DNA from: Thraustochytrium sp. TN22 | Taxonomy: Eukaryota; Sar; Bigyra; Thraustochytrida; Thraustochytriidae | Assembly: GCA_013306675.1 (NCBI GenBank) | Contig: JABLUY010000047.1 | Coordinates: 108,404-172,403 of the forward strand | Direction of reading: 5' to 3' | Length of the DNA stretch: 64,000 nucleotides | Shown here: positions 1 to 64,000 of the stretch, piece after piece | How positions within the stretch are numbered: the stretch's first letter is position 1 | Layout of the letters: each line of letters begins with the position of its first letter | Translations under genes and position numbers: made by a program | Notes under the pieces: generated by a model | The model's input: the letters and a program-made list of their open reading frames with translations, nothing else | What the model was told of the DNA's origin: nothing | The model's database searches: none

Positions 1-849
1 GCGCGGCGCGGCGCGGCGCGCGCAGGCGGCGCGGCGCGCGCAGGCGGCGGCTGCGCGTGGCGGCGGCAGCTGTCGGGCGCGGCGGATGGCGCGGGCGCGG
101 CCAAGGTGGACGCGGGCGAGGTGCCGCGCAACGTGGCGCGGCGCGCGCGCGGCGGCGCGGGCGCGGGGCGCGGGCGCGGCGGGCGCGGCGGGCAGCAGGG
201 CGACCGGCCGCGGCCGCTGGTGCACCCGATCCTCGGACTGCGGCCGGATAACAAGCTGGAGGTGCAGGTCGGGGAGCGGCCGAATTCGGGCCTCGTGCCG
301 CTGGACATGCGCGAGGAGATGTGGAGCCTGCACAAGAACGACCCCACGGGCAAGGGCGACCTTGTGCGCATGTCCAACATCACCGGCCTGCCCGTGTGCC
401 GGGTGCAGGCCGTCATCAAGCTGCGCCAGCTGGAGAAGGACTACGAACGCGACGAGCTTGGCGGCGAGCCGCTCGACCAGACGATCGATCAGGAGGCGCG
501 CAACCTGTTTGGTGAGAAGCGCTCCTGGAAGAACGACCTCTCCACCGACAACGTCAAGTCGCGCCTCACGTTGGCGCCCGTCTCCTACGAGTTCTACCGC
601 GAGGGCGAGGTCCCGCCGGGCGAGGGCGACAACACCGCCACGGCCTCGGGTAACGCCGTCATGGACGCTGCGCGCCAGGCCAAGCTTGAGCCGTGGCGCG
701 TCGTCGACTATGAGGCCCTCTACGGCAAGATCGTCAAGACCACGCCCAAGTTCCGCTGCCGCAAGGTCGAGCTCAAGCCCAAGCACCTCCGCGGCAAGGG
801 CCGTGAACGGCCCAAGCGTCGCATTCGCATGCCGATTGTGGCCCAGTAA
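1..849 (+). CDS. Bot1p/mS45-like mitochondrial ribosomal small-subunit protein, 5' partial
   Basis: The frame is open from base 1 with no upstream stop or ATG, so the gene begins left of the window. The first ~70 codons visible are Arg/Gly/Ala-rich and could belong to a presequence or basic linker. A compact domain follows: 'PLVHPILGLRPDNKLEV', then 'LDMREEMWSLHKNDP', then 'VRMSNITGLPVCRVQAVIKL' and 'LEKDYERDEL'. A block that runs from an L-x-x-E-h-h-x-L-H-x-x-x-P segment to a 'RV-x-A-hh-+L' segment is how I recall the Bot1p / 'eukaryotic mitochondrial regulator' family (fungal mS45). That family sits in the small mitoribosomal subunit. The protein ends with a basic tail (KPKHLRGKGRERPKRRIRMP), fitting RNA contact. 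The stop is TAA at 847-849. It converges on the UBZ gene 180 bp away. The family call is from memory and moderately secure; a role outside the ribosome is possible. Confidence 0.55.
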   Translation, partial: ARRGAARAGGAARAGGGCAWRRQLSGAADGAGAAKVDAGEVPRNVARRARGGAGAGRGRGGRGGQQGDRPRPLVHPILGLRPDNKLEVQVGERPNSGLVPLDMREEMWSLHKNDPTGKGDLVRMSNITGLPVCRVQAVIKLRQLEKDYERDELGGEPLDQTIDQEARNLFGEKRSWKNDLSTDNVKSRLTLAPVSYEFYREGEVPPGEGDNTATASGNAVMDAARQAKLEPWRVVDYEALYGKIVKTTPKFRCRKVELKPKHLRGKGRERPKRRIRMPIVAQ

Positions 850-861
850 CTAAACGCCAAA

Positions 862-867
862 AATAAA
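862..867 (+). promoter_or_regulatory. Possible poly(A) signal AATAAA
   Basis: An A-rich stretch containing AATAAA lies 13 bp after the TAA stop of the mS45-like gene, in the short space before the convergent UBZ gene. The position suits a polyadenylation signal, but labyrinthulomycete signals are not known to me and the match is short. Confidence 0.3.
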
Positions 868-1028
868 AAAGCAACGACGACATGACTTCGAGGCTGAGCT
901 CCTTGATCATTTTTAAATTGGACGCTCGCCACCCTTCAAGTTCTTGCCGCACCTTCTCTGTCAAGAATCGTTTTACGTGACAGCGGAGCGGCGGCGTCTG
1001 CCAGCTCTGCCACCTCACGCCTCCTGCT

Positions 1029-2708
1029 TCACGGCACCAGCATCTTGGACCGCACAAAGGGCTCCGTCACGGCCTGCACGTGGGGCCGCATTGACGCCCA
1101 GAGCGCCGCCAGCTCCTTGCGCCGCGCTCGCAGCTCCGCGACCGCGCGCTCGCCCTGCGCCGTCTCCGCGGCCACGTGCGACGCGACCCGCAGCGCCGCA
1201 AAGTCCGAGCCGCTCAGCCGCCGCCGCCCGTTCACAGAGGCGCTCAGGTACCACATGGCGCTGCGAAAGTCGGACTCCGACGCGCCTGGCACGTGGCGCC
1301 CAAGGTCCGCGAACAGACGCGGGTTCACGTGGAAGTCGATCCCGGCCGTCGGCACGGCCGGGGCGGCCAGCGGCTTCGCGTCGGCCGGACCCGGAAATCC
1401 CAGCGGCGCCGCGCCCAGCGCACGGGCCCACGCACCACTGGTGCCGCCAGGCGTGCTCGCGAATCGCTGGTGCCAGAGCGCCGCGGCGCGCCGCAGCATC
1501 ATCACGTCGCCGCGCATCCCGCCGAAGGAGGCCCGGCACGCCAGGGACCGCACCAGCGCGGCCTCCTCCGGGAGCACGAGGTCGTCCGCACGGGCCAGCA
1601 GCAGGTCCGTGCCGGGCGGACCGGCGTCGCCAGCCTCCTCGCCCTCGCCCCACGCGATCGTGTCTTGCACCGACGCGCCGCACACCGCGCGCACCACGCG
1701 CAGGCACAGCAGGCAGTCCTCCACGTCCAGCTCCCGGCCCGCGCCCACTGCCAGCATGAGCCACACCAGAGGCGCCAGGCCCGGGTGCAGGATGCTGTCC
1801 TCGATGATGACGACCGGCATGCGGCGCAGAAACGCGTCCGCGTCCTCCATGAGCAGCTCCGTCGCGCAGAACACCGCCGCGCTCGCCAGCCGCCGCCGCA
1901 CCGCCTTCTGCATGAGCGACTTGAGCACGCCCACGCTGAAGAGCGAGCACCGCTCGCCCTTGCCCCAGCGCGCGCGCAGCTTGGCCGCATCCGGCCCGTA
2001 CAGGCGGGCGCCGGCCGCCCCGGCCGCCGCGGCGCCACGCGCGCCATCCGGCGACGACTTGCGCTCTGCGCACAGGCTCACGCGCGATCCACGGAAGGCG
2101 CCGCCGCCCACGCTCGCCTTCTTGAAGAGCACCGTCTGCCCGCGCCATCCGACCGCCTCGCGCGGCCCGTTCACGGTCCACTCGCACGTTCCGTCGGCGC
2201 GCATCAAGAAGCACTCGCTTCGAGGCCGCAGCGCCGCTGACTTCATCATCACGTCCATGGCATTCTTCGCATCCTTGGGCACGACCTTCTTAAACGCTCT
2301 GGTCACGTGCATGCCGTCCTTCACAGGCGTCGGCGTAGTCGCCGACGTCTGCGACAGGTGCTGCGGCGAAGGCGCTGTTTGTGAGGATGATGATGAAGAC
2401 GGCGACTCGCAGGCTTGCGTCATGTCCACGTGCACGTCGACAGGGGGCGACTGCGACTCCAGGGCCGCCGGCAGCCTCGTCGCAGACTGCGAGACCAGGC
2501 CTGTCGACGGACTCGCCGCCTCCGCGCCCTCGGCCACAGCCACGCACTTGTCCACGTGTGCCTGCGCCACGGACGAGAGCATCTCCCTCCCGCACAAGGG
2601 GCATTCGACGACCTCGCTCGGCTTTTTCTTGCTCGGCGACGCCTTGGCCACCTCCGCCCGCGCGCGCTTGCGCCCGGCGGCCGGTGCGCGCAGCAAGAAG
2701 CGCTCCAT
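1029..2708 (-). CDS. UBZ4-type zinc-finger protein with conserved C-terminal domain of unknown function
   Basis: This is a 559-residue protein with a good ATG at 2706-2708. Residues 10-30 are basic and nuclear-signal-like (RKRARAEV...SKKK). A zinc finger follows with C36, C39, H51 and C55 (C-x2-C-x11-H-x3-C), the UBZ4 ubiquitin-binding pattern found in RAD18, WRNIP1 and FAN1. A Ser/Thr-rich linker (about 60-130) precedes a globular region. In it, 'LKSLMQKAVRRRLASAAV...LL' followed by 'RRMPVVIIEDSILHP' resembles the helical 'LQK+IR....AA' plus 'ED' layout at the C-terminus of WRNIP1/MgsA clamp-loader-like ATPases. No Walker A or B motif is present, so it is not a complete AAA+ protein. The C-terminus (about 470-559) is helical. 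A role in ubiquitin-linked DNA damage response is inferred from the finger only. It diverges from the kinesin gene across 0.8 kb. Confidence 0.6.
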   Translation of the reverse strand: MERFLLRAPAAGRKRARAEVAKASPSKKKPSEVVECPLCGREMLSSVAQAHVDKCVAVAEGAEAASPSTGLVSQSATRLPAALESQSPPVDVHVDMTQACESPSSSSSSQTAPSPQHLSQTSATTPTPVKDGMHVTRAFKKVVPKDAKNAMDVMMKSAALRPRSECFLMRADGTCEWTVNGPREAVGWRGQTVLFKKASVGGGAFRGSRVSLCAERKSSPDGARGAAAAGAAGARLYGPDAAKLRARWGKGERCSLFSVGVLKSLMQKAVRRRLASAAVFCATELLMEDADAFLRRMPVVIIEDSILHPGLAPLVWLMLAVGAGRELDVEDCLLCLRVVRAVCGASVQDTIAWGEGEEAGDAGPPGTDLLLARADDLVLPEEAALVRSLACRASFGGMRGDVMMLRRAAALWHQRFASTPGGTSGAWARALGAAPLGFPGPADAKPLAAPAVPTAGIDFHVNPRLFADLGRHVPGASESDFRSAMWYLSASVNGRRRLSGSDFAALRVASHVAAETAQGERAVAELRARRKELAALWASMRPHVQAVTEPFVRSKMLVP

Positions 2709-3190
2709 CCCGCCTTCGTCGTCCTCGTCGTTAGGTAGTTAGTAGTCGGGTGCGTGCTGCAAGACGAGGAGGAGGATCACCGGCCACGCCCACCGAGCTG
2801 TGACGTCTCGCCGCGGCTTGGTTGTCTGCCTGCCTTCTCCGCCGCGGCCACCGACCGCGCGGCACCGCTCTCGGCCGATCGGTCTATGCCGCGTCGCCAA
2901 CCCTCTCGCCGCGCCGCCGGGCCGCGCGCCGGCGCTTGTGGCGGAACGGGCTGGAGCGAGTTTTGCCGGCCTCGGCTCGTACGGTGATACGGTAAGAAGT
3001 TCGGACTCTCTCCTCTCTCGCCCGGCGCTGCACCTAACGCAGGCAAGCATCAGAGCCGAGGACTCTCTGCCTGTTCTCGTGTCGAATCTGAAGGACAGAA
3101 GCTTTTTTATGAAGGCCCGACGGGTTTTCAGAGGGACCGAACTTGAAGCCCGACTTGACCCCACTCGCAAATGGCTTGTAGCTACTACCA

Positions 3191-3239
3191 TGCTCTAGCC
3201 TCTAGTAGCTAGCTAGAGCTAGTAGCTAGAGCTAGAGGG
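3191..3239. repeat. CTAG-rich low-complexity tract
   Basis: Repeated TAGCTAG/AGAGCTAG units, about 50 bp, in the spacer between divergent genes. The same tetranucleotide recurs in at least six other spacers of the window (see findings). Confidence 0.8.
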
Positions 3240-3432
3240 CCGGCTGCTCGCACAGCTGCCATCTTGCTCGTGCTTCGCGTCGCTATCATTCATCGCCCAG
3301 ATGCAGCGTCACGCTGGTGCTGCTGATGCTGCTCGGCGGTGCTCATGTCATGATGTGGCGCGGGATAGGGCCCCTTTGGCAAGTGTCCCCAACGGTCCTG
3401 ACCTGGCCAGAGTCACCATGTTGGGCTTGGGA

Positions 3433-3457
3433 CTCGCTCGCTCGCTCGCTCGCTCGC
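3433..3457. repeat. (CTCG)n microsatellite upstream of kinesin ATG
   Basis: About six CTCG units ending 50 bp before the kinesin start codon, probably in the 5' leader. A matching run lies in the leader of the glutamate synthase small-subunit gene (48201-48228). Confidence 0.75.
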
Positions 3458-3507
3458 ACGCACGGAGCAAACCAAGAAGAGTGGGCTCTGCGCTTCTGAC
3501 GTAGAGG

Positions 3508-6363
3508 ATGAAGACCGCAGCGGCAGAGGACGTGGCTGGGGCGCGCGAGACGGCGGCGGCGCGCAACCCGGTTCGCGTGGCAGTCCGGTGCAGGCCGCTC
3601 AACGAGCGCGAGCGGCGCGAGGGCCTAGCGAGCGTGGTGCGCGTGGAGGGCCGCACGGTGAGCGTGCGGTCCAGCGAGGGCGCGAGCGAGGAGCAGCTCG
3701 TCTTCGACTATGGCTACGGCCCACGCAGCGCGCAGGATGAGGTGAATCGCGACATCGGCGACGAGGTGGTGCGAAACGCAGGGGCGGGGTACAATAGCGT
3801 CGTCTTCGCGTACGGGAAGACAGGCTCGGGCAAGACCTTCACCATGACGCACCTCATCCAGCACGTGCTGCGCTCGCTGCTGGCCAAGACGCAGACACCG
3901 GCACCGGCCGGGGCTCCCCGGTGCCAGCTGGACGCCTACTACTTTGAAATCTACAACGAGGACGTATACGACCTGTGGTCCGAGACTGGGCGGCGCAAGG
4001 TGTCGCGGCCCATGTTTGTGAACCGCAAGTCCGGCTACGTGGATCTACAAAATATGGGCCTCGCCAAGAAGACGGTGACGTCGTTGGAAGAGATGGACCG
4101 CCTCCTCGCGGCGGGCCGCGAGGCGCGCGCCACCTCGGCCACCAAGCTGAATGCCAACTCGAGCCGCAGCCATGCCATCTTGCGCCTGGAATGGACGCAG
4201 ACCGAGTACGAGTGCGAGTCCGGCGAGGATGGGGGCTGCCGCGCAGTGGACACCTTTTCGTGCCACGACCTGGTGGACCTGGCCGGCTCGGAGAACACGC
4301 GTGCCAGCGGCGCCTCTGGCCTGCACCACGCCGAGGCGGGCAAGATCAACCAGTCGCTCGTGGCGCTGCAGCGCGTGATAGAGGCGCTCTTCCGCATGTC
4401 CAAGCTGGACGCGCGCCGCGACACGCCCAGCGCGCAGCACCCAGCGCAGGTCTTCGTGCCATACCGCGACTCCAAGCTGACCAACCTGCTCCGGCCGTCG
4501 CTGGGCGGCAACGCCAAGGCCTTCATGATCGCCACAGTCAGCCCGGCGGACGCGCAGGCCACTTCCTCCACGCTCGACTACGCGCGCAAGTGCGCGCAGG
4601 TGGTCAACCACCCACGGGTGAATCGCGACGAGAACCGCAAGGCGCTCGACGAGTGGAAGGCCGAGGTCGAGGAGCTCTCGCGCAAGCTTCGGCTCACGCA
4701 GGCGCAGCTCCAGGAGCAGGGCCGCCAGGGCGCGCAGCCGCCGGGGCGCAACCAAGACGCCGAGGAGGCGCTCGCCGCCAAGGACCGCCGCATCGCCGAG
4801 CTCGAACAGGCCTTGCGCCTTGCACGGGCCGAGGACGCACTCAAGACCAAGGAGATCCAGGCCATGCAGGAGCGCACGCAGGCCGTGCTGCGCTCCAGCG
4901 AGGACCTGCGTGCCGCGCTGGAGCTCGAGGCGGAGCGCACGCAGCGGGCGCAGCGCAAAGCTCAGGACAACGAGGAGAGCGTGCGGCACTACCGCACCAT
5001 CAACGAGGCGCTCTGCACAGCGATAGACAAGCTGCGCGCCGTCGCGCCCGAGGGGCCGCTCGCGCCGCTGCCCTGCGAGACCAGGGCGTCCGGCGCCACG
5101 GCGCGGCCCATCCTTGGCGAGGTCGGTGAGAACCTCAACCCGAACTTGCCCGGGTCGGCCGGCCGCAGCGGCGCGCGCCGGAAAAAGCCCCTCGCGCGCA
5201 GCTCCTCTGCGCGCACGCAACCCACCGCGCAGGTTTTCAAGGAGTTCTCCGAGTCCCTGGAGGCCGTCAGCCGCGAGCGCGACTTTGTGCGCCAGGTCGC
5301 CGCCGCACACATTAGCAGCCTCGAGACGCAGGTCGCCGCGGCGCTCAGCGTTCAGGAGGATCTACACGGCGCTGCGGCCGAGCACCTCACGGCCGCCACA
5401 GACCACGTGCAGCGCCTGGAGCAGTCCGTGACGACGGCCAAGGATCGTCTCGGCGAGGCCTTTGACAGCCACGACCGCGGCGACCTCTGCGCCGAGGACC
5501 TGCAGGAGGTGCTCGCCACCAGCCTTACCGTCATGTTCGTGGTTTCGGAGCGCCTTTGTGGCTCACTCAGCGAGGACCTCGAGGCGCTGCGCTTGCGCAT
5601 CGTCAGCCATGCGTACCCGTCGCCGCCGGGCTCTTTGCAGTCGTCGCCGCGCAAGCGTGTGGTGCCACGGTCCACGGTACATCAGGCACGCTCTGCGGCA
5701 ACCGGTCGCCTCGCGCGGAGTGCGATGAAGGTGCGTCCGCTGCGGGAGCCGTCGCCGTCGCCGGACCCGGCGTACGAGTCGCCAGCCGCTACGCCGGACC
5801 TCAACACGACGGCCGACTTTTTCGACCCCATCGGCACCAGCGACAGCGAGCACAGCGACAATGAGGAAGATCAGTACCAGGATCAGTGCCAGGATCAGTA
5901 CCAGGATCACGATCAGGATCACGATCAGGATCACGATTCTGATCACGATGATCAGAATCATGATCAATATCAATCTCAGGATCAGGATCAAGCCCATCTC
6001 AAGGATGAGGATGATACCGTCCATCACGACGCCGCCCTGGACGCCTCGCTCTTCAGTGAGGTCCCAGAGGACGACGATGGCACCGCAGCGGCCAAGAGCA
6101 CCAGGATTGCGCTCACGCCCCACCGCGCCGGCCCGTCCGAGGTACCTAGCCGCGCAGGCGCCTCGCCGCGGCCCTCCTCGGGCATATCCAGCTTTTTGCA
6201 GAGCATGGAGGCAATGGCCGACGCCGACCTCGCCGAGCTCGGGCTCGGCAGCTCGGGCAAAGAAAAGCAGACCACGCAAGGCGAGCCTGCACCGACGGGA
6301 GACTCGGATGACGAGGACGATGCCAGCTTCTGCACGCCTGTGTGTTCACCGCGCGGCGTCTAG
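3508..6363 (+). CDS. Kinesin, N-terminal motor, with coiled coil and acidic Asp/Gln/His repeat tail
   Basis: This is a 951-residue microtubule motor. The motor domain spans about residues 20-370. It begins 'NPVRVAVRCRPLNERE'. The P-loop is GKTGSGKT at 103-110 (K in place of the usual Q), switch I is NANSSRSH at 215-222, switch II is DLAGSE at 257-262, and 'VPYRDSKLTNLLRPSLGG' starts near 317. A heptad-rich coiled coil follows (about 375-500), then a linker and a second helical stretch (about 570-680). The tail has a low-complexity repeat of Asp with Gln, His and Tyr around residues 785-830, encoded by a degenerate GATCAG/GATCAC array at 5865-5995. All motor motifs are present, so it should be an active ATPase. 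The subfamily cannot be fixed by eye. The ATG at 3508 is the first one before the motor domain. The TAG stop runs straight into a CTAG tract. Confidence 0.93.
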   Translation: MKTAAAEDVAGARETAAARNPVRVAVRCRPLNERERREGLASVVRVEGRTVSVRSSEGASEEQLVFDYGYGPRSAQDEVNRDIGDEVVRNAGAGYNSVVFAYGKTGSGKTFTMTHLIQHVLRSLLAKTQTPAPAGAPRCQLDAYYFEIYNEDVYDLWSETGRRKVSRPMFVNRKSGYVDLQNMGLAKKTVTSLEEMDRLLAAGREARATSATKLNANSSRSHAILRLEWTQTEYECESGEDGGCRAVDTFSCHDLVDLAGSENTRASGASGLHHAEAGKINQSLVALQRVIEALFRMSKLDARRDTPSAQHPAQVFVPYRDSKLTNLLRPSLGGNAKAFMIATVSPADAQATSSTLDYARKCAQVVNHPRVNRDENRKALDEWKAEVEELSRKLRLTQAQLQEQGRQGAQPPGRNQDAEEALAAKDRRIAELEQALRLARAEDALKTKEIQAMQERTQAVLRSSEDLRAALELEAERTQRAQRKAQDNEESVRHYRTINEALCTAIDKLRAVAPEGPLAPLPCETRASGATARPILGEVGENLNPNLPGSAGRSGARRKKPLARSSSARTQPTAQVFKEFSESLEAVSRERDFVRQVAAAHISSLETQVAAALSVQEDLHGAAAEHLTAATDHVQRLEQSVTTAKDRLGEAFDSHDRGDLCAEDLQEVLATSLTVMFVVSERLCGSLSEDLEALRLRIVSHAYPSPPGSLQSSPRKRVVPRSTVHQARSAATGRLARSAMKVRPLREPSPSPDPAYESPAATPDLNTTADFFDPIGTSDSEHSDNEEDQYQDQCQDQYQDHDQDHDQDHDSDHDDQNHDQYQSQDQDQAHLKDEDDTVHHDAALDASLFSEVPEDDDGTAAAKSTRIALTPHRAGPSEVPSRAGASPRPSSGISSFLQSMEAMADADLAELGLGSSGKEKQTTQGEPAPTGDSDDEDDASFCTPVCSPRGV

Positions 6364-6412
6364 CTCTAGCTAGCTAGAGTAGCTCTAGAGCTAGAGTAGC
6401 TCAAGAGAGAGC
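6364..6412. repeat. CTAG-rich tract directly after kinesin stop
   Basis: TAGCTAGCTAGAG-type units start within the TAG stop codon and continue for about 45 bp. It lies in the 222 bp between the convergent kinesin and dehydrogenase stops, which also hold a TCTC run (6471-6488). Confidence 0.75.
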
Positions 6413-6585
6413 TAGCCCGTCTCCCTTGATCTCTCCCTCGATTGGTCGGACCACCATTCGCACACAGATTCTCTCTCTCTCTCTCTCGCTTCGCTCTCGC
6501 TCTCGCTCTTATCCTTTTACACGCATTACACTGACATCTGACACGTTCTCCGCATCCCACCGTAGCTGCTGCTGCCAACATATTG

Positions 6586-7446
6586 CTAGCTTGCGCTCGC
6601 CAACTGTTTGCCGCGCGAGTTCATGACGGAGCGGAGAAGGCCCGGAAAGTGCTTCTTGAGCCAGAGGGCAAAGATCGCCTTGGGCTGAGCAACGATGATG
6701 TACTCCTTGCCGGCCTTGATGCCCTGCAGAGCACGCTCCGCCACGTACGCCGGCTCATAGCCATGGGCCGTGGTGGCGTCCGTCTGTGCGTACTCCTTGC
6801 CAGCCTCGGTGGTCAGCGCGCGGTTGGAAAGATCCGTCTTGACATAGCCTGGGCAGAGAATGTTGACGTCGATGCCCAAATAAGCCACCTCTGCACGCAG
6901 CGACTCAAAGTACCCGTGCAGCGCATGCTTGGACGCAGCATACGGCGCGCGCTGCGGAAGGCCCATGAAGCCTTGCACGCTGCTCACCACAACGAAGCGG
7001 CCGGTGCGCCGCTCGGTGTAGTGCGGCAGGAGCGCCTTGGCCACAGCGATGGCGCCGAAGAAGTTCACCTGGAAGAGGCGCTGCTCCACGCTGATGTCCG
7101 TATCGGCCACCGAACCGCGGTTGCTCAGGCCGGCGCTCAGCACGACAACGTCGATCTTGCCAAAGGCCGCCACCGCCTCCGCTGCGTACTCCTTGGCGCG
7201 ATCCAGGTCACCCACATCCATGGGCAGCGCCACGGCCTCGGCGCCCGGCGCGGCCGGCGAGTCCTTGAGTCGCGCCACGAGCGCCTCAAGCACCTCCGCG
7301 CGGCGCGCCGAGACCACCACCTTGGCGCCACGACGGTAGTACGCTTCGGCGATGGCCTCGCCGATGCCCGAGCTCGCGCCCACCACCCACACGCACAAGC
7401 CCTCGAACTCGCACGAGTCCAGGCTGCTGCTCATGAGCCCGCCCAT
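6586..7446 (-). CDS. Short-chain dehydrogenase/reductase, DHRS7/DHRS7B-like
   Basis: A 286-residue NAD(P)-dependent oxidoreductase of the classical SDR fold. The dinucleotide-binding motif is GASSGIG at 23-29. The structural 'NNAG' motif is replaced by LSAG (103-106). N128, S155/S156, Y169 and K173 (YAASK) make the catalytic tetrad. 'SARR' at 46-49 fits NADP preference. The ending 'YIIVAQPKAIFALWLKKHFP' resembles the tail of DHRS7/DHRS7B, membrane-bound reductases of lipid or steroid substrates. The ATG at 7444-7446 gives an N-terminus without a membrane anchor. The frame upstream of it reads as a Val/Ala/Phe stretch but has no ATG before the in-frame stop at 7663-7665 (see findings). The substrate is unknown. 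The gene converges with the kinesin. Confidence 0.85.
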   Translation of the reverse strand: MGGLMSSSLDSCEFEGLCVWVVGASSGIGEAIAEAYYRRGAKVVVSARRAEVLEALVARLKDSPAAPGAEAVALPMDVGDLDRAKEYAAEAVAAFGKIDVVVLSAGLSNRGSVADTDISVEQRLFQVNFFGAIAVAKALLPHYTERRTGRFVVVSSVQGFMGLPQRAPYAASKHALHGYFESLRAEVAYLGIDVNILCPGYVKTDLSNRALTTEAGKEYAQTDATTAHGYEPAYVAERALQGIKAGKEYIIVAQPKAIFALWLKKHFPGLLRSVMNSRGKQLASAS

Positions 7447-7474
7447 GGCGGCGACCGCGGCGGCGACGACGACA

Positions 7475-7517
<43 letters not shown>

Positions 7518-8073
7518 AAGCGACAACGACGACGAACGCGACGACGACGGCGCAAGGTGCCGCCGCGCCAGCAAGTTGCGTGCGCGGGCGCCGGGCGCGG
7601 AGGCGGTACGGGTTTGCAACCGAGCAAGGTTGCCTGGACTCACTCAGCGCGAGGCTTGCAACTTAGTATGTCGGCCAGCCGCTGTCACGCAGTGGACCCA
7701 AAGGGTCTTGGAGGTTCGGCAGCCGACAGAGACAGGTCAGTGTAGCGATCATCAGTCACGATGCAGGTGGCGAAGCTCATGCACAAAAGTGCTGGCCCCG
7801 CCTGAGGCGACGATGCCGGGACACTGTGTGTGTGCATTGACCCTGCTTCAAAATCAAGTAGCCTAAAGCGCTCATCTCGTTCGTGACCCTCGACCAGGAC
7901 AAACATTTCTTGCTTCAAAACAGAACACATATTGTCATTCAGGTGGCGAAGCACACGCCCACAATTGTGGTGGTGGCCGCCAACCTACCATACTAACTGG
8001 AGGGGTTTATGAAACAGGAATTCATGCATGCTCACGCAGCTCAGTGAACGGTTTTCCACAGGTGGTAAGCAGC
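7447..8073. other. Intergenic region upstream of the dehydrogenase gene
   Basis: This lies between the start of the dehydrogenase (-) and the stop of the giant glycosyltransferase gene (-). It holds the GAC tract and a 17 bp direct repeat at its right end. GC content is lower between 7740 and 8030, as expected for untranslated sequence. No gene is visible. Confidence 0.55.
7462..7549. repeat. (GAC)n trinucleotide tract
   Basis: Nearly uninterrupted GAC/ACG trinucleotides just upstream of the dehydrogenase ATG. On the minus strand, in the dehydrogenase frame, it reads as Val codons with a few Ala and Phe. Confidence 0.8.
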
Positions 8074-8085
8074 TCAGTGAACGGT
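8036..8085. repeat. 17 bp direct repeat over the stop codon of the giant glycosyltransferase gene
   Basis: The 17-mer GCAGCTCAGTGAACGGT occurs at 8036-8052 and again at 8069-8085, 33 bp apart. The second copy contains the TGA stop (8074-8076, minus strand); the first carries the same triplet downstream. It reads as a small local duplication of the gene end. Confidence 0.85.
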
Positions 8086-8679
8086 GGAACCTTCAAAGGC
8101 CTCGTCATTGTCGTCGAAGTCTTCGTCGTCGCGGTTGGCCACAACGGAGCGACGGCCAAAGGCCTCAATGTCGTCATCGTCATCATCGAGCGCGTAGGGC
8201 GAGAGCTGGACGGCCTTCTTGCCGCTGTAGATGCCGCGCTCGAGGTCGTCTGAGGCGTCGTCGTCGTCCTCGGAGTTTTTGCGCGGTCGGAGGGTCATGT
8301 GCCTGGAGGAGCCGCCGTTGTGGCTGGAGAGCGTGTCTGGCTCGGGCTGGCGCACGGAGGGCCGAAACAGAGAGAGGATGCCGGAGCTCATGCGCGAGGA
8401 GACGCGGCGGGCCGAGCCGCTCTCGAGCGCGAGCAGCTTGGCGGCGCGCTCCACGGGGGTTGCGGCCTCGAGGTCGGCGGTCTCGGCCTCGTCATCGTCA
8501 CTGTCGTCGTCGATCTCCTCCAGGTCGTGAGGGTGCTTCTTCTTGGGCGCCGCGCTGCTCCCGCGCGTGGCGCCCACCACGGCGAGCATGGAGGAGACCG
8601 GGCGGCGCAGCGAGATGCGCGCGGACTGGCCTCGGCGCAGGGCGGCCCAGGAGCCGGCAGCGCTGGCACGCCGCACTCT

Positions 8680-8712
<33 letters not shown>

Positions 8713-11700
8713 GCCCTCGGTGTGCATGTCTGGGTGGTGCGAGCCCAGGCGCACGTTGCGCAGGTACGACATGTTAAGCGCCATGGAGCTGCGCTGCATG
8801 ACGGCCGGCACGAGGTCGTCGAGAGGGTTACCTTCGTCGACGTTGGTGTCCGTCTCGCCATCGGAATCGTCGTCGTAGTCGGTGTAGTCGTCGTCGTAGT
8901 TGCCACCATTGAGCGTTGTGCGGGCGGTGCGGGCAGTGAGGCGCGAGGAGGACTGGCCCGCAACACTCTTGGGGGCTGCGGTCTTGCGCGCCTTGCGGCC
9001 GGCCTTGGTTTGGCGCCGAGGGCGCCGCGTTACCGTGGCAGCCTCGGCTGGGCCTGCCCGGGCGACCTGCACATTGATGGGGCTGAAGATCTTCACGCTG
9101 TAGGGCGGCGGGTTGAGCTTGAGGCCGGCCGGGTCATCGGGTGCCGTGGCGTACTGCAGCATGACCTCGTGATGGCGGTCATAGGTGGCGGACTCCTGGT
9201 GGCCGCGCATGGCGAGCGCGAAGTTGTCCTCGCCGATGAGCTTGCGCTTCTGCTGCGCCTTCTGGCTGAGGACGAGGTCGTTGAGCTTGCGGTCGTCGTC
9301 CTCGACGATGTAGCCGCAGAGCGTAAGGATTTGTGCGTCGCCAAGGCTGACCGGGTCGCGAGGCGGCGCGCGCGAGCGCGCGTCGGGGACGACCTGGCGC
9401 GAGCCGCCGACGTCGGTGCAGACGACTGGCATGTGTGCCATCTCGGCCTCGAGAATGGCCATGGGCAGGCCCTCGCTAAAGGAGGAGTTGATGAAGAGGT
9501 CGCCCTTGGCCAGCACGCGGAACTTGGCACCGAGGCCGTGCAGCATAACGTAGGGCTCGAGGCGCAGCTCGTGGATGGCCTGCTTGCATTCGGCAGTGTA
9601 CTTGGGATCCTTGTCCAGACCGCCGAAGATGTGGAGCCGGTAGACCGTGACGCCGCGCACATGCACGATGTGGTGCGCGGCACGGATGGCGTTGAGGATG
9701 TCCTTGATGCGCAACACGTGGGAGAGCGCGACAACGTGCACATGGTCCGGGTCGTGGACCGGGCCGGACATCGCTTGCAGCTTGGGGTCCTCATAAAAGT
9801 CCGGGATGGGCTCGTGCACGAGCTGGTCGGCGAGCGGCTCCGTGCCGTTGGAGATGGGCTTGATGCGCTTGGCGAAGGGCCCGTGCGAGGGCCGGCCGGC
9901 GATGAGGCAGATCCACGAGCGGTACATGTCGGTGTCGGTGCAGGGGCAGATGAGGTCGGCCGTGTTGTAGACGAGGCGTGCCGTGAGGCGCGTGAGACCG
10001 ATAATGGCGTTGCGCGTGAAAGGGTGCAGCAGGCAGTCCTCTGCGCAGAGCTGGTCGAGGCGCTCGCGCAGCAAGATGCCGTGGTCCCAGACGATGACGC
10101 GCGACTTGAAGCGCTGCTTGTGCACAATGGCCTTCAGCGCGCCGATGCCGTGGTGCGACGAGTGGTAGACGTCGCCGCGCGGGAGTTCACACATGAAGGA
10201 GCGCAGCGTCTGCGAGAAGAAGATGAGCGACTCCTGCAGGCCCGGCAGGGTGGGCGCCCAGAGGCGCTGCACGGACTTGGGCTTCTCCTCAAGGATCATG
10301 AGCCACGTCTGCACCCAGACGCGCCACGTGAGACCGTCGGTCCAGGCGGTGTTCCAGTCGTAGTGCTCGAAGAACTCATAGAGCGCCACGACGAGCTCGG
10401 AGAAGTACTCATTGACCTGCGAGGAGCGGTCGTCCACGCCCTGCAGCTCACAGCAGCCGCGGATGAGCTCGCGCAGCAGCGGGTGGAAGCGCGCGCGCAG
10501 CACCCAGGACGTGGTGCGCTGCTTGCGCAGCGCCAGCTCGTAGTACGGCCGGTTGGAGTGGATGGAGGACTCGGGCGAGCTGGTGACGTCGTGCAGCGGG
10601 ATGGGGTGGATAGCGCTCACGCAGCGTGTGGGCGCCGCGATGCGCGGCGTCGAGTTGGAGGCCACCTCGGCCAGGACGTGCAGGTTGAAATCTTCGTTGA
10701 CGCCCTCGTGGTTGATGAGCTGCATGAGGCAGGTGGTGACGCCGCCCGAGACGTAAAAGAGCGTGGCCGAGGCGTCGACGACAACGTCCACCTTGTCGGC
10801 CCGCGCCGGGTGGATGGTCAGGTGCGAGGCGCCGGCGCCGCCCATGATGAGAAGGTCCTGCGCGTAGTGCGCCAGCGTGGTCTTCTCGAGCGTCTTGGTG
10901 GGCGGCTGCAGCTCGGACTCCACGAGGCGCTGCGTGGCGCGCGAGAACTTGAGGAAGCCGATCTTGCCGCGGCACATGCGGTAGCGCTCGGTCCAGTACG
11001 GCTTGAGTGCTGCGACGCGCATAAGGATCATCTCGTCCAGCACGGAGGCCAGCATGCCGGGAACCATGGTCTGGCCCTGGTCGTTGAGCTCATGCACCTC
11101 GAAGAGCGTCGCGCGCGCCTCCTTCCGGAGCGCGAGCAGCGCCTCGCGGCCCTCCTCCAGCTTCAGCTTGGGATGCGCCGCCTTGAGACGGCCACCCGCG
11201 GTGCGGCCCCTGCACTGCAGGTAGAGCGGCGAGCAGGACCAGGCCAAGGTGCGGATGTTGCGCTCGAAGAGCGGGCGCGCCACGTAGCCGTGTACGAGGA
11301 GCAGCAGGTTGTACGAGCTGAAGATGGACGGGTTGATGTCGACGTGCTTAATGTACGCGCAGACCTCGCGGTGCACCTGCATGTCGCCGCGCAAGCCAAT
11401 GTACCAGAGGCGCATCGAGGCGGACGTGAGCACGTGCATCCAGCGAAAGAGCGAGAAGCATTGGCCGCGCACCATGGAGCGCACAATGGCGAAGAGACCG
11501 CGCTTGCGGCGCAGGACCGACTCGCAGTAATCGCCGATCTCGAGCGCGAGTTCCTTCTGCACGGCGCACGCCTCGACCCAGGATCCCTTGTCGAAGCGCC
11601 AGCCCACGGGCAGGCGCTTCGCGTTGGCGTTGCGGCGCTCCACCTCGGCGTCGGTCTGCTCCAGAAGGTGATGCAGGCGGTCCGTGCGTGCGCCAGAGGC

Positions 11701-14700
11701 CATACGCTCGAGCTGCCAGCGCGTCGTCCGCGGCAGAAAGCCATCCTGGCGCGCCTCGAGCATGGCGAGCTCCGCGACGCACGCCAGCGCGTGGCTGCGC
11801 GTTGTGTCTTCGACGTACTCGTGCAGGATGCACTCGGCGATGCGGCCGATGGCATCGTCGACGTGGGCGTCGTCCTCCGGAATGGGGCGGTCGTAGCGGC
11901 GGCGCAGCACGGCCGGGTCCACGCCCACGTAGATGCTGAGGCGGTTGTGCTGGTCCACGCCGGCTCCCATGGCGGCGTTGGCGGCGCGCATGCCCTTGGC
12001 TTGCACGCCGGGCATCTCGCTCGTGGTGCCAGAGGCAGCCATGCCGGTGGCGAGACGGCTGCGCATGCCGAGCGCCACGAAGCCTTCGCGGTAAAGCACG
12101 TTGGCATCGCACAGGTAGACCTGCGTGTTCCCGTTGCGGCACTCTTGCATGAGCGTGTCAAGAAGAGTGAAGATGATGCCCTGCAGCACGCTGTGCTCGC
12201 CGGGCGCGCCGTCTTGGAAGCGGTTTGCGGAGGAGCGGGGCAGCTCGCCGACGACGGAAGCGGCCGTGGCGGGGTTCTGGTCCGGGACAATGGAGCAGAG
12301 CGCGCTGCGCGCATAGAGGTGGCGCTTCCTGTCGATAAAGTCGAGCACTTGGTCGCCCAGGCCGTTCGTTTGGAACGGCAGCGGCACGGCGTTGATGGTG
12401 CCCTTGCGCAGCTTGTCGGCGAGCTGCTGCTCGCGCACCTCAGGCTTGACCTGTGTGAGGCCGCCGCCGTCGAGGATCTTCTTGCCGCTGGTCATGGGAA
12501 TGTCATTCGGATCGATGGTGTTGTGCCAGGTGTTGCGCGGCTCCAGCACGAGATGGCGCACGGTGTGCGCGTAGACCAGGGTGGCCGTGACAAAGCCGAG
12601 GAGCGCGCCAAGCGCCAGCGGCGACAGGTAGAGGTAGACGAGACCGGAGAGAAAGGCGACGAAGCAGGTGACGCGGAACTCCACGAGCTCCTCCCACTCG
12701 ACCATGGACTCCATGCGCACGAGGCGCATGAGCGGGTAGAAGCCGTAGACCACCAGGTTGGCGAGCAGCGTGGCGGCGATGGCCGAAATGAGGACGCCAG
12801 CGGAGGACCCGGGCGTGGCGCGCGCAAAAAAGGACTGATTAATGCGCAGAATGGCGGCCTCGCCGGCCCAGAAGCTGAGAACGGCCGTCGACACGGTGAG
12901 CACGAGCTGCACAAAGGTGGCGCGCGATATGTCGAGGACGAGGTTGGTGATGAGGCGGGGCGCCGTGAGGTCAAAGGTGGCGTACGAGAGCGCCAGGTAG
13001 CGCAGCATGCGAATGCCGACGCAGGTGATGACGACGATGGGCGCAACGGCGAGGATGGAGTACATGCTGACGACGGCGAAGAGCGCAAAGACGAGCGCGC
13101 CCACGGCAATGCCCACGACGACCGCCACGTGCGCGCGGTCCGCGTAGCCGCTGAGGAACATGCGCGAGATCATGGCGTGCAGCACGAGGTTGTAGCCTGT
13201 AGAAAAGGGCAGGACCACGAAGAGCGCCGCCGGCTCGATCAAGTAGACGCAGACCGTGGCGAGCAGGTACCAGCGCAGCGCGGTGAGCTGAAAGCTGCAG
13301 ATGATCCCGCCGTAGGCCTCGAGGCGCGCGGCGTGCACCTTGTCTTCGACGTTGCGCACGATGCGGCGCGAGGCAGGGATGAGCAACTCGTGGTTCTCGC
13401 GCTGCTTCGCGTCGGCGATCTGGCCCACGAAGAGCTCGATGGTGCCGGCGGAGAGCAGAAAGGCCACCATGGCGTACATCACGCCGCGCGCCACGACACT
13501 CGAGGTGCCCTTGGCGAAGAACATGGGCACGGCCGAGAAGGCCAGAATGACAAAGTACATGACGCCGTGCACGATCTCGTTGATGTTGGCGTCAAAGAGC
13601 TCGCCGGAGCGGCGCTCCGGCGTGCCGATGGTCGACTTGCGCAGCTCCTCCATGGCCATGCCAAAGTACTCCCAGAAGCCGCTCGTGGCCGTCTCTGCGT
13701 ACGGCTTCCACTGGTCCAGATCCGGGTTCTTGCGGTTCACGATCCAGAGTGCCTCCTCGCGGTCCGCGCGGCTGCGCATGCGCAGCTTCGCCTCGGTGTC
13801 GCCGCCCTTCATCTCGTCCGCGAGCCGCAGCAGGCCGGGCAGCCAGAGCTGCCAGCGCTTGGACAGCATGCGCACGCGGACGATGACCACCAGGACGGCG
13901 GTGCTCAGGGTCGCGGCGTGCAGGCCGACCCAGAAATCCTCCGAAGCCCACAGGCCGGCCGCGTTGTCTTGCACCCAGGCCTCAAAGGCCTCCGCGCGCA
14001 TCGCCTGTTGCAGCATGAACGGGACGAGCATGACGCAGAGCACGAGGAGCAGCCAGGAGAGCCCGCGGCCACCGGGCAGCTGCACGTGCGGGTCCGGCAC
14101 GCGGAAGAGGTAGAGCATGGTGGTGACGAGCATGAAGAGCCCGAAAAAGAGCGCCACGAGGGCCACGAGAAAGGCGCGCAGCACATTCCAGTGCGAGAGG
14201 ACAAGCGCGATGATGAAGGCCACGAGGCCGCCGGCAAGCGCGCAAACCACGCCGCCCGTGAAGTCACGGCTCAACACCGTAGGGACGCTGGCCAGAACAA
14301 GCTGGTACAGATATGGCGAGGCGTTGCGGCTCATGGACATCATGAACGGCAAGACCGAGACGAGGCCAGCCGCGAGCGCGATGGTGACCAGATTCTTGGT
14401 CCCCTGACCCATGGTGCTGCTTGTGAAGACGCCCGAGCCCGTGAAGCCCTCGAGCAGGAGCTCTGCCATGACGACCACCACAAAGAAGTAGCCGTCGCGC
14501 ACGAGCGAAGTCCTGCTCCACGCGGGCTGGTCCCAGCTCATGCCCTTGGCGCCGCCGGGCCTCAACTTCTGCAGAAGGAAGCGGTGCGTTTGGCGCGCAA
14601 TCTCGTAGAGCGAGATGCCGTAGCACTCCTCGAAGTCCTCAAGGTGGCACACCGTGGTTTCCAGCCAGACTGCCACGGCCATCGGGTCCTCGGGCAGAAA

Positions 14701-15459
14701 GGTCTTGAACTTGACCATGGCGGCCTCACGGATCTCTCGCCGCGCCTTGCGCTGCATGTCTGGCGTACGATTGGTCGTGCGCTGGCGCAAAAGGTTGGTG
14801 TACTTCATACTGACCTGGCCCTCGTCGCCGGCGTCAGCAGCGCCAGCCTCGAGGTCGGCTGGGCCGTCGGACTCGGCCTCCTCATCGCCGGCGTCGGCGC
14901 TCTTGTGCTCGCGCCGCCGCTGCTGCTTCTCCTGCTCTGCTGACTCCTGCTCTTCCTCGTCGGCCAAGATTTGGCGCTGCGCCCGGGCTTGCCTCCGTGT
15001 CTCGCGGTAGCGCCGCAGCTGGTCCAAGCCGAGGTACGTCAGCACCCAAAAAGCGGCAAAGAGGAGCAGGCCCATGAGCGAGAAGAGCACCTCGCGGAGC
15101 TCGCTCTCCGGCAGCGGCGCATAGTCGAGCGTGGTGACCAGGCGGCCGTCCACGGTCACGTCCACCGTGGCCAGCGGCGCCGCCGGCGTGGCGTCCACGC
15201 GGAAGCCAAGGTCCGCCTCGGACCAGGTCGCGTTCCAGGTGCCGGTGGACCCGTCCTCCAGCACGGCCGTGGCGACCACGGCAGCGTCGCGGCACGCCAC
15301 GGCATTCAGCCCGTCCAGCCGCAGCACGGGCACCACGATGCTCAGCACGTCGCGTTTGAACGCGGGCGCATACTTGCCGTTCAGGCTCCACTCGAAGCTG
15401 GTGGGCGCGAGCTGGCTCGCCTCCACCCACGCGAACGCCGCGTCGCTGCACGCCGCCAT
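8074..15459 (-). CDS. Giant multi-pass membrane protein with PelF-like GT4 glycosyltransferase domain
   Basis: A 2,461-residue protein, ATG at 15457-15459. Residues 1-120 look like a soluble or lumenal domain, followed by a first membrane helix (about 130-150). About 15-18 more hydrophobic helices lie between roughly 310 and 1000. A long soluble region leads to a glycosyltransferase block at about 1600-2050. Here 'VIVWDHGILLRERLDQL' (near 1785) recalls the 'TEHGIYTRER' segment of PelF-type enzymes. It is followed by 'ISNGTEP', a GT-B linker region (near 1908), and 'FINSSFSEGLPMAILEAEMA' (near 1990), the GT4 nucleotide-sugar E-x7-E region. Residues after about 2150 are disordered and rich in Asp, Ser and Arg. 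In bacteria PelF makes the Pel exopolysaccharide with membrane partners; here enzyme and membrane part are one chain. Cell-wall or extracellular polysaccharide synthesis is inferred. No intron is needed. Confidence 0.75.
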
Positions 15460-16925
15460 CGCGCCCGGGCTCGCGCTCCCGCTCGCTCTCCCCTCGCGCG
15501 CGCGCGTGATGTGCTCTGTCTCTGTTTTGCAGTCCAGCCCAGCCGCCCGCGCGTGCCTGCCTGCCTGCCTGCCTGCCTTCTTCGTAGAGCGAGCGCGCGG
15601 CGCGCCACCTAACCCAGCGGCTCGGTGCCAGTCCCGGCCCGGCCAGCCGCCGCGCCTCCGCTCTGCTGCGCTCGCCTCGCGCCGCGCCGATGGGGGTCTG
15701 CCGCGCCCTGCCGCCCGCCGCCCGCGCGCGCTCCTCCCTCCCTCCCTGCCCCCTCCCGCGCGCGTCGCGGCCGCCGTCCGTCTGCCAGCGCCCGCGCGTG
15801 CGCGGTGTCTCGCCGTGTCTCGTCTCGGCTCGTCCCGTCTCTGCTCGCGACTGTGTCATGGCGTGTCGTCTCGCCTCTTTTCCCTCTCTGCCACTGGCGG
15901 CGCCCAACTTGAAGATAAGTTGATTCGTAGACTTGCTGACTCTTGCTCAGTTGGCTGCCTGCTGCCTGCCTGCTGCCTGCTGCCTGTGTGTCTGTCTGTG
16001 GGGGGGCTGGACCAGCCAGCCAGCCAGCACGACGCGCGCGCTCGCGGGACATGCATGGCATGGGATGGCATGCCGCGCCGCGCCGCGCCGTGCCGCGCCG
16101 CGGCGACCTCGCTCAAGCTCGGGACGGCTGCCGGCCACGGGCGCGCGCGCGCCCCTGCGAGCAGCCGCAGGCAGGCAGGCAGGCAGGCAGGCAGGCACTG
16201 GCAGGGCAAGGCAGGCAGACCACCACGGAAGTTGACTTGACTTCGGCAGCAACGAAGGCCATCACCACTGGCAGCGGGTGCCCGCGCCGACCTCGGGCGT
16301 GCAGTGGCGCGCGTCGTGGCGCTCGTGACGGAAGCTGCGGCGCCGCACAAGGCAAGGGCCGGGATGGATGGGGCGGGACGGCCCCGGCGCCCGGGCGGGG
16401 CGGGCCGTGCGTCGCACGCGCGTCGTGGCCGGCGCCGGCCGCCACTGGCTGCAGCGCGCGCTGCGGGCGGGGACCGCCTGGAGCGACGACGCGCGTGCGG
16501 CGTGTGCGCTGCACTTGTTAAAAGCCTGCAAGGCGAGAGGCGGCGACTCGGAGAAGCCTACCGGTCTGTGTGTCGTCGCTGCGCCGCGGAACTTGAAGCT
16601 TGCGGCACGTCGCCGGCTGTGCGCGTCGTGCGGTACGCGCGGAGAGCCTCGTGCCTGCCGGATCGTGGGCCTGCCGTCGCGACTCGCGAGCGTGCGACCC
16701 GGTGCGCGAGGAGCGCTGGTGCGTCGTGTTACCTCAATCCTGGCGACAAGATCCATTCGTTTCGTAAGCTCGCGTGTTATTTGAACGTCGTCCTCGTTTC
16801 TGTAATCAGCATGGAGTTTGGTGGTAAACGTCTTTCTTGTTATCGATCGATTTGCTCGTCGGTCCACGTGCCAGCAGCCTCGGCCGAGCTCACAGGTACG
16901 TCGTGTGCACCTGACAGTGAGCCGC
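15460..16925. other. 1.5 kb intergenic region rich in simple repeats
   Basis: This is the upstream region of the giant glycosyltransferase gene and the downstream region of the ABC-F gene. It contains CCTG/CTGC runs (15555-15575 and 15955-15985), a GCCGC run near 16072-16090 and a CAGG run at 16168-16197. Open frames in it have repeat-driven composition and no recognisable domain. From about 16730 to 16870 the base composition is more AT-rich, perhaps the ABC-F 3' end. No gene is supported. Confidence 0.5.
16168..16197. repeat. (CAGG)n microsatellite
   Basis: About seven CAGG units. Similar runs occur at 22155-22191 and 27109-27123. Confidence 0.85.
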
Positions 16926-18707
16926 TTACGAATGCTCATCGGTGAGCGAAACGGTGACGCTGCCGCGGTCCACGTGCCAACGCTGCCGAGGTCGCAAGTG
17001 CGTCGTGAGCGCATCATCGTGCGTGACACACAGGACCGCGCCGGGGAAATCCGCGAGCGAAGACATGAGCGACGCTGCGGTCTCTGCATCGAGGTTCTCC
17101 ACCTCGTCGAGAATGAGCAGCGACGGTCGGAAGCCTGAGGGAAACACCTTGGCCAGGTAGAGCCGCGTCCGCTGACCAGCGGAGAGCGTCGAAATGGGGC
17201 GTAGCGCCAGGTCACCCTTGAGGCCAAAGGCGCCCAGATGCTGCCTTGCATTGACCTCTAAAAGATCGCCATGCGCGGCAGCGGCCTGCTGCTGCAGGAG
17301 CTGCAAGGGCGAGATCGCGCCGTAGTCCGCGACGAGGCGCTCCAGGGCGTCTTGCGGAAAGTATGCCGTGCGCTGGCCGGCGGCCCGCGAGACGGACCCG
17401 CTCGAGGGCTCCAAGTCCCCGACAAGCAGCTTGACGAGCGTGGACTTGCCCGCGCCGTTGGCACCTGTGAGCACGACGCGATCGCCGCCATAAAGGCCGA
17501 GCGAAACATTCTGCAGGAGGTTGGCAGGCGCATCTGGACGATAGGCGAAGCTGATCTCCTGCAACGAGGCCAGACGCTGTGTTGCAGGCCAGGCGCTGCC
17601 AGTGAGGCCGAGCGCCTGCGTGCTGTGCTCCTTGGAGGCCTTGGAAAGCTCCTCGAGGCGCGTTGCGTCACGCTGCAACTGCTTCACCTTGGCTGCCAGT
17701 GACCGGGCGGCCTTTTGCTTGGCCTCCGTGCTCTTGCCCTTGATGAAAGCCTTGAGCTCGCCGTTACAGAAGCGCTGCTGCGCATTCGCTGCGCCCTTGG
17801 CCACGCGCAACTTGGTGTGCTGCACAGCACGCGCAGCGTGCGCCTGCTTAGCTTCACCCTTGTCTCCCTCGCGCGAGGCATGGGCCAGCTGGCCGCTGCG
17901 CGCAGCCTGGAAGGCCTCGTACCCGCAGTGGTACGTGTCCAGCGTCCGGTTCGGGCTGAAGAAGAGCACGCGGTCCGCCAGTGCGCGCAAGATGGCCTCC
18001 TTGTGCGAGATGAGGCACACGATGGCGCCCTGGTCCGCGATGGCACGCGTGCGCTGCAGCAGCCACTCCACAGACCGCTGATCCAAAAAGGCAGGCTCGT
18101 CCAGTACGAGCAGGTCAGCGTGCGCCAAGAGCGCCGCGGCCAGGCGTGCCTTGTAGCGCCAGCCGCTGGAGAGTTCCGCAACCGTCGTCTGCAAGAGGCC
18201 GGCGGCCTCAAAGCCGAGGTCGCGCAATACGCCGGCCACCTCGCGTGCGCCGGCCGTCTGAAGGTCCTCCTCCTGCTCGCACAGCTCGCCCATGCGGGCC
18301 GCCATGCCCTCCAGCTCGCCGCTGTCTATCGCGCCGGCGAGCGCTGTCTCGAGCGCCGCAATCTGGGACCGCACATCGCACAGGCGCTCATCAACCGCAG
18401 CCTCCAAGAAGGCACGCGGCTTTAGCGTCTCCACATCGCTTGCCTCGGCGCACGTAGAGTCCAGGTAGCATGTAGTGAGCGCTTCTGGGAAGTCTGGCAG
18501 GTCTTTGCTCGCGATAAGCCGTGCAAGAGTGCTCTTGCCGACGCCATTTGGTCCCACTAGCGCGTGCACGCGGCCACTTTGGAGAACACAGCCATTGACC
18601 TGAAGGAGGTCTGCCTCTCCAGGGAAGCCGACCGCTCCGAGCTCGAGCTTGAGTTCCTGGCCGTTCCAGTGACAATTCGCGCTACTTGCTGCGGTTGCCT
18701 CGGTCAT
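16926..18707 (-). CDS. ABC-F family ATPase (ribosome-associated type)
   Basis: A 593-residue protein with two ABC cassettes and no membrane segments. Cassette 1 has Walker A GPNGVGKST (52-60), signature LSSGW, Walker B 'LLVLDEPAFLD' and an H-loop in 'LISHKEA'. A basic linker rich in Lys, Ala and Gln joins the two, as in ABC-F proteins. Cassette 2 has Walker A GANGAGKST (415-423), signature LSAGQ (near 508), 'LLILDEVENLD' (near 530) and 'CVTHDD'. Both catalytic glutamates are present. ABC-F proteins act on ribosomes (for example GCN20/ABCF1, ABCF2, bacterial EttA) in translation control or rescue. The frame extends to a TTG at 18839, but the first ATG is at 18705-18707 and the sequence before it lacks biased codon use. 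Which ABC-F group it belongs to is not clear, and 'LSSGW' and 'LSAGQ' depart slightly from LSGGQ. Confidence 0.88.
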   Translation of the reverse strand: MTEATAASSANCHWNGQELKLELGAVGFPGEADLLQVNGCVLQSGRVHALVGPNGVGKSTLARLIASKDLPDFPEALTTCYLDSTCAEASDVETLKPRAFLEAAVDERLCDVRSQIAALETALAGAIDSGELEGMAARMGELCEQEEDLQTAGAREVAGVLRDLGFEAAGLLQTTVAELSSGWRYKARLAAALLAHADLLVLDEPAFLDQRSVEWLLQRTRAIADQGAIVCLISHKEAILRALADRVLFFSPNRTLDTYHCGYEAFQAARSGQLAHASREGDKGEAKQAHAARAVQHTKLRVAKGAANAQQRFCNGELKAFIKGKSTEAKQKAARSLAAKVKQLQRDATRLEELSKASKEHSTQALGLTGSAWPATQRLASLQEISFAYRPDAPANLLQNVSLGLYGGDRVVLTGANGAGKSTLVKLLVGDLEPSSGSVSRAAGQRTAYFPQDALERLVADYGAISPLQLLQQQAAAAHGDLLEVNARQHLGAFGLKGDLALRPISTLSAGQRTRLYLAKVFPSGFRPSLLILDEVENLDAETAASLMSSLADFPGAVLCVTHDDALTTHLRPRQRWHVDRGSVTVSLTDEHS

Positions 18708-19863
18708 ACACGGCGGATCTAGCCTTTTGAAGCAGCCGCTTGCGCTGCCGGCCGTGACGGGGCTGCTGGAGCCAACGATGTTGCTAGTCCTGGTGACGCT
18801 GCTCAGATTCGCTTCGAGGATCGTTGAGAAAGCGGACAACGGCTGCTCGGAGCTTACTTGCTTTGAGCTAGCTGCCTCGAAATAGCTAACTGCCTCGAGC
18901 TGCCTCGAAATGCTGCCTGGGCTGCTTCGGGTGCTTGCGTTTCCGGTCTGCCTGACTCGAACAGGACCTCCAGCAGGCTAGTCCTGCAATCTCGTTCCGC
19001 AGCCGTTCTCGTGTGAGTGAGGTCACGTTCTCGGTCAGTTCTGGGACCCTTCCGCCGTGGCAATCAGCAAGGGCGTGGCACTGCATGTAAGGCAAGGTTT
19101 AAAAGAAATGGTCGCCGCCCGCAGGATGCCGCCCCCGGCTCAGCCTGGGGCTGCCTGTGCTGCAGTGTGTACTAGCAGCAGCGGCGGCGGCCGCCGTGGC
19201 CACAGCCGCCCGGGCCGCCGCGGCGGCGGCGGCCGGGTCACGGTCAGATCTCGCTCAAGGTCGAGAACGACCTTGATCAAGTTGCCAACTTGAAAAGTCT
19301 TGCACTGGCATTGGCAGCGTCGCAAGGCGCTTGGCAGCCGGCCCCGCGGGCCAGCAAGAGGGTCCTCGTCCAGAAGTTAGGACGACCGAAACGACGATGC
19401 CTTTGCTGTAGCAGCTTCGCTCAGCGACTTTTTACGATCTCAAAGGAAACAAACAACTGATGCTCCTGATGCACTGCTCCGCCTCGGACGCCATGGCATG
19501 GCTGCCGCCGTCGCTCACGGGCTAGCCTTCTGGGCGCGGCTGGGCTGGGCCCGGCGCGTTCCCCAGTCTACAACGGCACGACGAGCGCAGTTGAGAAGTC
19601 ACCGGCAGGACGAGCCTGACTGAGAGGGGATACATACTGGTTGGCCAAGGCAGGGCGAAAAATTGCCCGGGCCCGCTCACAGCGCCGATGAGCTTACCAG
19701 CTTGCAAACAGTACCAGTCAAAAGAATGTTCAGAGGCCAAGAAGAGGCACTTGCTAGCTAGGAGACCTTGCAGGGATACTTACGTGGGTGCAGGAGGAAC
19801 GAAGGGCGGGCTGCCGACACTTCATAAAAAAGAGAACGTGTTCGCCCTGCCCCATGCCAGATT
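18708..19863. other. 1.2 kb intergenic region
   Basis: This is the upstream region of the ABC-F gene and the region downstream of the zinc-knuckle gene. It has a tandem CTCGAAAT/GCTGCCTCGA duplication near 18865-18910 and a GGC-rich patch near 19170-19235. No frame with an ATG and biased codons was found. Confidence 0.5.
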
Positions 19864-21121
19864 CTACGGATGATAAAAGGGCGGCCGCGGCACAGACCCA
19901 GGCTGCGTGTGCGTGGCGGAGGAAGAGGAGGCGGTGGCGGAGGCGTTGCCGTCCTGCGAAGCGAGCTGCTGCCGCAAGGTAGCGAGCTGCTGGGGGGTGA
20001 ACTGCGCTAGCGCCTGGTGCGGAAAAGGCAAGGCGAGGGCCGGCAAGGGCGCCTGGGCGGGGCCACCTCCTCGAACGGCAGCGGCGGCCTGGGCGGCGTG
20101 CACGGCCTGGAAGGGCGACAGCGCGGGCGAGCCTGTGGAGCTCGCCGTGGAGCGCGCGGTGAGCGAGGCGAGGACCGGGGAGAGAGCCGCCGCGTCAAGG
20201 CGCAGCGGCGCCTTGGACTCGACCGAGGCTGCCTCGTCGCGCGCGAGCGCAGGCGTCAGCGACGGGGAGAGGCCGCCGGCGTGCACGAGCGCCCTGTGCT
20301 CGTCGCAAAGCGCTGCGGCGCCGACGCCGACGCCCCGCACGTTCCGCTCGCAGCCTGGCGAGGCGCATTGCGCTTGATTGCGGTGCTGCGTACAGAAGTC
20401 TGATTTGCTGATGGCAATCTCCTCGCACTCGCTGACAGCGCACTTCTTGCCGCCGCCGTGGCGGCGGCAGAGGCCGCGGCCGAGCGCGGCGCTGGCACAC
20501 CCCGGCTCGGCGCAGCGCTTGCCGCCGCCGTGGGCGGCGCACTTGCTGGAGCCGCCGCGCGCAGCCTTGGGGCAGTTGGGCATGTCGCAGCGCGAGCCGC
20601 CGCCGTGATTCTTGCAGAATTCGGTCGTGCCCTGGGCGAGCTTGTCGCAACCCTCGGCGTCGCAGCAGCGTGCGAAGCGCTTGCCGTCCCAGCGCTTGAC
20701 CTTGCCCTTGACCATGTAGTTCTGACCCTTTACGCGCTGGTGCTGACTGGGCGCCTCCAGCACAGGGCCCATATTGGCCGCTTGCGCGGAGCTGCTCTCC
20801 GAGGACGCGACGCGCTCGCTCTTGGCCGGCTCGGGCGCCTTACGCTTGCCGAGCTCAAAGTTCTCGCCGAGCCCGGATAGGGCCTCCTCGGCCGTGGGCC
20901 GCGGAACTTGCACCGCGGGGGACGGCTGCGGTGCGCCCAGGCCGGCGGAGAGCTGCGCCAGTGCTCGCTGCTGCACGCCTCTCAGAGGCAGCTGTTCTTC
21001 GGGCGGGTGCGCGTGCTGCGCAGGTTGTTGATGCTGGTGCTGGGGGAAGGCATACTGAGGCGACGAGAGGGAGCTCAACAGCATGTTGGCGCCAACGTTG
21101 CCGGCGTCGCCGCCACGGGTA

Positions 21122-21171
<50 letters not shown>

Positions 21172-21789
21172 ACTAGTAATACTACTCACAGGGGCACCTC
21201 TAAAGGTACCACTCAGACTCGCGAGGTCGCTCGTCCGCAGATGTGCCTGGAGTGCGAGGTTGATTGGGTATCGCGGGGGAGGAGCTTGCTGGTGCTGGTG
21301 CTGGTGCTGGTGCTGGTGGTGGTGGTCCAAGTGCTGTTGGTGCTGCATCGCGAGGACTTGCTGGGTGTTGGTGCGATCATATTCATACTCGGGATAGCCG
21401 ACCAGATGCTGGAAGTGCTGCTGATGCTGATACTGCTGAGAGGGCAGCGGCGGCATGGACGACGGCAGCGGTGGTGGTGGCGGTGGCGGCGGCGGCGGCG
21501 GCGGTGGCGGCTGCGAGGAAAAGAGTGTCGCGAAGGATGACTGCGTTGTTGGCATGGACAATGATTGTGAGGAGCTTGAGTGAGCAAATGGCATGGGGGG
21601 TGTCCCAGAAGAAGAAGACGCCATGTTGGCGTTAAGGATCTCGACAAGTGCCGCGTGCATGTCGGGCGTCAGTTGTGGCTGCTGCTGCTGCTGTTGTGGC
21701 TTGCGTTCTGTATGCTCGGCTTGCTGTTGACTGCGCATGGCAGCCGGCGCCAGCCGTTCCCAGACTGGGCGTTCCACGACGAGGCTCAT
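19864..21789 (-). CDS. Zinc-knuckle repeat protein of the 'WRKY19-like' type with long Gln/Ser/Pro-rich N-terminus
   Basis: A 641-residue protein, ATG at 21787-21789. The first ~330 residues are low complexity: poly-Gln, poly-Pro, His/Gln runs and a stretch of about 19 Ser. The middle (about 358-500) holds four to five repeats of the form C-x4-C...C-x2-H-G-G-G-x-+-C, for example 'RCDMPNCPKAARGGSSKCAAH' spaced to the next 'HGGGKRC'. Preceding it is 'YMVKGKVKRWDGKRFARCC', which looks like a basic contact segment. Proteins with these repeats are often annotated 'probable WRKY transcription factor 19' in oomycetes, although no WRKY motif is present here. The C-terminal ~140 residues are Ala/Pro/Gln-rich with 'FTPQQLATLRQQLAS' near 605. 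A nuclear regulatory role is likely by analogy but unproven. Confidence 0.72.
21123..21170. repeat. (TGC)16 trinucleotide repeat encoding poly-Ser
   Basis: Sixteen TGC units inside the zinc-knuckle gene. On the minus strand they read AGC (Ser), part of a run of about 19 Ser. Confidence 0.95.
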
Positions 21790-22154
21790 CCACGCCGCAA
21801 GCCCCCCAGTCGCGCCGACGTGTAGAGGCTGAACGCCAGCCCCTCGAGGAGCACGAGCAGCACGAACAGCCTCAGCAGCCTAAGCAGCCTTAGCAGCGCC
21901 GCCACTCCGCGCCGCGCCGTGCCGCGCCGCGCCGCGCCGCCGATTTCGCCCCGCTCCGGGTCTGGCGCCAGGCGCCTGCCTACCTAGCCGCTGCCGTCGA
22001 CGGCAGCCGAGGACAGCAGCGCGTGCCTGGCCCGGGCGACCAGCAGCTCCTCCAGCAGCTCGCGCGTGCAGCCCGGCACGTGCGGGCGCCCCCGGCAGAG
22101 CACGGGGCGCCCAGGCCCCGGACCCGAGCGCACGGGGCACGCAGGCACGCAGGC

Positions 22155-22155
22155 G

Positions 22156-22191
<36 letters not shown>

Positions 22192-22298
22192 CGCGCACGC
22201 GGGCAGACCCAGGCGCGCACGCGAGCGCGCCGGGCGCGAGCGCGCCGTGGGTCTGCCCGCCTGCCTGCCCGCCTGCCTGCCCGCCCGCCTGCCTGCCT
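22155..22298. repeat. Imperfect palindrome around a GC-rich loop, CAGG arms
   Basis: A 13 bp perfect inverted pair lies at 22199-22211 (GCGGGCAGACCCA) and 22248-22260, around a 36 bp core that is itself rich in GCGCGC. The flanks continue the symmetry: (CAGG)n on the left, (CCTG)n-like on the right, with mismatches. The whole block could extrude as a long hairpin or cruciform. Confidence 0.85.
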
Positions 22299-22816
22299 CC
22301 CGCCGTTCGTTCGCCTTGAAAGCTACTAGCACTCCAGCTACTGGGCAACCCGCTGCCTGGGCGGGCTCTCTCCCCCTCTCTCCCCCTCTCTCTCCGCGCG
22401 ATCTAGCTAGCCCGAGCAAGCGAGCGAGCTAGCTAGCTAGCTAGAACCGCGCAGGCGGCAGTCGAGCTGGGCACGTGCTCGCTCGCGGCGCCAGCCAGAC
22501 CGGAGCGCCGGGCGGGGCGGCAGCCGCGCTGCGCCGCGCCGCGCCGCGCCGCGCCCGCCCGCTGCGCCCGCCGCCCGCGCCGCGCCGCGCCGCGCCGCCC
22601 GCGCGAGCGCGCGAGCGAGCGCGCGAGCGAGCGCCCGCGGCAGCAGCCTCGCGGGCCGAGCAGCCGCCCAGCTCGTTCGCTCTTTGCGAGGCAAGGCCGG
22701 GCGGGGCGGCGGCGCGGCGCGGCGCGGCGCGCGGGCAGCGCAGCGCAACAACCAAGACCGTGACCGCGGCACCGCTTCCGGCCGCCGCGGCGCCGGGCTC
22801 GGGTCGCGCGGCCGCG

Positions 22817-22886
22817 CGAGGCGAGGCGAGGCGAGGCGAGGCGAGGAGGCGAGGCGAGGCGAGGCGAGGCGAGGCGAGGCGAGGCG
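22817..22886. repeat. (GAGGC)n pentanucleotide array
   Basis: About 13 GAGGC units with one two-base interruption. The same unit forms short runs just before or within leaders at 36848-36870, 48155-48178 and 48570-48597. Confidence 0.9.
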
Positions 22887-23581
22887 CAGCGGGCGCGGCG
22901 CGGGCGGCAGCGGGCGCGCGGGGCCGAGCGGAGCAGCGGCCAGGGCGGCGGCGAGGCGAGGCGGGGCGAGCGCGAGGGAGGCGAGGCGAGGCGGGCCCAG
23001 CCGGAGGAGGCGAGTGGAGTCGGGTCGACTCGGGCCGGGTCGACTCGGGTCGAGTCGGCTCGGTCGGCCCTGGTCGCGTCGAGCCGAGTCAGGTCGGGCT
23101 TGGAGCGAGGATGGTCGGGTCGAGCGGCGCCGCGCCACGCACGCCGCGCCGGCTGGCTGGCGGCGGGAACTGGCTGGCCGGCCTCGGCGGCTGCGCGCTG
23201 CTGCTGGCTGTGCTGCGCGAGGTCTTGTGTCTCGCGTCTCGCGCTGGCTGCTGGCGGATTGTGGCCTGCTTGGTTGGTTAAGGCTAGCTAGCTTGCTTGC
23301 TGGCTTGGATGCTCGCCGCCCGCGCGCAGGGACGCTGCGAGCCGATCGCTTCCAGCCAGGCGTGTGGAGGGGCAGGCCGCTGAGGGGGCGGCTAGGCTAG
23401 TTGGTGCTTGCCTCGCCTTTTGGCTGCGGCGGTGCGGAGTCTTGCCATCGCATTAGATCGCAGGGCTAGCCAGACTGCGCGCGTGGCCGAGCACGCCCTC
23501 GAGTCCGCTCGCAGTCCGCTGTCGCCCGCGACGCTCCGCATCGTGGCCATCCGCTCAAGTTCGTTCTTGGCATGGTGGGCG

Positions 23582-23602
23582 GCTAGCTAGCTAGCTAGCT
23601 AG
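23582..23602. repeat. (CTAG)n microsatellite
   Basis: Five CTAG units within the gene desert. Confidence 0.9.
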
Positions 23603-26600
23603 AGGCAAACGGCGGCTTGGTTTCACAGCGAGCTAACTTCGTTAGCTTTGGCTTCACGCCTCGCCACGGCCACGCCACGGCCTCACGCCACGGCCTGACT
23701 CAGACGGCCTCGCCACGGCCAAACCGGCGGCGCAGGGCCGGGCGAGACAGTGGGCGGCTTCCGCCTTTTCTTGATTCTTTTCTTTCTGGGCCTCCCTCCT
23801 GTACGGGTCCGTCTCGTCCGGCGCAGTCGACCCGACTCGATCCTGTGGCGGCCACAGCCGGGCGCCGCGGCCCGATCGGCTCGGGCCACACTGCCAGCGA
23901 ACCGTCAGGCTCTGCGCCGCGGTGATTGAGGGTCAACGCCCTGCGCTGCGCTGCGCTGCCTGGCTGGCTGCTGCTGTGGCGGCGCCTGGGCGTGGCGAGT
24001 GGGGCGGGCGCCGGGAGTCGAGCCTGGAAGTGCGGCGCACGGGGACGTGCGGTGGCGTGAGCCCGCCGGGCCCGTGCCTTCCAGCTAGACAAGCTCGGCG
24101 CCTTTGCGAGGTCCGAGCTTGGCAAGCTTTACCTCGGACTCGAAAAACGTGCACCACGTGCGGCCTTGCAGACCGATGACGACTGAGTTTAAGTTGGCTG
24201 CAGCCAGCCGAGCCAGCCACTGAGTCATATGCTCGCTGCAGTGGCTGGCTGGGTCAGGCGGCTGGCCGGCCAGCCGTAGGTGACCATCGCAAGCTGCTGC
24301 CCGGCACTTGGCAGGCAGGCAAGCCGGTTTTTCCACGCCCAGTGAGGTCTACAACAGCCTGAGCCAGGCGAACGGGCTGCTGCCTGCGGCGCACCGGAGT
24401 GGCGGGCAAGCGGTGAGGCGCCACGCGAGGCGACAGCCGTGCCGGGGGTGCAAGCTTCTTTGGCTTTCGTGTTGCAGCGCCTGTTTCACTGCCGCCAGCC
24501 CTGACCGCTGGCCGCAGGGTGTGTGGCCTGGTGGGCCAGGCCTGGCCGGAATACCGCTGCGCGCCAGTAGGCGCCAGTAGGCCGCGGCCCGCGGCGCTCG
24601 ACTGGCTAGGGCTCAGGGCTGTGGCTGCTGTCTACCAGCTAGCTGCCACTGGCAGGCGTGGCAGGCTGCGTGCGTGCGTGGCGTGCAGTCACGGTGGTGG
24701 AATGCAGTGCGCACAGCAGCCAGGCGGAGCCAGCCAGAGGCGCCCCGAGGCCGCGCCGCGGCGCCAGGCACTGCTGGGAGTCTCCTGCTCTTGGCTTGCT
24801 GCAGGCGGCAGGCGCGGCCGCGGCGGCCTTGGCTGACTGGCTGGCCGGCCGCTGGCCGCTGGCGGCTGGCCGTAGCGAGCGTTGGGGGATCTGCGGGGCC
24901 AGCCAGCCAGACAGCAAGTCAGCCGTGGCAGTCAGCAAGCCTGTGATCGATCGAGCAAGTGGCCCACCCCTTGTAGGCTACTGCGTCGTGATGATTGCGC
25001 CGCCTCTGCCATGCTACAAACTCGATTACGTTAGGAGCCCATCCTCGAGCCCACGCAGATGACTTGGGTGGTTGACGTGCAGTGCAGTGGGGCGCAGTCG
25101 CAGGAGGAGCGATCCTGGCAGCCCGCTCGTGGTCGGCGGCTCGGTGATGCCTACAAACGGGGCTCGAACGGAGGCGGGGCAGATGGCGCAGGTCGACGCA
25201 CGCGGCAGCGGCTTTGCAAAGTTTCTCCGGACTAAACTCCAAGATCACGAAGTAAAAGTTAGCACCGTGCTCCGTGCGGTTCCGTGCTGTCGCAGCCTAT
25301 GACTAGGCCTACTGACTGTGTAGTCCAACGTCCACTAGCGCCATGGCCCATGCGCGCTGGTCCTGCGTGCGGTTTGGCCGCTGGCCGCACATGCGTGCGC
25401 AGCAGTAGGTACCCTAGCTAGGGCCGAATGACGTCCCGTCCTTTAGCAGGTGTTCAAAAGAAGAAGCTCATACTTGCACAGTCTTGCAGGCTCGATCGCT
25501 CGCGTCTTACGACAACACAAGGCCGTCGAGCCGGTCCGCGCCAGCGCCGAGCCAGTCCGCGGCGCGCGATCGTGCGCATCAAGACTTCCCCCTGGCTCGT
25601 CTCTTTGGCTCGCCGGGCCGCGCCGTGACTCGCCGCGCCGAGGGCCGAGGCCGTGCCGCGCCGCGCGCCGTGCCGTGCCGAGGGGGAAGACGAGTCTCGG
25701 ACAATCTCGCAGCGCTGGCCACTCGCACTGGCAGCTGACTCGGTGGAGTGATGGTCAGTGGCCTGGTCAGGTTAGGGGGGCTAGCCCGGCTAGCTACTAA
25801 TTAGTACAAACGTAAGAGCAGTTGGTAGAGCGAGCTCATAGCGCCTGCCCGAACCGCCACGGCCAGCCAGGTGGACCCACTGCCACTGGCAAGCGCACGC
25901 TCCAGCCTCCGCGCCACGGCGCGAAGGACAAAGCGGCGGTTGCCCAAGCTTTAATTAAAAAAGCTTGCTTGCCAGCCTTTGCCATCGCAACGCGACAGGT
26001 TCCCCGCGAGCCGCGTCGTCGGCGTCGCCAGCCAGCAGCAGCCAGCGGCGGGCGGGCGGGCGTGGCGCGGGCCGCGCAGGCGGAACGGAGCCTCGGTCCA
26101 CGACCGCGGTCCGCAGGTAGTAGCAACGAACAAGGCGCAACCAGCCGGCCCAGAGCCACCGTGCTTTGCGGCGGTCTTGCGGCGGTAACTTCGCGCTCGC
26201 CCGGCCTCGCCGCACTCTCGTGCAGCGAGCTGGAGGAACCAACCAGGTCCGACGCCGTGTGGCTGCATGACAGCCGCCAGCGTCAGCGAATGTGGCTAGA
26301 GTGAGAGGTCGGGGAGTGGCGCGCGGACGGGGGACCAAACGTGCGGGCAGGACCTCGAGCGAGCGAGACGTGCGAGCCAGCCTGTGCCTGTGTCACGTGA
26401 GTCTGTGCGAGACGGGCCGCGACAGCCAACCGCCAAAGCCAGGGCCGGCGCGCAAGAACGCGCAGGACGCAAGCTTGATCGCGGGCAGCGCAAGGTCTCC
26501 GAGTCTCGCCTCGCCTCGACTCGCCTTGCCTCGGCTTGGCTTGGCAGGACCTCGACCAGCGACTGCAGGCGTTGGAGGCTTGCGCACGCGCGTGCGTAAG

Positions 26601-27060
26601 CGAACGTGCGTGCGCCCTGGGCGCGCGTTGCTTTTTTTTGCAAATTTGCACCCCACGCTTCCGGCGCCGGGGCCTGAGTATTGCGAAGTAGGGGCCGCGC
26701 GGTGGCACGGTCTTTATCGTCACTGTCGTGCAGTGCTTGCGCATTCGAAAGTTTGAGTGCGGAGTGCGCTGCTGCGGTGCTTCTCATTGCATGCCATGAT
26801 GCCATGATCATTGATCTTGGCAAGCCTGCCAGCCTGCCAGGCAGCCCGGGCTGACTCACTCCGTGTCCGGCGCGGCCCAAATTCTGACATCGCGAAGCAA
26901 GCGCTGTGGGCATCGCTTCGCCCGCAGTAGCCTCCTTCGCGGCAGGTAGGCACGCGCCAGGCCCGAAAGACACAGTGCCGGTCGCGGGCCCGGCTCCGTG
27001 CCGACGGTGGCGGAAGTTTGCCTGTTGCGGGCGACGGCCGCAGGCATGCTGCAGCTGAGG

Positions 27061-27175
27061 CAGCCAGGCAGCCAGCCAGGCAGCCAGGCAGCCAGCCAGC
27101 TGAGCCAGGCAGGCAGGCAGGCAGCCAGCCAGCCAGGCAGGCAGGCAGCCAGCCAGCCAGCCAGCCAGCCAGCGA
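27061..27175. repeat. CCAG/CAGG tetranucleotide array upstream of the MORN gene
   Basis: Over 110 bp of mixed CAGC, CAGG and CCAG units, ending about 490 bp before the MORN gene ATG. Confidence 0.9.
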
Positions 27176-27662
27176 CTGCCATGAGCCTTGCGGCTGCTTA
27201 CCGCCGAGCCCCCCCCCGCCCAAGGCGCCTCGAATGGGCCGCCACCGCCGAGCCCTCGCGAGCGCAATATTGTCTTCGGTTAGCTTACTGTATGTGGCTG
27301 GCTGAATGGTGGTAGCATGCAGGCCATGACCACGCAAGGCCCAGGCAAGGAGGGGGGGTGGGCGACCCCTCATCGAGAGGACTTGTACAGTACTCCAGGG
27401 CGTCCGCGATTGGGTCCCACGGTACATACTTCAAGCCTTGGCGATGGCTGAGTGGGGGGTGGCGAACGAAGAAATATGGCCTGTGACTGCCCCGCTGCCA
27501 GCCAGCCAAAAAGGCAGTGCCGGGCGGCTTTGGGGGGGTGCGCGTGAGGTACGCGCTCCAGGACACACCCATGACGTGTAGGTACACACCTTCTCGAAGT
27601 GCTTGTTGCCTACCCGGCCTGCGCTGGTTCGCATTTTTCAAATTCGCCTTGGACGCGGCGCG

Positions 27663-30600
27663 ATGGACGCGCTGCTGGCGCGGCGCGGGGCCCGGCGGCG
27701 CGCACGAGAGGAGTTGGCGCGGCGGCTGGCGTGGCTGGCCAGGGAGGAGGAGCGCCAGGCGCAGCGCAAGCTGGAGGAGGCGCTCCGGCTCGAGCGCGCG
27801 GCGACGCGCATCCAGAGCGCGCGGCGGCAGCAGCTCGCGCGGAGGCGCGTGCAGCGGCTGCGGGTTGAACATGCGGCCGCTACGCGCATGCAGGCCGTGG
27901 CGCGAGGCCGCCTCGGGCGCAAGCGCCGCGACGAGCTTCTGCTCGAGCGCAAGCGCGTCGTGCCAAAGGGCGTGGCGCTCCGCGCGCTGCTCATGCGCAG
28001 CCGCACGCTGCGCAAGACGGATTCATGGAAGGAGATGCGTGACGCCGAGACCGGCGCCGTCTTTTATTACAACGCATCCAACGCCGAGACGCAATGGGAC
28101 GCCCCTTACGAGATGAACGAGGGCCGCTTCGAGTGCAACTGGGGTGACTGCGATTTCGTCTGCCTCACCTTCGAGGGCCTCGAGGTACACCGCCGCTCGC
28201 ATCGCTGGCTCTGCCCCGCCTGCTGGGCGCTGAACGAGTGCGACGCCTTTCCGGACTGCGCGCAGTGCGACAACACGCTCGACATTGATGGCTTCGGCAT
28301 GGGCCAGGTCGTGCCCGAGGCCCTCACCAACGAGGAGCTCTTGCTGCACCTGCGCGCGCGCAAGCTGGGCATCTTCGCCTCGCGCCGCGAGATGATCGCC
28401 AAGCTCAATGACGTTCTCACGCGCGAGCGCAAATTTGCTCTCCGGGAACGCCGACGTCGACGCCAGAGCCAGCAGCAGCAGCAGCAGCAGCAGCAGCACC
28501 AGCAGCACCAGCAGCACCAGCAGCACCAGCACCAGCACCAGCACCAGCCGGATGCTGGTGCTGATGCCAATGCCAATGCCAATGCCGATGCCGAAGCAGC
28601 CAAGCCGGCCGCAACCACACTCATGCCCATGTTGCAGGAGCGCCTGCACCTCGCGCCCGTGCCGGACGAGCGCTGGCCGCACTTTTCCGTGGCGCAGGCC
28701 CAGGCCGCGCTCGACCGCAAGCACGCCCCGGCCGATGGCTCCGGCAAAGAGGAGTACCTCGACATGGACCGCTTCAGGCAGGAGGTTGCGCGGCTGCAGC
28801 AGGAGCAGCAACGCACCCGCGCTGGCGGTGTTGGCGGTTCTGGCGGCCCGGTTGGCCTCGCGCAGCTTCAGGACCGCGCCGCGACCCAAAGCGGCCGCCG
28901 CGCCGAGCCCAACGAGGCCAACGAGGCCAAGGCGGCATCGCGAACCAAGAGCAAGCGAAGGCCGCGTCGCCAGGGCCCCTTTCGCATCCCGGATGGCGTC
29001 GATCCGGCCACCGTCTACCTGGATAAGATCCAGAATGGCCGCGGTCGCCGGCGCGTCGGCGGCGCACAGTACGAAGGAGACCTGCGCGGAGGCGTGCTCC
29101 ACGGCAGAGGCACCATGCGCTACGCCAATGGCGCCTCGTATACCGGCGACTTCCGCCACGGCCTGCGCCATGGCGCCGGCATCCTGCGCACTGCGGACGG
29201 CGGCTTCTTCAAGGGCGCCTGGCACGAGAATTTGCGCCACGGGTTCGGCGTGCAGACCTCGGCGGCCGGCGACACGCTCGAGGGCTGCTGGCTCCAAGGC
29301 CTCGTCGACGGCAAGGCGCGCCTCGCCGGTGCCAACGGCGACGTCTACGAGGGCGACTTTCGTCGCGGCCGCTTCCACGGCACCGGCACCTTCCGCAAGG
29401 CCAACGGCGACCGCTTCGTGGGCCGCATCAAGGACGGCAAGGCGGAAGGCCCGGGTATCTTGACGCTGGCCGCCGGCGAGGTCTACCGCGGCCACTTCCA
29501 TCTCGACGAGCGCCACGGCTATGGCGTCGCCACCTACGCGGGCGACTACATGTACACAGGCACCTGGCGCGCCGGCAAGTACGACGGCCACGGCCGCCTC
29601 GAGAACATGGTCTCCGGCGAGCTCTACGACGGCGCCTGGGACCTCGGCCGCACCGGTGGCTACGGCACCATGGTCTTCGCCAACGGCGACATCTATGACG
29701 GTCACTTTTCGGCAGGCGACGCCTCCGGCCAGGGCACATATTTATACCGCGCCTCCGGCTGCATCTACGTCGGTAATTGGAAGGGGAGCCGCAAGCACGG
29801 ACCGGGCCAGCTCTACTTCGGCTCTGGCGCGCACTACGTCGGCACATTCTTCAAGGGCCAGCTGCACGGCCTCGGCATCTTCACCTACGCAGATGGTTCC
29901 GTGTACCATGGCTGCTTCTTTCGCGGCGAACGCAACGGCAAGGGCAAGTACACTTTCGCCAACGGCAACGTATACCAGGGCGAGTTCGCCAAGAACCTCA
30001 TGTGCGGTCACGGCACCATGGTCTACCTGCAGCACGGCCACCGCTACGAGGGCGCTTGGGACGCCAACCATCGCCACGGCAAGGGCACCATGTACTTTAA
30101 TGACACCAGCGTCTACGCGGGCGACTTTTGCAGGGACCGCATGACGGGCGAGGGCCGCTTCGTCACACACCCGGGCACCGTTCTGCAAGAGGTCTATGAG
30201 GGCGCCCTACTCGACGGCCGCCGCCACGGCCACGGCAAACTCTCCTACAAGGACGGATCCTGCTACGAGGGCGCCTGGCGTGAGAATAGGAGGCACGGCA
30301 AGGGTCTCTTCAAGGACGCCGACATCGAGTACGAGGGCGACTTCGAGAACGACGTATTTCACGGCCGTGGCGTCGCCACGTACAAGGACGGGACCACCTA
30401 CCGTGGCCGATGGGAGCGCGGCCGGATGCATGGCGAGGGCACGCTCACCAAGCCCAATGGCCACGTCTTCACCGGCACCTTTCTGCATGGTCAGCGGCAC
30501 GGCGACGGCCGCGTCCAGTACCCTGGTGTCGGGCATGCCTTCCTTGGCAAATGGCGCGCCGACGAGCGTTCCGGCAAGGGCATCTACCTTCTCAAGTGCC

Positions 30601-30737
30601 GTGCCCAAGACCAAGAAGACAACACAGATGGCCCAGACGCCGAGCAGCGCGTTGCAGTCGTTCCGGGCGACCCGGAAACAGACCCCATGGGCGACGCGCT
30701 GGGCAAGGTGGTCAAGGTCCGCGTCTTCGCGAGCTAA
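27663..30737 (+). CDS. IQ-WW-zinc finger-SAP-like-MORN repeat protein
   Basis: 1,024 residues from the ATG at 27663; the frame opens earlier only through a TTG. Order of parts: a basic helix with two IQ motifs (about 46-63 and 71-88), likely calmodulin sites; a WW domain (122-148, from 'WKEM' to 'TQWDAP'); a C2H2-like finger (C158, C163, H176, H180); directly after it a RanBP2-type finger (W182, C184, C187, N191, C199, C202); a SAP-like helical pair (about 219-253); a Gln then Gln/His run (269-298); and from about residue 468 to 975 roughly 22 MORN repeats of about 23 residues ('YEGDLRGGVLHGRGTMRYAN'). MORN arrays bind lipids or act as scaffolds at membranes, cilia or the cytoskeleton in protists. 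The full combination is not one I recognise. The exact function is unknown. Confidence 0.9.
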   Translation: MDALLARRGARRRAREELARRLAWLAREEERQAQRKLEEALRLERAATRIQSARRQQLARRRVQRLRVEHAAATRMQAVARGRLGRKRRDELLLERKRVVPKGVALRALLMRSRTLRKTDSWKEMRDAETGAVFYYNASNAETQWDAPYEMNEGRFECNWGDCDFVCLTFEGLEVHRRSHRWLCPACWALNECDAFPDCAQCDNTLDIDGFGMGQVVPEALTNEELLLHLRARKLGIFASRREMIAKLNDVLTRERKFALRERRRRRQSQQQQQQQQQHQQHQQHQQHQHQHQHQPDAGADANANANADAEAAKPAATTLMPMLQERLHLAPVPDERWPHFSVAQAQAALDRKHAPADGSGKEEYLDMDRFRQEVARLQQEQQRTRAGGVGGSGGPVGLAQLQDRAATQSGRRAEPNEANEAKAASRTKSKRRPRRQGPFRIPDGVDPATVYLDKIQNGRGRRRVGGAQYEGDLRGGVLHGRGTMRYANGASYTGDFRHGLRHGAGILRTADGGFFKGAWHENLRHGFGVQTSAAGDTLEGCWLQGLVDGKARLAGANGDVYEGDFRRGRFHGTGTFRKANGDRFVGRIKDGKAEGPGILTLAAGEVYRGHFHLDERHGYGVATYAGDYMYTGTWRAGKYDGHGRLENMVSGELYDGAWDLGRTGGYGTMVFANGDIYDGHFSAGDASGQGTYLYRASGCIYVGNWKGSRKHGPGQLYFGSGAHYVGTFFKGQLHGLGIFTYADGSVYHGCFFRGERNGKGKYTFANGNVYQGEFAKNLMCGHGTMVYLQHGHRYEGAWDANHRHGKGTMYFNDTSVYAGDFCRDRMTGEGRFVTHPGTVLQEVYEGALLDGRRHGHGKLSYKDGSCYEGAWRENRRHGKGLFKDADIEYEGDFENDVFHGRGVATYKDGTTYRGRWERGRMHGEGTLTKPNGHVFTGTFLHGQRHGDGRVQYPGVGHAFLGKWRADERSGKGIYLLKCRAQDQEDNTDGPDAEQRVAVVPGDPETDPMGDALGKVVKVRVFAS

Positions 30738-30849
30738 TAGTAAGCAGTAAACGTGGACATGCCAAAAAGGGGCGGACGAGCCTGCGGCGTTCCCTTTTGA
30801 AAGCGGCACCACGCGCAGCACCACCAACTCCGTTTTCGAGACAGGGCAT

Positions 30850-30864
30850 GGGGGGGGGGGGGGG
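30850..30864. repeat. G15 homopolymer between convergent genes
   Basis: Fifteen consecutive G in the 213 bp between the MORN stop and the aspartoacylase-like stop. It might form a G-quadruplex or slow polymerases; it is also a likely assembly-error site. Confidence 0.9.
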
Positions 30865-30950
30865 AGGAAAAATCGTCGTTCGCATTCTGTTCTGCTTTGC
30901 TCTTCCTCGCGCTCGTGCTCTTCCCTCCAAGCTCATCACAGTGCATACAC

Positions 30951-33869
30951 TTACAGCCCAGCGCGGAACGGGTAGCGCGGTGGTGGCAGGCTCGGGTCGC
31001 GGTCCACGGGGCGCAGCGGCTCGGGCAGATGCCGTGAGGAGGCAAACTCGCCCACAAGCTCGCCGCGCTCATTGTACGCCGGGTGGATCTCCCGCACGTT
31101 GGGGACCTCGACCGGGCCGTTCGGTTCGTCGCTGAGCACGTGCGCAAAGGCGTAGACGGCCTGCCAAAGGCTGTTGTAGGTCGCGCCGACGCCAGAAAAG
31201 CTCGTGCCGCGCACGCTAATGGTCGGGACGGGCGGGTTCGACAGTGTCTGGTCGCACATGAGATAGGCGTCGCCGTCAATAGTCAGCTCGATGAGAATAA
31301 ACCTCCCGTGCGAGGTGAAGTGCATCCACGGAAAGGCGTCCCGCAGGTTGCTGAGCAAGCGGTCAAGCTCAGCCTCGCGCGCCGCCTCGTCCTCCTCGGC
31401 AGCGAGCCAGGGCAGCTCGATGCCCAGGTAGGTCGCGGCGCCCTTGTCGAAGCGGTGCAGCGCAAAGGGCAAGGTGATGCGCGGTGTAAAGTACGGCGTG
31501 CCGCCCTGCAGGTAGTGCTCGCTGACGACGCGGCGCGGCGTCGGGTACACGATGAGGGACTGGCCCTTGGCGCTGGCATTCTCATACGGAAGGTAGGCGA
31601 TGGAGTCGCGCAGGGCCTTGCGCACGTACTGCTTTGGGTCCAGCGCAGCATACTGCTGCAGAACGTCACTGATGCGGAAGCTCGCAGCGCTCGTGGCGTC
31701 GCGCATCTCCTGCTGCGCGATCTTCGTCGGCAGCTCGCCCGTGTTGGTCGTGAAGTGCAGCTGGCTCTCGGCAGACACGAAGTTCCACGGATCGCGGCCG
31801 CCCTTGCGCGTCAGCGCCGGCGACGTGTGCAGGTATCCGAGGAACTGCTCTTCGTTCTTACGCGCAACGCGCTTGGCGTACTGCTGGACTGACCCGCGCA
31901 CGACCCAGCCCTCCTTGGTCCGCCGCATCAGCTGCGGCGGCTGTTGCGCCCATCGCGGCAGGTTCACCTCGCTCGCGAGCCAGAAGAGCGGCCGGTGCAG
32001 GCGTTGCAGATGCTCCGGCTTGGGGAAGAGCACGTATGATGTCGACAGCGCCAGGTACATGTCACTCACCTTGGCAATCTCCGGGCCAGCCTTCTTGCTC
32101 TTGCCCTTCTTCTTCTTCTTCTTCTTCTTCTCCGTCGTCGTCGTCGTCGTCGTCTCCCCTGTCTCGTTCTCGTTCTCCTCCTCCGCATGACCCTCATCCG
32201 CGCCATCCCCCGTCAAAGGCTTGGTGAAGCGGCCCACCGGGGAGCCCGCGGGGACCCGCGTCCAGTTCTCATCGCCGCGGCCCTCTACGAACTCAAACCC
32301 GCGCTCCGTGAGCACGTGCGAGGACATTACCTGAAACGGCCGGAAGATGGTGGCGTAAAGGTTGGGCACCTCCACAACCTCCGCTTCCTTGGCACGCAGA
32401 GCAGCGTACGTGTCCGGCATCGCCGCCACCAGATCGCCCAAGCGGACCAGGCTCGACTTGGCGTACGCCTTGGCGTCCAGGAAAACGTTTCCGTCCTCAT
32501 CCTCATCCACGTCTTCGCCTGCCTGCCCGGGATCCTCCGTGTCAGCGCCGTCCCCGCGGTTGCCAAGTGCCGAGGAGGCCGCACCTGCGCGTTCCTTGAG
32601 GTCCTCTTCAGGCTCCTCCCACCGGTTTGCGGGGGATGCCGGCTGTACCTGCTGCAAAAGCTCAGGCTGCGGTTCGGGCTGGAGCGCAGAGCTCGATGGG
32701 GCGGGTGAGTCAACCACCTTGGCACTCGCCTCGCCCGTCGCGGGCGCCTCGACGACCGGGGGCAGGTCCTCCTCCGGCACATCGTCGGCTCCATCCACCG
32801 ACTCTGGCATGCAGATGCGTGAGACGCCGTAAGGCCGCATGAGCGTCTTTGGGTTCATGCAGGCGTCCCGCCACGGGAATTTGCCGCTCGTGTCGGTGAG
32901 GCCAAGCTCGTGGTTGAGCATTTCCATGAGACGGTCAAAGCAATCCTCCTGCATGCTCGTGTCGCTCCACAGGCCGGTCTCCAGGCAGACGCCAACACCA
33001 CCAAAGCTACCGACGAACTCGTCCGTGGTGCACACGCGGCCGCCGATGTGGTAGTTCGGGTCCAGCAGGAGGTGCATGCGGGCAGTTTCCTGGTTGGGCA
33101 GCCCCGTGAACCAGCTCGCCACGCGCATGTGGTCCGCCGTACACTGACCCGCAACACGAATGAAGGGCTCCGAGCGCTGGTTCGTGGCGTGAATGTCGAG
33201 CAGAATGTCCGTGCCGAGGAGCACCGGCGCCAGCTCGCGCGCGCGCTGCTCCTCGTAGGAGGCGCCAGCCTTGGGCGCAGCTGCCTCCGCCTGCTGCGCA
33301 GCATGCTGCTTGCTGAGGTCCAGCGTGAAACAGCGGTTCAGGTCTGTGTCAGGGGTGGTGGCGCGCTTGCCTTGCTCAATGGCGCGCGGGTTGCCGAATG
33401 CCACAAAGAGCTCTGCGTTCTCGTGCGTGATCTTCCAGCGGCCCGAGCGCAGCTCCATGAGCAGCGTCTCCACCAGGTTCGTGCCAACCAGCTCGTTGCC
33501 GTGCACGCCGCCCATGATGGTCACGCGCTTGAGCGTGTCATCCAGCAGCGGCGCGCCCTGGGGCGGCGGCCGCGCCGGGCCCTCGCCGTGCCTGTCGAAG
33601 CGCCACACATACGGGATGCCCGTGTTGTTGTCGTCTGGGGGCAGCATTGTGCCGAAGAACGCATGCATGCCGCGCCGCTGCTGCGAGAGCGCCGGCTGTT
33701 GCAGCTGGTGGTCGAGGTGCTGATGGTGGTGCTGCAGCTGCAGCAGCTGCTGCTGCATCGAAGGCTCCGCGCCGGGCCTCGCGCGCCGCCGACCCGCGGC
33801 GGCCCACGCCTGCTGCAGCCGGCCCGGCCGCGCGCGCAGCGCCGCGAGGGCGCCCGCAAGTGTCGCCAT
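30951..33869 (-). CDS. Aspartoacylase/succinylglutamate desuccinylase-family zinc hydrolase with long extra C-terminal domain
   Basis: 972 residues from the ATG at 33867-33869; the frame opens four codons earlier at a TTG. After a basic, Gln/His-rich N-terminus, the AstE/AspA-type fold runs about residues 85-350. It shows GGVHGNELVG with zinc ligands H123 and E126, 'DTDLNRC' (174-180), 'LLDIHATN' with the third ligand H227, and 'CLETGLWSD' further on. This family deacylates N-acyl amino acids such as N-acetylaspartate. A long acidic linker (about 365-600, with a Lys run) follows, then a second conserved-looking domain (about 630-960) I do not recognise ('WHFTSHGRFILIEL'-like beta segments, 'YLMCDQTLSNPPVP'). 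Aspartoacylases are about 310 residues, so the C-terminal two thirds is an extra module. The substrate is unknown. Confidence 0.8.
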   Translation of the reverse strand: MATLAGALAALRARPGRLQQAWAAAGRRRARPGAEPSMQQQLLQLQHHHQHLDHQLQQPALSQQRRGMHAFFGTMLPPDDNNTGIPYVWRFDRHGEGPARPPPQGAPLLDDTLKRVTIMGGVHGNELVGTNLVETLLMELRSGRWKITHENAELFVAFGNPRAIEQGKRATTPDTDLNRCFTLDLSKQHAAQQAEAAAPKAGASYEEQRARELAPVLLGTDILLDIHATNQRSEPFIRVAGQCTADHMRVASWFTGLPNQETARMHLLLDPNYHIGGRVCTTDEFVGSFGGVGVCLETGLWSDTSMQEDCFDRLMEMLNHELGLTDTSGKFPWRDACMNPKTLMRPYGVSRICMPESVDGADDVPEEDLPPVVEAPATGEASAKVVDSPAPSSSALQPEPQPELLQQVQPASPANRWEEPEEDLKERAGAASSALGNRGDGADTEDPGQAGEDVDEDEDGNVFLDAKAYAKSSLVRLGDLVAAMPDTYAALRAKEAEVVEVPNLYATIFRPFQVMSSHVLTERGFEFVEGRGDENWTRVPAGSPVGRFTKPLTGDGADEGHAEEENENETGETTTTTTTEKKKKKKKKGKSKKAGPEIAKVSDMYLALSTSYVLFPKPEHLQRLHRPLFWLASEVNLPRWAQQPPQLMRRTKEGWVVRGSVQQYAKRVARKNEEQFLGYLHTSPALTRKGGRDPWNFVSAESQLHFTTNTGELPTKIAQQEMRDATSAASFRISDVLQQYAALDPKQYVRKALRDSIAYLPYENASAKGQSLIVYPTPRRVVSEHYLQGGTPYFTPRITLPFALHRFDKGAATYLGIELPWLAAEEDEAAREAELDRLLSNLRDAFPWMHFTSHGRFILIELTIDGDAYLMCDQTLSNPPVPTISVRGTSFSGVGATYNSLWQAVYAFAHVLSDEPNGPVEVPNVREIHPAYNERGELVGEFASSRHLPEPLRPVDRDPSLPPPRYPFRAGL

Positions 33870-34086
33870 GGCCGCCCGCAAGCGACGGGCGAGCAGTTGA
33901 TTTTGCCAAGCCGCAGGACCCGTCGTGCGCCGCGGCCACGCCTGACTGGTTGGCGGCCATCACCGGACGGCGTTGCGCACGCCGCGGCGAGCCGAGGCCT
34001 CAGCATTGTCAGCAAACAAACAGGCTGTAAGCTAGCCTACTAGCAGGCCTCCAGAGAGACAGTGAGGCTTGCTCTGATGAGTCAGG

Positions 34087-36213
34087 CTAACCCGTCTTCT
34101 GGCGGAGGCGTCTGCGGACGACAAAGTAGCCAAGAAGCACAATGACAACGTAGACGAGCACGAGGCGCAGGAGGTAGTTCTCAACGTGGTGCGTCTCCGG
34201 GTCGAGGTTGAGAAAGTGCTTGAGGACGAAGTTGCCCGTGAGCGGTACGTCGTATCCGTCGACCTTGAGCTCGATGGGCAAGTCCTTGAACTCGTTGAGC
34301 TGCAGCGCGGACAGGCCGAACTGGAAGAAGGAGATGTGGTAGATGGCCTGCAGGGGAGGCTTGAGTTGCTTGTATGGGATGACGTAGCCGGCGGAGATGA
34401 TGAGCGGCGCGAGCATGGGCGCAAGCGCGTTCTGGGCCTCGATGAGGTCTTTGCTGATGGCGCCGATGATAACGCCGATAACGTTGCCGATGAGCGTCAT
34501 GAGCAGCATGATGGTGATGAAGATGACGAACTTGAGAACCTTGCGCTGCAGGCCCACCATGAAGTAGATGGGCACAGTGAGCACTGTGACGTGCACGACT
34601 GAGAGGAGGGACATGGACAAAATGAGCCCCAAGTAAAAGGGAAGGAGGCGGTAGACGCCGTTCTTGTACTCGCGGTGCATGAGAGCGCGCTGCGTGGGAA
34701 ACAAAATGACGGTGGACGCGATGGTGTCGATGGTGCTGTTCATCACCATGATGAGACAGGCGCCTTCGAGCGGGAAGACCTTGTCGATGCGCGCCGGGTT
34801 GCCGGCCTGCCACCAAACCCAACCCACCAGCACGCCCACCGCCGTCTTGAGGCAGAGGGTGCGCATGAACTTATTGCGGTCGCACAGCGAGTCGTAGGTT
34901 GCGCGGCGGAAGAGCACCCACATCTGCTTGCGAAAGGACGTCGGGTACCGCGGTACGGTGTCCACGGCCGTGCCAGGGGCCGGCCCCACGCGTACCGTCC
35001 TGTCGCCGCCGTCGCTACCTCTGACCCAGCGCCAGGCACAGGTACACCAGTGGCGGCGGCGGCGGCGGTGGTCCACGCGGCGCGGCGAGGATGAGGTGGA
35101 CGCGGACGAGGAGGAGGTAGACGAGGATGTCAAGGCGGCGGCGTCCCACTCCTCCTGCTCCAGGTGCTCATCCTCTCTACCCTCCAGGGCCCCCGCGGTA
35201 GCACTCTCCGCCGCGGCGCACCGCTCCCGGTCCAGACTCGCAAAGGTCTCCGTGAGCCGTACGAGCATGACGTCATCCTGCAGCATGCGCATGTAGTGAT
35301 CGGCCGGGTTCTCGCGCGGCGGCGTGGGCAGGCCCATGAGGTCGAAGAAGTCCTCCACCTGATCCATGGGCCCGCGGTAGGCGACCCGGCCCGCTGTGAG
35401 CAGCACGATCTGGTCAAAGACCGAGAAGATGCGGTAGCTAGGTTGGTGGATTGTGCAGACGATGGTGCGCAGCGCGTCGCCGCCCGGCGGTCGCGCCAGC
35501 GCCGAGAGGATACGCACCACGTCCTCGGCCGTCTTGCTGTCCAGCCCACTCGTCGGCTCGTCCACGAAGAGTACCGCCGGGTTTGACAAGAGGTCCATGG
35601 CGATGGACACTCGCTTGCGCTGGCCGCCTGACACGCCGCGCTCGTCCACCGTGCCGATACGCACATCCAGGCAGCCCTCGAGCGAGAGCGAGCGCACCAC
35701 CTCCATCACGGCGCGGTCCTTGCGCGCGCGCGGCCACGCCTCGGGCAGCACCAGCTCGCTCTGGTAAAAGAGCGTCTCGCGCACCGTCAGCGAGGCCAGG
35801 AGCACGTCTTCCTGCGGCACGAGCTTGGCAAGGCTCTTGAAGTGCGCCGGCGGGCCCGGCACGCCGTTCACCAGCACGCGGCCCTGGCGCTCGCCGGCCG
35901 CGTTGCCCAGTAGCACCGAGATGGTCGTCGTCTTGCCGCTTCCGCTTGGACCCAAGATGGCCACCAGCTCGCCCGGCTCGAACCGCACGTTCACGTCGTG
36001 CAAGATCTGCTTGCGCGACGCGCCCTTGCCCCCGACGAAGTAGCTCAGGCCCTGCGTCTCCACCGTCACGCGCGGGCTGCTTTGGGCCCTCGCCTCAGGT
36101 TCGCCGCCGGAGACCGCCTCATCGTCACCTGCGCGCACGCCGCTCGCGCGCTCGCCCAGGCCGCCGCCGCTGCCGGCCTCCAGCAGCGACTCGCGCAGCT
36201 CCGCCCCGCTCAT
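34087..36213 (-). CDS. ABCG (white/brown complex type) half transporter
   Basis: 708 residues. The nucleotide-binding domain comes first: Walker A GPSGSGKT (88-95), signature VSGGQRKR (194-201), Walker B 'VLFVDEP' with E219, and H-loop 'TIHQPSYRIF'. A low-complexity Asp/Ser/Arg linker follows, then the ABC2-type membrane domain with about six helices from 'LCLKTAVGVLVGWVWW' to 'VLVYVVIVLLGYFVVRRR'. Cassette-first order with one membrane domain is the ABCG half-size layout; such proteins dimerise to export lipids, sterols or xenobiotics. An ATG at 36454-36456 would add 81 residues, but codons there are mixed at the third position, whereas G/C-ending bias starts at the ATG at 36211-36213, so I use the latter. 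It lies in tandem behind the aspartoacylase-like gene, 217 bp apart. Confidence 0.92.
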   Translation of the reverse strand: MSGAELRESLLEAGSGGGLGERASGVRAGDDEAVSGGEPEARAQSSPRVTVETQGLSYFVGGKGASRKQILHDVNVRFEPGELVAILGPSGSGKTTTISVLLGNAAGERQGRVLVNGVPGPPAHFKSLAKLVPQEDVLLASLTVRETLFYQSELVLPEAWPRARKDRAVMEVVRSLSLEGCLDVRIGTVDERGVSGGQRKRVSIAMDLLSNPAVLFVDEPTSGLDSKTAEDVVRILSALARPPGGDALRTIVCTIHQPSYRIFSVFDQIVLLTAGRVAYRGPMDQVEDFFDLMGLPTPPRENPADHYMRMLQDDVMLVRLTETFASLDRERCAAAESATAGALEGREDEHLEQEEWDAAALTSSSTSSSSASTSSSPRRVDHRRRRRHWCTCAWRWVRGSDGGDRTVRVGPAPGTAVDTVPRYPTSFRKQMWVLFRRATYDSLCDRNKFMRTLCLKTAVGVLVGWVWWQAGNPARIDKVFPLEGACLIMVMNSTIDTIASTVILFPTQRALMHREYKNGVYRLLPFYLGLILSMSLLSVVHVTVLTVPIYFMVGLQRKVLKFVIFITIMLLMTLIGNVIGVIIGAISKDLIEAQNALAPMLAPLIISAGYVIPYKQLKPPLQAIYHISFFQFGLSALQLNEFKDLPIELKVDGYDVPLTGNFVLKHFLNLDPETHHVENYLLRLVLVYVVIVLLGYFVVRRRLRQKTG

Positions 36214-37039
36214 CGGCACGAGTGGAAGTTCTCGCTCTGCGCGGCCGGGGCGCTCAGCTCCGCTCCTCACTGTCAGCTCGCGCGCAAGCCGCCGCACTGC
36301 AGCACAACCGAGGCCGAGCCCTGACGTGGCCTGCGCCGGAGTGGTGGTGGGTCGAAGACGAAAAGAACGAAGAAGACTGGCAGGAGAGAGCCCGAGTCGG
36401 CCCGGGGCCGCACGAATGCACCCTGTGTCTTGGCCTGGCAAGCTTGTGCTTCTCATGCGTGCTCATGCGTTGCGACGGAATTGTTCTCGGCTGCAACTTG
36501 AACTTGGTCAGACAGGCCAAGGCGAACTTGGAGCCAAGTTGCAGGCGTGTACTCACGTGGCCGTCCGAGTCGTGCAGTGAGAGGGCTTCCCGGCGCAGCA
36601 CAACACGCTTCCTCCGCGCTTCGCGCGCTTCGTAGGCACGCGGGTTCCAGCTTTAGCTAACACCAAGTACCAAGCTAACGTTTGGCGAAGAGCAAGCCAG
36701 CGAGCCAAGCCAGCGAGCTCTGGCTCGCCCGGTTCCTGTCCGCTCGCCGCGCCCTACCTTCCTTAGCTGCCCTTTCGGCCGCAAATTTACCTCGCCGAGG
36801 CTCGCCGAGGTGCTCGCCGAGGTGCTCGCCGCCGCGCTGGCGCGCTCGCGAGGCGAGGCGAGGCGAGGCGACGCGAGGCCCCGGCCGGCGGCGCGCCCCG
36901 CGGCGGCGCCAGCTCGCGGCGGCGGCGACCCGCCTGCTCGCGAGGCGCGGGCGCCAAGGCTTGGCGAGCACGAGCGAGCGAGCGCGTGCACGCAGCGCAC
37001 GTGCCACGCGCGCGCGCTCGGGCGGCAGACACGCAACGC

Positions 37040-37082
<43 letters not shown>

Positions 37083-37173
37083 GGGGGGCGGCGCGCGGCG
37101 GCGGAGCGCGGCGGAGCGGCGGCCAGCGGCGGCGAGCGGCGCGGCGCGGCGGCGCGGACGCGCACTTGGCAGG
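36214..37173. other. Divergent intergenic region between ABCG and SIR2-TPR genes
   Basis: It contains a GAGGC run (36848-36870) and a GGC run (37039-37082) close to the SIR2-TPR start. The frame of the SIR2-TPR gene is open back to a TTG at 36682, but its content is repeat-like Arg/Ala/Gly. The first half is less GC-rich. No separate gene seen. Confidence 0.55.
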
Positions 37174-39540
37174 ATGCTGGAGGACGGCAAGGGCAGCGCG
37201 GCGTCGTCGAGCGCGGCGTCGGTGGCGAGCGCGTCGTGCGCGGCGTGCGTGGGCGGCTTGGCAGAGGCGGCGCTGGGGTGCCTGCGCGGAGGGCGCGACG
37301 GCGCGGTGGAGCAGGCCAGCGTGGGCAGCGCCGTGCTGCAGTCGGCGCGAGACCTGCTGCTGGCGGAGGGCGATGCGGATGCGGCTGCGCAGCTGGAGGC
37401 CGTGCGCGGGGACCGCGTGGCCTTCTTCGTGGGCGCAGGCGCGTCGATCGACTCGGGACTGCCGAACTTCCGGCAGTTTTCGGGACACATGCTGCGCGAG
37501 TCGCTGTCCAAGGACCTGGTTTCAGAGCGCGACATCGACGTGCTGGTGAGCGAGCTGCGCCCCGAGGTGCTGCTGCAGACGATGCACGAGGGCTTCGGGG
37601 ACGGGATCTTTGAGTTTTACAACTGGTTTGACGACGCGCAGCCGTCGACGAACCACTACGGGCTGGCTCGCGCGATCCGCGCGGGCGACCTGGTGCTCAC
37701 CACCAACGTGGACACGCTCATCGAGGAGGCGTACGAGGAGCTCTATGGCACGCGCGACTTTGAACTCGTGGTGTCGGAGGCTGAGTTTAAGTCCTTCTCC
37801 CCCCGGCGGAGGCAGTTCTTCGGCCCGCGCCGGGGCGCCCTACTCAAGTTCCACGGCACGGTCGACAAAGAGGCCACGGGCGGCGCGCGCTATGAGACGG
37901 TACGCTTCCTGCTGAACCAGGTGGGCGAGGGCGTGACGCCGTCCATGCATGGCGTGCTGAGCAAGATCGTGCAGGACTTTGACATGATCTACCTGGGCTA
38001 CTCGGGTTGCGACAACTTCTCCGTGCAGCCCGTCATGTGCAGCACGCGCACGTCGCGGCACACACTCTGGTTCTGGTACGAGGGCAACGAGCGCATGGAG
38101 CTGGACTCGGGCCGCGACACTTTCGAGCAAGAGCTGCGTGGCGTCGGTCAGCAGGTTGCGGCAGGCTCCTCCTTCGCCGATATTCCGCGAGGCCTGGAGA
38201 TCCTCTCCACCTGTGAAATCCTCGTGGAGCGCCAGAACGCCTTTCGCCTGCGCGGCAACCCGTCACTCGTCATGCACGATGCGCTCGACGGCGAGACGCG
38301 CGTCAACGAGGCGCTTGCGCGCGGGCCCGTGCCGGCGTGGACCTCGAGCGTGAAGCGCGAGGACGCGCTCATGTGCGCGGCCGGCCTCTTCTCCACTGCC
38401 TCGGACATTGACCGCGCCATCCGCCTGCTCGAAGAGGCGCTGCACATCGTGGAGCGCTCCGGCGACTCGAAAAAGCACCCGCGCGTATTGCACAAGCTCG
38501 GCAATCTAGCCATGCTCTCCAGTACCAGCGCAGGCAATGAGGAGGCCGTGGCCAAACTCGAGGGCGCCATCGAGCTCTACGCCGCGTCCGGCGACCTGGC
38601 AGCCAAGCTCGACACCCAGCTCGACCTTGCCAACGTCTTGCGCCGCATGCGTGACTTTGATCAGGCGCTTGCGGTTTTGGACGACGTCGTTGTCCCCGAT
38701 GACGGCTCCCTCTCGCCGGTCCTCACCAACAAGACCGAGGCGCGCAAGGCCATGACGCGCGGCCTCATTTACGGCCTCGGCCGCGTAGGCGGCCAGCCGC
38801 CCTCGCAGGAGACCACTGACACGGCTCTCGCCGAGCTGGCGCGCGCCTCTTCGCTCGCTAAGGAGTCCGGCCTCGTGTCCCTGCACGCCAACGTGCTCAA
38901 TGCCAGCGGCCTCGTCAAGTACCAGCTCGCAGGTGACTCGCGCGAGCTCCTGTTCAGCGCCGCCACCGATCTCAGCGAGGCCTTTCGCCTCAACCAGCTC
39001 ATCGGCAACGCGCGCGCCTGCTTCCAGCAGCTGCGCAATCTTGGTTTGGTTCACGTCAAGCTCGGCCGCCTCGATCACTCCACGGCGCAGCTCGACCAGG
39101 CCATCCAGGACTTTCGTAACGCCGAGCGCTTCCTGTTTCGCCTCTCGCGCAGCCGCATCGTCGGCGAGCTGCTGGAGGTGCGCTTCCGTCTCGGCGAGGC
39201 CCTGGTTGCTGCGCTCCGCTACCGCGAGGCCGAACCCGTCCTGCTCGACGTCCAGGCGAGCCGCGTCGAGCTCGGCGACTGGCACAATGAGGCCCGCACG
39301 CTCGAGCTCCTCCTCAAGGCTGCGTCCACGGACGACGACCGTGTCGCGCACGCGCGCCGCGTGCAGGAGATCTACGTCGATGTTCTCGCCGACGCCACCA
39401 AGAGCGCGCGCTTCACCAAGCAGCCCATTGTAGCCACCAACGCGCGTTCCATCCTCACCACCGCGAGCCGCCAGATCGCGGAGATTGACGAGGACCTCGC
39501 CGCTGACCTCAACGCATTGCGCGATCAGGTGCCTTCCTAA
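37174..39540 (+). CDS. SIR2-like NAD-binding domain fused to TPR-like helical repeats
   Basis: 788 residues from the ATG at 37174. The SIR2 fold covers about residues 75-330. It has VGAGAS (86-91) followed by 'IDSGLPNFRQF' (the GAGxS..SGxPxFR loop that binds NAD), 'LTTNVDTLIEEA' (175-186) with the key Asn178, and 'KFHGTVD' with the probable catalytic His227. The four-Cys zinc ribbon of classical sirtuins is missing, as in the SIR2_2-type domains of bacterial NADases. From about residue 375 the chain is helical with TPR-like repeats ('AIRLLEEALHIVERSGDSKK', 'AVAKLEGAIELYAASGDLAA'). SIR2 plus TPR layouts are known among bacterial antiphage proteins where SIR2 degrades NAD. Whether this one is an NADase or a deacylase cannot be read from sequence. 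Codon use matches its neighbours, so any transfer is not recent. Confidence 0.8.
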   Translation: MLEDGKGSAASSSAASVASASCAACVGGLAEAALGCLRGGRDGAVEQASVGSAVLQSARDLLLAEGDADAAAQLEAVRGDRVAFFVGAGASIDSGLPNFRQFSGHMLRESLSKDLVSERDIDVLVSELRPEVLLQTMHEGFGDGIFEFYNWFDDAQPSTNHYGLARAIRAGDLVLTTNVDTLIEEAYEELYGTRDFELVVSEAEFKSFSPRRRQFFGPRRGALLKFHGTVDKEATGGARYETVRFLLNQVGEGVTPSMHGVLSKIVQDFDMIYLGYSGCDNFSVQPVMCSTRTSRHTLWFWYEGNERMELDSGRDTFEQELRGVGQQVAAGSSFADIPRGLEILSTCEILVERQNAFRLRGNPSLVMHDALDGETRVNEALARGPVPAWTSSVKREDALMCAAGLFSTASDIDRAIRLLEEALHIVERSGDSKKHPRVLHKLGNLAMLSSTSAGNEEAVAKLEGAIELYAASGDLAAKLDTQLDLANVLRRMRDFDQALAVLDDVVVPDDGSLSPVLTNKTEARKAMTRGLIYGLGRVGGQPPSQETTDTALAELARASSLAKESGLVSLHANVLNASGLVKYQLAGDSRELLFSAATDLSEAFRLNQLIGNARACFQQLRNLGLVHVKLGRLDHSTAQLDQAIQDFRNAERFLFRLSRSRIVGELLEVRFRLGEALVAALRYREAEPVLLDVQASRVELGDWHNEARTLELLLKAASTDDDRVAHARRVQEIYVDVLADATKSARFTKQPIVATNARSILTTASRQIAEIDEDLAADLNALRDQVPS

Positions 39541-39563
39541 GCGAGGACGTTAGCTAGCTCGCC

Positions 39564-39705
39564 GAGCGCGAAAGCGCATCCGCTCGACAGTGCCGGAGCG
39601 CAAAGCGCATTGCAAGAGCGCCAAAGTGCATCGCAATAACGCCGAATCGCATCGCTATTTTAGAGCGCGAAAGCGCATCGCGAGAGCGCGAACTCGCATC
39701 GCGAG
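39564..39705. repeat. Degenerate ~20 bp tandem repeats (GAGCGCGAAAGCGCATCGC type)
   Basis: Six diverged copies, at about 39564, 39596, 39616, 39637, 39663 and 39682. The core GCGAAAGCGCATCGC contains partial dyad symmetry (GCGC/GCGC around AAA). It starts 23 bp after the SIR2-TPR stop codon, so much of it probably lies in the 3' UTR. Confidence 0.8.
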
Positions 39706-39894
39706 CTACCCAGAGAGACCTGCGCAAACCGAGGTACTGTCCTTGGGAAGGACACATGTCATGCTCGCATTTGCACGTGGCAATTGAAAATTTCCGAAGC
39801 TAATGTGATTTTGAGCCCTGTTCACCGCGAAGCAGCAATCAGCGACGAGTTTTCTTGAAGTGCGGTTGGGGAAAAGGTGGTATGCAGCGCGCCT

Positions 39895-39943
39895 TTCGCA
39901 TCATGGCACCAGTTGCGCCTTTGCCCTTCGCATCATGGCACCA
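39895..39943. repeat. 17 bp direct repeat, 32 bp apart
   Basis: TTCGCATCATGGCACCA at 39895-39911 and 39927-39943, upstream of the lipase gene; the flanking GCGCCTTT is also repeated. Confidence 0.9.
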
Positions 39944-40196
39944 CTTTTGCCTTCACCAGCAAGGCGCCCTGAACCTCAGTGGCTGCTCTTTGGACAGACA
40001 TGGCAGTGCCAGCCAGTGCCAGTGCCATGACGCGCAACTGTGCCAATTAGGCCCTAGGCTAACGTGTGCGCTGGAGTGGTGGTGATGATCCCGCGTACCG
40101 CCGCGTACCTCCCCTCCGAGTCGAAGCTCGAAGCTGGCTGCTCGAAGCTCAACAAGTCTGCCAAGCAATTGCACAACTGAGCAGGTGGCGGCGAGC

Positions 40197-42464
40197 ATGC
40201 CCAAGCTTCAGGTGCTGGGCGCGCGACTCAATGTGGCCAGCGATGACCTGTTCCTCGTCGGCCTCTTCGGGGTGGGCAAGAGCCTCTGCGGCGCTGTAGG
40301 AGGCGCGCTGCTCGCCACGGCGCTCGGCGGTCATGGGCTGCTCGCGGACGCCGACGCCTGCGGCGGTGCAGCGGCCGCCACGGACGAGGAGAGGAGCGCG
40401 GCCACGGCAGGCTGGCTCATGGTCGCCTACTACGTGGTTGCAGCTGGCCTCTTTGGCGTTATGTACCTGGTGAGCTCGAGCGGGACGCCTGCTGAGGTCG
40501 AGAAACGCGCCCTCATGCCGAGTATCGTAATCCTCATCATGCTCTGGTACGCCGTGGAGACAGCTGCGACCGGGTGGGTGACATACTTGGCGGCCAACTG
40601 GCCGACGGTCGAAGACGAGACGCCGGCCGGCGATGCGTGTGCCGCGCTGCTGGCCAAAAAGCACGTGCTGGTGAGCGTTGGCGCGGCGCTGCTGTGGTTC
40701 GACCTCGCTGTGCATATGCTGTGGTCCTATCTGTTCCAGCACCACTACAGTCCGCGGCGCGCGAACCGCCAGTCGTTGGGCAGCTTTGATCGCTCGGCAC
40801 AGGAGTGGGAGGGCTGCCTGCGGTTCTGGTGCAAGCTTCTGCGCTACGCGACGTGCAACCTCTTCGGTTTCGTGACGACTGGCGCAGACGCGGCCGAGAC
40901 GTACGAGGGCGTGGCGGAGGCAATGAACTGCTTCTTTCAGGGCACCAGCCTGACCATCACGGATGTGCTGGCGGCTGTCATCCTCATTCGGGCCGAGCAA
41001 AAGGCCGCCATGACGGACGACGACGCCGACGCGACCGCACAGCAAAAGAGCGCGCGCGTGGGAGACGCTGACACGCTCGCGGCCGCGGCGCGTGGCGACC
41101 CGGAGCATGGCGCGCGCGACCATCAGCCGCCTGAGCAGACTGAGCCGCCGAGCGAGGCCGCCATGGAGGACTTCCGCCAGCACTACGAGTACGTGCCGTA
41201 TATGGTCGCGCTGTATGGGTGGAAGCTGCTCGTTTATGCGCACACCGTGCGGCTGCGGCCGCTGCAGGGCGTGGCCAAGGTGCTCAAGCTGCCCGGGCTG
41301 CAGAAGCAGGCTCGACTGAGCCATGCGGACGGCGACAACCTGTGCGGGTGTGCAACGCAGGCGCTCCTGGGCGAGACGGCGCTCGACCCGGATAACGTGG
41401 TCTATGCGACTTTCTCGAGCGTGGCGATTCGACGCGACAGCAGCGTGCAAATCCCGCACGCCGTCATGGTGGACCACGCACGGCGCGCCGTGGTTGTTGC
41501 GATGCGGGGAACGCTGTCGCTCCAGGACCTCATGACGGACGCTATGCTGTCTCCCGCCTCGCTCGGGACAGCCGGCCAGACGTGGGGCTTTGATGGCTCG
41601 CGGCACCACGCGCATGAGGGCATGCTCAAGGTGGCCATGCGCGTGCGAGGGACGCTTGAGCGCAACCAGGTGCTGCACCGACTCTTGCGCGTGGCACAGC
41701 GCACCTACGAGCGGTCCTACCTGCCGGACGCCGAGGCAGCCCTGGACCCGGTTGTCGACTTTGACATCAGTGCGCTGCCAGACTGCTCCGGCTACGACCT
41801 TGTGATCCTCGGCCACAGTCTCGGTGCTGGTGTCGCCTCGCTCGTGACGCTCCTTCTGCGTCCCACCTTTCCGTCGGCGCGCTGCCTGGCCTACGCCGGC
41901 CCGGGCTGCGTCATGGACTACGAGCTGGCGGAGGCCTCCAAGGAGTGGTGCTCCAACCTTTACCTCGGCGACGACATCGTGCCCAGACTCAGCTGGCAGG
42001 CGCTCACCAACATTCGCGAGCGCGTCTTTGACGTGCTCTACCGCGCCAAGGTGTCCAAGGCGCGCATTCTCACTGCCGCCATTACAAATGCCTCGGCGCA
42101 TGAGCTCCTGTACCCTGAGGACCAGGTGCCGGCGACGCCGGGCCGCCTCGAGCTGCGGCGCCGCGCTGAAGACTTTATGGAGCGGCCCGCCACGCACCGC
42201 AGGGATCAGATTGCGCTCTTCGCGCCGGGCGCGCTCATGCACCTCGCCAAGGTTGGCGTTGAGGACCAGCGCGGCTGCTGCACGCGCAGTGGCAAGCCGA
42301 TCTACGAGCTGCGCTGGGTGCTCGACCGCCACGTCAACGGCACGCCTCTGCTCTCGCCGCGCTCTCTCTTTGACCATTTTCCGGACCTCATCCCGGCCGC
42401 CTGTGTCCAGGTTCTTGAGCGTAGCGGCCAGCTTGAAGCTGCCCACGTGCGGCAGCACTACTGA
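40197..42464 (+). CDS. Membrane lipase, class 3 / sn1-specific diacylglycerol-lipase-like
   Basis: 755 residues from the ATG at 40197. Four membrane helices lie in the N-terminal 185 residues (about 18-43, 72-93, 107-132, 155-181), as in diacylglycerol lipases alpha/beta. After a charged loop (about 270-310) comes an alpha/beta hydrolase of lipase class 3. It has 'VVVAMRGTLSLQDLMTDAML' (the oxyanion/RG-T region), 'VILGHSLGAGVASLV' with nucleophile Ser541 in GHSLG, and 'NLYLGDDIVPRLSW' with the probable acid Asp. DAG lipases release monoacylglycerol from membrane diacylglycerol. In an oleaginous protist it could act in lipid signalling or turnover (inference). A long complementary-strand frame covers this gene completely but is explained by G/C-ending codons. 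Confidence 0.85.
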   Translation: MPKLQVLGARLNVASDDLFLVGLFGVGKSLCGAVGGALLATALGGHGLLADADACGGAAAATDEERSAATAGWLMVAYYVVAAGLFGVMYLVSSSGTPAEVEKRALMPSIVILIMLWYAVETAATGWVTYLAANWPTVEDETPAGDACAALLAKKHVLVSVGAALLWFDLAVHMLWSYLFQHHYSPRRANRQSLGSFDRSAQEWEGCLRFWCKLLRYATCNLFGFVTTGADAAETYEGVAEAMNCFFQGTSLTITDVLAAVILIRAEQKAAMTDDDADATAQQKSARVGDADTLAAAARGDPEHGARDHQPPEQTEPPSEAAMEDFRQHYEYVPYMVALYGWKLLVYAHTVRLRPLQGVAKVLKLPGLQKQARLSHADGDNLCGCATQALLGETALDPDNVVYATFSSVAIRRDSSVQIPHAVMVDHARRAVVVAMRGTLSLQDLMTDAMLSPASLGTAGQTWGFDGSRHHAHEGMLKVAMRVRGTLERNQVLHRLLRVAQRTYERSYLPDAEAALDPVVDFDISALPDCSGYDLVILGHSLGAGVASLVTLLLRPTFPSARCLAYAGPGCVMDYELAEASKEWCSNLYLGDDIVPRLSWQALTNIRERVFDVLYRAKVSKARILTAAITNASAHELLYPEDQVPATPGRLELRRRAEDFMERPATHRRDQIALFAPGALMHLAKVGVEDQRGCCTRSGKPIYELRWVLDRHVNGTPLLSPRSLFDHFPDLIPAACVQVLERSGQLEAAHVRQHY

Positions 42465-43710
42465 CTCCAGCTAGCTCTAGAGGCTTCTAGTAACTACTAG
42501 AGCATGTCTACGTAGGTAGGCCTCATGATCATGTGGTGATTTTTTGTGGGTGGGACGGGGCGACCTGGAGTCAGCGCCTTCTCTCAACTTGCTTGTTCGC
42601 AGTGGTCGCGGGGAGCGGGACCATGATGCACACTACCTACTGCGGACAAAATTTGTTGCCCTCGACGCCCCTCTGTTTCAACGACGAAAGAAAGGCGAAC
42701 CTGACCGCTGATTTGCAGATGCTCTACTTCGAGTGCAGGTGTCGAACAAAAGACTCTGTCTTTATCGTTGTATGCAGGATGCTTGCGTCTGCCGTCCGCC
42801 AGCCAGACACATTCGCGGGCTAGCTTGCTTGCTTGCTTGCCGGGAGACTCTCCATGTCTCGCTGGCATCGTTGCTGGAGCGTTCACGCGATGGCCGAAGC
42901 TTCCGCGAACCACGCTTTTGCCGCCGCCCTCACCTGGCTCACCATCGTCGCGGCGCGCGAGCAGGCGCGAGCAGCTCACGCTGCCTGTTCGCGGCCAGCG
43001 AAGCGCGCCACGGGGCCTTCCGCCGGACCAATCGCTGCAAGGCTCAGCAAAAGCAGCAAGACCGTTTGCGTGCCAACCGCTGATGACGCGGCCTCTGCCT
43101 CGGGATCGAACTCGCTGCGCGGCTGCGGCTGGGCGCCACGATCATCTCATGAGTAAAAGAAGGTATTACCGGGACTACAACCCCGCTGCGCTGCAGCAGC
43201 GGTTCGTTGTGGCCGAGGCGTGTCTGCAAGCCGTCGTCCGAGATTGGATTCGAAGATAGCGCCAACCCAGACCTAGGCTAGGCTGGGCGGCCTAGGCCTA
43301 GCTCAACCGACGAGATCGGAGATGATCGATCATCATCTTTCAAGGCTCGCCAAGCATCTTTCCGTGGCAAACAGCAAGTAAGGATCACCGCACCATCCGA
43401 GACCCGTCCGAGCAAGCTTCACGGTTCGGCCAGCCTGGGCCAGCGTCCGCGCAAAGTTCTTGTGCCGGCGAAGGCACACCGTTGCGAATGAGGTGGGGCA
43501 CAAAATCGAGGAATTCGCGCGGGACTGCAGTGCCCTGCCCTGCGCAGCCTGCGCAGACCAAGAACCCGCTCCGGCTGCAGCAGACCTCGAACAGAAGGCT
43601 ACTCCGAGTGGCGAGCGACCCCGTGGCAGCGCAGCAGCAGCGGCGGCGACAGCGGCAGGCAGCAGCGGAGCAGCGGCGGCAGGAGCGCAGGCGTCAGGCC
43701 CGGCTGCACG
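42465..43710. other. 1.2 kb intergenic region before the aminotransferase gene
   Basis: It starts with a CTAG-rich tract (42468-42504). It contains a CTTG run (42823-42840) and AGGCCTAGG-type repeats near 43270-43302. Open frames begin at non-ATG codons and lack third-position bias. No gene supported. Confidence 0.5.
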
Positions 43711-45336
43711 ATGGCGTCCAAGAGTTGGGTCATTCCTCGTACGTTGAAGGCAGAGACAGACAGGACAGGAGAAGCTCGAGACGCCCGACGCTCAGGACGC
43801 TCCAGCGGCCGGCCGAGGGGAGTCTCAGGGCGCGGGCCTGCGAGCGAGGCCTGCGAAAGGTCCGGGCGGGCGTCTCCGATGCGGACCGTGGCCATGCGCT
43901 TGCCGCGTCTCACGGGCGCGACGCGCAGCGGCGGAGGCGGCGGCGGCGCTCCGCGGCAGTCAGGACCGGGGACTTGTCCATCAGTGAACTGGCCTACCGA
44001 GCGACAGGCAGACTGGCAGGCAGGCAGGCAGGCAGGCAAAGAGAACGATGACTGACGGTTGGGTGAACATCATGGTTGGCGCGACGCATGCACAGAGACC
44101 AAGGCGGCGACGCAGACGGTGAACGTGATCCGCAACATCCTGGACACGATCGCGGTGCCGCCCGAGCAGCCGGACAAGAAGCTCATCCCGCTGAGCATCG
44201 GCGATCCGACGGTTTTCGGCAACCTGAACACCGCGCCGGTGGTGATCAAGGCGCTCCAGGATGCGTCTGGAAACTGCAAGTCGCACGGGTACCAGCACAC
44301 GACCGGCAGCCTGGCGGCGCGCACGGCGGTGGCGAAGCGGCAGGCCGCGGCGACCGGCCGCGATGTGACAGCTCAGGACGTGGTGCTGACGAGCGGGTGC
44401 TCGGGCGCGCTGGAGATCGCCTTCAAGGCTCTGGTGAACGAGGGCGAAACGCTGCTGCTGCCCAAGCCCGGGTTCCCGCTGTACGAGACCCTGGCGCAGA
44501 GCTACGGCATCAAGGTCAGGCATTACCCGCTCCTGCCCGAGCGCGACTGGGAGGTGGACCTGGACGCGCTGGAGGACATGCTGGACGACTCGTGTCGTGC
44601 CATCCTGCTCAACAACCCGTCGAACCCGTGCGGTAGTGTGTGGTCGGCGGAGCACTTGCGTGAGGTGCTGGCGGTCTGCGAGCGGCACCGCCTGCCGGTG
44701 ATCTCGGATGAGATCTACGGCAACCTGGTCTTCTCGGACACGACCTTTTACCCTGCGGCCTCGCTGACGACCTCGGTGCCCATCCTCGAGCTGGGCGGCC
44801 TGGCCAAGGAGTTCTTGCTGCCGGGCGCCCGCGTGGGATGGCTCATCTTCCATGACGTGCACTTCGAGGACGGCCACTCGGCGCTGGAGCAGGTGCGCAA
44901 TAGTGCGCTGCGCTTCTCGCAGCTGATCCTGGGCTGCAACACCATCATGCAGGCCGCCATGCCGGCCTTCCTGACGCCCGAGCCGGACTCCAAGGAGTCC
45001 CGCGAGCTCGAGCAGTTCAATCGCGACACGGTTGCGCAGCTCGAGGGCAACGCCAAGTTTGCCGCCAAGCGGCTCGCTGCGGTGCACGGCCTGCGCGTCG
45101 TCGCTCCGCGGGGCGCCATGTACATTATGCTGGAGATCGACCAGAGCGTCGTCGCGCTCGACGACATGACCTTCACGCAGCAGCTGCTCCAGGAGGAGCT
45201 CGTTTTCGTGCTCCCGGGCTCCTGCTTTGGCCTCAAGAACTTTGTGCGCATCGTCTTTACCGCGCCTGAGGACATTATCGCCGAGGCCTGCGACCGCATC
45301 GAGGCCTTTATGGAGCGCCACGCCACTTCGGCGTGA
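43711..45336 (+). CDS. Tyrosine aminotransferase-like PLP enzyme, two exons
   Basis: Predicted join of 43711-43738 and 44096-45336, giving 422 residues. The long frame alone has no usable ATG: an in-frame TGA lies at 44053-44055 and the first internal Met is deep in the fold. A GTACGT donor at 43739 and a CACAG acceptor at 44091-44095 join in phase to give 'MASKSWVIPQTKAATQTVN'. The Trp-to-Asn spacing then equals that of human TAT ('RWSVRPS...TFNPIR'). The rest is family-typical: 'IPLSIGDPTVFGNL', 'LTSGCSGAL', 'PKPGFPLYETLA', 'NNPSNPCGSV', 'SDEIYGNLVFSD', and PLP Lys247 in 'GGLAKEF'. It transaminates Tyr (perhaps Phe or other aromatics) with 2-oxoglutarate, yielding glutamate, the first step of tyrosine catabolism. 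No organelle presequence is evident. The next genes make glutamate synthase. Confidence 0.87.
43739..44095 (+). other. Predicted GT-AG intron of the tyrosine aminotransferase gene (357 nt, phase 1)
   Basis: Donor GTACGT, acceptor CACAG, with a CTGAC branch-like site at 44051-44055. Exon 1 is 28 nt, exon 2 begins with the two bases completing a Gln codon. Support comes from phase, lack of any other start and the restored conserved N-terminal spacing. It is the only intron I can argue for in the window. Confidence 0.7.
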
Positions 45337-45530
45337 ACGATGCGCGAGGACTGAGAGAAGAGAAAGAGAGATAGAGAGCCTAACCATGGACAAGTCCAGT
45401 CGGAGAACCTGCTGCACGCCACGCGTTTGGGCGCAAGGCAAAGGACACGACCTTTCCTGTCATTTTAGTCTGACAGTGAATATATACCGAGAGGCCAACA
45501 CGCCGCCTTCACCAACTGACAAGGAGAAAA

Positions 45531-45536
45531 AATAAA
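45531..45536 (+). promoter_or_regulatory. Possible poly(A) signal AATAAA of the aminotransferase gene
   Basis: AATAAA in an A-rich stretch 195 bp after the TGA stop. Position plausible, signal type unverified in this organism. Confidence 0.3.
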
Positions 45537-45598
45537 AAGAAAGAGAAAACCATTGAAGAGCGTTTTTGCATGTTCATGGCAGCATCACACATTGATGA

Positions 45599-45718
45599 CG
45601 ACGGACCGTGGAAAGCAACAAGAGACCTGGACAGCCGCAGCCGCAGCCCAAGGCGCGCCCCACCTTTCTCGAGCGCCTCGACTCCGACGCCGAGGACGAC
45701 CTGCTTGAGGAACGCTGA
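45599..45718 (+). other. Orphan coding-like stretch, possible 3' exon or gene remnant
   Basis: A 39-codon frame without ATG between two stops. Its second half reads 'KARPTFLERLDSDAEDDLLE' with almost every codon ending in G or C, as in real genes of this window and unlike the flanking DNA. It ends at TGA 45716-45718. It could be the last exon of a small spliced gene or a relic. An overlapping ATG frame of about 59 codons has mixed codon use and Ser/Arg from a CAGCCG repeat, so I do not favour it. Confidence 0.3.
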
Positions 45719-45736
45719 CCGTAAGCAGCCTCTCTC

Positions 45737-45758
45737 TCTAGCTAGCTAGCTAGCTAGC
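45737..45758. repeat. (CTAG)n microsatellite
   Basis: Five CTAG units between the convergent genes. Confidence 0.9.
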
Positions 45759-46228
45759 TCGCTTGCAAGCTTCTTAGTTAGAGACCTTGCACCATGATTG
45801 AAAGGTTTCACTGTCAGTGCCGCGGTGCCCGGGTAAGAGCCTCTCAAAGGCCATCCCATTCCAAGAGCGCAGTGCAGCCGTGTGGTTGATGTTCACGCAG
45901 ATACGCACAGGGGTTACTACATCACATCGCAGTGCAGCTATTATGTAGGTCTTCCTCGCTTCTTCGCTTTCGCTTGTGGAAAATTGCTTGCCAGAGAAAA
46001 GAGCGGGCACGGGCGCAGCAAAGAAGAGGCGCTGTACCGAAGCGCGCCACACGCGCGCGCGGAAAAGGTGAAGCCCTTCGCCTCTTGATCACCAGGCGCG
46101 TTTGAGTCGCTCGGTCGTTCTTGTGAGTGTGTTGTGTTGGAAAACATGAGAGGTGTCGCGAGAGACAGCGCGGCACACGCACGGCAGCAGGGCGGACAGG
46201 ACGGACAGTGGGGAGTTCACACTGTAAA

Positions 46229-46308
46229 GTGGTCGTCGTAAGACGTGGTCGTCGTAAGATGTGGTCGTCGTAAGACGCGGTCGTTGTAAGACGCGATCGT
46301 CGTAAGAC
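46229..46308. repeat. Five tandem copies of a 16 bp unit
   Basis: Consensus GTGGTCGTCGTAAGAC at 46229, 46245, 46261, 46277 and 46293. The first three differ at one position; copies four and five carry GC for GT at the start and one further change each. It ends 70 bp beyond the small-subunit stop, so it probably sits in or near the 3' UTR. Confidence 0.95.
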
Positions 46309-46377
46309 GCGAGAAAAGTGCGAGCGGAGTCCCACTCAGCAGCCTCCCCCCGAGTCAAACTCAGTCTCGCACTCTCA

Positions 46378-48153
46378 TCAGAGAGCAGCAGCGGTGGCGT
46401 CGGCGGAAGCGTCGGCAGAAAGGTACTTGTCGACGGCCTCGGCAGCGCCACGGCCCTCGTTGATGGCCCAAACGACGAGGGACTGGCCGCGGCGGCAGTC
46501 GCCAGCGGCGAAGAGGCCCGGCACGGAGGTGTTGTAGTCGCCGTAGGCGGCCTTGACGTTGCCGCGCTCGTCGGCGTCGAGCGCGAAGGCGTTGATGAGG
46601 TTCTCCTCGGGGCTGAGGAAGCCCATGGCGCAGAGCACGAGGTCGGCCGGGATGGTCTGCTCGGAGTTGGGGACCTCGACGAAGGCGCCGTCCTTGAACT
46701 CGACGGACGAGATGACGACGCCCTTGACGTTGCCCTTGCCGTCGTCAAGCAGGCGCTTGGTCTGCACGGAGTAGTGGCGCGGGTCGGAGCCGAAGACGGA
46801 CTGGCTCTCCTCGTGGCCGTAGTCGAGCTTGTAGACCTTGGGGAAGAGCGGCCAGGGGTTGGCGTGCGCGTCGCGCTTGGGCGGGCTCTTGGCGAGGAGC
46901 TCGAGGTTGATGACGCTCTTGCAGTACTGACGGAGCGAGGTGCCGATGCAGTCCGTGCCGGTGTCACCGCCGCCAATCACGACGACGTTCTTGCCCTCGG
47001 CGGAGATGAGCTCGTCGGTCCACTGGTTGCGGAAGTTGCCGTCGGCGTCGAGCTTGAGGTCCTTCTGGTTGGCGGTGAGGAAGGTCATGGCCGGGTAGAC
47101 GCCGTTGAGGTCAGCGCCGGGGCAGTTGAGCAGGCGCGGCTTGGTCGCACCGACGGCGAGCACGACGGCGTCGTAGGCGCTGCGGAGCTCGGCGGCGTCC
47201 TTGTTGACGCCGATCTCGGCGTTGCACTCGAAGGTGATGCCCTCGGCGCGCAGAAGGTCGACGCGACGGTCGACCGTGCGCTTGTCGAGCTTGGGGTTGG
47301 GGATACCGTAATAGAGCAGGCCACCGACCTTGTCCTCGCGCTCGAAGACGGTGACGGTGTGGCCGAGCTGGTTGAGCTGGTCGGCGGCGGCGAGGCCGGC
47401 CGGGCCGCTGCCGATGATGGCCACCTTCTTGCCGGAGCGGTCCTCCTCGGGCACCAGCCGGGGCTGGATCCAGCCCTCCTTCCAGGCGCGCTCGACGATG
47501 GCGTACTCCATGTTTTTGATGGTGACCGGGTCGTCGATGAGTCCGGCGACGCAGGCGCCCTCGCAGGGCGCGGGGCAGACGCGGCCGGTGAACTCGGGGA
47601 AGTTGTTGGTCTTGTGCAGGCGGTCGATGGCCTCGAGCCACTGGTCGTTGAGCACGAGGTCGTTCCACTCGGGGATGAGGTTGTTGACGGGGCAGCCCGT
47701 GTGCGTCTGGCAAAAGGGCGTGCCGCAGTCCATGCAGCGCGCGGCCTGGCGCTTCTGCTCCGCCGGGTCGTCGTGGCCGGGCGAGTTGATCTCGGCCCAG
47801 TCCTGGAGCCGCATCTTGGACGGCCGGTACGGCTCAGCCTTGCGCTTGAAGTCCACGAACCCGCGCGGGCTCTTGCCCTGCGGCACGGTCAGCTGCACGG
47901 CGGGCGCGGCGGCGCCCGAGGCGGCCGCCGTCTTCTTGTCGCCGCCCTCTGCCGCGCCCAGGGCGCGCACCGAGCGCTCCAGCTGGTCCACCTTAAGCAT
48001 GAGCTGCGTCAGCATGTCGTCCAGCCGCCGCTGCTGCGCGTCCGCGTCGCCGCTGCCGCCCGCCGCCGCCGAGAGCTGCCTCGCGCCTGCGCCGGGCGCC
48101 GCGCGCACCAGGGCCGCGCGCCGGGCCGCCGCCGCGGGCAGCCGCCGCATCAT
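46378..48153 (-). CDS. gltD: Glutamate synthase, small (NAD(P)H-oxidising) subunit, mitochondrial
   Basis: 591 residues from the double ATG at 48148-48153. The first ~30 residues ([20 protein letters not shown]) are Arg/Ala-rich without acids, a typical mitochondrial presequence. A short helical spacer follows, then the GltD core from about residue 95. It has iron-sulphur cysteines C140, C143, C148, C154 ([15 protein letters not shown]) and C193, C197, C201 (CPAPCEGAC), FAD motif GSGPAG (248-253) and NAD(P)H motif GGGDTG (394-399). It ends with '[20 protein letters not shown]'. It takes electrons from NAD(P)H and passes them to the large subunit, which turns glutamine and 2-oxoglutarate into two glutamates. 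The frame opens further to 48747 through GC-rich leader sequence, which is not counted. The large-subunit gene is divergent, 3.5 kb away. Confidence 0.95.
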
Positions 48154-48154
48154 C

Positions 48155-48228
48155 GCTCGCCTCGCCTCGCCTCGCCTGCGCTCTGCGCCTCGGCCGTGCG
48201 CGCTCGCTCGCTCGCTCGCTCGCTCGCT
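48155..48228. repeat. GCCTC and CTCG runs immediately upstream of the small-subunit ATG
   Basis: Four CGCCT-type pentanucleotides abut the start codon (48155-48178). About seven CTCG units follow (48201-48228). Both lie in the probable 5' leader. Confidence 0.85.
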
Positions 48229-48244
48229 GCCGCGCGCTCGCCGC

Positions 48245-48281
<37 letters not shown>

Positions 48282-50755
48282 TCCTCTCCGCCGCCGCCCT
48301 CGCCGCGCGCTTCCCGTCTGCCGCCGCAGCTGCGCAGCCGGAGCCTGCCTGCACCGCGCCAGTCTTTTCCAACGTGCACACTGCCGTCGACTCTGCGCGC
48401 CGCCGCCGCGTTAGCTGGTTTGCGCGCTGCAGTGCACTGGCAGCGGCGGTGGCGGATGGATGCCGCTGCAATCGCTGTCGCCGCGCACTGCAGCCCTTGC
48501 TCGCAGCCGCCTCCGCGCACGCTGCCTGCCGCCCGCGCGGGCCCGCGCGGCGCTCTGGGAACCTGCCGGAGGCGAGGCGAGGCGAGGCGAGGCGAGCCGA
48601 GCCTCGCCGGCGGGCTGGTGCTTGCTGCCAGGTAGTAGCAGCTGACGGCGACGCCTCGCCTCCAAGTCGCCTCGCTCGCCTCGCCGTCACGACGCCGCTG
48701 TGCACAAGCGCGAGCGCGACGCTGGCGGCCCGGCGGCGAGGCGCCACTGGCAGCTCGGCCAGCCTCGGCCTGCCACTGACTGACAGCGAGGCGGATGACG
48801 CCGCCAGCGCTTTGATCCACCGCTGCCTGCAGTGGTAACTAGTGTCAGCCAGCTAGGCTAGTGTCAGCCAGCCTGAGCTCGCACGCCGACTCACTCGCCT
48901 TGCTGCCAGTTGTGCCCGCACTCGCCGCCACTGCACCGGGAGCGCGTGGCTGCTCGGACCGCGCACGCGCCGCTCCGAGTCCTTGCCGGTGCCTGGCCTC
49001 AGGCCGGCCTGCCGGCCTGCCCGCGGGCCCCGCGGGGGCTGGCTGGCCGGGCGCCCTCAGGCCGGCGCGAGCTGGCCGCCGCCGCCGCGCGCCGCGCCGC
49101 GACCTCGCCCCGCCGCCGCCGTCCGAGCCCCCTGGCGGGCTCGCTCGCCGCGGCGCTGCCTGCCCTTGCCTGCCTTTGCAGCGCAGCTCTTTCTATCGGC
49201 TGGGACCGCGGCGGCGCGTCCCACTGGGCCGCGGCAGCGCGCCCGCCCCCCGCGGCGGCGTACATTGGCCCGAGTGGGCCGCCCCTCACGGCACTCTGCG
49301 GAGCACAGAGGGGGGGGCGCGCGCAGGTCCCGGCCGGCCCGACAACCCGCCGAGGGGGGACGCGGGCGCGGGGTCCCGGCGCGGCGACATTTCCTCGGCG
49401 GGCGCCTTACGCGGGGCAGCGGCGCGCGCTGGCGGCGCGGGCGCGCGCGCGTGCGTAAGGCGGCGGGCGCGCGACCACCCATCGGTCGCTGACCGCCTGC
49501 AGGAAGCAGGAGGGCGGCCCTCACTGGGCCCGCAGTGGCGCTGGTCAGGTGGCAGTGGGCCAGTGGCGCGGCGGCAGGGCAGTGCCGGTCACGGTGTGTG
49601 TGTGAGAGTGCGCCTTCCCGCGCCGTTCTAGCTCTAGCTAGCCGAGGCAGCGATGATCACGAGCCACCGGCACTGCCAGGCGAGGCGCCCGGCGGCGCGG
49701 GGAGCCGCGGCGCGGCGGCGCGGCAGCGGCCACGGCGGGCGACCTGCGCACGACCTCGAGGCTTGGCCGAGGCGCAACGTGACAGGCACTGGCACTGGCG
49801 CTGACCATGACTGGCACTCCAGGAGAGAGTGGGCGATGATGACGAGCTGGGGAGGACCAAAAAGCGGCAGGCGCGACTTGAAGTGGAGCAAGGGCTGGAA
49901 CAAAGGCGGGGTTGGTTGTCACCGTGACGGTGCGGCGCTGGCAGCTGCAGCGAGCTAGCTGGCAGCAAAGCGAGCTTCCAGGGCGGCGGCGCTGCCGGAA
50001 CGCGGCGCGATGGGTGGCTGCGCAGCGCGCTCGTGGCGCGCGAGCATGTTTTCCTGCCGGTGCCAGTGGTGCCAGCACCTGCGTGCTCGTTACGCTGCTG
50101 TCTGCCCCTGCCTGCCTGCCAGCAGCCATCGTGCCATCTGCCTGCACTGCACCGCTCTGGCGCTCCAGCTAGCCATTGATCCCCGCACGCGCCCTACCAG
50201 GCAGCGAGCGGGGGCTTGCTTGCATTGCTTGCTTGCTTGCTTGCCAGGCTCTGCGCAGGTGCGCGGCGCTCGCGGCGCCGCGCCGCGCCTGCGCCGGCGC
50301 GGCAAGCTTCTCGCCCTCGCAAGTTGTCTTCTCGTTCGTTCGAAAGTTGCAGCCGGCTGGCTCAAGCTGGCTGGCCGGCCAGGAAAGGTGCTTTCAAGCG
50401 CCAACGTGAAGGCGAGCTCAAGCCCGCTCAAGCCCGCCAGCGACCTGTCGCTGGCTGGTTCGCGGGCGCTTGCCTGCCTGAGACGCTCGCGGCGCGCCGC
50501 CGGCGCCTCGAGGTGGCCAGCGGCTGGCCACGGCAGCCGGCCGGCTGGCTGGCTTCGCGGTGAGGCCGGCGGGCGCCGTGGCCACCGGCACCGCCCCGTC
50601 GTGGAAGGCCGGCGGGCCCGCGCCGCGCTGCGCCGCGTCGACTTGGAGGCGGCACACAGCGGCACACGGCACGGGGCAGCTGGCAGGCAAGAGCTGCCAC
50701 TGGCGCTGCTCGTCACCCGCCTCACTGCACCGCTCCGCGCGGCGCTGCACCGCTC

Positions 50756-50785
50756 GGCTCGGCTCGGCTCGGCTCGGCTCGGCTC
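50756..50785. repeat. (GGCTC)6 pentanucleotide array
   Basis: Six GGCTC units in the shared upstream region. Confidence 0.9.
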
Positions 50786-51064
50786 GGGGCCTGGCGCTGC
50801 GCTGCGCCGCGCCGCGCCTCAGGCTCGCCCCGTGCACAATCGCCGCCCGCCGCTCGCCGCTCGCGAGCTGGAGCTCGAGCTCGCTCGGGCTCGTTCTCTC
50901 GCTCCAGGCGGCGCGCCGCTCCGGCGCCGGCGCCGCGCCGTGCCGCGCTCGCTCGGCGGCCGGCGGGCGGGCCGAGGGCGAGCAAGCGCCTGGGCGCACT
51001 TACAGCGCGGCGGCGGTGACGGCGGGCGCCGCGGGCACGGCAAAGCAAACTCGGGTTGCGGCGC

Positions 51065-51128
51065 AGCGGCACAGCGGCATAGCGGCACAGCGGCACAGCG
51101 GCACAGCGGCACAGCGGCACAGCGGCAC
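51065..51128. repeat. Eight tandem copies of AGCGGCAC
   Basis: Eight 8 bp units, the second ending in T instead of C. It is about 540 bp before the large-subunit ATG. Confidence 0.95.
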
Positions 51129-51663
51129 GCGGCCAGCGGCGGCGGCACTGCACTGCCTGCCCTGCCACTGGCACGGGCGCCGTCGGGCGGGGCACGGTAA
51201 CCGGGTAACCAAAAGCACTTGGCTGCCGCTTGCTGCACTTGGCTGGCAGCACTTGCAGCTAGTGGCGCTGCGGTGCAGCCCGGTGCACGCTGCTGCGCTG
51301 CGCTACTCTGCCTGCACTGCACCGCACCGCACTGCGTGGCTGCACTGCTCCGCACTGCGCGGCACTGGCAGCGCGGCGGCTGGAAGGACCGCTGGAGGAT
51401 CTGCGGCTGCGGCGCGGCGAGCAAAGACAAACTAAGCGCGCGCGCGGAGGACGCGCGGCGGCGGCGGCGGCGGCGGCGCAGCGCGCGGCGGGCGGCCGGC
51501 CGGCGCGGCGCGGCGCGGCTGCGAGCGGGCGAAGCGAGAGGGCGAGAGCGAGGGGCCGAACGGCGCAGGCGCGCGGCGCGGTTAGCGGGAGCGCCGCGGC
51601 GAGGAAAGGTCGCCGGCGGCCGCGCGGCGCGTCGGCGAAGGGAGAGAGAGAGAGAGGGAGAGG

Positions 51664-54600
51664 ATGCTGGGCCAGTGGCGGCGCGCGGGCGCAGGCGCCT
51701 CGCGGCGGCCGCTGAGGTCGGCGCTGGTGGTGGTGGTGGAGGCGCGCAGCGCGAGCAGCACCACGAATGGCGTGAAGCGCGGCAGCTTCCGGCAGGTGCC
51801 CAAGCACAAGATGGGCCTGTATGACCCGGCGCTGGAGCGCGACTCGTGCGGCGTGGGCATGGTGGCCAACCTCAAGGGCCGCGTGAGCCACCGCATCGTG
51901 GCGGACGCGAACGAGATGCTGGCGCGCATGGCGCACCGCGGAGGCTGCGGCTGCGAGGCCAACACGGGCGACGGCGCGGGCATCCTGGTGGGCATGCCGG
52001 ACGGCTTCATGCGCAAGATCGCCAAGAAGGACCTGGGCATCGAGCTGCCGGCCAAGGGCGAGTTCGCGAGCGGCATGGTCTTCACCTCCGTGCAGGAGGA
52101 CGTGGCCGAGGCCTCGAAGCGGCTGCTCGAGCAAAACGCCGAGCGCTTCGGCCTCCAGGTGCTCGGCTGGCGCGACGTGCCCACCAACAACTCCATGCTC
52201 GGCATGGGCGCCAAGCTGTCGGAGCCCAGCATCTCGCAGGTCTTCGTGGCCAACAAGGCGGGCCACCCCATCGACGTCTTTGAGCGCGAGCTCATGCGCA
52301 TGCGCAAGGCCACCGAGGCCGCCATCACCGAGGCGGACCTCGAGGACTTTTACGTCTGCAGCCTCAGCGCGCGCACCATCACGTACAAGGGCCAGCTCAC
52401 CCCGGAGCAGCTGCCCCAGTACTACCTGGACCTCGTCAACACCGACTTTGAGTCGCACCTGGCGCTCGTGCACTCGCGCTTCTCCACCAACACCTTCCCG
52501 AGCTGGGACCGCGCGCAGCCCAACCGCGTGCTCTGCCACAACGGCGAGATCAACACGCTGCGCGGCAACAAGAACTGGATGCACGCGCGCAGCGGCGTCA
52601 TGCGCTCGCCGCTCCTGGCTGACAACGACCAGCACGGCCTGCTGCCCATTTGCTCCGACAACATGACCGACTCGGGCAACGTCGACGCCGTGCTCGAGCT
52701 CCTCGTCAAGGGCTCCGAGCGCTCCATCGCCGAGGCCATGATGATGATGATCCCCGAGGCCCACCAGAACGACGTCCACATCTCCGCTGACAAGAAGGCC
52801 TTTTACGACTACAACAGCCTCATCATGGAGCCCTGGGACGGCCCGGCCATGATGGCCTTTACCGACGGCCGCTTCGTCGGAGCCTGCCTCGACCGCAACG
52901 GCCTGCGGCCCAGCCGCTTCTACGTCACCGAGGACGACCACGTCATCCTCTCCTCGGAGGTCGGCGTGCTGCCCTCGCTCGACCCGGCCACCATCAAGCA
53001 CAAGGGCCGCCTCGAGCCCGGCAAGCTCTTCCTCGTCGACTTTGAGACCGAGCGCATCGTGCACGACGAGGAGCTCAAGCACTCCATCGCCGGCGCGCGC
53101 GACTACGCCGGCTGGCTCGAGCGCAACCTGTCCACCCTCCCGGACTGGGCCGCTTCCTCGTCTGCTGCCTCCGCCCCCTCCGCGGCCACCAAGCCGAACG
53201 AGGTCGAGCTGCGCGGCCGCCTCAACGCCTTCGGCTACACCACCGAGACCCTCGACCTCCTGCTCGCGCCCATGGCCGTCGGCGGCAAGGAGGCGCTTGG
53301 CAGCATGGGCGTCGACGCCCCGCTCGCCGTGCTCTCGCGCCTGCCCAAGGGCCCGGCCGAGTACTTTAAGCAGCTCTTCGCGCAGGTCACCAACCCGCCC
53401 ATCGACCCCATCCGCGAGGAGATCGTCATGAGCCTGCAGTGCCCCGTCGGCCCCGAGGCCAACCTGCTCGAGGTCAGCGAGGCCCACGCCGCGCGCCTCA
53501 TGATCAAGGACCCCATCCTCACCGAGGCCGAGATGGCCGCCGTCCTGGCCGCCGACTCCCCGGACAAGGCCTACAAGGGCCGCTGGTACTCCAAGCCCAT
53601 CGACATGTCCTTCCCGCGCCCCGCGCCCGGCCAGAGCCCCGGCGACGCCCTGCGCGCCGCCATCGAGAGCATCTGCTTCCAGGCCGAGGACGCCGTCAAG
53701 TCCGGCAAGGTGCCTGTCCTCGTGCTCACTCACGACAACGTCGGCCCCGACCGCATGCCCATCCCCTCGCTCATGGCCATCGGCGCCGTCCACCACCACC
53801 TCATCGGCCTCAAGGAGCGCACCAACTGCGCGCTCTTCCTCAAGGCCGGCGACGCGCGCGAGGTCCACGACATGGCCTGCCTCTTCGGCTTTGGCGCCGA
53901 CGCCGTCTGCCCGTCCACCGCCTACGACGCCATCCGCGACCTCAACGAGACCGGCCGCCTCTACGCCATGAACTACCGCAAGGCCATCTCTGACGAGGAC
54001 GCCATCGCCAAGTACCGCAAGGCGCTCGGCAAGGGCCTGCTCAAGGTCATGAGCAAGATGGGCATCTCCACGCTCCAGTCCTACAAGGGCGCCCAGATCT
54101 TCGAGGCCGTCGGCCTCGACTCCGAGGTCGTCGACATGTGCTTCCGCGGCACCACCACCCGCATCGAGGGCTCCGGCTTTGAGGCGCTCGCCCTGGACGT
54201 CCTCGCCAACCACCACCGCGCCTACCCGCACAACGCCAAGGAGCGCGGCGGCTCCGCCGGCGCCCGCGCGCACATCCCGCTGCTTGCCAACCCGGGCGAC
54301 TACCACTACCGCCACGACGGCGAGGCGCACCACAACACGCCCGCCGCCATGGCCGAGATGCAGTACGCCGTCCGCGAGCACGACCCGGCCGCCTGGAAGC
54401 GCTACATTGAGCACACCATGGAGGCCAACCGCAAGGTCTCGCTCCGCGGCCTGCTCGACTTCAACGTCGACCCGGCCCAGTCCATCCCCATTGACGAGGT
54501 CGAGCCGGCCGCCGAGATCATGAAGCGCTTCGCCACGGGCGCCATGAGCCTTGGCTCCATCTCCTCCGAGTCCCACGAGACCCTCGCCGTCGCCATGAAC

Positions 54601-55271
54601 CGTATCGGCGGCCGCTCCAACACCGGCGAGGGTGGCGAGGACCCGCGCCGCTTCACGCCCCTCCCGAACGGCGACACCAAGCGCAGCGCCATCAAGCAGG
54701 TCGCCTCCGGCCGCTTCGGCGTCACCGCCGAGTACCTGGCCAACTCGGACCAGGTCCAGATCAAGATGGCCCAGGGCGCCAAGCCCGGTGAGGGCGGCGA
54801 GCTCCCCGGCTTCAAGGTCTCCGAGGAGATCGCCAAGACGCGCGGCACCACCCCGGGCGTCGGCCTCATCTCCCCCCCGCCCCACCACGACATCTACTCC
54901 ATCGAGGATCTCGCCCAGCTCATCCACGACCTCAAGAACGCCAACCCCTACGGCGAGGTCTCCGTCAAGCTCGTCTCCGAGGTCGGCGTCGGCATCGTCG
55001 CCGCCGGTACCGCCAAGGCCAAGGCTGACCACATTGTCGTCTCGGGCGGCGACGGTGGCACCGGCGCCGCCGCCTGGACCGGCATCCACCGCGCCGGCCT
55101 CCCGTGGGAGCTCGGCGTGGCCGAGGCCCAGCAGACTCTGGTCGTCAACGACCTGCGCTCCCGCGTGCGCCTTCAGGCCGACGGCCAGATGAAGACCGGC
55201 CGCGACGTCGTCATCGCCACCCTCCTCGGCGCCGAGGAGTGTGGCTTCAGTACCGCCCCGCTCATCGCCCT

Positions 55272-55307
<36 letters not shown>

Positions 55308-56451
55308 GTGCCCGGTCGGCATCGCCACCCAGGACCCGGAGCTCCGCAAGAAGTTCATGGGCCAGCCGGAGCACGTGGTCAACTTCTTCAACTTCCTCGC
55401 CGAGGACGTTCGTGCCTACATGGCTCTTCTCGGCTTCCGCACCTATGAGGAGATGGTCGGCCGCACGGACAAGCTCCGCCTCGACAAGGCTCGCCTCCAC
55501 TACAAGACCCAGGGCATCGACCTTTCTGCCCTGCTCGCGCCCGCCACCGACCTCAACCCGGACGCCGTGCCCTTCCACAGCATGCTGCAGGACCACGAGC
55601 TTGACACTGTCCTCGACCACACTCTCATCGCCAAGGCCCAGGACTCCATCCAGAACGCCAACCGCACCTTCTTTGAGACCGGCATCAACAACCTCAACCG
55701 CACCACCGGCGCCATGCTCAGCAACCAGATTGTCCGCAAGTACGGCGCCGCTGGCCTCCCGGACGACACCATCCGCGTGCACTTTGATGGCTCCGCTGGT
55801 CAGTCCTTTGGCGCCTTCCTCTGCAACGGTGTCACCTTTGAGATCGAGGGCGATGCCAACGACGGCGTCGGCAAGTGCCTTTCCGGCGGTAAGATCATTG
55901 CCTACCCGCACGAGTCCACCTTTCAGCGCCAGCCCGACTTCCGCGCTGAGGACAACATCATTCTCGGCAACGTCGCGCTCTACGGCGCCTCCACTGGCCA
56001 GCTCTTCGCCCGCGGCATCGTCGGCGAGCGCTTCGCCGTGCGCAACTCTGGCGCCCACGCCGTCGTTGAGGGCGCTGGCGACCACGCCATGGAGTACATG
56101 ACCGGCGGCCGCGTTGTGATCCTCGGCCCCACCGGCCGCAACGCCTGTGCCGGCATGAGCGGCGGCGTTGCCTACATCTACGACCCCAAGAAGCGCTTCC
56201 CCAGCCGCTGCAACCAGGAGATGGTTGGCCTTGAGGCCGTGCAGGAGGACGAGCACGTCGAGGAGCTTCGCAAGCTCATCGAGGAGCACCGCCGCATGAC
56301 TGCCTCGGTCGTCGCCCGTGATATTCTCAACAACTGGGACACCGCCCTCAAGGACTTTGTCCTCGTCTATCCCCACGACTACAAGCGCGTTGTCAACGAG
56401 CGCCGGGAGCGCGAGCTCGCCGAGGGTTCCATCGCCGCTGCCTCCGCCTGA
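51664..56451 (+). CDS. gltB: Glutamate synthase, large (glutaminase/FMN) subunit, mitochondrial
   Basis: 1,595 residues from the ATG at 51664. The first ~48 residues are basic with hydrophobic patches and no acids before residue 26, a likely mitochondrial presequence. Cys62 in 'ERDSCGVGM' is the N-terminal nucleophile of the class II glutamine amidotransferase after processing in bacterial GltB. The amidotransferase domain has 'RFSTNTFPSWDRAQPNR' and 'HNGEINTLRGN'. A central domain and the FMN/2-oxoglutarate barrel follow ('SLGSISSESH', 'RRFTPLPNGD', 'ISPPPHHDIYSIEDL', 'VSGGDGGTGAA'). The 3Fe-4S cysteines are C1205, C1211 and C1216 (C-x5-C-x4-C). The C-terminal beta-helix ('GRVVILGPTGRNACAGMSGG') completes it. 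The length fits GltB (about 1,500) plus presequence; no small-subunit part is fused. With GltD it forms the full enzyme. Stop TGA at 56449-56451. Confidence 0.96.
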
Positions 56452-56610
56452 AGAGCAACCGCATCTCCGCATGTCATGCTATAAAATCCCGTTTCGTAGA
56501 CCGAGCCCTTTTTTTCTTTTCGGCCGAGTCCTACAATGACGTGTACCGTGTACGTGTAAACTCACAGTCAGCACCACACAAGGGGCACCACTTACAAAAA
56601 CAAAAAAAAG

Positions 56611-59040
56611 TCATGGATTCTTTTCATCATCAGTCACGGTCGCGGTTTTGGACACGGACACGGACAGCATCAGGCCATTCACTTCCTGCACGATCGCGCT
56701 CCACGTCTCCACCACTGTATCCGCCGAGCCCTCGTCCACGCCCGGCTCCGCGACGAGGTCTTCGGCGCCTTCTGCGTCCGAGTCCCACGAGTCCCACGCC
56801 TCGGTGCCCTGCGCCTCGCCCGTCACAGCACAAGCAGCAGCTTGGTCGCTTGCAGCCTCCGCCTTGGCACGAGCGGCGTCCACCGCCATCGCGCACTTGC
56901 TCTTTGCCGCGGCCAGCAGCGCCGCGGCCATGTCCGCGGTCGCGGCCTCCCTCACGTCTCCTAGAACCGCCAGGGCACAGCGCACCAGGCTCTGGCCCAA
57001 AATACCCGCGTCAGTCGAACTCCACGCTAAAACCGAGGCCAGCGTGGCCACCAGGCGGTCCGGCTGCGGGTGCGCGCTGCCTGTGACGCGCAGCGCCTCA
57101 ACAAGGGCCACCTGCGCCGGCGTCTCGCGTACCACCTCCGCGAGCCAATGCTCAAGGAGGGGCGCGAGCCGGGCGTGGTGCTCGTTTCCGTGCTCATGCT
57201 CGCTCGCCAGGAGCCTGCAATAGGTCGGCATTTGCGTTGCAAGCTGCTGCACGAAGCCCGCATACCGGTTTCGGGCGCGCCGGCGTGCCTCCGCGGCCTC
57301 GCCATCCCCACCACCCTGGCTCTGCGAGCGGGTACGGCGGTACGCAAGCGCGGCGCACTTGTCCGGGTAGCACGCCTTGATGCGCAGCGTCGAGAGGTAG
57401 TCGCACACAATTTGAGCACGCTGTCGCTGCAACGACGCGAAGGCATTAATGTCCAGCTTGGAGCTCGCCACCTCGGCGAGAACCAGCGCTTCCACCGCGA
57501 GCCCCGTCGCCAGGGAGAGGTCGCCTCCAGACCCGTGTAAAATGGCCGCCTGCTCCGCGTAGCGCACGGCGGCGCCAAGAACCTCTGCCTCGCCTTGCGC
57601 CGGCTCGACCAGTGCCTGCGCCAGGTAGGCATGCACGGTCTCGATACGAATCCAGTCGTCCAGGTCGGGCCGGTCCCAACACGCCACAAGCGCATCCACG
57701 CCGCACGCGCGCATTGCGCTCACGAATACTGGGCAGATCTGCCGAGCCATGCGCTGCAGCTCGAACTGCGCCCCGCACGCCCGCCGGGACAACGCACACA
57801 GTACGCGCGGCGCCAGGGACCGGACCTCCGCCCAGCAGGCGGCTTCGGCTGGCCTCGCTTCCTCGTGGACTCGTCGGAGCAACGCCTCCACGAAAAAGAG
57901 TCGGCCCTCGCGCTCCTGCCAGGCGGCCCCTGGCGCCGAAGAGTCCAAGGCGAGCGCCACGAGACGCGCGCACAGGTCGGCGCCGGCCGGGGAGGGCAGA
58001 AGCGCCATGATGGCTTCGCAGCTCGCCTGTCGCACGGTCGAGGCTTCGTGGCCCAGCAGCAGCACGAGTTGCGAGCGCAGGCGCGATGCCAAGGCATCAT
58101 CAAGCGCCATGTCCTTCTCCTGTACCAGCTTTTGCGAAAGGCACAGCAAGCCCTCCGCATGGAAGGCATCTAGGTCGGGCCGCAGCGCATCGGCGCTTCG
58201 CAGGAGCAGCTGCTGCGCAGCCAGCGCGTCTGCGTTCCGCGCGGAGACCAGGGCGAGCTCCAGCGCGCTCGAGCGCACGGCCGTCTGCGGGTGTGCGAGC
58301 GCCAGGAGCGCGAGTCTCTGCGCCTCAGACCGGGCCGTCGCGCTGCCGCGCACACGGAGCACGACGCACATGCCCAGCAGGACGCCGTCCAGCGCCTTCC
58401 ACGCGCTCTCCACTCCGTCTGCCGCAAGCGAAGCGCCCGCCATGGCGCGGCACGCCTCGAAGAGCGCCTCGAGCGCAGCGGGCTCGCTCGCGAAGGCCGC
58501 AGGCACAGCGTTGGCCACTACCTTGCGCGTCGCGGACCAAACATCCGTCACGCCGCGCACCGTGAAGCGAACGAGCGCGTCCACGCTGAACGGCATGCCG
58601 CTTCCTTGCGCCAGCGCGAGCCCAGCGCGGAAGCATCGCTGCCGCTCGGCAGGGTCCGCGGTATGCGCCGCTGCCTCGATCCCCTCGAGCAGCGCATCCG
58701 GCTCTGCGCCCCACTCTGCCAGCGCCGCCACGGGGCCTCGCTCCTCCAGCGCCGCCACGCACCTGCGCACCGCCCTCTGCGTCGCGTCGCGCTCCTCGCT
58801 ATTATTATTGCCCGCCTCCTCGACCCTGCTTTCCTGCAGCGCCTTGAGGCCTCCCGCCTTGGCCCTGAGCACGTCCCGCGGCGGCCTGGGCGCCACGGCC
58901 GCGCGCGCCTCCGCCGCCCGCCTCGCGCCCCACCTCCTCCAGCCCGACCTCCAGCTCGCCGCCGCTTCCGCCTCCTCCGCTTCCGCCGCCTCGGGCGCCT
59001 CGGGCGGCGCCGCCGCGGCCGCCTCGCGCCCGCTCGCCAT
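56611..59040 (-). CDS. Uncharacterised helical-repeat (HEAT/ARM-like) protein
   Basis: 809 residues from the ATG at 59038-59040; the open frame continues beyond but that part is low-complexity leader and the antisense of NDUFS6. The N-terminus is Ala/Glu/Arg-rich. From about residue 85 the protein is a series of amphipathic helices such as 'ALEALFEACRAMAGASLAAD', 'SAWKALDGVLLGMCVVLRVR' and 'LVLLLGHEASTVRQASCEAI', consistent with HEAT/ARM repeats. No catalytic motif, signal or membrane segment is visible. Near the end (about 750-780) there is an acidic segment with 'AWDSWDSDAEGAEDL', resembling a short-linear-motif tail. Family unrecognised; a scaffold or adaptor role would suit the fold but is a guess. 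It converges with the large glutamate synthase gene, 159 bp between stops, and diverges from NDUFS6. Confidence 0.65.
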   Translation of the reverse strand: MASGREAAAAAPPEAPEAAEAEEAEAAASWRSGWRRWGARRAAEARAAVAPRPPRDVLRAKAGGLKALQESRVEEAGNNNSEERDATQRAVRRCVAALEERGPVAALAEWGAEPDALLEGIEAAAHTADPAERQRCFRAGLALAQGSGMPFSVDALVRFTVRGVTDVWSATRKVVANAVPAAFASEPAALEALFEACRAMAGASLAADGVESAWKALDGVLLGMCVVLRVRGSATARSEAQRLALLALAHPQTAVRSSALELALVSARNADALAAQQLLLRSADALRPDLDAFHAEGLLCLSQKLVQEKDMALDDALASRLRSQLVLLLGHEASTVRQASCEAIMALLPSPAGADLCARLVALALDSSAPGAAWQEREGRLFFVEALLRRVHEEARPAEAACWAEVRSLAPRVLCALSRRACGAQFELQRMARQICPVFVSAMRACGVDALVACWDRPDLDDWIRIETVHAYLAQALVEPAQGEAEVLGAAVRYAEQAAILHGSGGDLSLATGLAVEALVLAEVASSKLDINAFASLQRQRAQIVCDYLSTLRIKACYPDKCAALAYRRTRSQSQGGGDGEAAEARRRARNRYAGFVQQLATQMPTYCRLLASEHEHGNEHHARLAPLLEHWLAEVVRETPAQVALVEALRVTGSAHPQPDRLVATLASVLAWSSTDAGILGQSLVRCALAVLGDVREAATADMAAALLAAAKSKCAMAVDAARAKAEAASDQAAACAVTGEAQGTEAWDSWDSDAEGAEDLVAEPGVDEGSADTVVETWSAIVQEVNGLMLSVSVSKTATVTDDEKNP

Positions 59041-59335
59041 CGCGCCCGCGCTCTGCCCGCCCGCGCGCTCTGCCCCGCTGCGCTGCGCGCGCGTGCAGAG
59101 CGAGAGCGCCGACTCGGACGCGGAGTACATGCCATGGACGGATAGCCGTATAGCCGTTGGGCGGTATCGTGCACGAGCCAGCGCGGGGCCGTGCACGGTA
59201 TCGAAGCGGCCCAAGCCGCGGCCTATCCGCTGCCGCACGCCGCGGCTGCTGCGCGGCCTGCGCCGTGGCCGCTGCCGCGCCTCGCGGGCGGCGCCGCGCG
59301 CGCGCGGGGCAGACCGGGAGCGCGGCGGTAGGTGC

Positions 59336-59366
<31 letters not shown>

Positions 59367-59637
59367 GGCGGCGGCGCTGCCGCGCGCGGCGGCGCGGCGC
59401 GCGCGGCGCGGCGCGGAGGCGGAAGGAGGCGAGGGGATCGCGGCGGCTCGCCTGCAAGCGCGAGCTGCGCAGCGCGGCCGGAGAGGCGCGGGCGCGCGGG
59501 AGGGCCGGCGGGCAGGCGCGCGGCGCGGCGCGGCGCGGCGCGGAGAGCGAGCGATCGAGGGCGAGGCTGACTGACGAATGGGCTGATGGACGGACGTGCG
59601 CGCAGGAAGAGCGGAAGAGGAGGAGCAGACAGCAGAG
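59041..59637. other. Divergent intergenic region between helical-repeat gene and NDUFS6
   Basis: 0.6 kb, extremely GC-rich, with GGC trinucleotides (59335-59373) and CGGCG runs (59517-59541). Both promoters must lie here. The long antisense frame across it is open only because of GC content. No gene seen. Confidence 0.55.
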
Positions 59638-59997
59638 ATGCAGGCCTCGCGCGTGCTGGCGGTCCGGGCGGCGGCGGCGGCGGCCTCGCCCGCGGCGCGG
59701 CTGTGCGCGGCGCGGCTGGCGCCGGTGAGCGCGCTGCAGCAGGTTCGCACGTACAAGATCGCGGCGGACTCCCAGGAGGTTACGGGCCGGTTCAGCAACC
59801 CGCAGCGCAGCGACGCGGAGAAGCTCATCCACGAGGTCGCGCCCATTGAGACCGACAAGGACGTCGTGCGCTGCGACGGCGGCGGCGGCTCGCTCGGCCA
59901 CCCCATCGAGTACATCAAGATCGATCGCATCAACTACAAGCCGGCCACCTGCAAGTACTGCGGTCTGCGCTGGGTGGGCAACAAGCACCACCACTAG
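59638..59997 (+). CDS. NDUFS6: Mitochondrial complex I 13 kDa zinc-binding subunit (NDUFS6)
   Basis: 119 residues from the ATG at 59638. Residues 1-37 are Ala/Arg-rich with no acids (cleavable presequence ending near 'VRTYK'). The mature part contains 'RFSNPQRSDAEKLIHEVAPI' and the zinc site C79, H88, C105, C108 ('VRCDGGGGSLGHPIEYIKID' and 'CKYCGLRWV'), the signature of NDUFS6 in the peripheral arm of NADH:ubiquinone oxidoreductase. All four ligands are present and the length is normal. A GTG at 59596 would add 14 residues but the ATG fits the presequence better. Confidence 0.95.
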   Translation: MQASRVLAVRAAAAAASPAARLCAARLAPVSALQQVRTYKIAADSQEVTGRFSNPQRSDAEKLIHEVAPIETDKDVVRCDGGGGSLGHPIEYIKIDRINYKPATCKYCGLRWVGNKHHH

Positions 59998-60356
59998 ACA
60001 CGGGGGCGCTAGGAGCGCGTGCCTGCGCTGTGCTGCGCTGTGTTGCCCTGCGCTGCGCTATGCTGCATGGGTGCGTGATTATGATGATGTGAGAGATACG
60101 GACGAGCACGGACGTGTGTGCGGGCCTGGGCGAGAGGAACACCTTACTGGCCCTGTCTCTCCCTTCCTGCTTGCCCGCCTGCTTGTGAGGAGCGAGTAGC
60201 TTTTAGAAAGAGCAGAGCAGATAAAAGGAACGTCATGGTTTGCTCTCGCCTGGCTGCTCCTGCAACGCGACGAACAACAGCAACAACAACAACTTCCACA
60301 TTACTTGTTACCATCTTATTTCAGACAGGCCCGCTCCCTTGCTCGCTCCTTCACAG
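59998..60356. other. Convergent 3' region between NDUFS6 and the large right-edge gene
   Basis: About 0.36 kb, less GC-rich, with a TGCGCTG/TGCTGCGCTGTG duplication (60024-60065) and an AACAACAACA run (60275-60290). Likely 3' untranslated sequence; no gene seen. Confidence 0.55.
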
Positions 60357-63300
60357 TTAGTCGCCTAGCATACGCTTCTTTCGCGCCTTCTTGAGCCCGG
60401 CGATGCGCTGCTTGAGCTTCTTGTCATCGGGCAGGTCACCATGGCCAGCCTCGCCGCTACTGCTGCCGGTGCCGTCAAACTTGTCGAACTGGGCCTTCAC
60501 CCGCGCGAGCAAGTCGCGAGGACGCATCTCTGGGTGCCGGTCGATGTTTCTCTGCAAGAAGTCGTCCAGCTTGCGCGGGATTTGGCATGGCCGCCCGCGC
60601 TTGCGCGGCCGGTCCGCCGACTCCTCCTTCTCAGGAGTGACGCGCGGCGCGCTGTCCTTTCCGCTGCGGCGCACCTCCGCGAGAATCTCGTGCGGACCGG
60701 GGAGCCGATACGTCTCCGGCTGCCTACGCGAGAGCTCCTCACGCACGCCGGAGGGGGCCACGGACACGTTGCGCATAATGTCGGCCAGATCCGCCCCGCA
60801 CGCCTGCACCAGCGAGGCGCCGTACGTGAGCCCCGGCGCGGGCCGTCGCGCCCAGCCCGGGCCGCGCGAAATCACCTCATCCGGCACCGCCAGGTCCCCA
60901 TTGGCCTTGTCAAAGTCCGCCAACCAGGTCTCACCCTCGACCACCTCAACGTGGCCCTCCGAGAGCAGCTTGTGCGCGTACCGCACCGCCGCGGCCTGCA
61001 GGTCGCGGCGCTGCCCGTCGTCCTCCGCGGTCCCGCCTTCCGCAGCCGCCGCCGCAGCCGCCGCCGCCCCCGCCTTGGCCACGGCCTTGGGAGCGCCAAC
61101 CACCGGAACGAGCGTGGAGCACTTGCGCAGCGTCGCGCCCGTCACCGCCGCCATCGTGCTGATGTGCTCCGCGTCGCCGTAGCCCGAGATTGCGACAGGG
61201 GCCATGGCCACCTCGGTGCCGTCGTCTTCGCCCTCCGATTCATACTCTGGGGCTGCGGCAGCGTCACCGCCGAGGTCTGTAGCGAGCTGCGAGATCACAT
61301 AGTAGTCGACCTCGTTCTGCGAATCGCGTGCCGAGGTATCTGCCCCAGGGCCAGCAAGGTGTCCTCTCGCCACTCCGACAGCGGAGGCCGGGAGAGGTGA
61401 TGAGGGAGGCTGGAGCGTCGACGCTGGCGCTGGCGCTGGCGCCGTCGTCGCCAACGAGGGAGGCGGTGGAGGTGGTGGCGGCGGCGGCGGCGGCACTTGG
61501 TCCTGGTCCTGGTCCTGGTCCTGCAAATGAGGTGCATTTGGCGGGGGATCCGGCGGGCCGTCGTTCATCGTGGAGGCATCCGGCATGCCGTCGTCATCCG
61601 GGACCTCAGGCGCGATGTTGGCTTCCGCCATGCTGACATCGCCGCCACCCTCGTCCGGCAAGAGGGCAACGTCCAGGTTGCAGTCGTGCAGGTCGATCAG
61701 GGCGTCGTCCTGGCCGGGCTCGGGCTCCACGGTCCCCGAGGCAAAGTCGAGCGCGAAGATGACACCAGCGCCCACCTGAGGGTGTGACCACACCTTGAGG
61801 CGCTGGCTGTCTGGGCCAAGCTCGATCTCGGCCGCGCGGCCAAAGCGCGCCGCAATGTGTGCGGCGACCTTGGCGTGGGAGCGGCAAGTCGCGGCAAGTC
61901 GCGCCGTGCTGATGTTCAGCAGCTGCACCGAGGCGCCCGCGAGGCCGCCGTTCCAGGCGAGCCCGGCCGCGGCGCCCTTGGGCGTGAGGATCGTGCGTCG
62001 CTTGCCCGGAAGCGAGCGCACCGAGAATCGCCGCAAATGTGCGCGGCACTTGGCGAAATGGTCCTGCAGTGGGTTTGGGTCGAGGCTGGACTCGAGTCGC
62101 AGGAAGCGATCCACGCGTATCGACTGCCGCGTGCTAATCGTCGCGCCGAGCAGCACGAGGTCGGCCGTCTCGCGCGTGGCCTCGCCGTAGTGGCAGACCG
62201 TCACGTTGCTGATGTGCGGGAGCGCTTGGCTGAGCTGTGCCAAGAAGGCGTCCAGACAGGCGGCCAGGGTTGTGTGTGATACCAAATCACGGGAAGCCGG
62301 CGCGTCGATGATCTGGTCGGTGAACACGGTGCGCACGACGGCCTCGCCGTCCTCCCAGGCGACGTAGTCGCAGCGGAAGGCGTGCCAGAGAATGGGATCC
62401 GGGAGCACGGAGGAGTCCTCGACGGTGGGCTCGAGCGCCCTCTCGTTCCAGGCGGCCGTGATAATGGCCTGTGGGCTGGGCGATTTCGCCTGCTGCGCGG
62501 CCGCGAGCATGGTGTCCAGGAGCGTGTCCAGGCGGCGCTGCTGGTTGAGGACGCGCACCTCGTGCGCGCAAAACCCGGACAGCTTGTCCCCCACGAGCGC
62601 AAGCGCTAGCTGCGCGTCTGCCTTGGCGGCCGCGGAATGCCCGTCGGTGTTGTCGCTGACGCGCTCGCGCACGATACGCAGGATGCGGCTGTAGAAGAAG
62701 CACGCGCTGCATGTGCCCGAGTGCGCGGCGTCCGGCTTGGTGAGCGCAGGGTCGTCCGCGGCGACGGGTGCCAGAGCGTAGGCCAGGTCGTGGTGGGAGA
62801 CGTCGGTGAGGCCCTTGGACGCGCACTCGGCGACATGGGCGCGGAAGCGGTGCTTGAGAAAGGTCTGCACAGTGGAGAGCTCGTTTAGCAGTGTGAACTT
62901 GGCCATTTCGTCCGCGACAAAGTCCTCTGTGATGCGGTGTGCCATCATGGTGGCGTCGTCCACGAGCAGGCCCGCCCACGGGTCCGCTGCACGGTCCACC
63001 TCGAGCTCGTCCGTGCTGCTCACAGTGAGCGTGGCCATGACCTTGTAGAAGCTCGACCTGCTGATGGCGTATTTGGCCTGGTCCCCGCCGCTGGCCCCGC
63101 CCGTTGCCTCAATGTGCTGGCGGTACAGCTCGTAGATGCGGCACTCGGGCCGGCGCCGCGCCAGGGTGGGCAGCTCGTACTCCTCCGTGGGTGAGAGGCG
63201 CACGGTCTGCTTGCTCCACGTGAGGTGCGAGAGGTGCTCCTTGTCGAGCATGAAGCGCACGGCGTCCTCTAAGCTCTCCTGTTTGAAGGTGACGCGGCGG

Positions 63301-63946
63301 ATCACGGGCCGCTGCAGCACCTCGCCGGCCGCCATGCGGCGGAAGTCTGCGTACGCCTGCTCGCGCGTGCTCGAGCCCAGCGTGAGCCCAGTCTCGCGGC
63401 GCAGCTGCGTGAGAGTCTTGAGCTGGAACCCCTTGACCAGGACGGCGTGCGCCACACGCCGCTGCACGGCGCGGCGCGGCGCGTTCTCGGCGATGGTAGC
63501 CAACGCGTTGGCCACGTTGCGGGTCTCGCGCAGCGCCACGCGCTCGTTGTGCAAGTCCTCGCCCGCCAGCGCGCTCTCCAAGTCGCGTATGAGGTCCGGC
63601 GCGCTAGCCGGGCAAAGCGCCCTGGCCATGGCCGCCACGCCCTCGTGCAGGAGGCTCACCATGTGGTTCCAGCCCTTGGGGTTGTCCACGCGCAAGACCT
63701 TGTTCTCGCCGCGCTCGCTCGCGGGCGGCAGTCTGCGCATCACTTCCTCGTCCCAGCCCATCAGCTTCTGCACGTCCTCTAGCCGCAGCCCTTCGCCTTC
63801 GCCGTCGCCGTCGCTGTGTGGAGCGCCGACGCCGCGTCCGGTGTCGTCGCCGTGCGCGTCGCCGTCGCCAGCATCTTCGCCCAGCGTCGTCTGCGTCTGC
63901 GTCTGCGCCTGCGCTTCCGTGTGCGTCTGCGTCTGCGTCTGCGCTT

Positions 63947-64000
<54 letters not shown>
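60357..64000 (-). CDS. Very large protein of unknown function, possibly transposase-derived, 5' partial
   Basis: The frame is open from the stop at 60357-60359 to the window edge. The codon at 63771-63773 is GTG, not a start, and before it the frame reads 'LGEDAGDGDAHGDDTGRG', then Gln/Thr repeats and poly-Ala to base 64000. So at least 1,200 residues with the N-terminus missing. A globular region (about 40-760 of the part from 63773) includes 'LPTLARRRPECRIYELYRQH', 'YAISRSSFYKVMATLT' and 'SGTCSACFFYSRIL'. This arrangement reminds me of large lineage-expanded proteins in algae and oomycetes that look like degenerate transposases, but I cannot name a DDE triad. An acidic/Pro-rich linker with 12 Pro follows. 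The C-terminus has an AT-hook-like 'RPRKRGRPCQIPRK' and a Lys-rich end. DNA binding is plausible. Confidence 0.5.
63949..64000. repeat. (GCC)n trinucleotide tract at the right edge
   Basis: About 17 GCC units, read on the minus strand as poly-Ala in the large right-edge gene; preceded by CGTCTG/CGCCTG hexamers (63882-63948) read as Gln-Thr/Gln-Ala. Confidence 0.9.

Follow-up and report, generated by a model that had tools for sequence, protein, structure and literature searches.

Single-chain enzymes thought to both polymerize and export a polysaccharide are already described in eukaryotes. Each fungal galactosaminogalactan (GAG) synthase is one very large glycosyltransferase that spans the membrane many times, and the published model has it both polymerize and export (PMC4817252, PMC7329490, PMC7229062, PMC13245733), so an earlier, sequence-only reading of the locus studied here was mistaken in supposing that a one-protein synthase/exporter would be new in a eukaryote. 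Among these enzymes, VdGtb is a protein of 2,856 amino acids with 11 predicted helices, and GAG is missing from its knock-out mutant; deletion of Gt4C removes GAG, and the medium of an NCU05132 mutant contained 0.1% GalN and 0.1% GalNAc, compared with 2.6% and 2.3% in the wild type. Fungal Gtb members carry the DUF3492 domain. The fungal alpha-1,3-glucan synthase Ags1 is also a single chain, and its 12-helix part is believed to carry the polymer out (PMC7329490). In bacteria, the annotation of PelG as an "exopolysaccharide Pel transporter" gives it a part in Pel export, and of the five plasmid loci that we opened, two had an annotated PelG beside PelF.

Here, we analyzed a window of 64,000 nucleotides from Thraustochytrium sp. 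TN22 that carries one very long open reading frame (ORF) on the reverse strand (Table 1).

Results

Table 1. Features of the 2,461-residue protein and their positions in the window
Feature	Position	Strand	Remarks
Complete ORF, 2,461 aa	8074..15459	-	Proposed single-chain polysaccharide synthase/exporter
N-terminal segment, residues 1-123	15091..15459	-	8 K+R, 17 D+E
Membrane part, residues 124-964	12568..15090	-	15-16 predicted helices
Unclassified stretch, residues 965-1565, ~600 aa	10765..12567	-	Joins the membrane part to the glycosyltransferase
DUF3492, N-terminal half of PelF-type GT4, residues 1566-1841	9937..10764	-	Pfam PF11997
C-terminal GT4 half, residues 1915-2042	9334..9717	-	Pfam PF13692; K1919, E-x7-E pair E1996/E2004
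Low-complexity acidic tail, residues 2071-2461	8077..9249	-	18.7% D+E, 13.6% K+R

The ORF and its layout

The frame runs unbroken from ATG to TGA over 2,461 codons, and the nearest upstream in-frame stop starts 399 bases before the ATG. Third-position GC was coding-like (0.76-0.95) in all 17 consecutive segments, so that no seam is visible in the ORF. A 2,214-codon open frame on the opposite strand (8299-14943, +) had no Pfam match, and we attribute it to shadowing by the GC-rich coding strand. When the protein was compared with its own genome, the sole full-length match was itself, and the only other match reported covered 90 residues at 36%. The layout proposed from the letters, about 16 or more helices followed by a GT4 domain and an acidic tail in one chain, was confirmed, with 15-16 predicted helices in a single ORF. 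It is very improbable that two neighboring genes, one for a membrane protein and one for a PelF-type enzyme, have been fused here through an assembly error or an overlooked intron or stop codon, a condition under which the sequence-only reading would have failed; the 2,461 codons contain no stop, third-position GC is uniform over the 17 segments, and a similar-sized fungal counterpart is likewise a single chain with many helices, although only one assembly is available.

The N-terminal segment shows no evident signal peptide by eye, its membrane side is uncertain, and residues 1-320 gave no Pfam match above the cut-off. The predicted helices are grouped as one at residues 124-143, six at 322-531, and nine at 629-964, with a charged loop of 97 residues (532-628) between the second and third groups. 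At a Kyte-Doolittle threshold of at least 1.4, the protein has 16 segments, 13 of which also reach 1.8 and one of which (37-57) is probably no helix, while an approximate insertion-energy scale, with a cut-off of our own choosing, gave 16 segments between residues 124 and 964; by these crude methods the count is 15-16 in all. If helix 1 runs from outside to inside, 16 helices would place the enzyme outside, and a cytosolic enzyme would need either 15 helices or an inside N-terminus.

Pfam returned no match at E<=10 for residues 300-1060 or 1040-1570, and nothing above the cut-off for residues 2060-2461. Residues 300-1570 had no match at E<=0.01 among plasmid sequences, one chance-level match (E 2.4) among PDB sequences, and seven pattern matches in viral contigs, none of which was confirmed. 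The N-terminal, membrane, middle, and tail segments found no relative at E<=1 in 85 prokaryotic loci (tblastn).

A divergent PelF-type glycosyltransferase

The three motifs on which the PelF assignment had been based were all found, namely, WDHGILLRERL (1791-1801), ISNGTEP (1869-1875), and SSFSEGLPMAILEAEMA (1992-2008). Both halves of a PelF-type GT4 enzyme scored above their Pfam gathering cut-offs: DUF3492 at residues 1566-1841 (E 1.5e-13; 51.6 bits, cut-off 23.3), a segment that includes GGV (1572-1574) and DHG..RE (1792-1799), and Glyco_trans_1_4 at residues 1915-2042 (E 1.6e-14; 54.8 bits, cut-off 27). Glycos_transf_1 also matched residues 1913-2027 (E 7.6e-10), and Peptidase_S51 appeared below threshold (E 0.2). 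PelF (NF038011) was the best of 14 NCBIfam models with 68.7 bits, which falls short of its equivalog cut-off of 100 bits, and the best stretch covered model positions 305-423 of 489. The best PDB match (E 0.0054) covered 66 residues of the GT4 core and was to a TagF-like capsule polymerase.

Our PelF-like reference set consisted of 67 prokaryotic frames (62 of 80 genome loci and 5 plasmid loci), 66 of them bacterial and one (L044) from an archaeal metagenome-assembled genome; the five plasmid rows are annotated as pelF, the other rows are PelF-like by match, and the 18 omitted genome loci (13 Streptomyces) were hand-picked without a redundancy test. A profile built from this set scored the protein at 222 bits, compared with 4.5-74 bits for 11 further GT4 frames from this genome; a twelfth, the weakest (L109), was left out. 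On this result we rejected an ordinary eukaryotic GT4 family, the outcome that would have overturned the earlier assignment, and by sequence the GT4 part is PelF-type but divergent. Identity to the five plasmid PelFs was 22-28% in the alignment, and DUF3492 was matched once in the genome. Searches of viral contigs revealed no relative of the glycosyltransferase domain with single-sequence patterns, and the PelF alignment gave 28 pattern matches, none confirmed.

The protein fell on the PelF side of a 79-row tree (SH-aLRT 87) and of a 57-row tree (91/86) from which 14 PelF-like rows, as near-copies, and 8 of the 11 outgroup rows, as long branches, had been dropped; it had a long branch in both, with no supported subgroup in the first and none among the rows listed in the second. 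The profile scores (222 against at most 74 bits) favor the same side. Recent transfer from a particular bacterium is unsupported, as no supported group was obtained and the top identity was 27-28%, with long branches limiting the trees. None of the 67 prokaryotic PelF-like frames had four or more predicted helices (Kyte-Doolittle 1.8); the prokaryotic frames stand alone, a point on which the earlier reading was right.

At the residue level, 29 of 50 strongly conserved PelF columns were retained, as were 14 of the 18 columns identical in all 67 frames, including H1793, G1794, E1799, G1872, K1919, E1996, and E2004. The E-x7-E pair and the Lys of the GT4 core are therefore present, each being identical in 67/67 PelF-like frames. 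The four invariant residues that were replaced (E to S1564, G to A1565, P to F1568, and W to C1577) remove the E-G..P and the W of the N-terminal PelF motif. In addition, an Arg found in 64 of 67 frames is H1914, lying in the GT4 loop that binds the nucleotide diphosphate, and a Gly found in 66 of 67 is R2028. R1917, three residues from the lost Arg, could substitute for it.

The membrane part and PelG

A PelG profile (PF16933) found no match in the genome, while its control gave a signal. Comparison of four regions of the protein with 34 PelGs by hhalign yielded probabilities of 0.7, 0.3, 1.1, and 1.2%, against 0.0-0.9% for controls (each region shuffled five times and reversed once), which are weak because shuffling also destroys helix patterns; two regions exceeded all six of their own controls and two did not. 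Three of the four aligned the same ~40 residues (about 735-778) to PelG columns 139-181. With a single sequence the comparison has little power, and at these probabilities (0.3-1.2%) a PelG in the membrane part was not adopted as an explanation. By sequence (hhalign), the membrane part showed no convincing resemblance to PelG.

Genome context

The fungal GAG cluster has five genes, with an epimerase, a deacetylase, and two hydrolases; no such cluster was seen at the protist locus, where Pfam detected no co-clustered epimerase, GH135, GH114, or Agd3 deacetylase in the 28 window frames that were scanned. The genome contains 11 GH114 domains in six frames, a GalE match of 403 bits, and two frames with CE4-type deacetylase matches (71.8 and 23.9 bits), both off the window's contig; that contig had no GH114, GalE, or CE4-deacetylase match. 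Genome searches for Spherulin4 (GH135), Agd3_CE, and CBM87 gave no match, but their controls were equally silent, and absence therefore cannot be read from them. The 11 GH114 domains fit a galactosamine-containing polymer. However, GH114 is described elsewhere as an extracellular digestion enzyme common to osmotrophic eukaryotes (PMC13345962), so the set may serve feeding.

Discussion

The PelF-type sequence with its core motifs, the union of one DUF3492-GT4 enzyme with many predicted helices in one chain, and the GalE and GH114 domains elsewhere in the genome lead us to propose, at a little under even chances, that the protein is a single-chain processive polysaccharide synthase of the fungal GAG-synthase (Gtb3/Gt4c) kind, its stramenopile counterpart. 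In this scheme, a cytosolic PelF-type retaining GT4 domain would take UDP-sugars and lengthen the chain, the likeliest substrates being UDP-GalNAc and/or UDP-Gal supplied by the GalE-type epimerase. The 15-16-helix part of the same chain, presumably in the plasma membrane, would thread the polymer to the far side and replace the separate bacterial PelG, PelD, and PelE, and the product may later be cut or remodeled by GH114 enzymes, whose layout is secretion-like. Export by the same chain remains a proposal for the fungi and the protist alike. Several observations run against the proposal: the missed PelF cut-off, the lost invariant residues, the lack of a PelG match in the genome and of a convincing PelG resemblance, and the topology implied by a count of 16 helices, together with the absence of GH114, GalE, and CE4 matches from the contig, the possible feeding role of GH114, and matrix examples without galactosamine. 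We consider it doubtful that a stramenopile lineage makes and remodels its own alpha-1,4-galactosamine-type matrix, with a one-protein Pel inner-membrane machine, a channel fold unrelated to PelG, a PelF-type enzyme served by a different exporter, and a GH114 expansion acting as the remodeling set.

The same kind of synthase could instead reside in the Golgi membrane and supply the wall scales by passing a polymer, galactose-rich or of another kind, into the lumen, with no cell-surface galactosaminan. We judge this rather improbable, even though labyrinthulomycete cell coverings are described as Golgi-derived polysaccharide scales and the extracellular matrices as holding galactose among their sugars, the examples named there being glucose, galactose, xylose, fucose, mannose, and rhamnose, without galactosamine (PMC12221091); moreover, no feature of the sequence appears to fix the sugar. 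The closest characterized systems by type, Pel and fungal GAG, make GalNAc-containing polymers, and the GH114 set would fit galactosamine unless it is used for feeding. It is also unlikely that the protein is no polymerase-exporter at all, with a GT4 domain that adds single sugars to lipid or protein, or is inactive, and a membrane part that is a transporter or receptor of other function. The loss of several PelF-invariant residues and of the conserved Arg column (H1914), and a membrane part resembling nothing known by sequence, would suit such a protein, but the retention of Lys1919, the E-x7-E pair, and most core glycines is unlike a decayed domain, and R1917 could replace the lost Arg.

If the synthase proposal is correct, the Pel/galactosaminogalactan type of matrix polymer would extend beyond bacteria and fungi to stramenopile protists. 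That would help account for the attachment of such cells to surfaces and would provide a non-pathogenic source for studying a GT4 enzyme and exporter in one chain. Neither the membrane part nor the ~600-residue middle stretch has an above-threshold match in the libraries searched, so a structure of the two could reveal how a PelF-type enzyme is coupled to a channel without PelG.

Compared with known systems, the protein shares with Gtb3/Gt4c of A. fumigatus, GtbZ, VdGtb, and NCU05132 a very large single chain with a glycosyltransferase; with 2,461 residues, 15-16 predicted helices, and a GT4 domain it has the layout of Gtb3/Gt4c, a likeness of size and layout taken from descriptions rather than from sequence, with the GT4 membership read from the name Gt4c. 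Ags1 differs from the protist protein in glycosyltransferase family and domain order, and it has an extracellular amylase-like domain, whereas Pfam found none in the protist protein. The two-part DUF3492 and GT4 enzyme is shared with bacterial PelF, which is stand-alone and had an annotated PelG next to it in some of the plasmid loci, whereas the protist enzyme lies in one frame with its predicted helices in a genome without a PelG match. The single-chain multi-pass synthase design was already known from fungi, judging by layout, and what this locus probably adds is a PelF-type case in a marine protist.

RESULTS

The minus-strand frame at 8074-15459 is real and complete, comprising 2,461 codons with a third-position GC of 0.76-0.95 across 17 consecutive segments, and the closest in-frame stop 5' of the ATG starts 399 bases before it. 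Because the whole-genome searches scored the best candidates only, match counts are lower bounds. Among these candidates, the window locus was the only match reported for DUF3492 in the 37.9 Mb genome of the strain and the only full-length match to the protein, with one further frame matching weakly across 90 residues of the GT4 core (36%).

Predicted features of the 2,461-residue window protein
Feature	Residues	Source
Isolated predicted helix	124-143	two crude predictors
Group of six predicted helices	322-531	two crude predictors
Group of nine predicted helices	629-964	two crude predictors
DUF3492	1566-1841	Pfam
GT4	1915-2042	Pfam

Scanning of bacterial and archaeal genomes yielded at least 549 confirmed relatives out of at least 594 pattern matches, of which 80 were retained; 62 of these loci and five plasmid loci formed a PelF-like set of 67 frames (66 bacterial, one from an archaeal MAG). 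The sequence-only reading had assigned the GT4 part to the PelF type, which is correct at the level of type: a profile built on the 67 frames gave the window domain 222 bits, compared with 4.5 to 74 bits for 11 further GT4 frames that the genome encodes; the minimum among the 67 training frames was 462 bits. PelF was also the top hit among the 14 NCBIfam models reported (68.7 bits vs 44 bits for the second), although this score lies below the model's own cut-off of 100 bits. Plasmid searches returned 33 records, led by a Deinococcus PelF that aligned with 87% of the 517-residue query at 25.7% identity (E 6e-20); among the best 20, pelF was annotated beneath 17 matches, and the others comprised a group 1 glycosyltransferase, an unannotated match, and one without a feature.

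Fifty columns were kept in at least 85% of the PelF-like frames, and the window protein retains 29 of them, including 14 of the 18 identical across all 67. The retained residues include GGV (1572-1574), H1766, H1793, G1794, E1799, N1871-G1872, K1919-D1920, G1946, Y1954, S1993, E1996, P1999, E2004, and G2018. The E, G, P, and W that 67/67 frames have at the columns of window residues 1564, 1565, 1568, and 1577 are replaced, and further changes include those at 1792 (E to D), 1914 (R to H), and 2028 (G to R).

The enzyme shares its chain with 15-16 predicted helices at residues 124-964, as the sequence-only reading had described, and 13 of 16 predicted segments reach a Kyte-Doolittle value of 1.8. 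That reading's view of bacterial PelF as a soluble enzyme apart from its membrane partners agrees with the 67 PelF-like frames, none of which has four or more segments at this value. A charged 97-residue loop separates the six-helix and nine-helix groups. If the N-terminus lies outside, a cytosolic enzyme needs an odd number of helices, and the prediction is 15-16. Of the five plasmid loci, two have pelF followed by a gene annotated as the exopolysaccharide Pel transporter PelG. Four membrane-part regions, each with six controls, were compared with 34 PelG proteins drawn from 34 of 85 prokaryotic loci, giving probabilities of 0.3-1.2% (controls, 0.0-0.9%); two regions exceeded all six of their own controls through one match of about 40 residues, and the other two did not. 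PelG was not found elsewhere in the genome, where the control was detected, and searching the libraries with the middle stretch (965-1565) gave nothing above threshold.

The genome encodes a polyunsaturated fatty acid synthase of PfaA type (2,539.7 bits including neighbours in frame), for which none of 14 control genomes passes the cut-off. On the opposite strand is a second large frame containing related domains, the matches lying 2.6 kb apart; we take this pair to be typical of thraustochytrids. GC content in the window is 61-77% per 2-kb step, and the frames nearby encode proteins of eukaryotic type (kinesin, MORN repeats, ABC-2 type transporter). Most eukaryotic NADH glutamate synthases are fused. 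The window carries two separate, divergently transcribed glutamate synthase frames (46381-48747, minus; 51664-56448, plus): one is small-subunit-like and combines 4Fe-4S and pyridine nucleotide-disulphide oxidoreductase domains, and the other is a large-subunit frame with four domains. A plus-strand frame (36682-39537) combines TPR repeats with a SIR2-like match just below cut-off (24.0 vs 24.5 bits), a pairing that occurs in defence-type proteins, and a minus-strand frame (19867-21789) has two WRKY19-type zinc-finger stretches (E 2.5e-17).

DISCUSSION

Comparison with bacterial PelF, as the sequence-only reading had proposed, separated the window row, together with the PelF-like frames, from the strain's own GT4 frames in both a 79-row tree (SH-aLRT 87) and a 57-row tree (91/86), but no supported subgroup contained it, and its branch was long in both (2.5-2.7 changes per column). 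We take the enzyme, on these alignments, to represent an old or fast-evolving PelF-type lineage rather than a recent acquisition from one of the bacteria sampled.

GH114, the endo-alpha-1,4-polygalactosaminidase family, is represented by 11 domains in six frames on the four contigs C401, C3, C182, and C167 (58 to 200 bits each), with up to three domains per frame; by eye, several frames begin in a secretion-like manner, contain linkers rich in threonine and proline, and carry a hydrophobic segment close to their end. This set may be used to feed on galactosaminans of bacteria or fungi, not to remodel a polymer made by the organism itself, and counts as supporting evidence only. A GalE frame (403 bits) is present, whereas searches of the genome for GH135, Agd3_CE, and CBM87 gave no match, with controls equally silent. 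The N-terminal half of another GT4 frame, on contig C137, presumably resembles a YdjC/ChbG-type sugar deacetylase, judging by its motif. The examples of labyrinthulomycete matrix sugars named in one account include galactose and others, galactosamine not being among them (PMC12221091).

In the literature searched, no report linking PelF with thraustochytrids was found, DUF3492 appeared by name in Fusobacterium work only, titles and abstract openings on PelF homologs named no protist, and no report among the matches listed joined galactosaminogalactan (GAG) with a stramenopile. A Streptomyces californicus plasmid (5584-12771 of the extracted locus) carries PelF, nucleotide-sugar genes, a spherulation-specific family 4 protein, an endo-alpha-1,4-polygalactosaminidase, and a protein of about 470 residues alignable with PelG, a gene content close to that of the GAG cluster in fungi. 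In Streptomyces himastatinicus (5148-9062 of its locus), a PelF-like enzyme shares one frame with an upstream protein 60% identical to the product of the separate gene preceding pelF on that plasmid, which reflects either a fusion or a sequencing slip.

A one-protein synthase/exporter had been thought new in eukaryotes; this does not stand, because the single-chain layout is already known from fungi. Aspergillus fumigatus Gtb3 (Gt4c) is described as a putative transmembrane glycosyltransferase in a five-gene cluster, proposed to polymerise and extrude GAG (PMC4817252; PMC7229062; PMC7329490), and GAG is reported as depleted upon gt4C deletion (PMC8566572). For a Neurospora synthase mutant, galactosamine in the medium is given as falling from 2.6% to 0.1% and N-acetylgalactosamine from 2.3% to 0.1%, both sugars being absent from the ethanol-precipitated soluble fraction in wild type and mutant (PMC11356417). 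Verticillium dahliae VdGtb is listed with 2,856 residues and 11 predicted helices, its knock-out lacking GAG (PMC13245733), and the chemistry of Pel and GAG is described as alike (PMC9135694). What is new is probably the lineage of the carrier and, as far as sequence comparison indicates, the divergent N-terminal motif of the enzyme, the absence of a detected gene cluster, and membrane and middle parts that could not be classified. By analogy with the proposal made for fungal Gtb, whose published descriptions give a similar single-chain layout, the window protein would most likely act as a synthase that couples export to synthesis within one chain.
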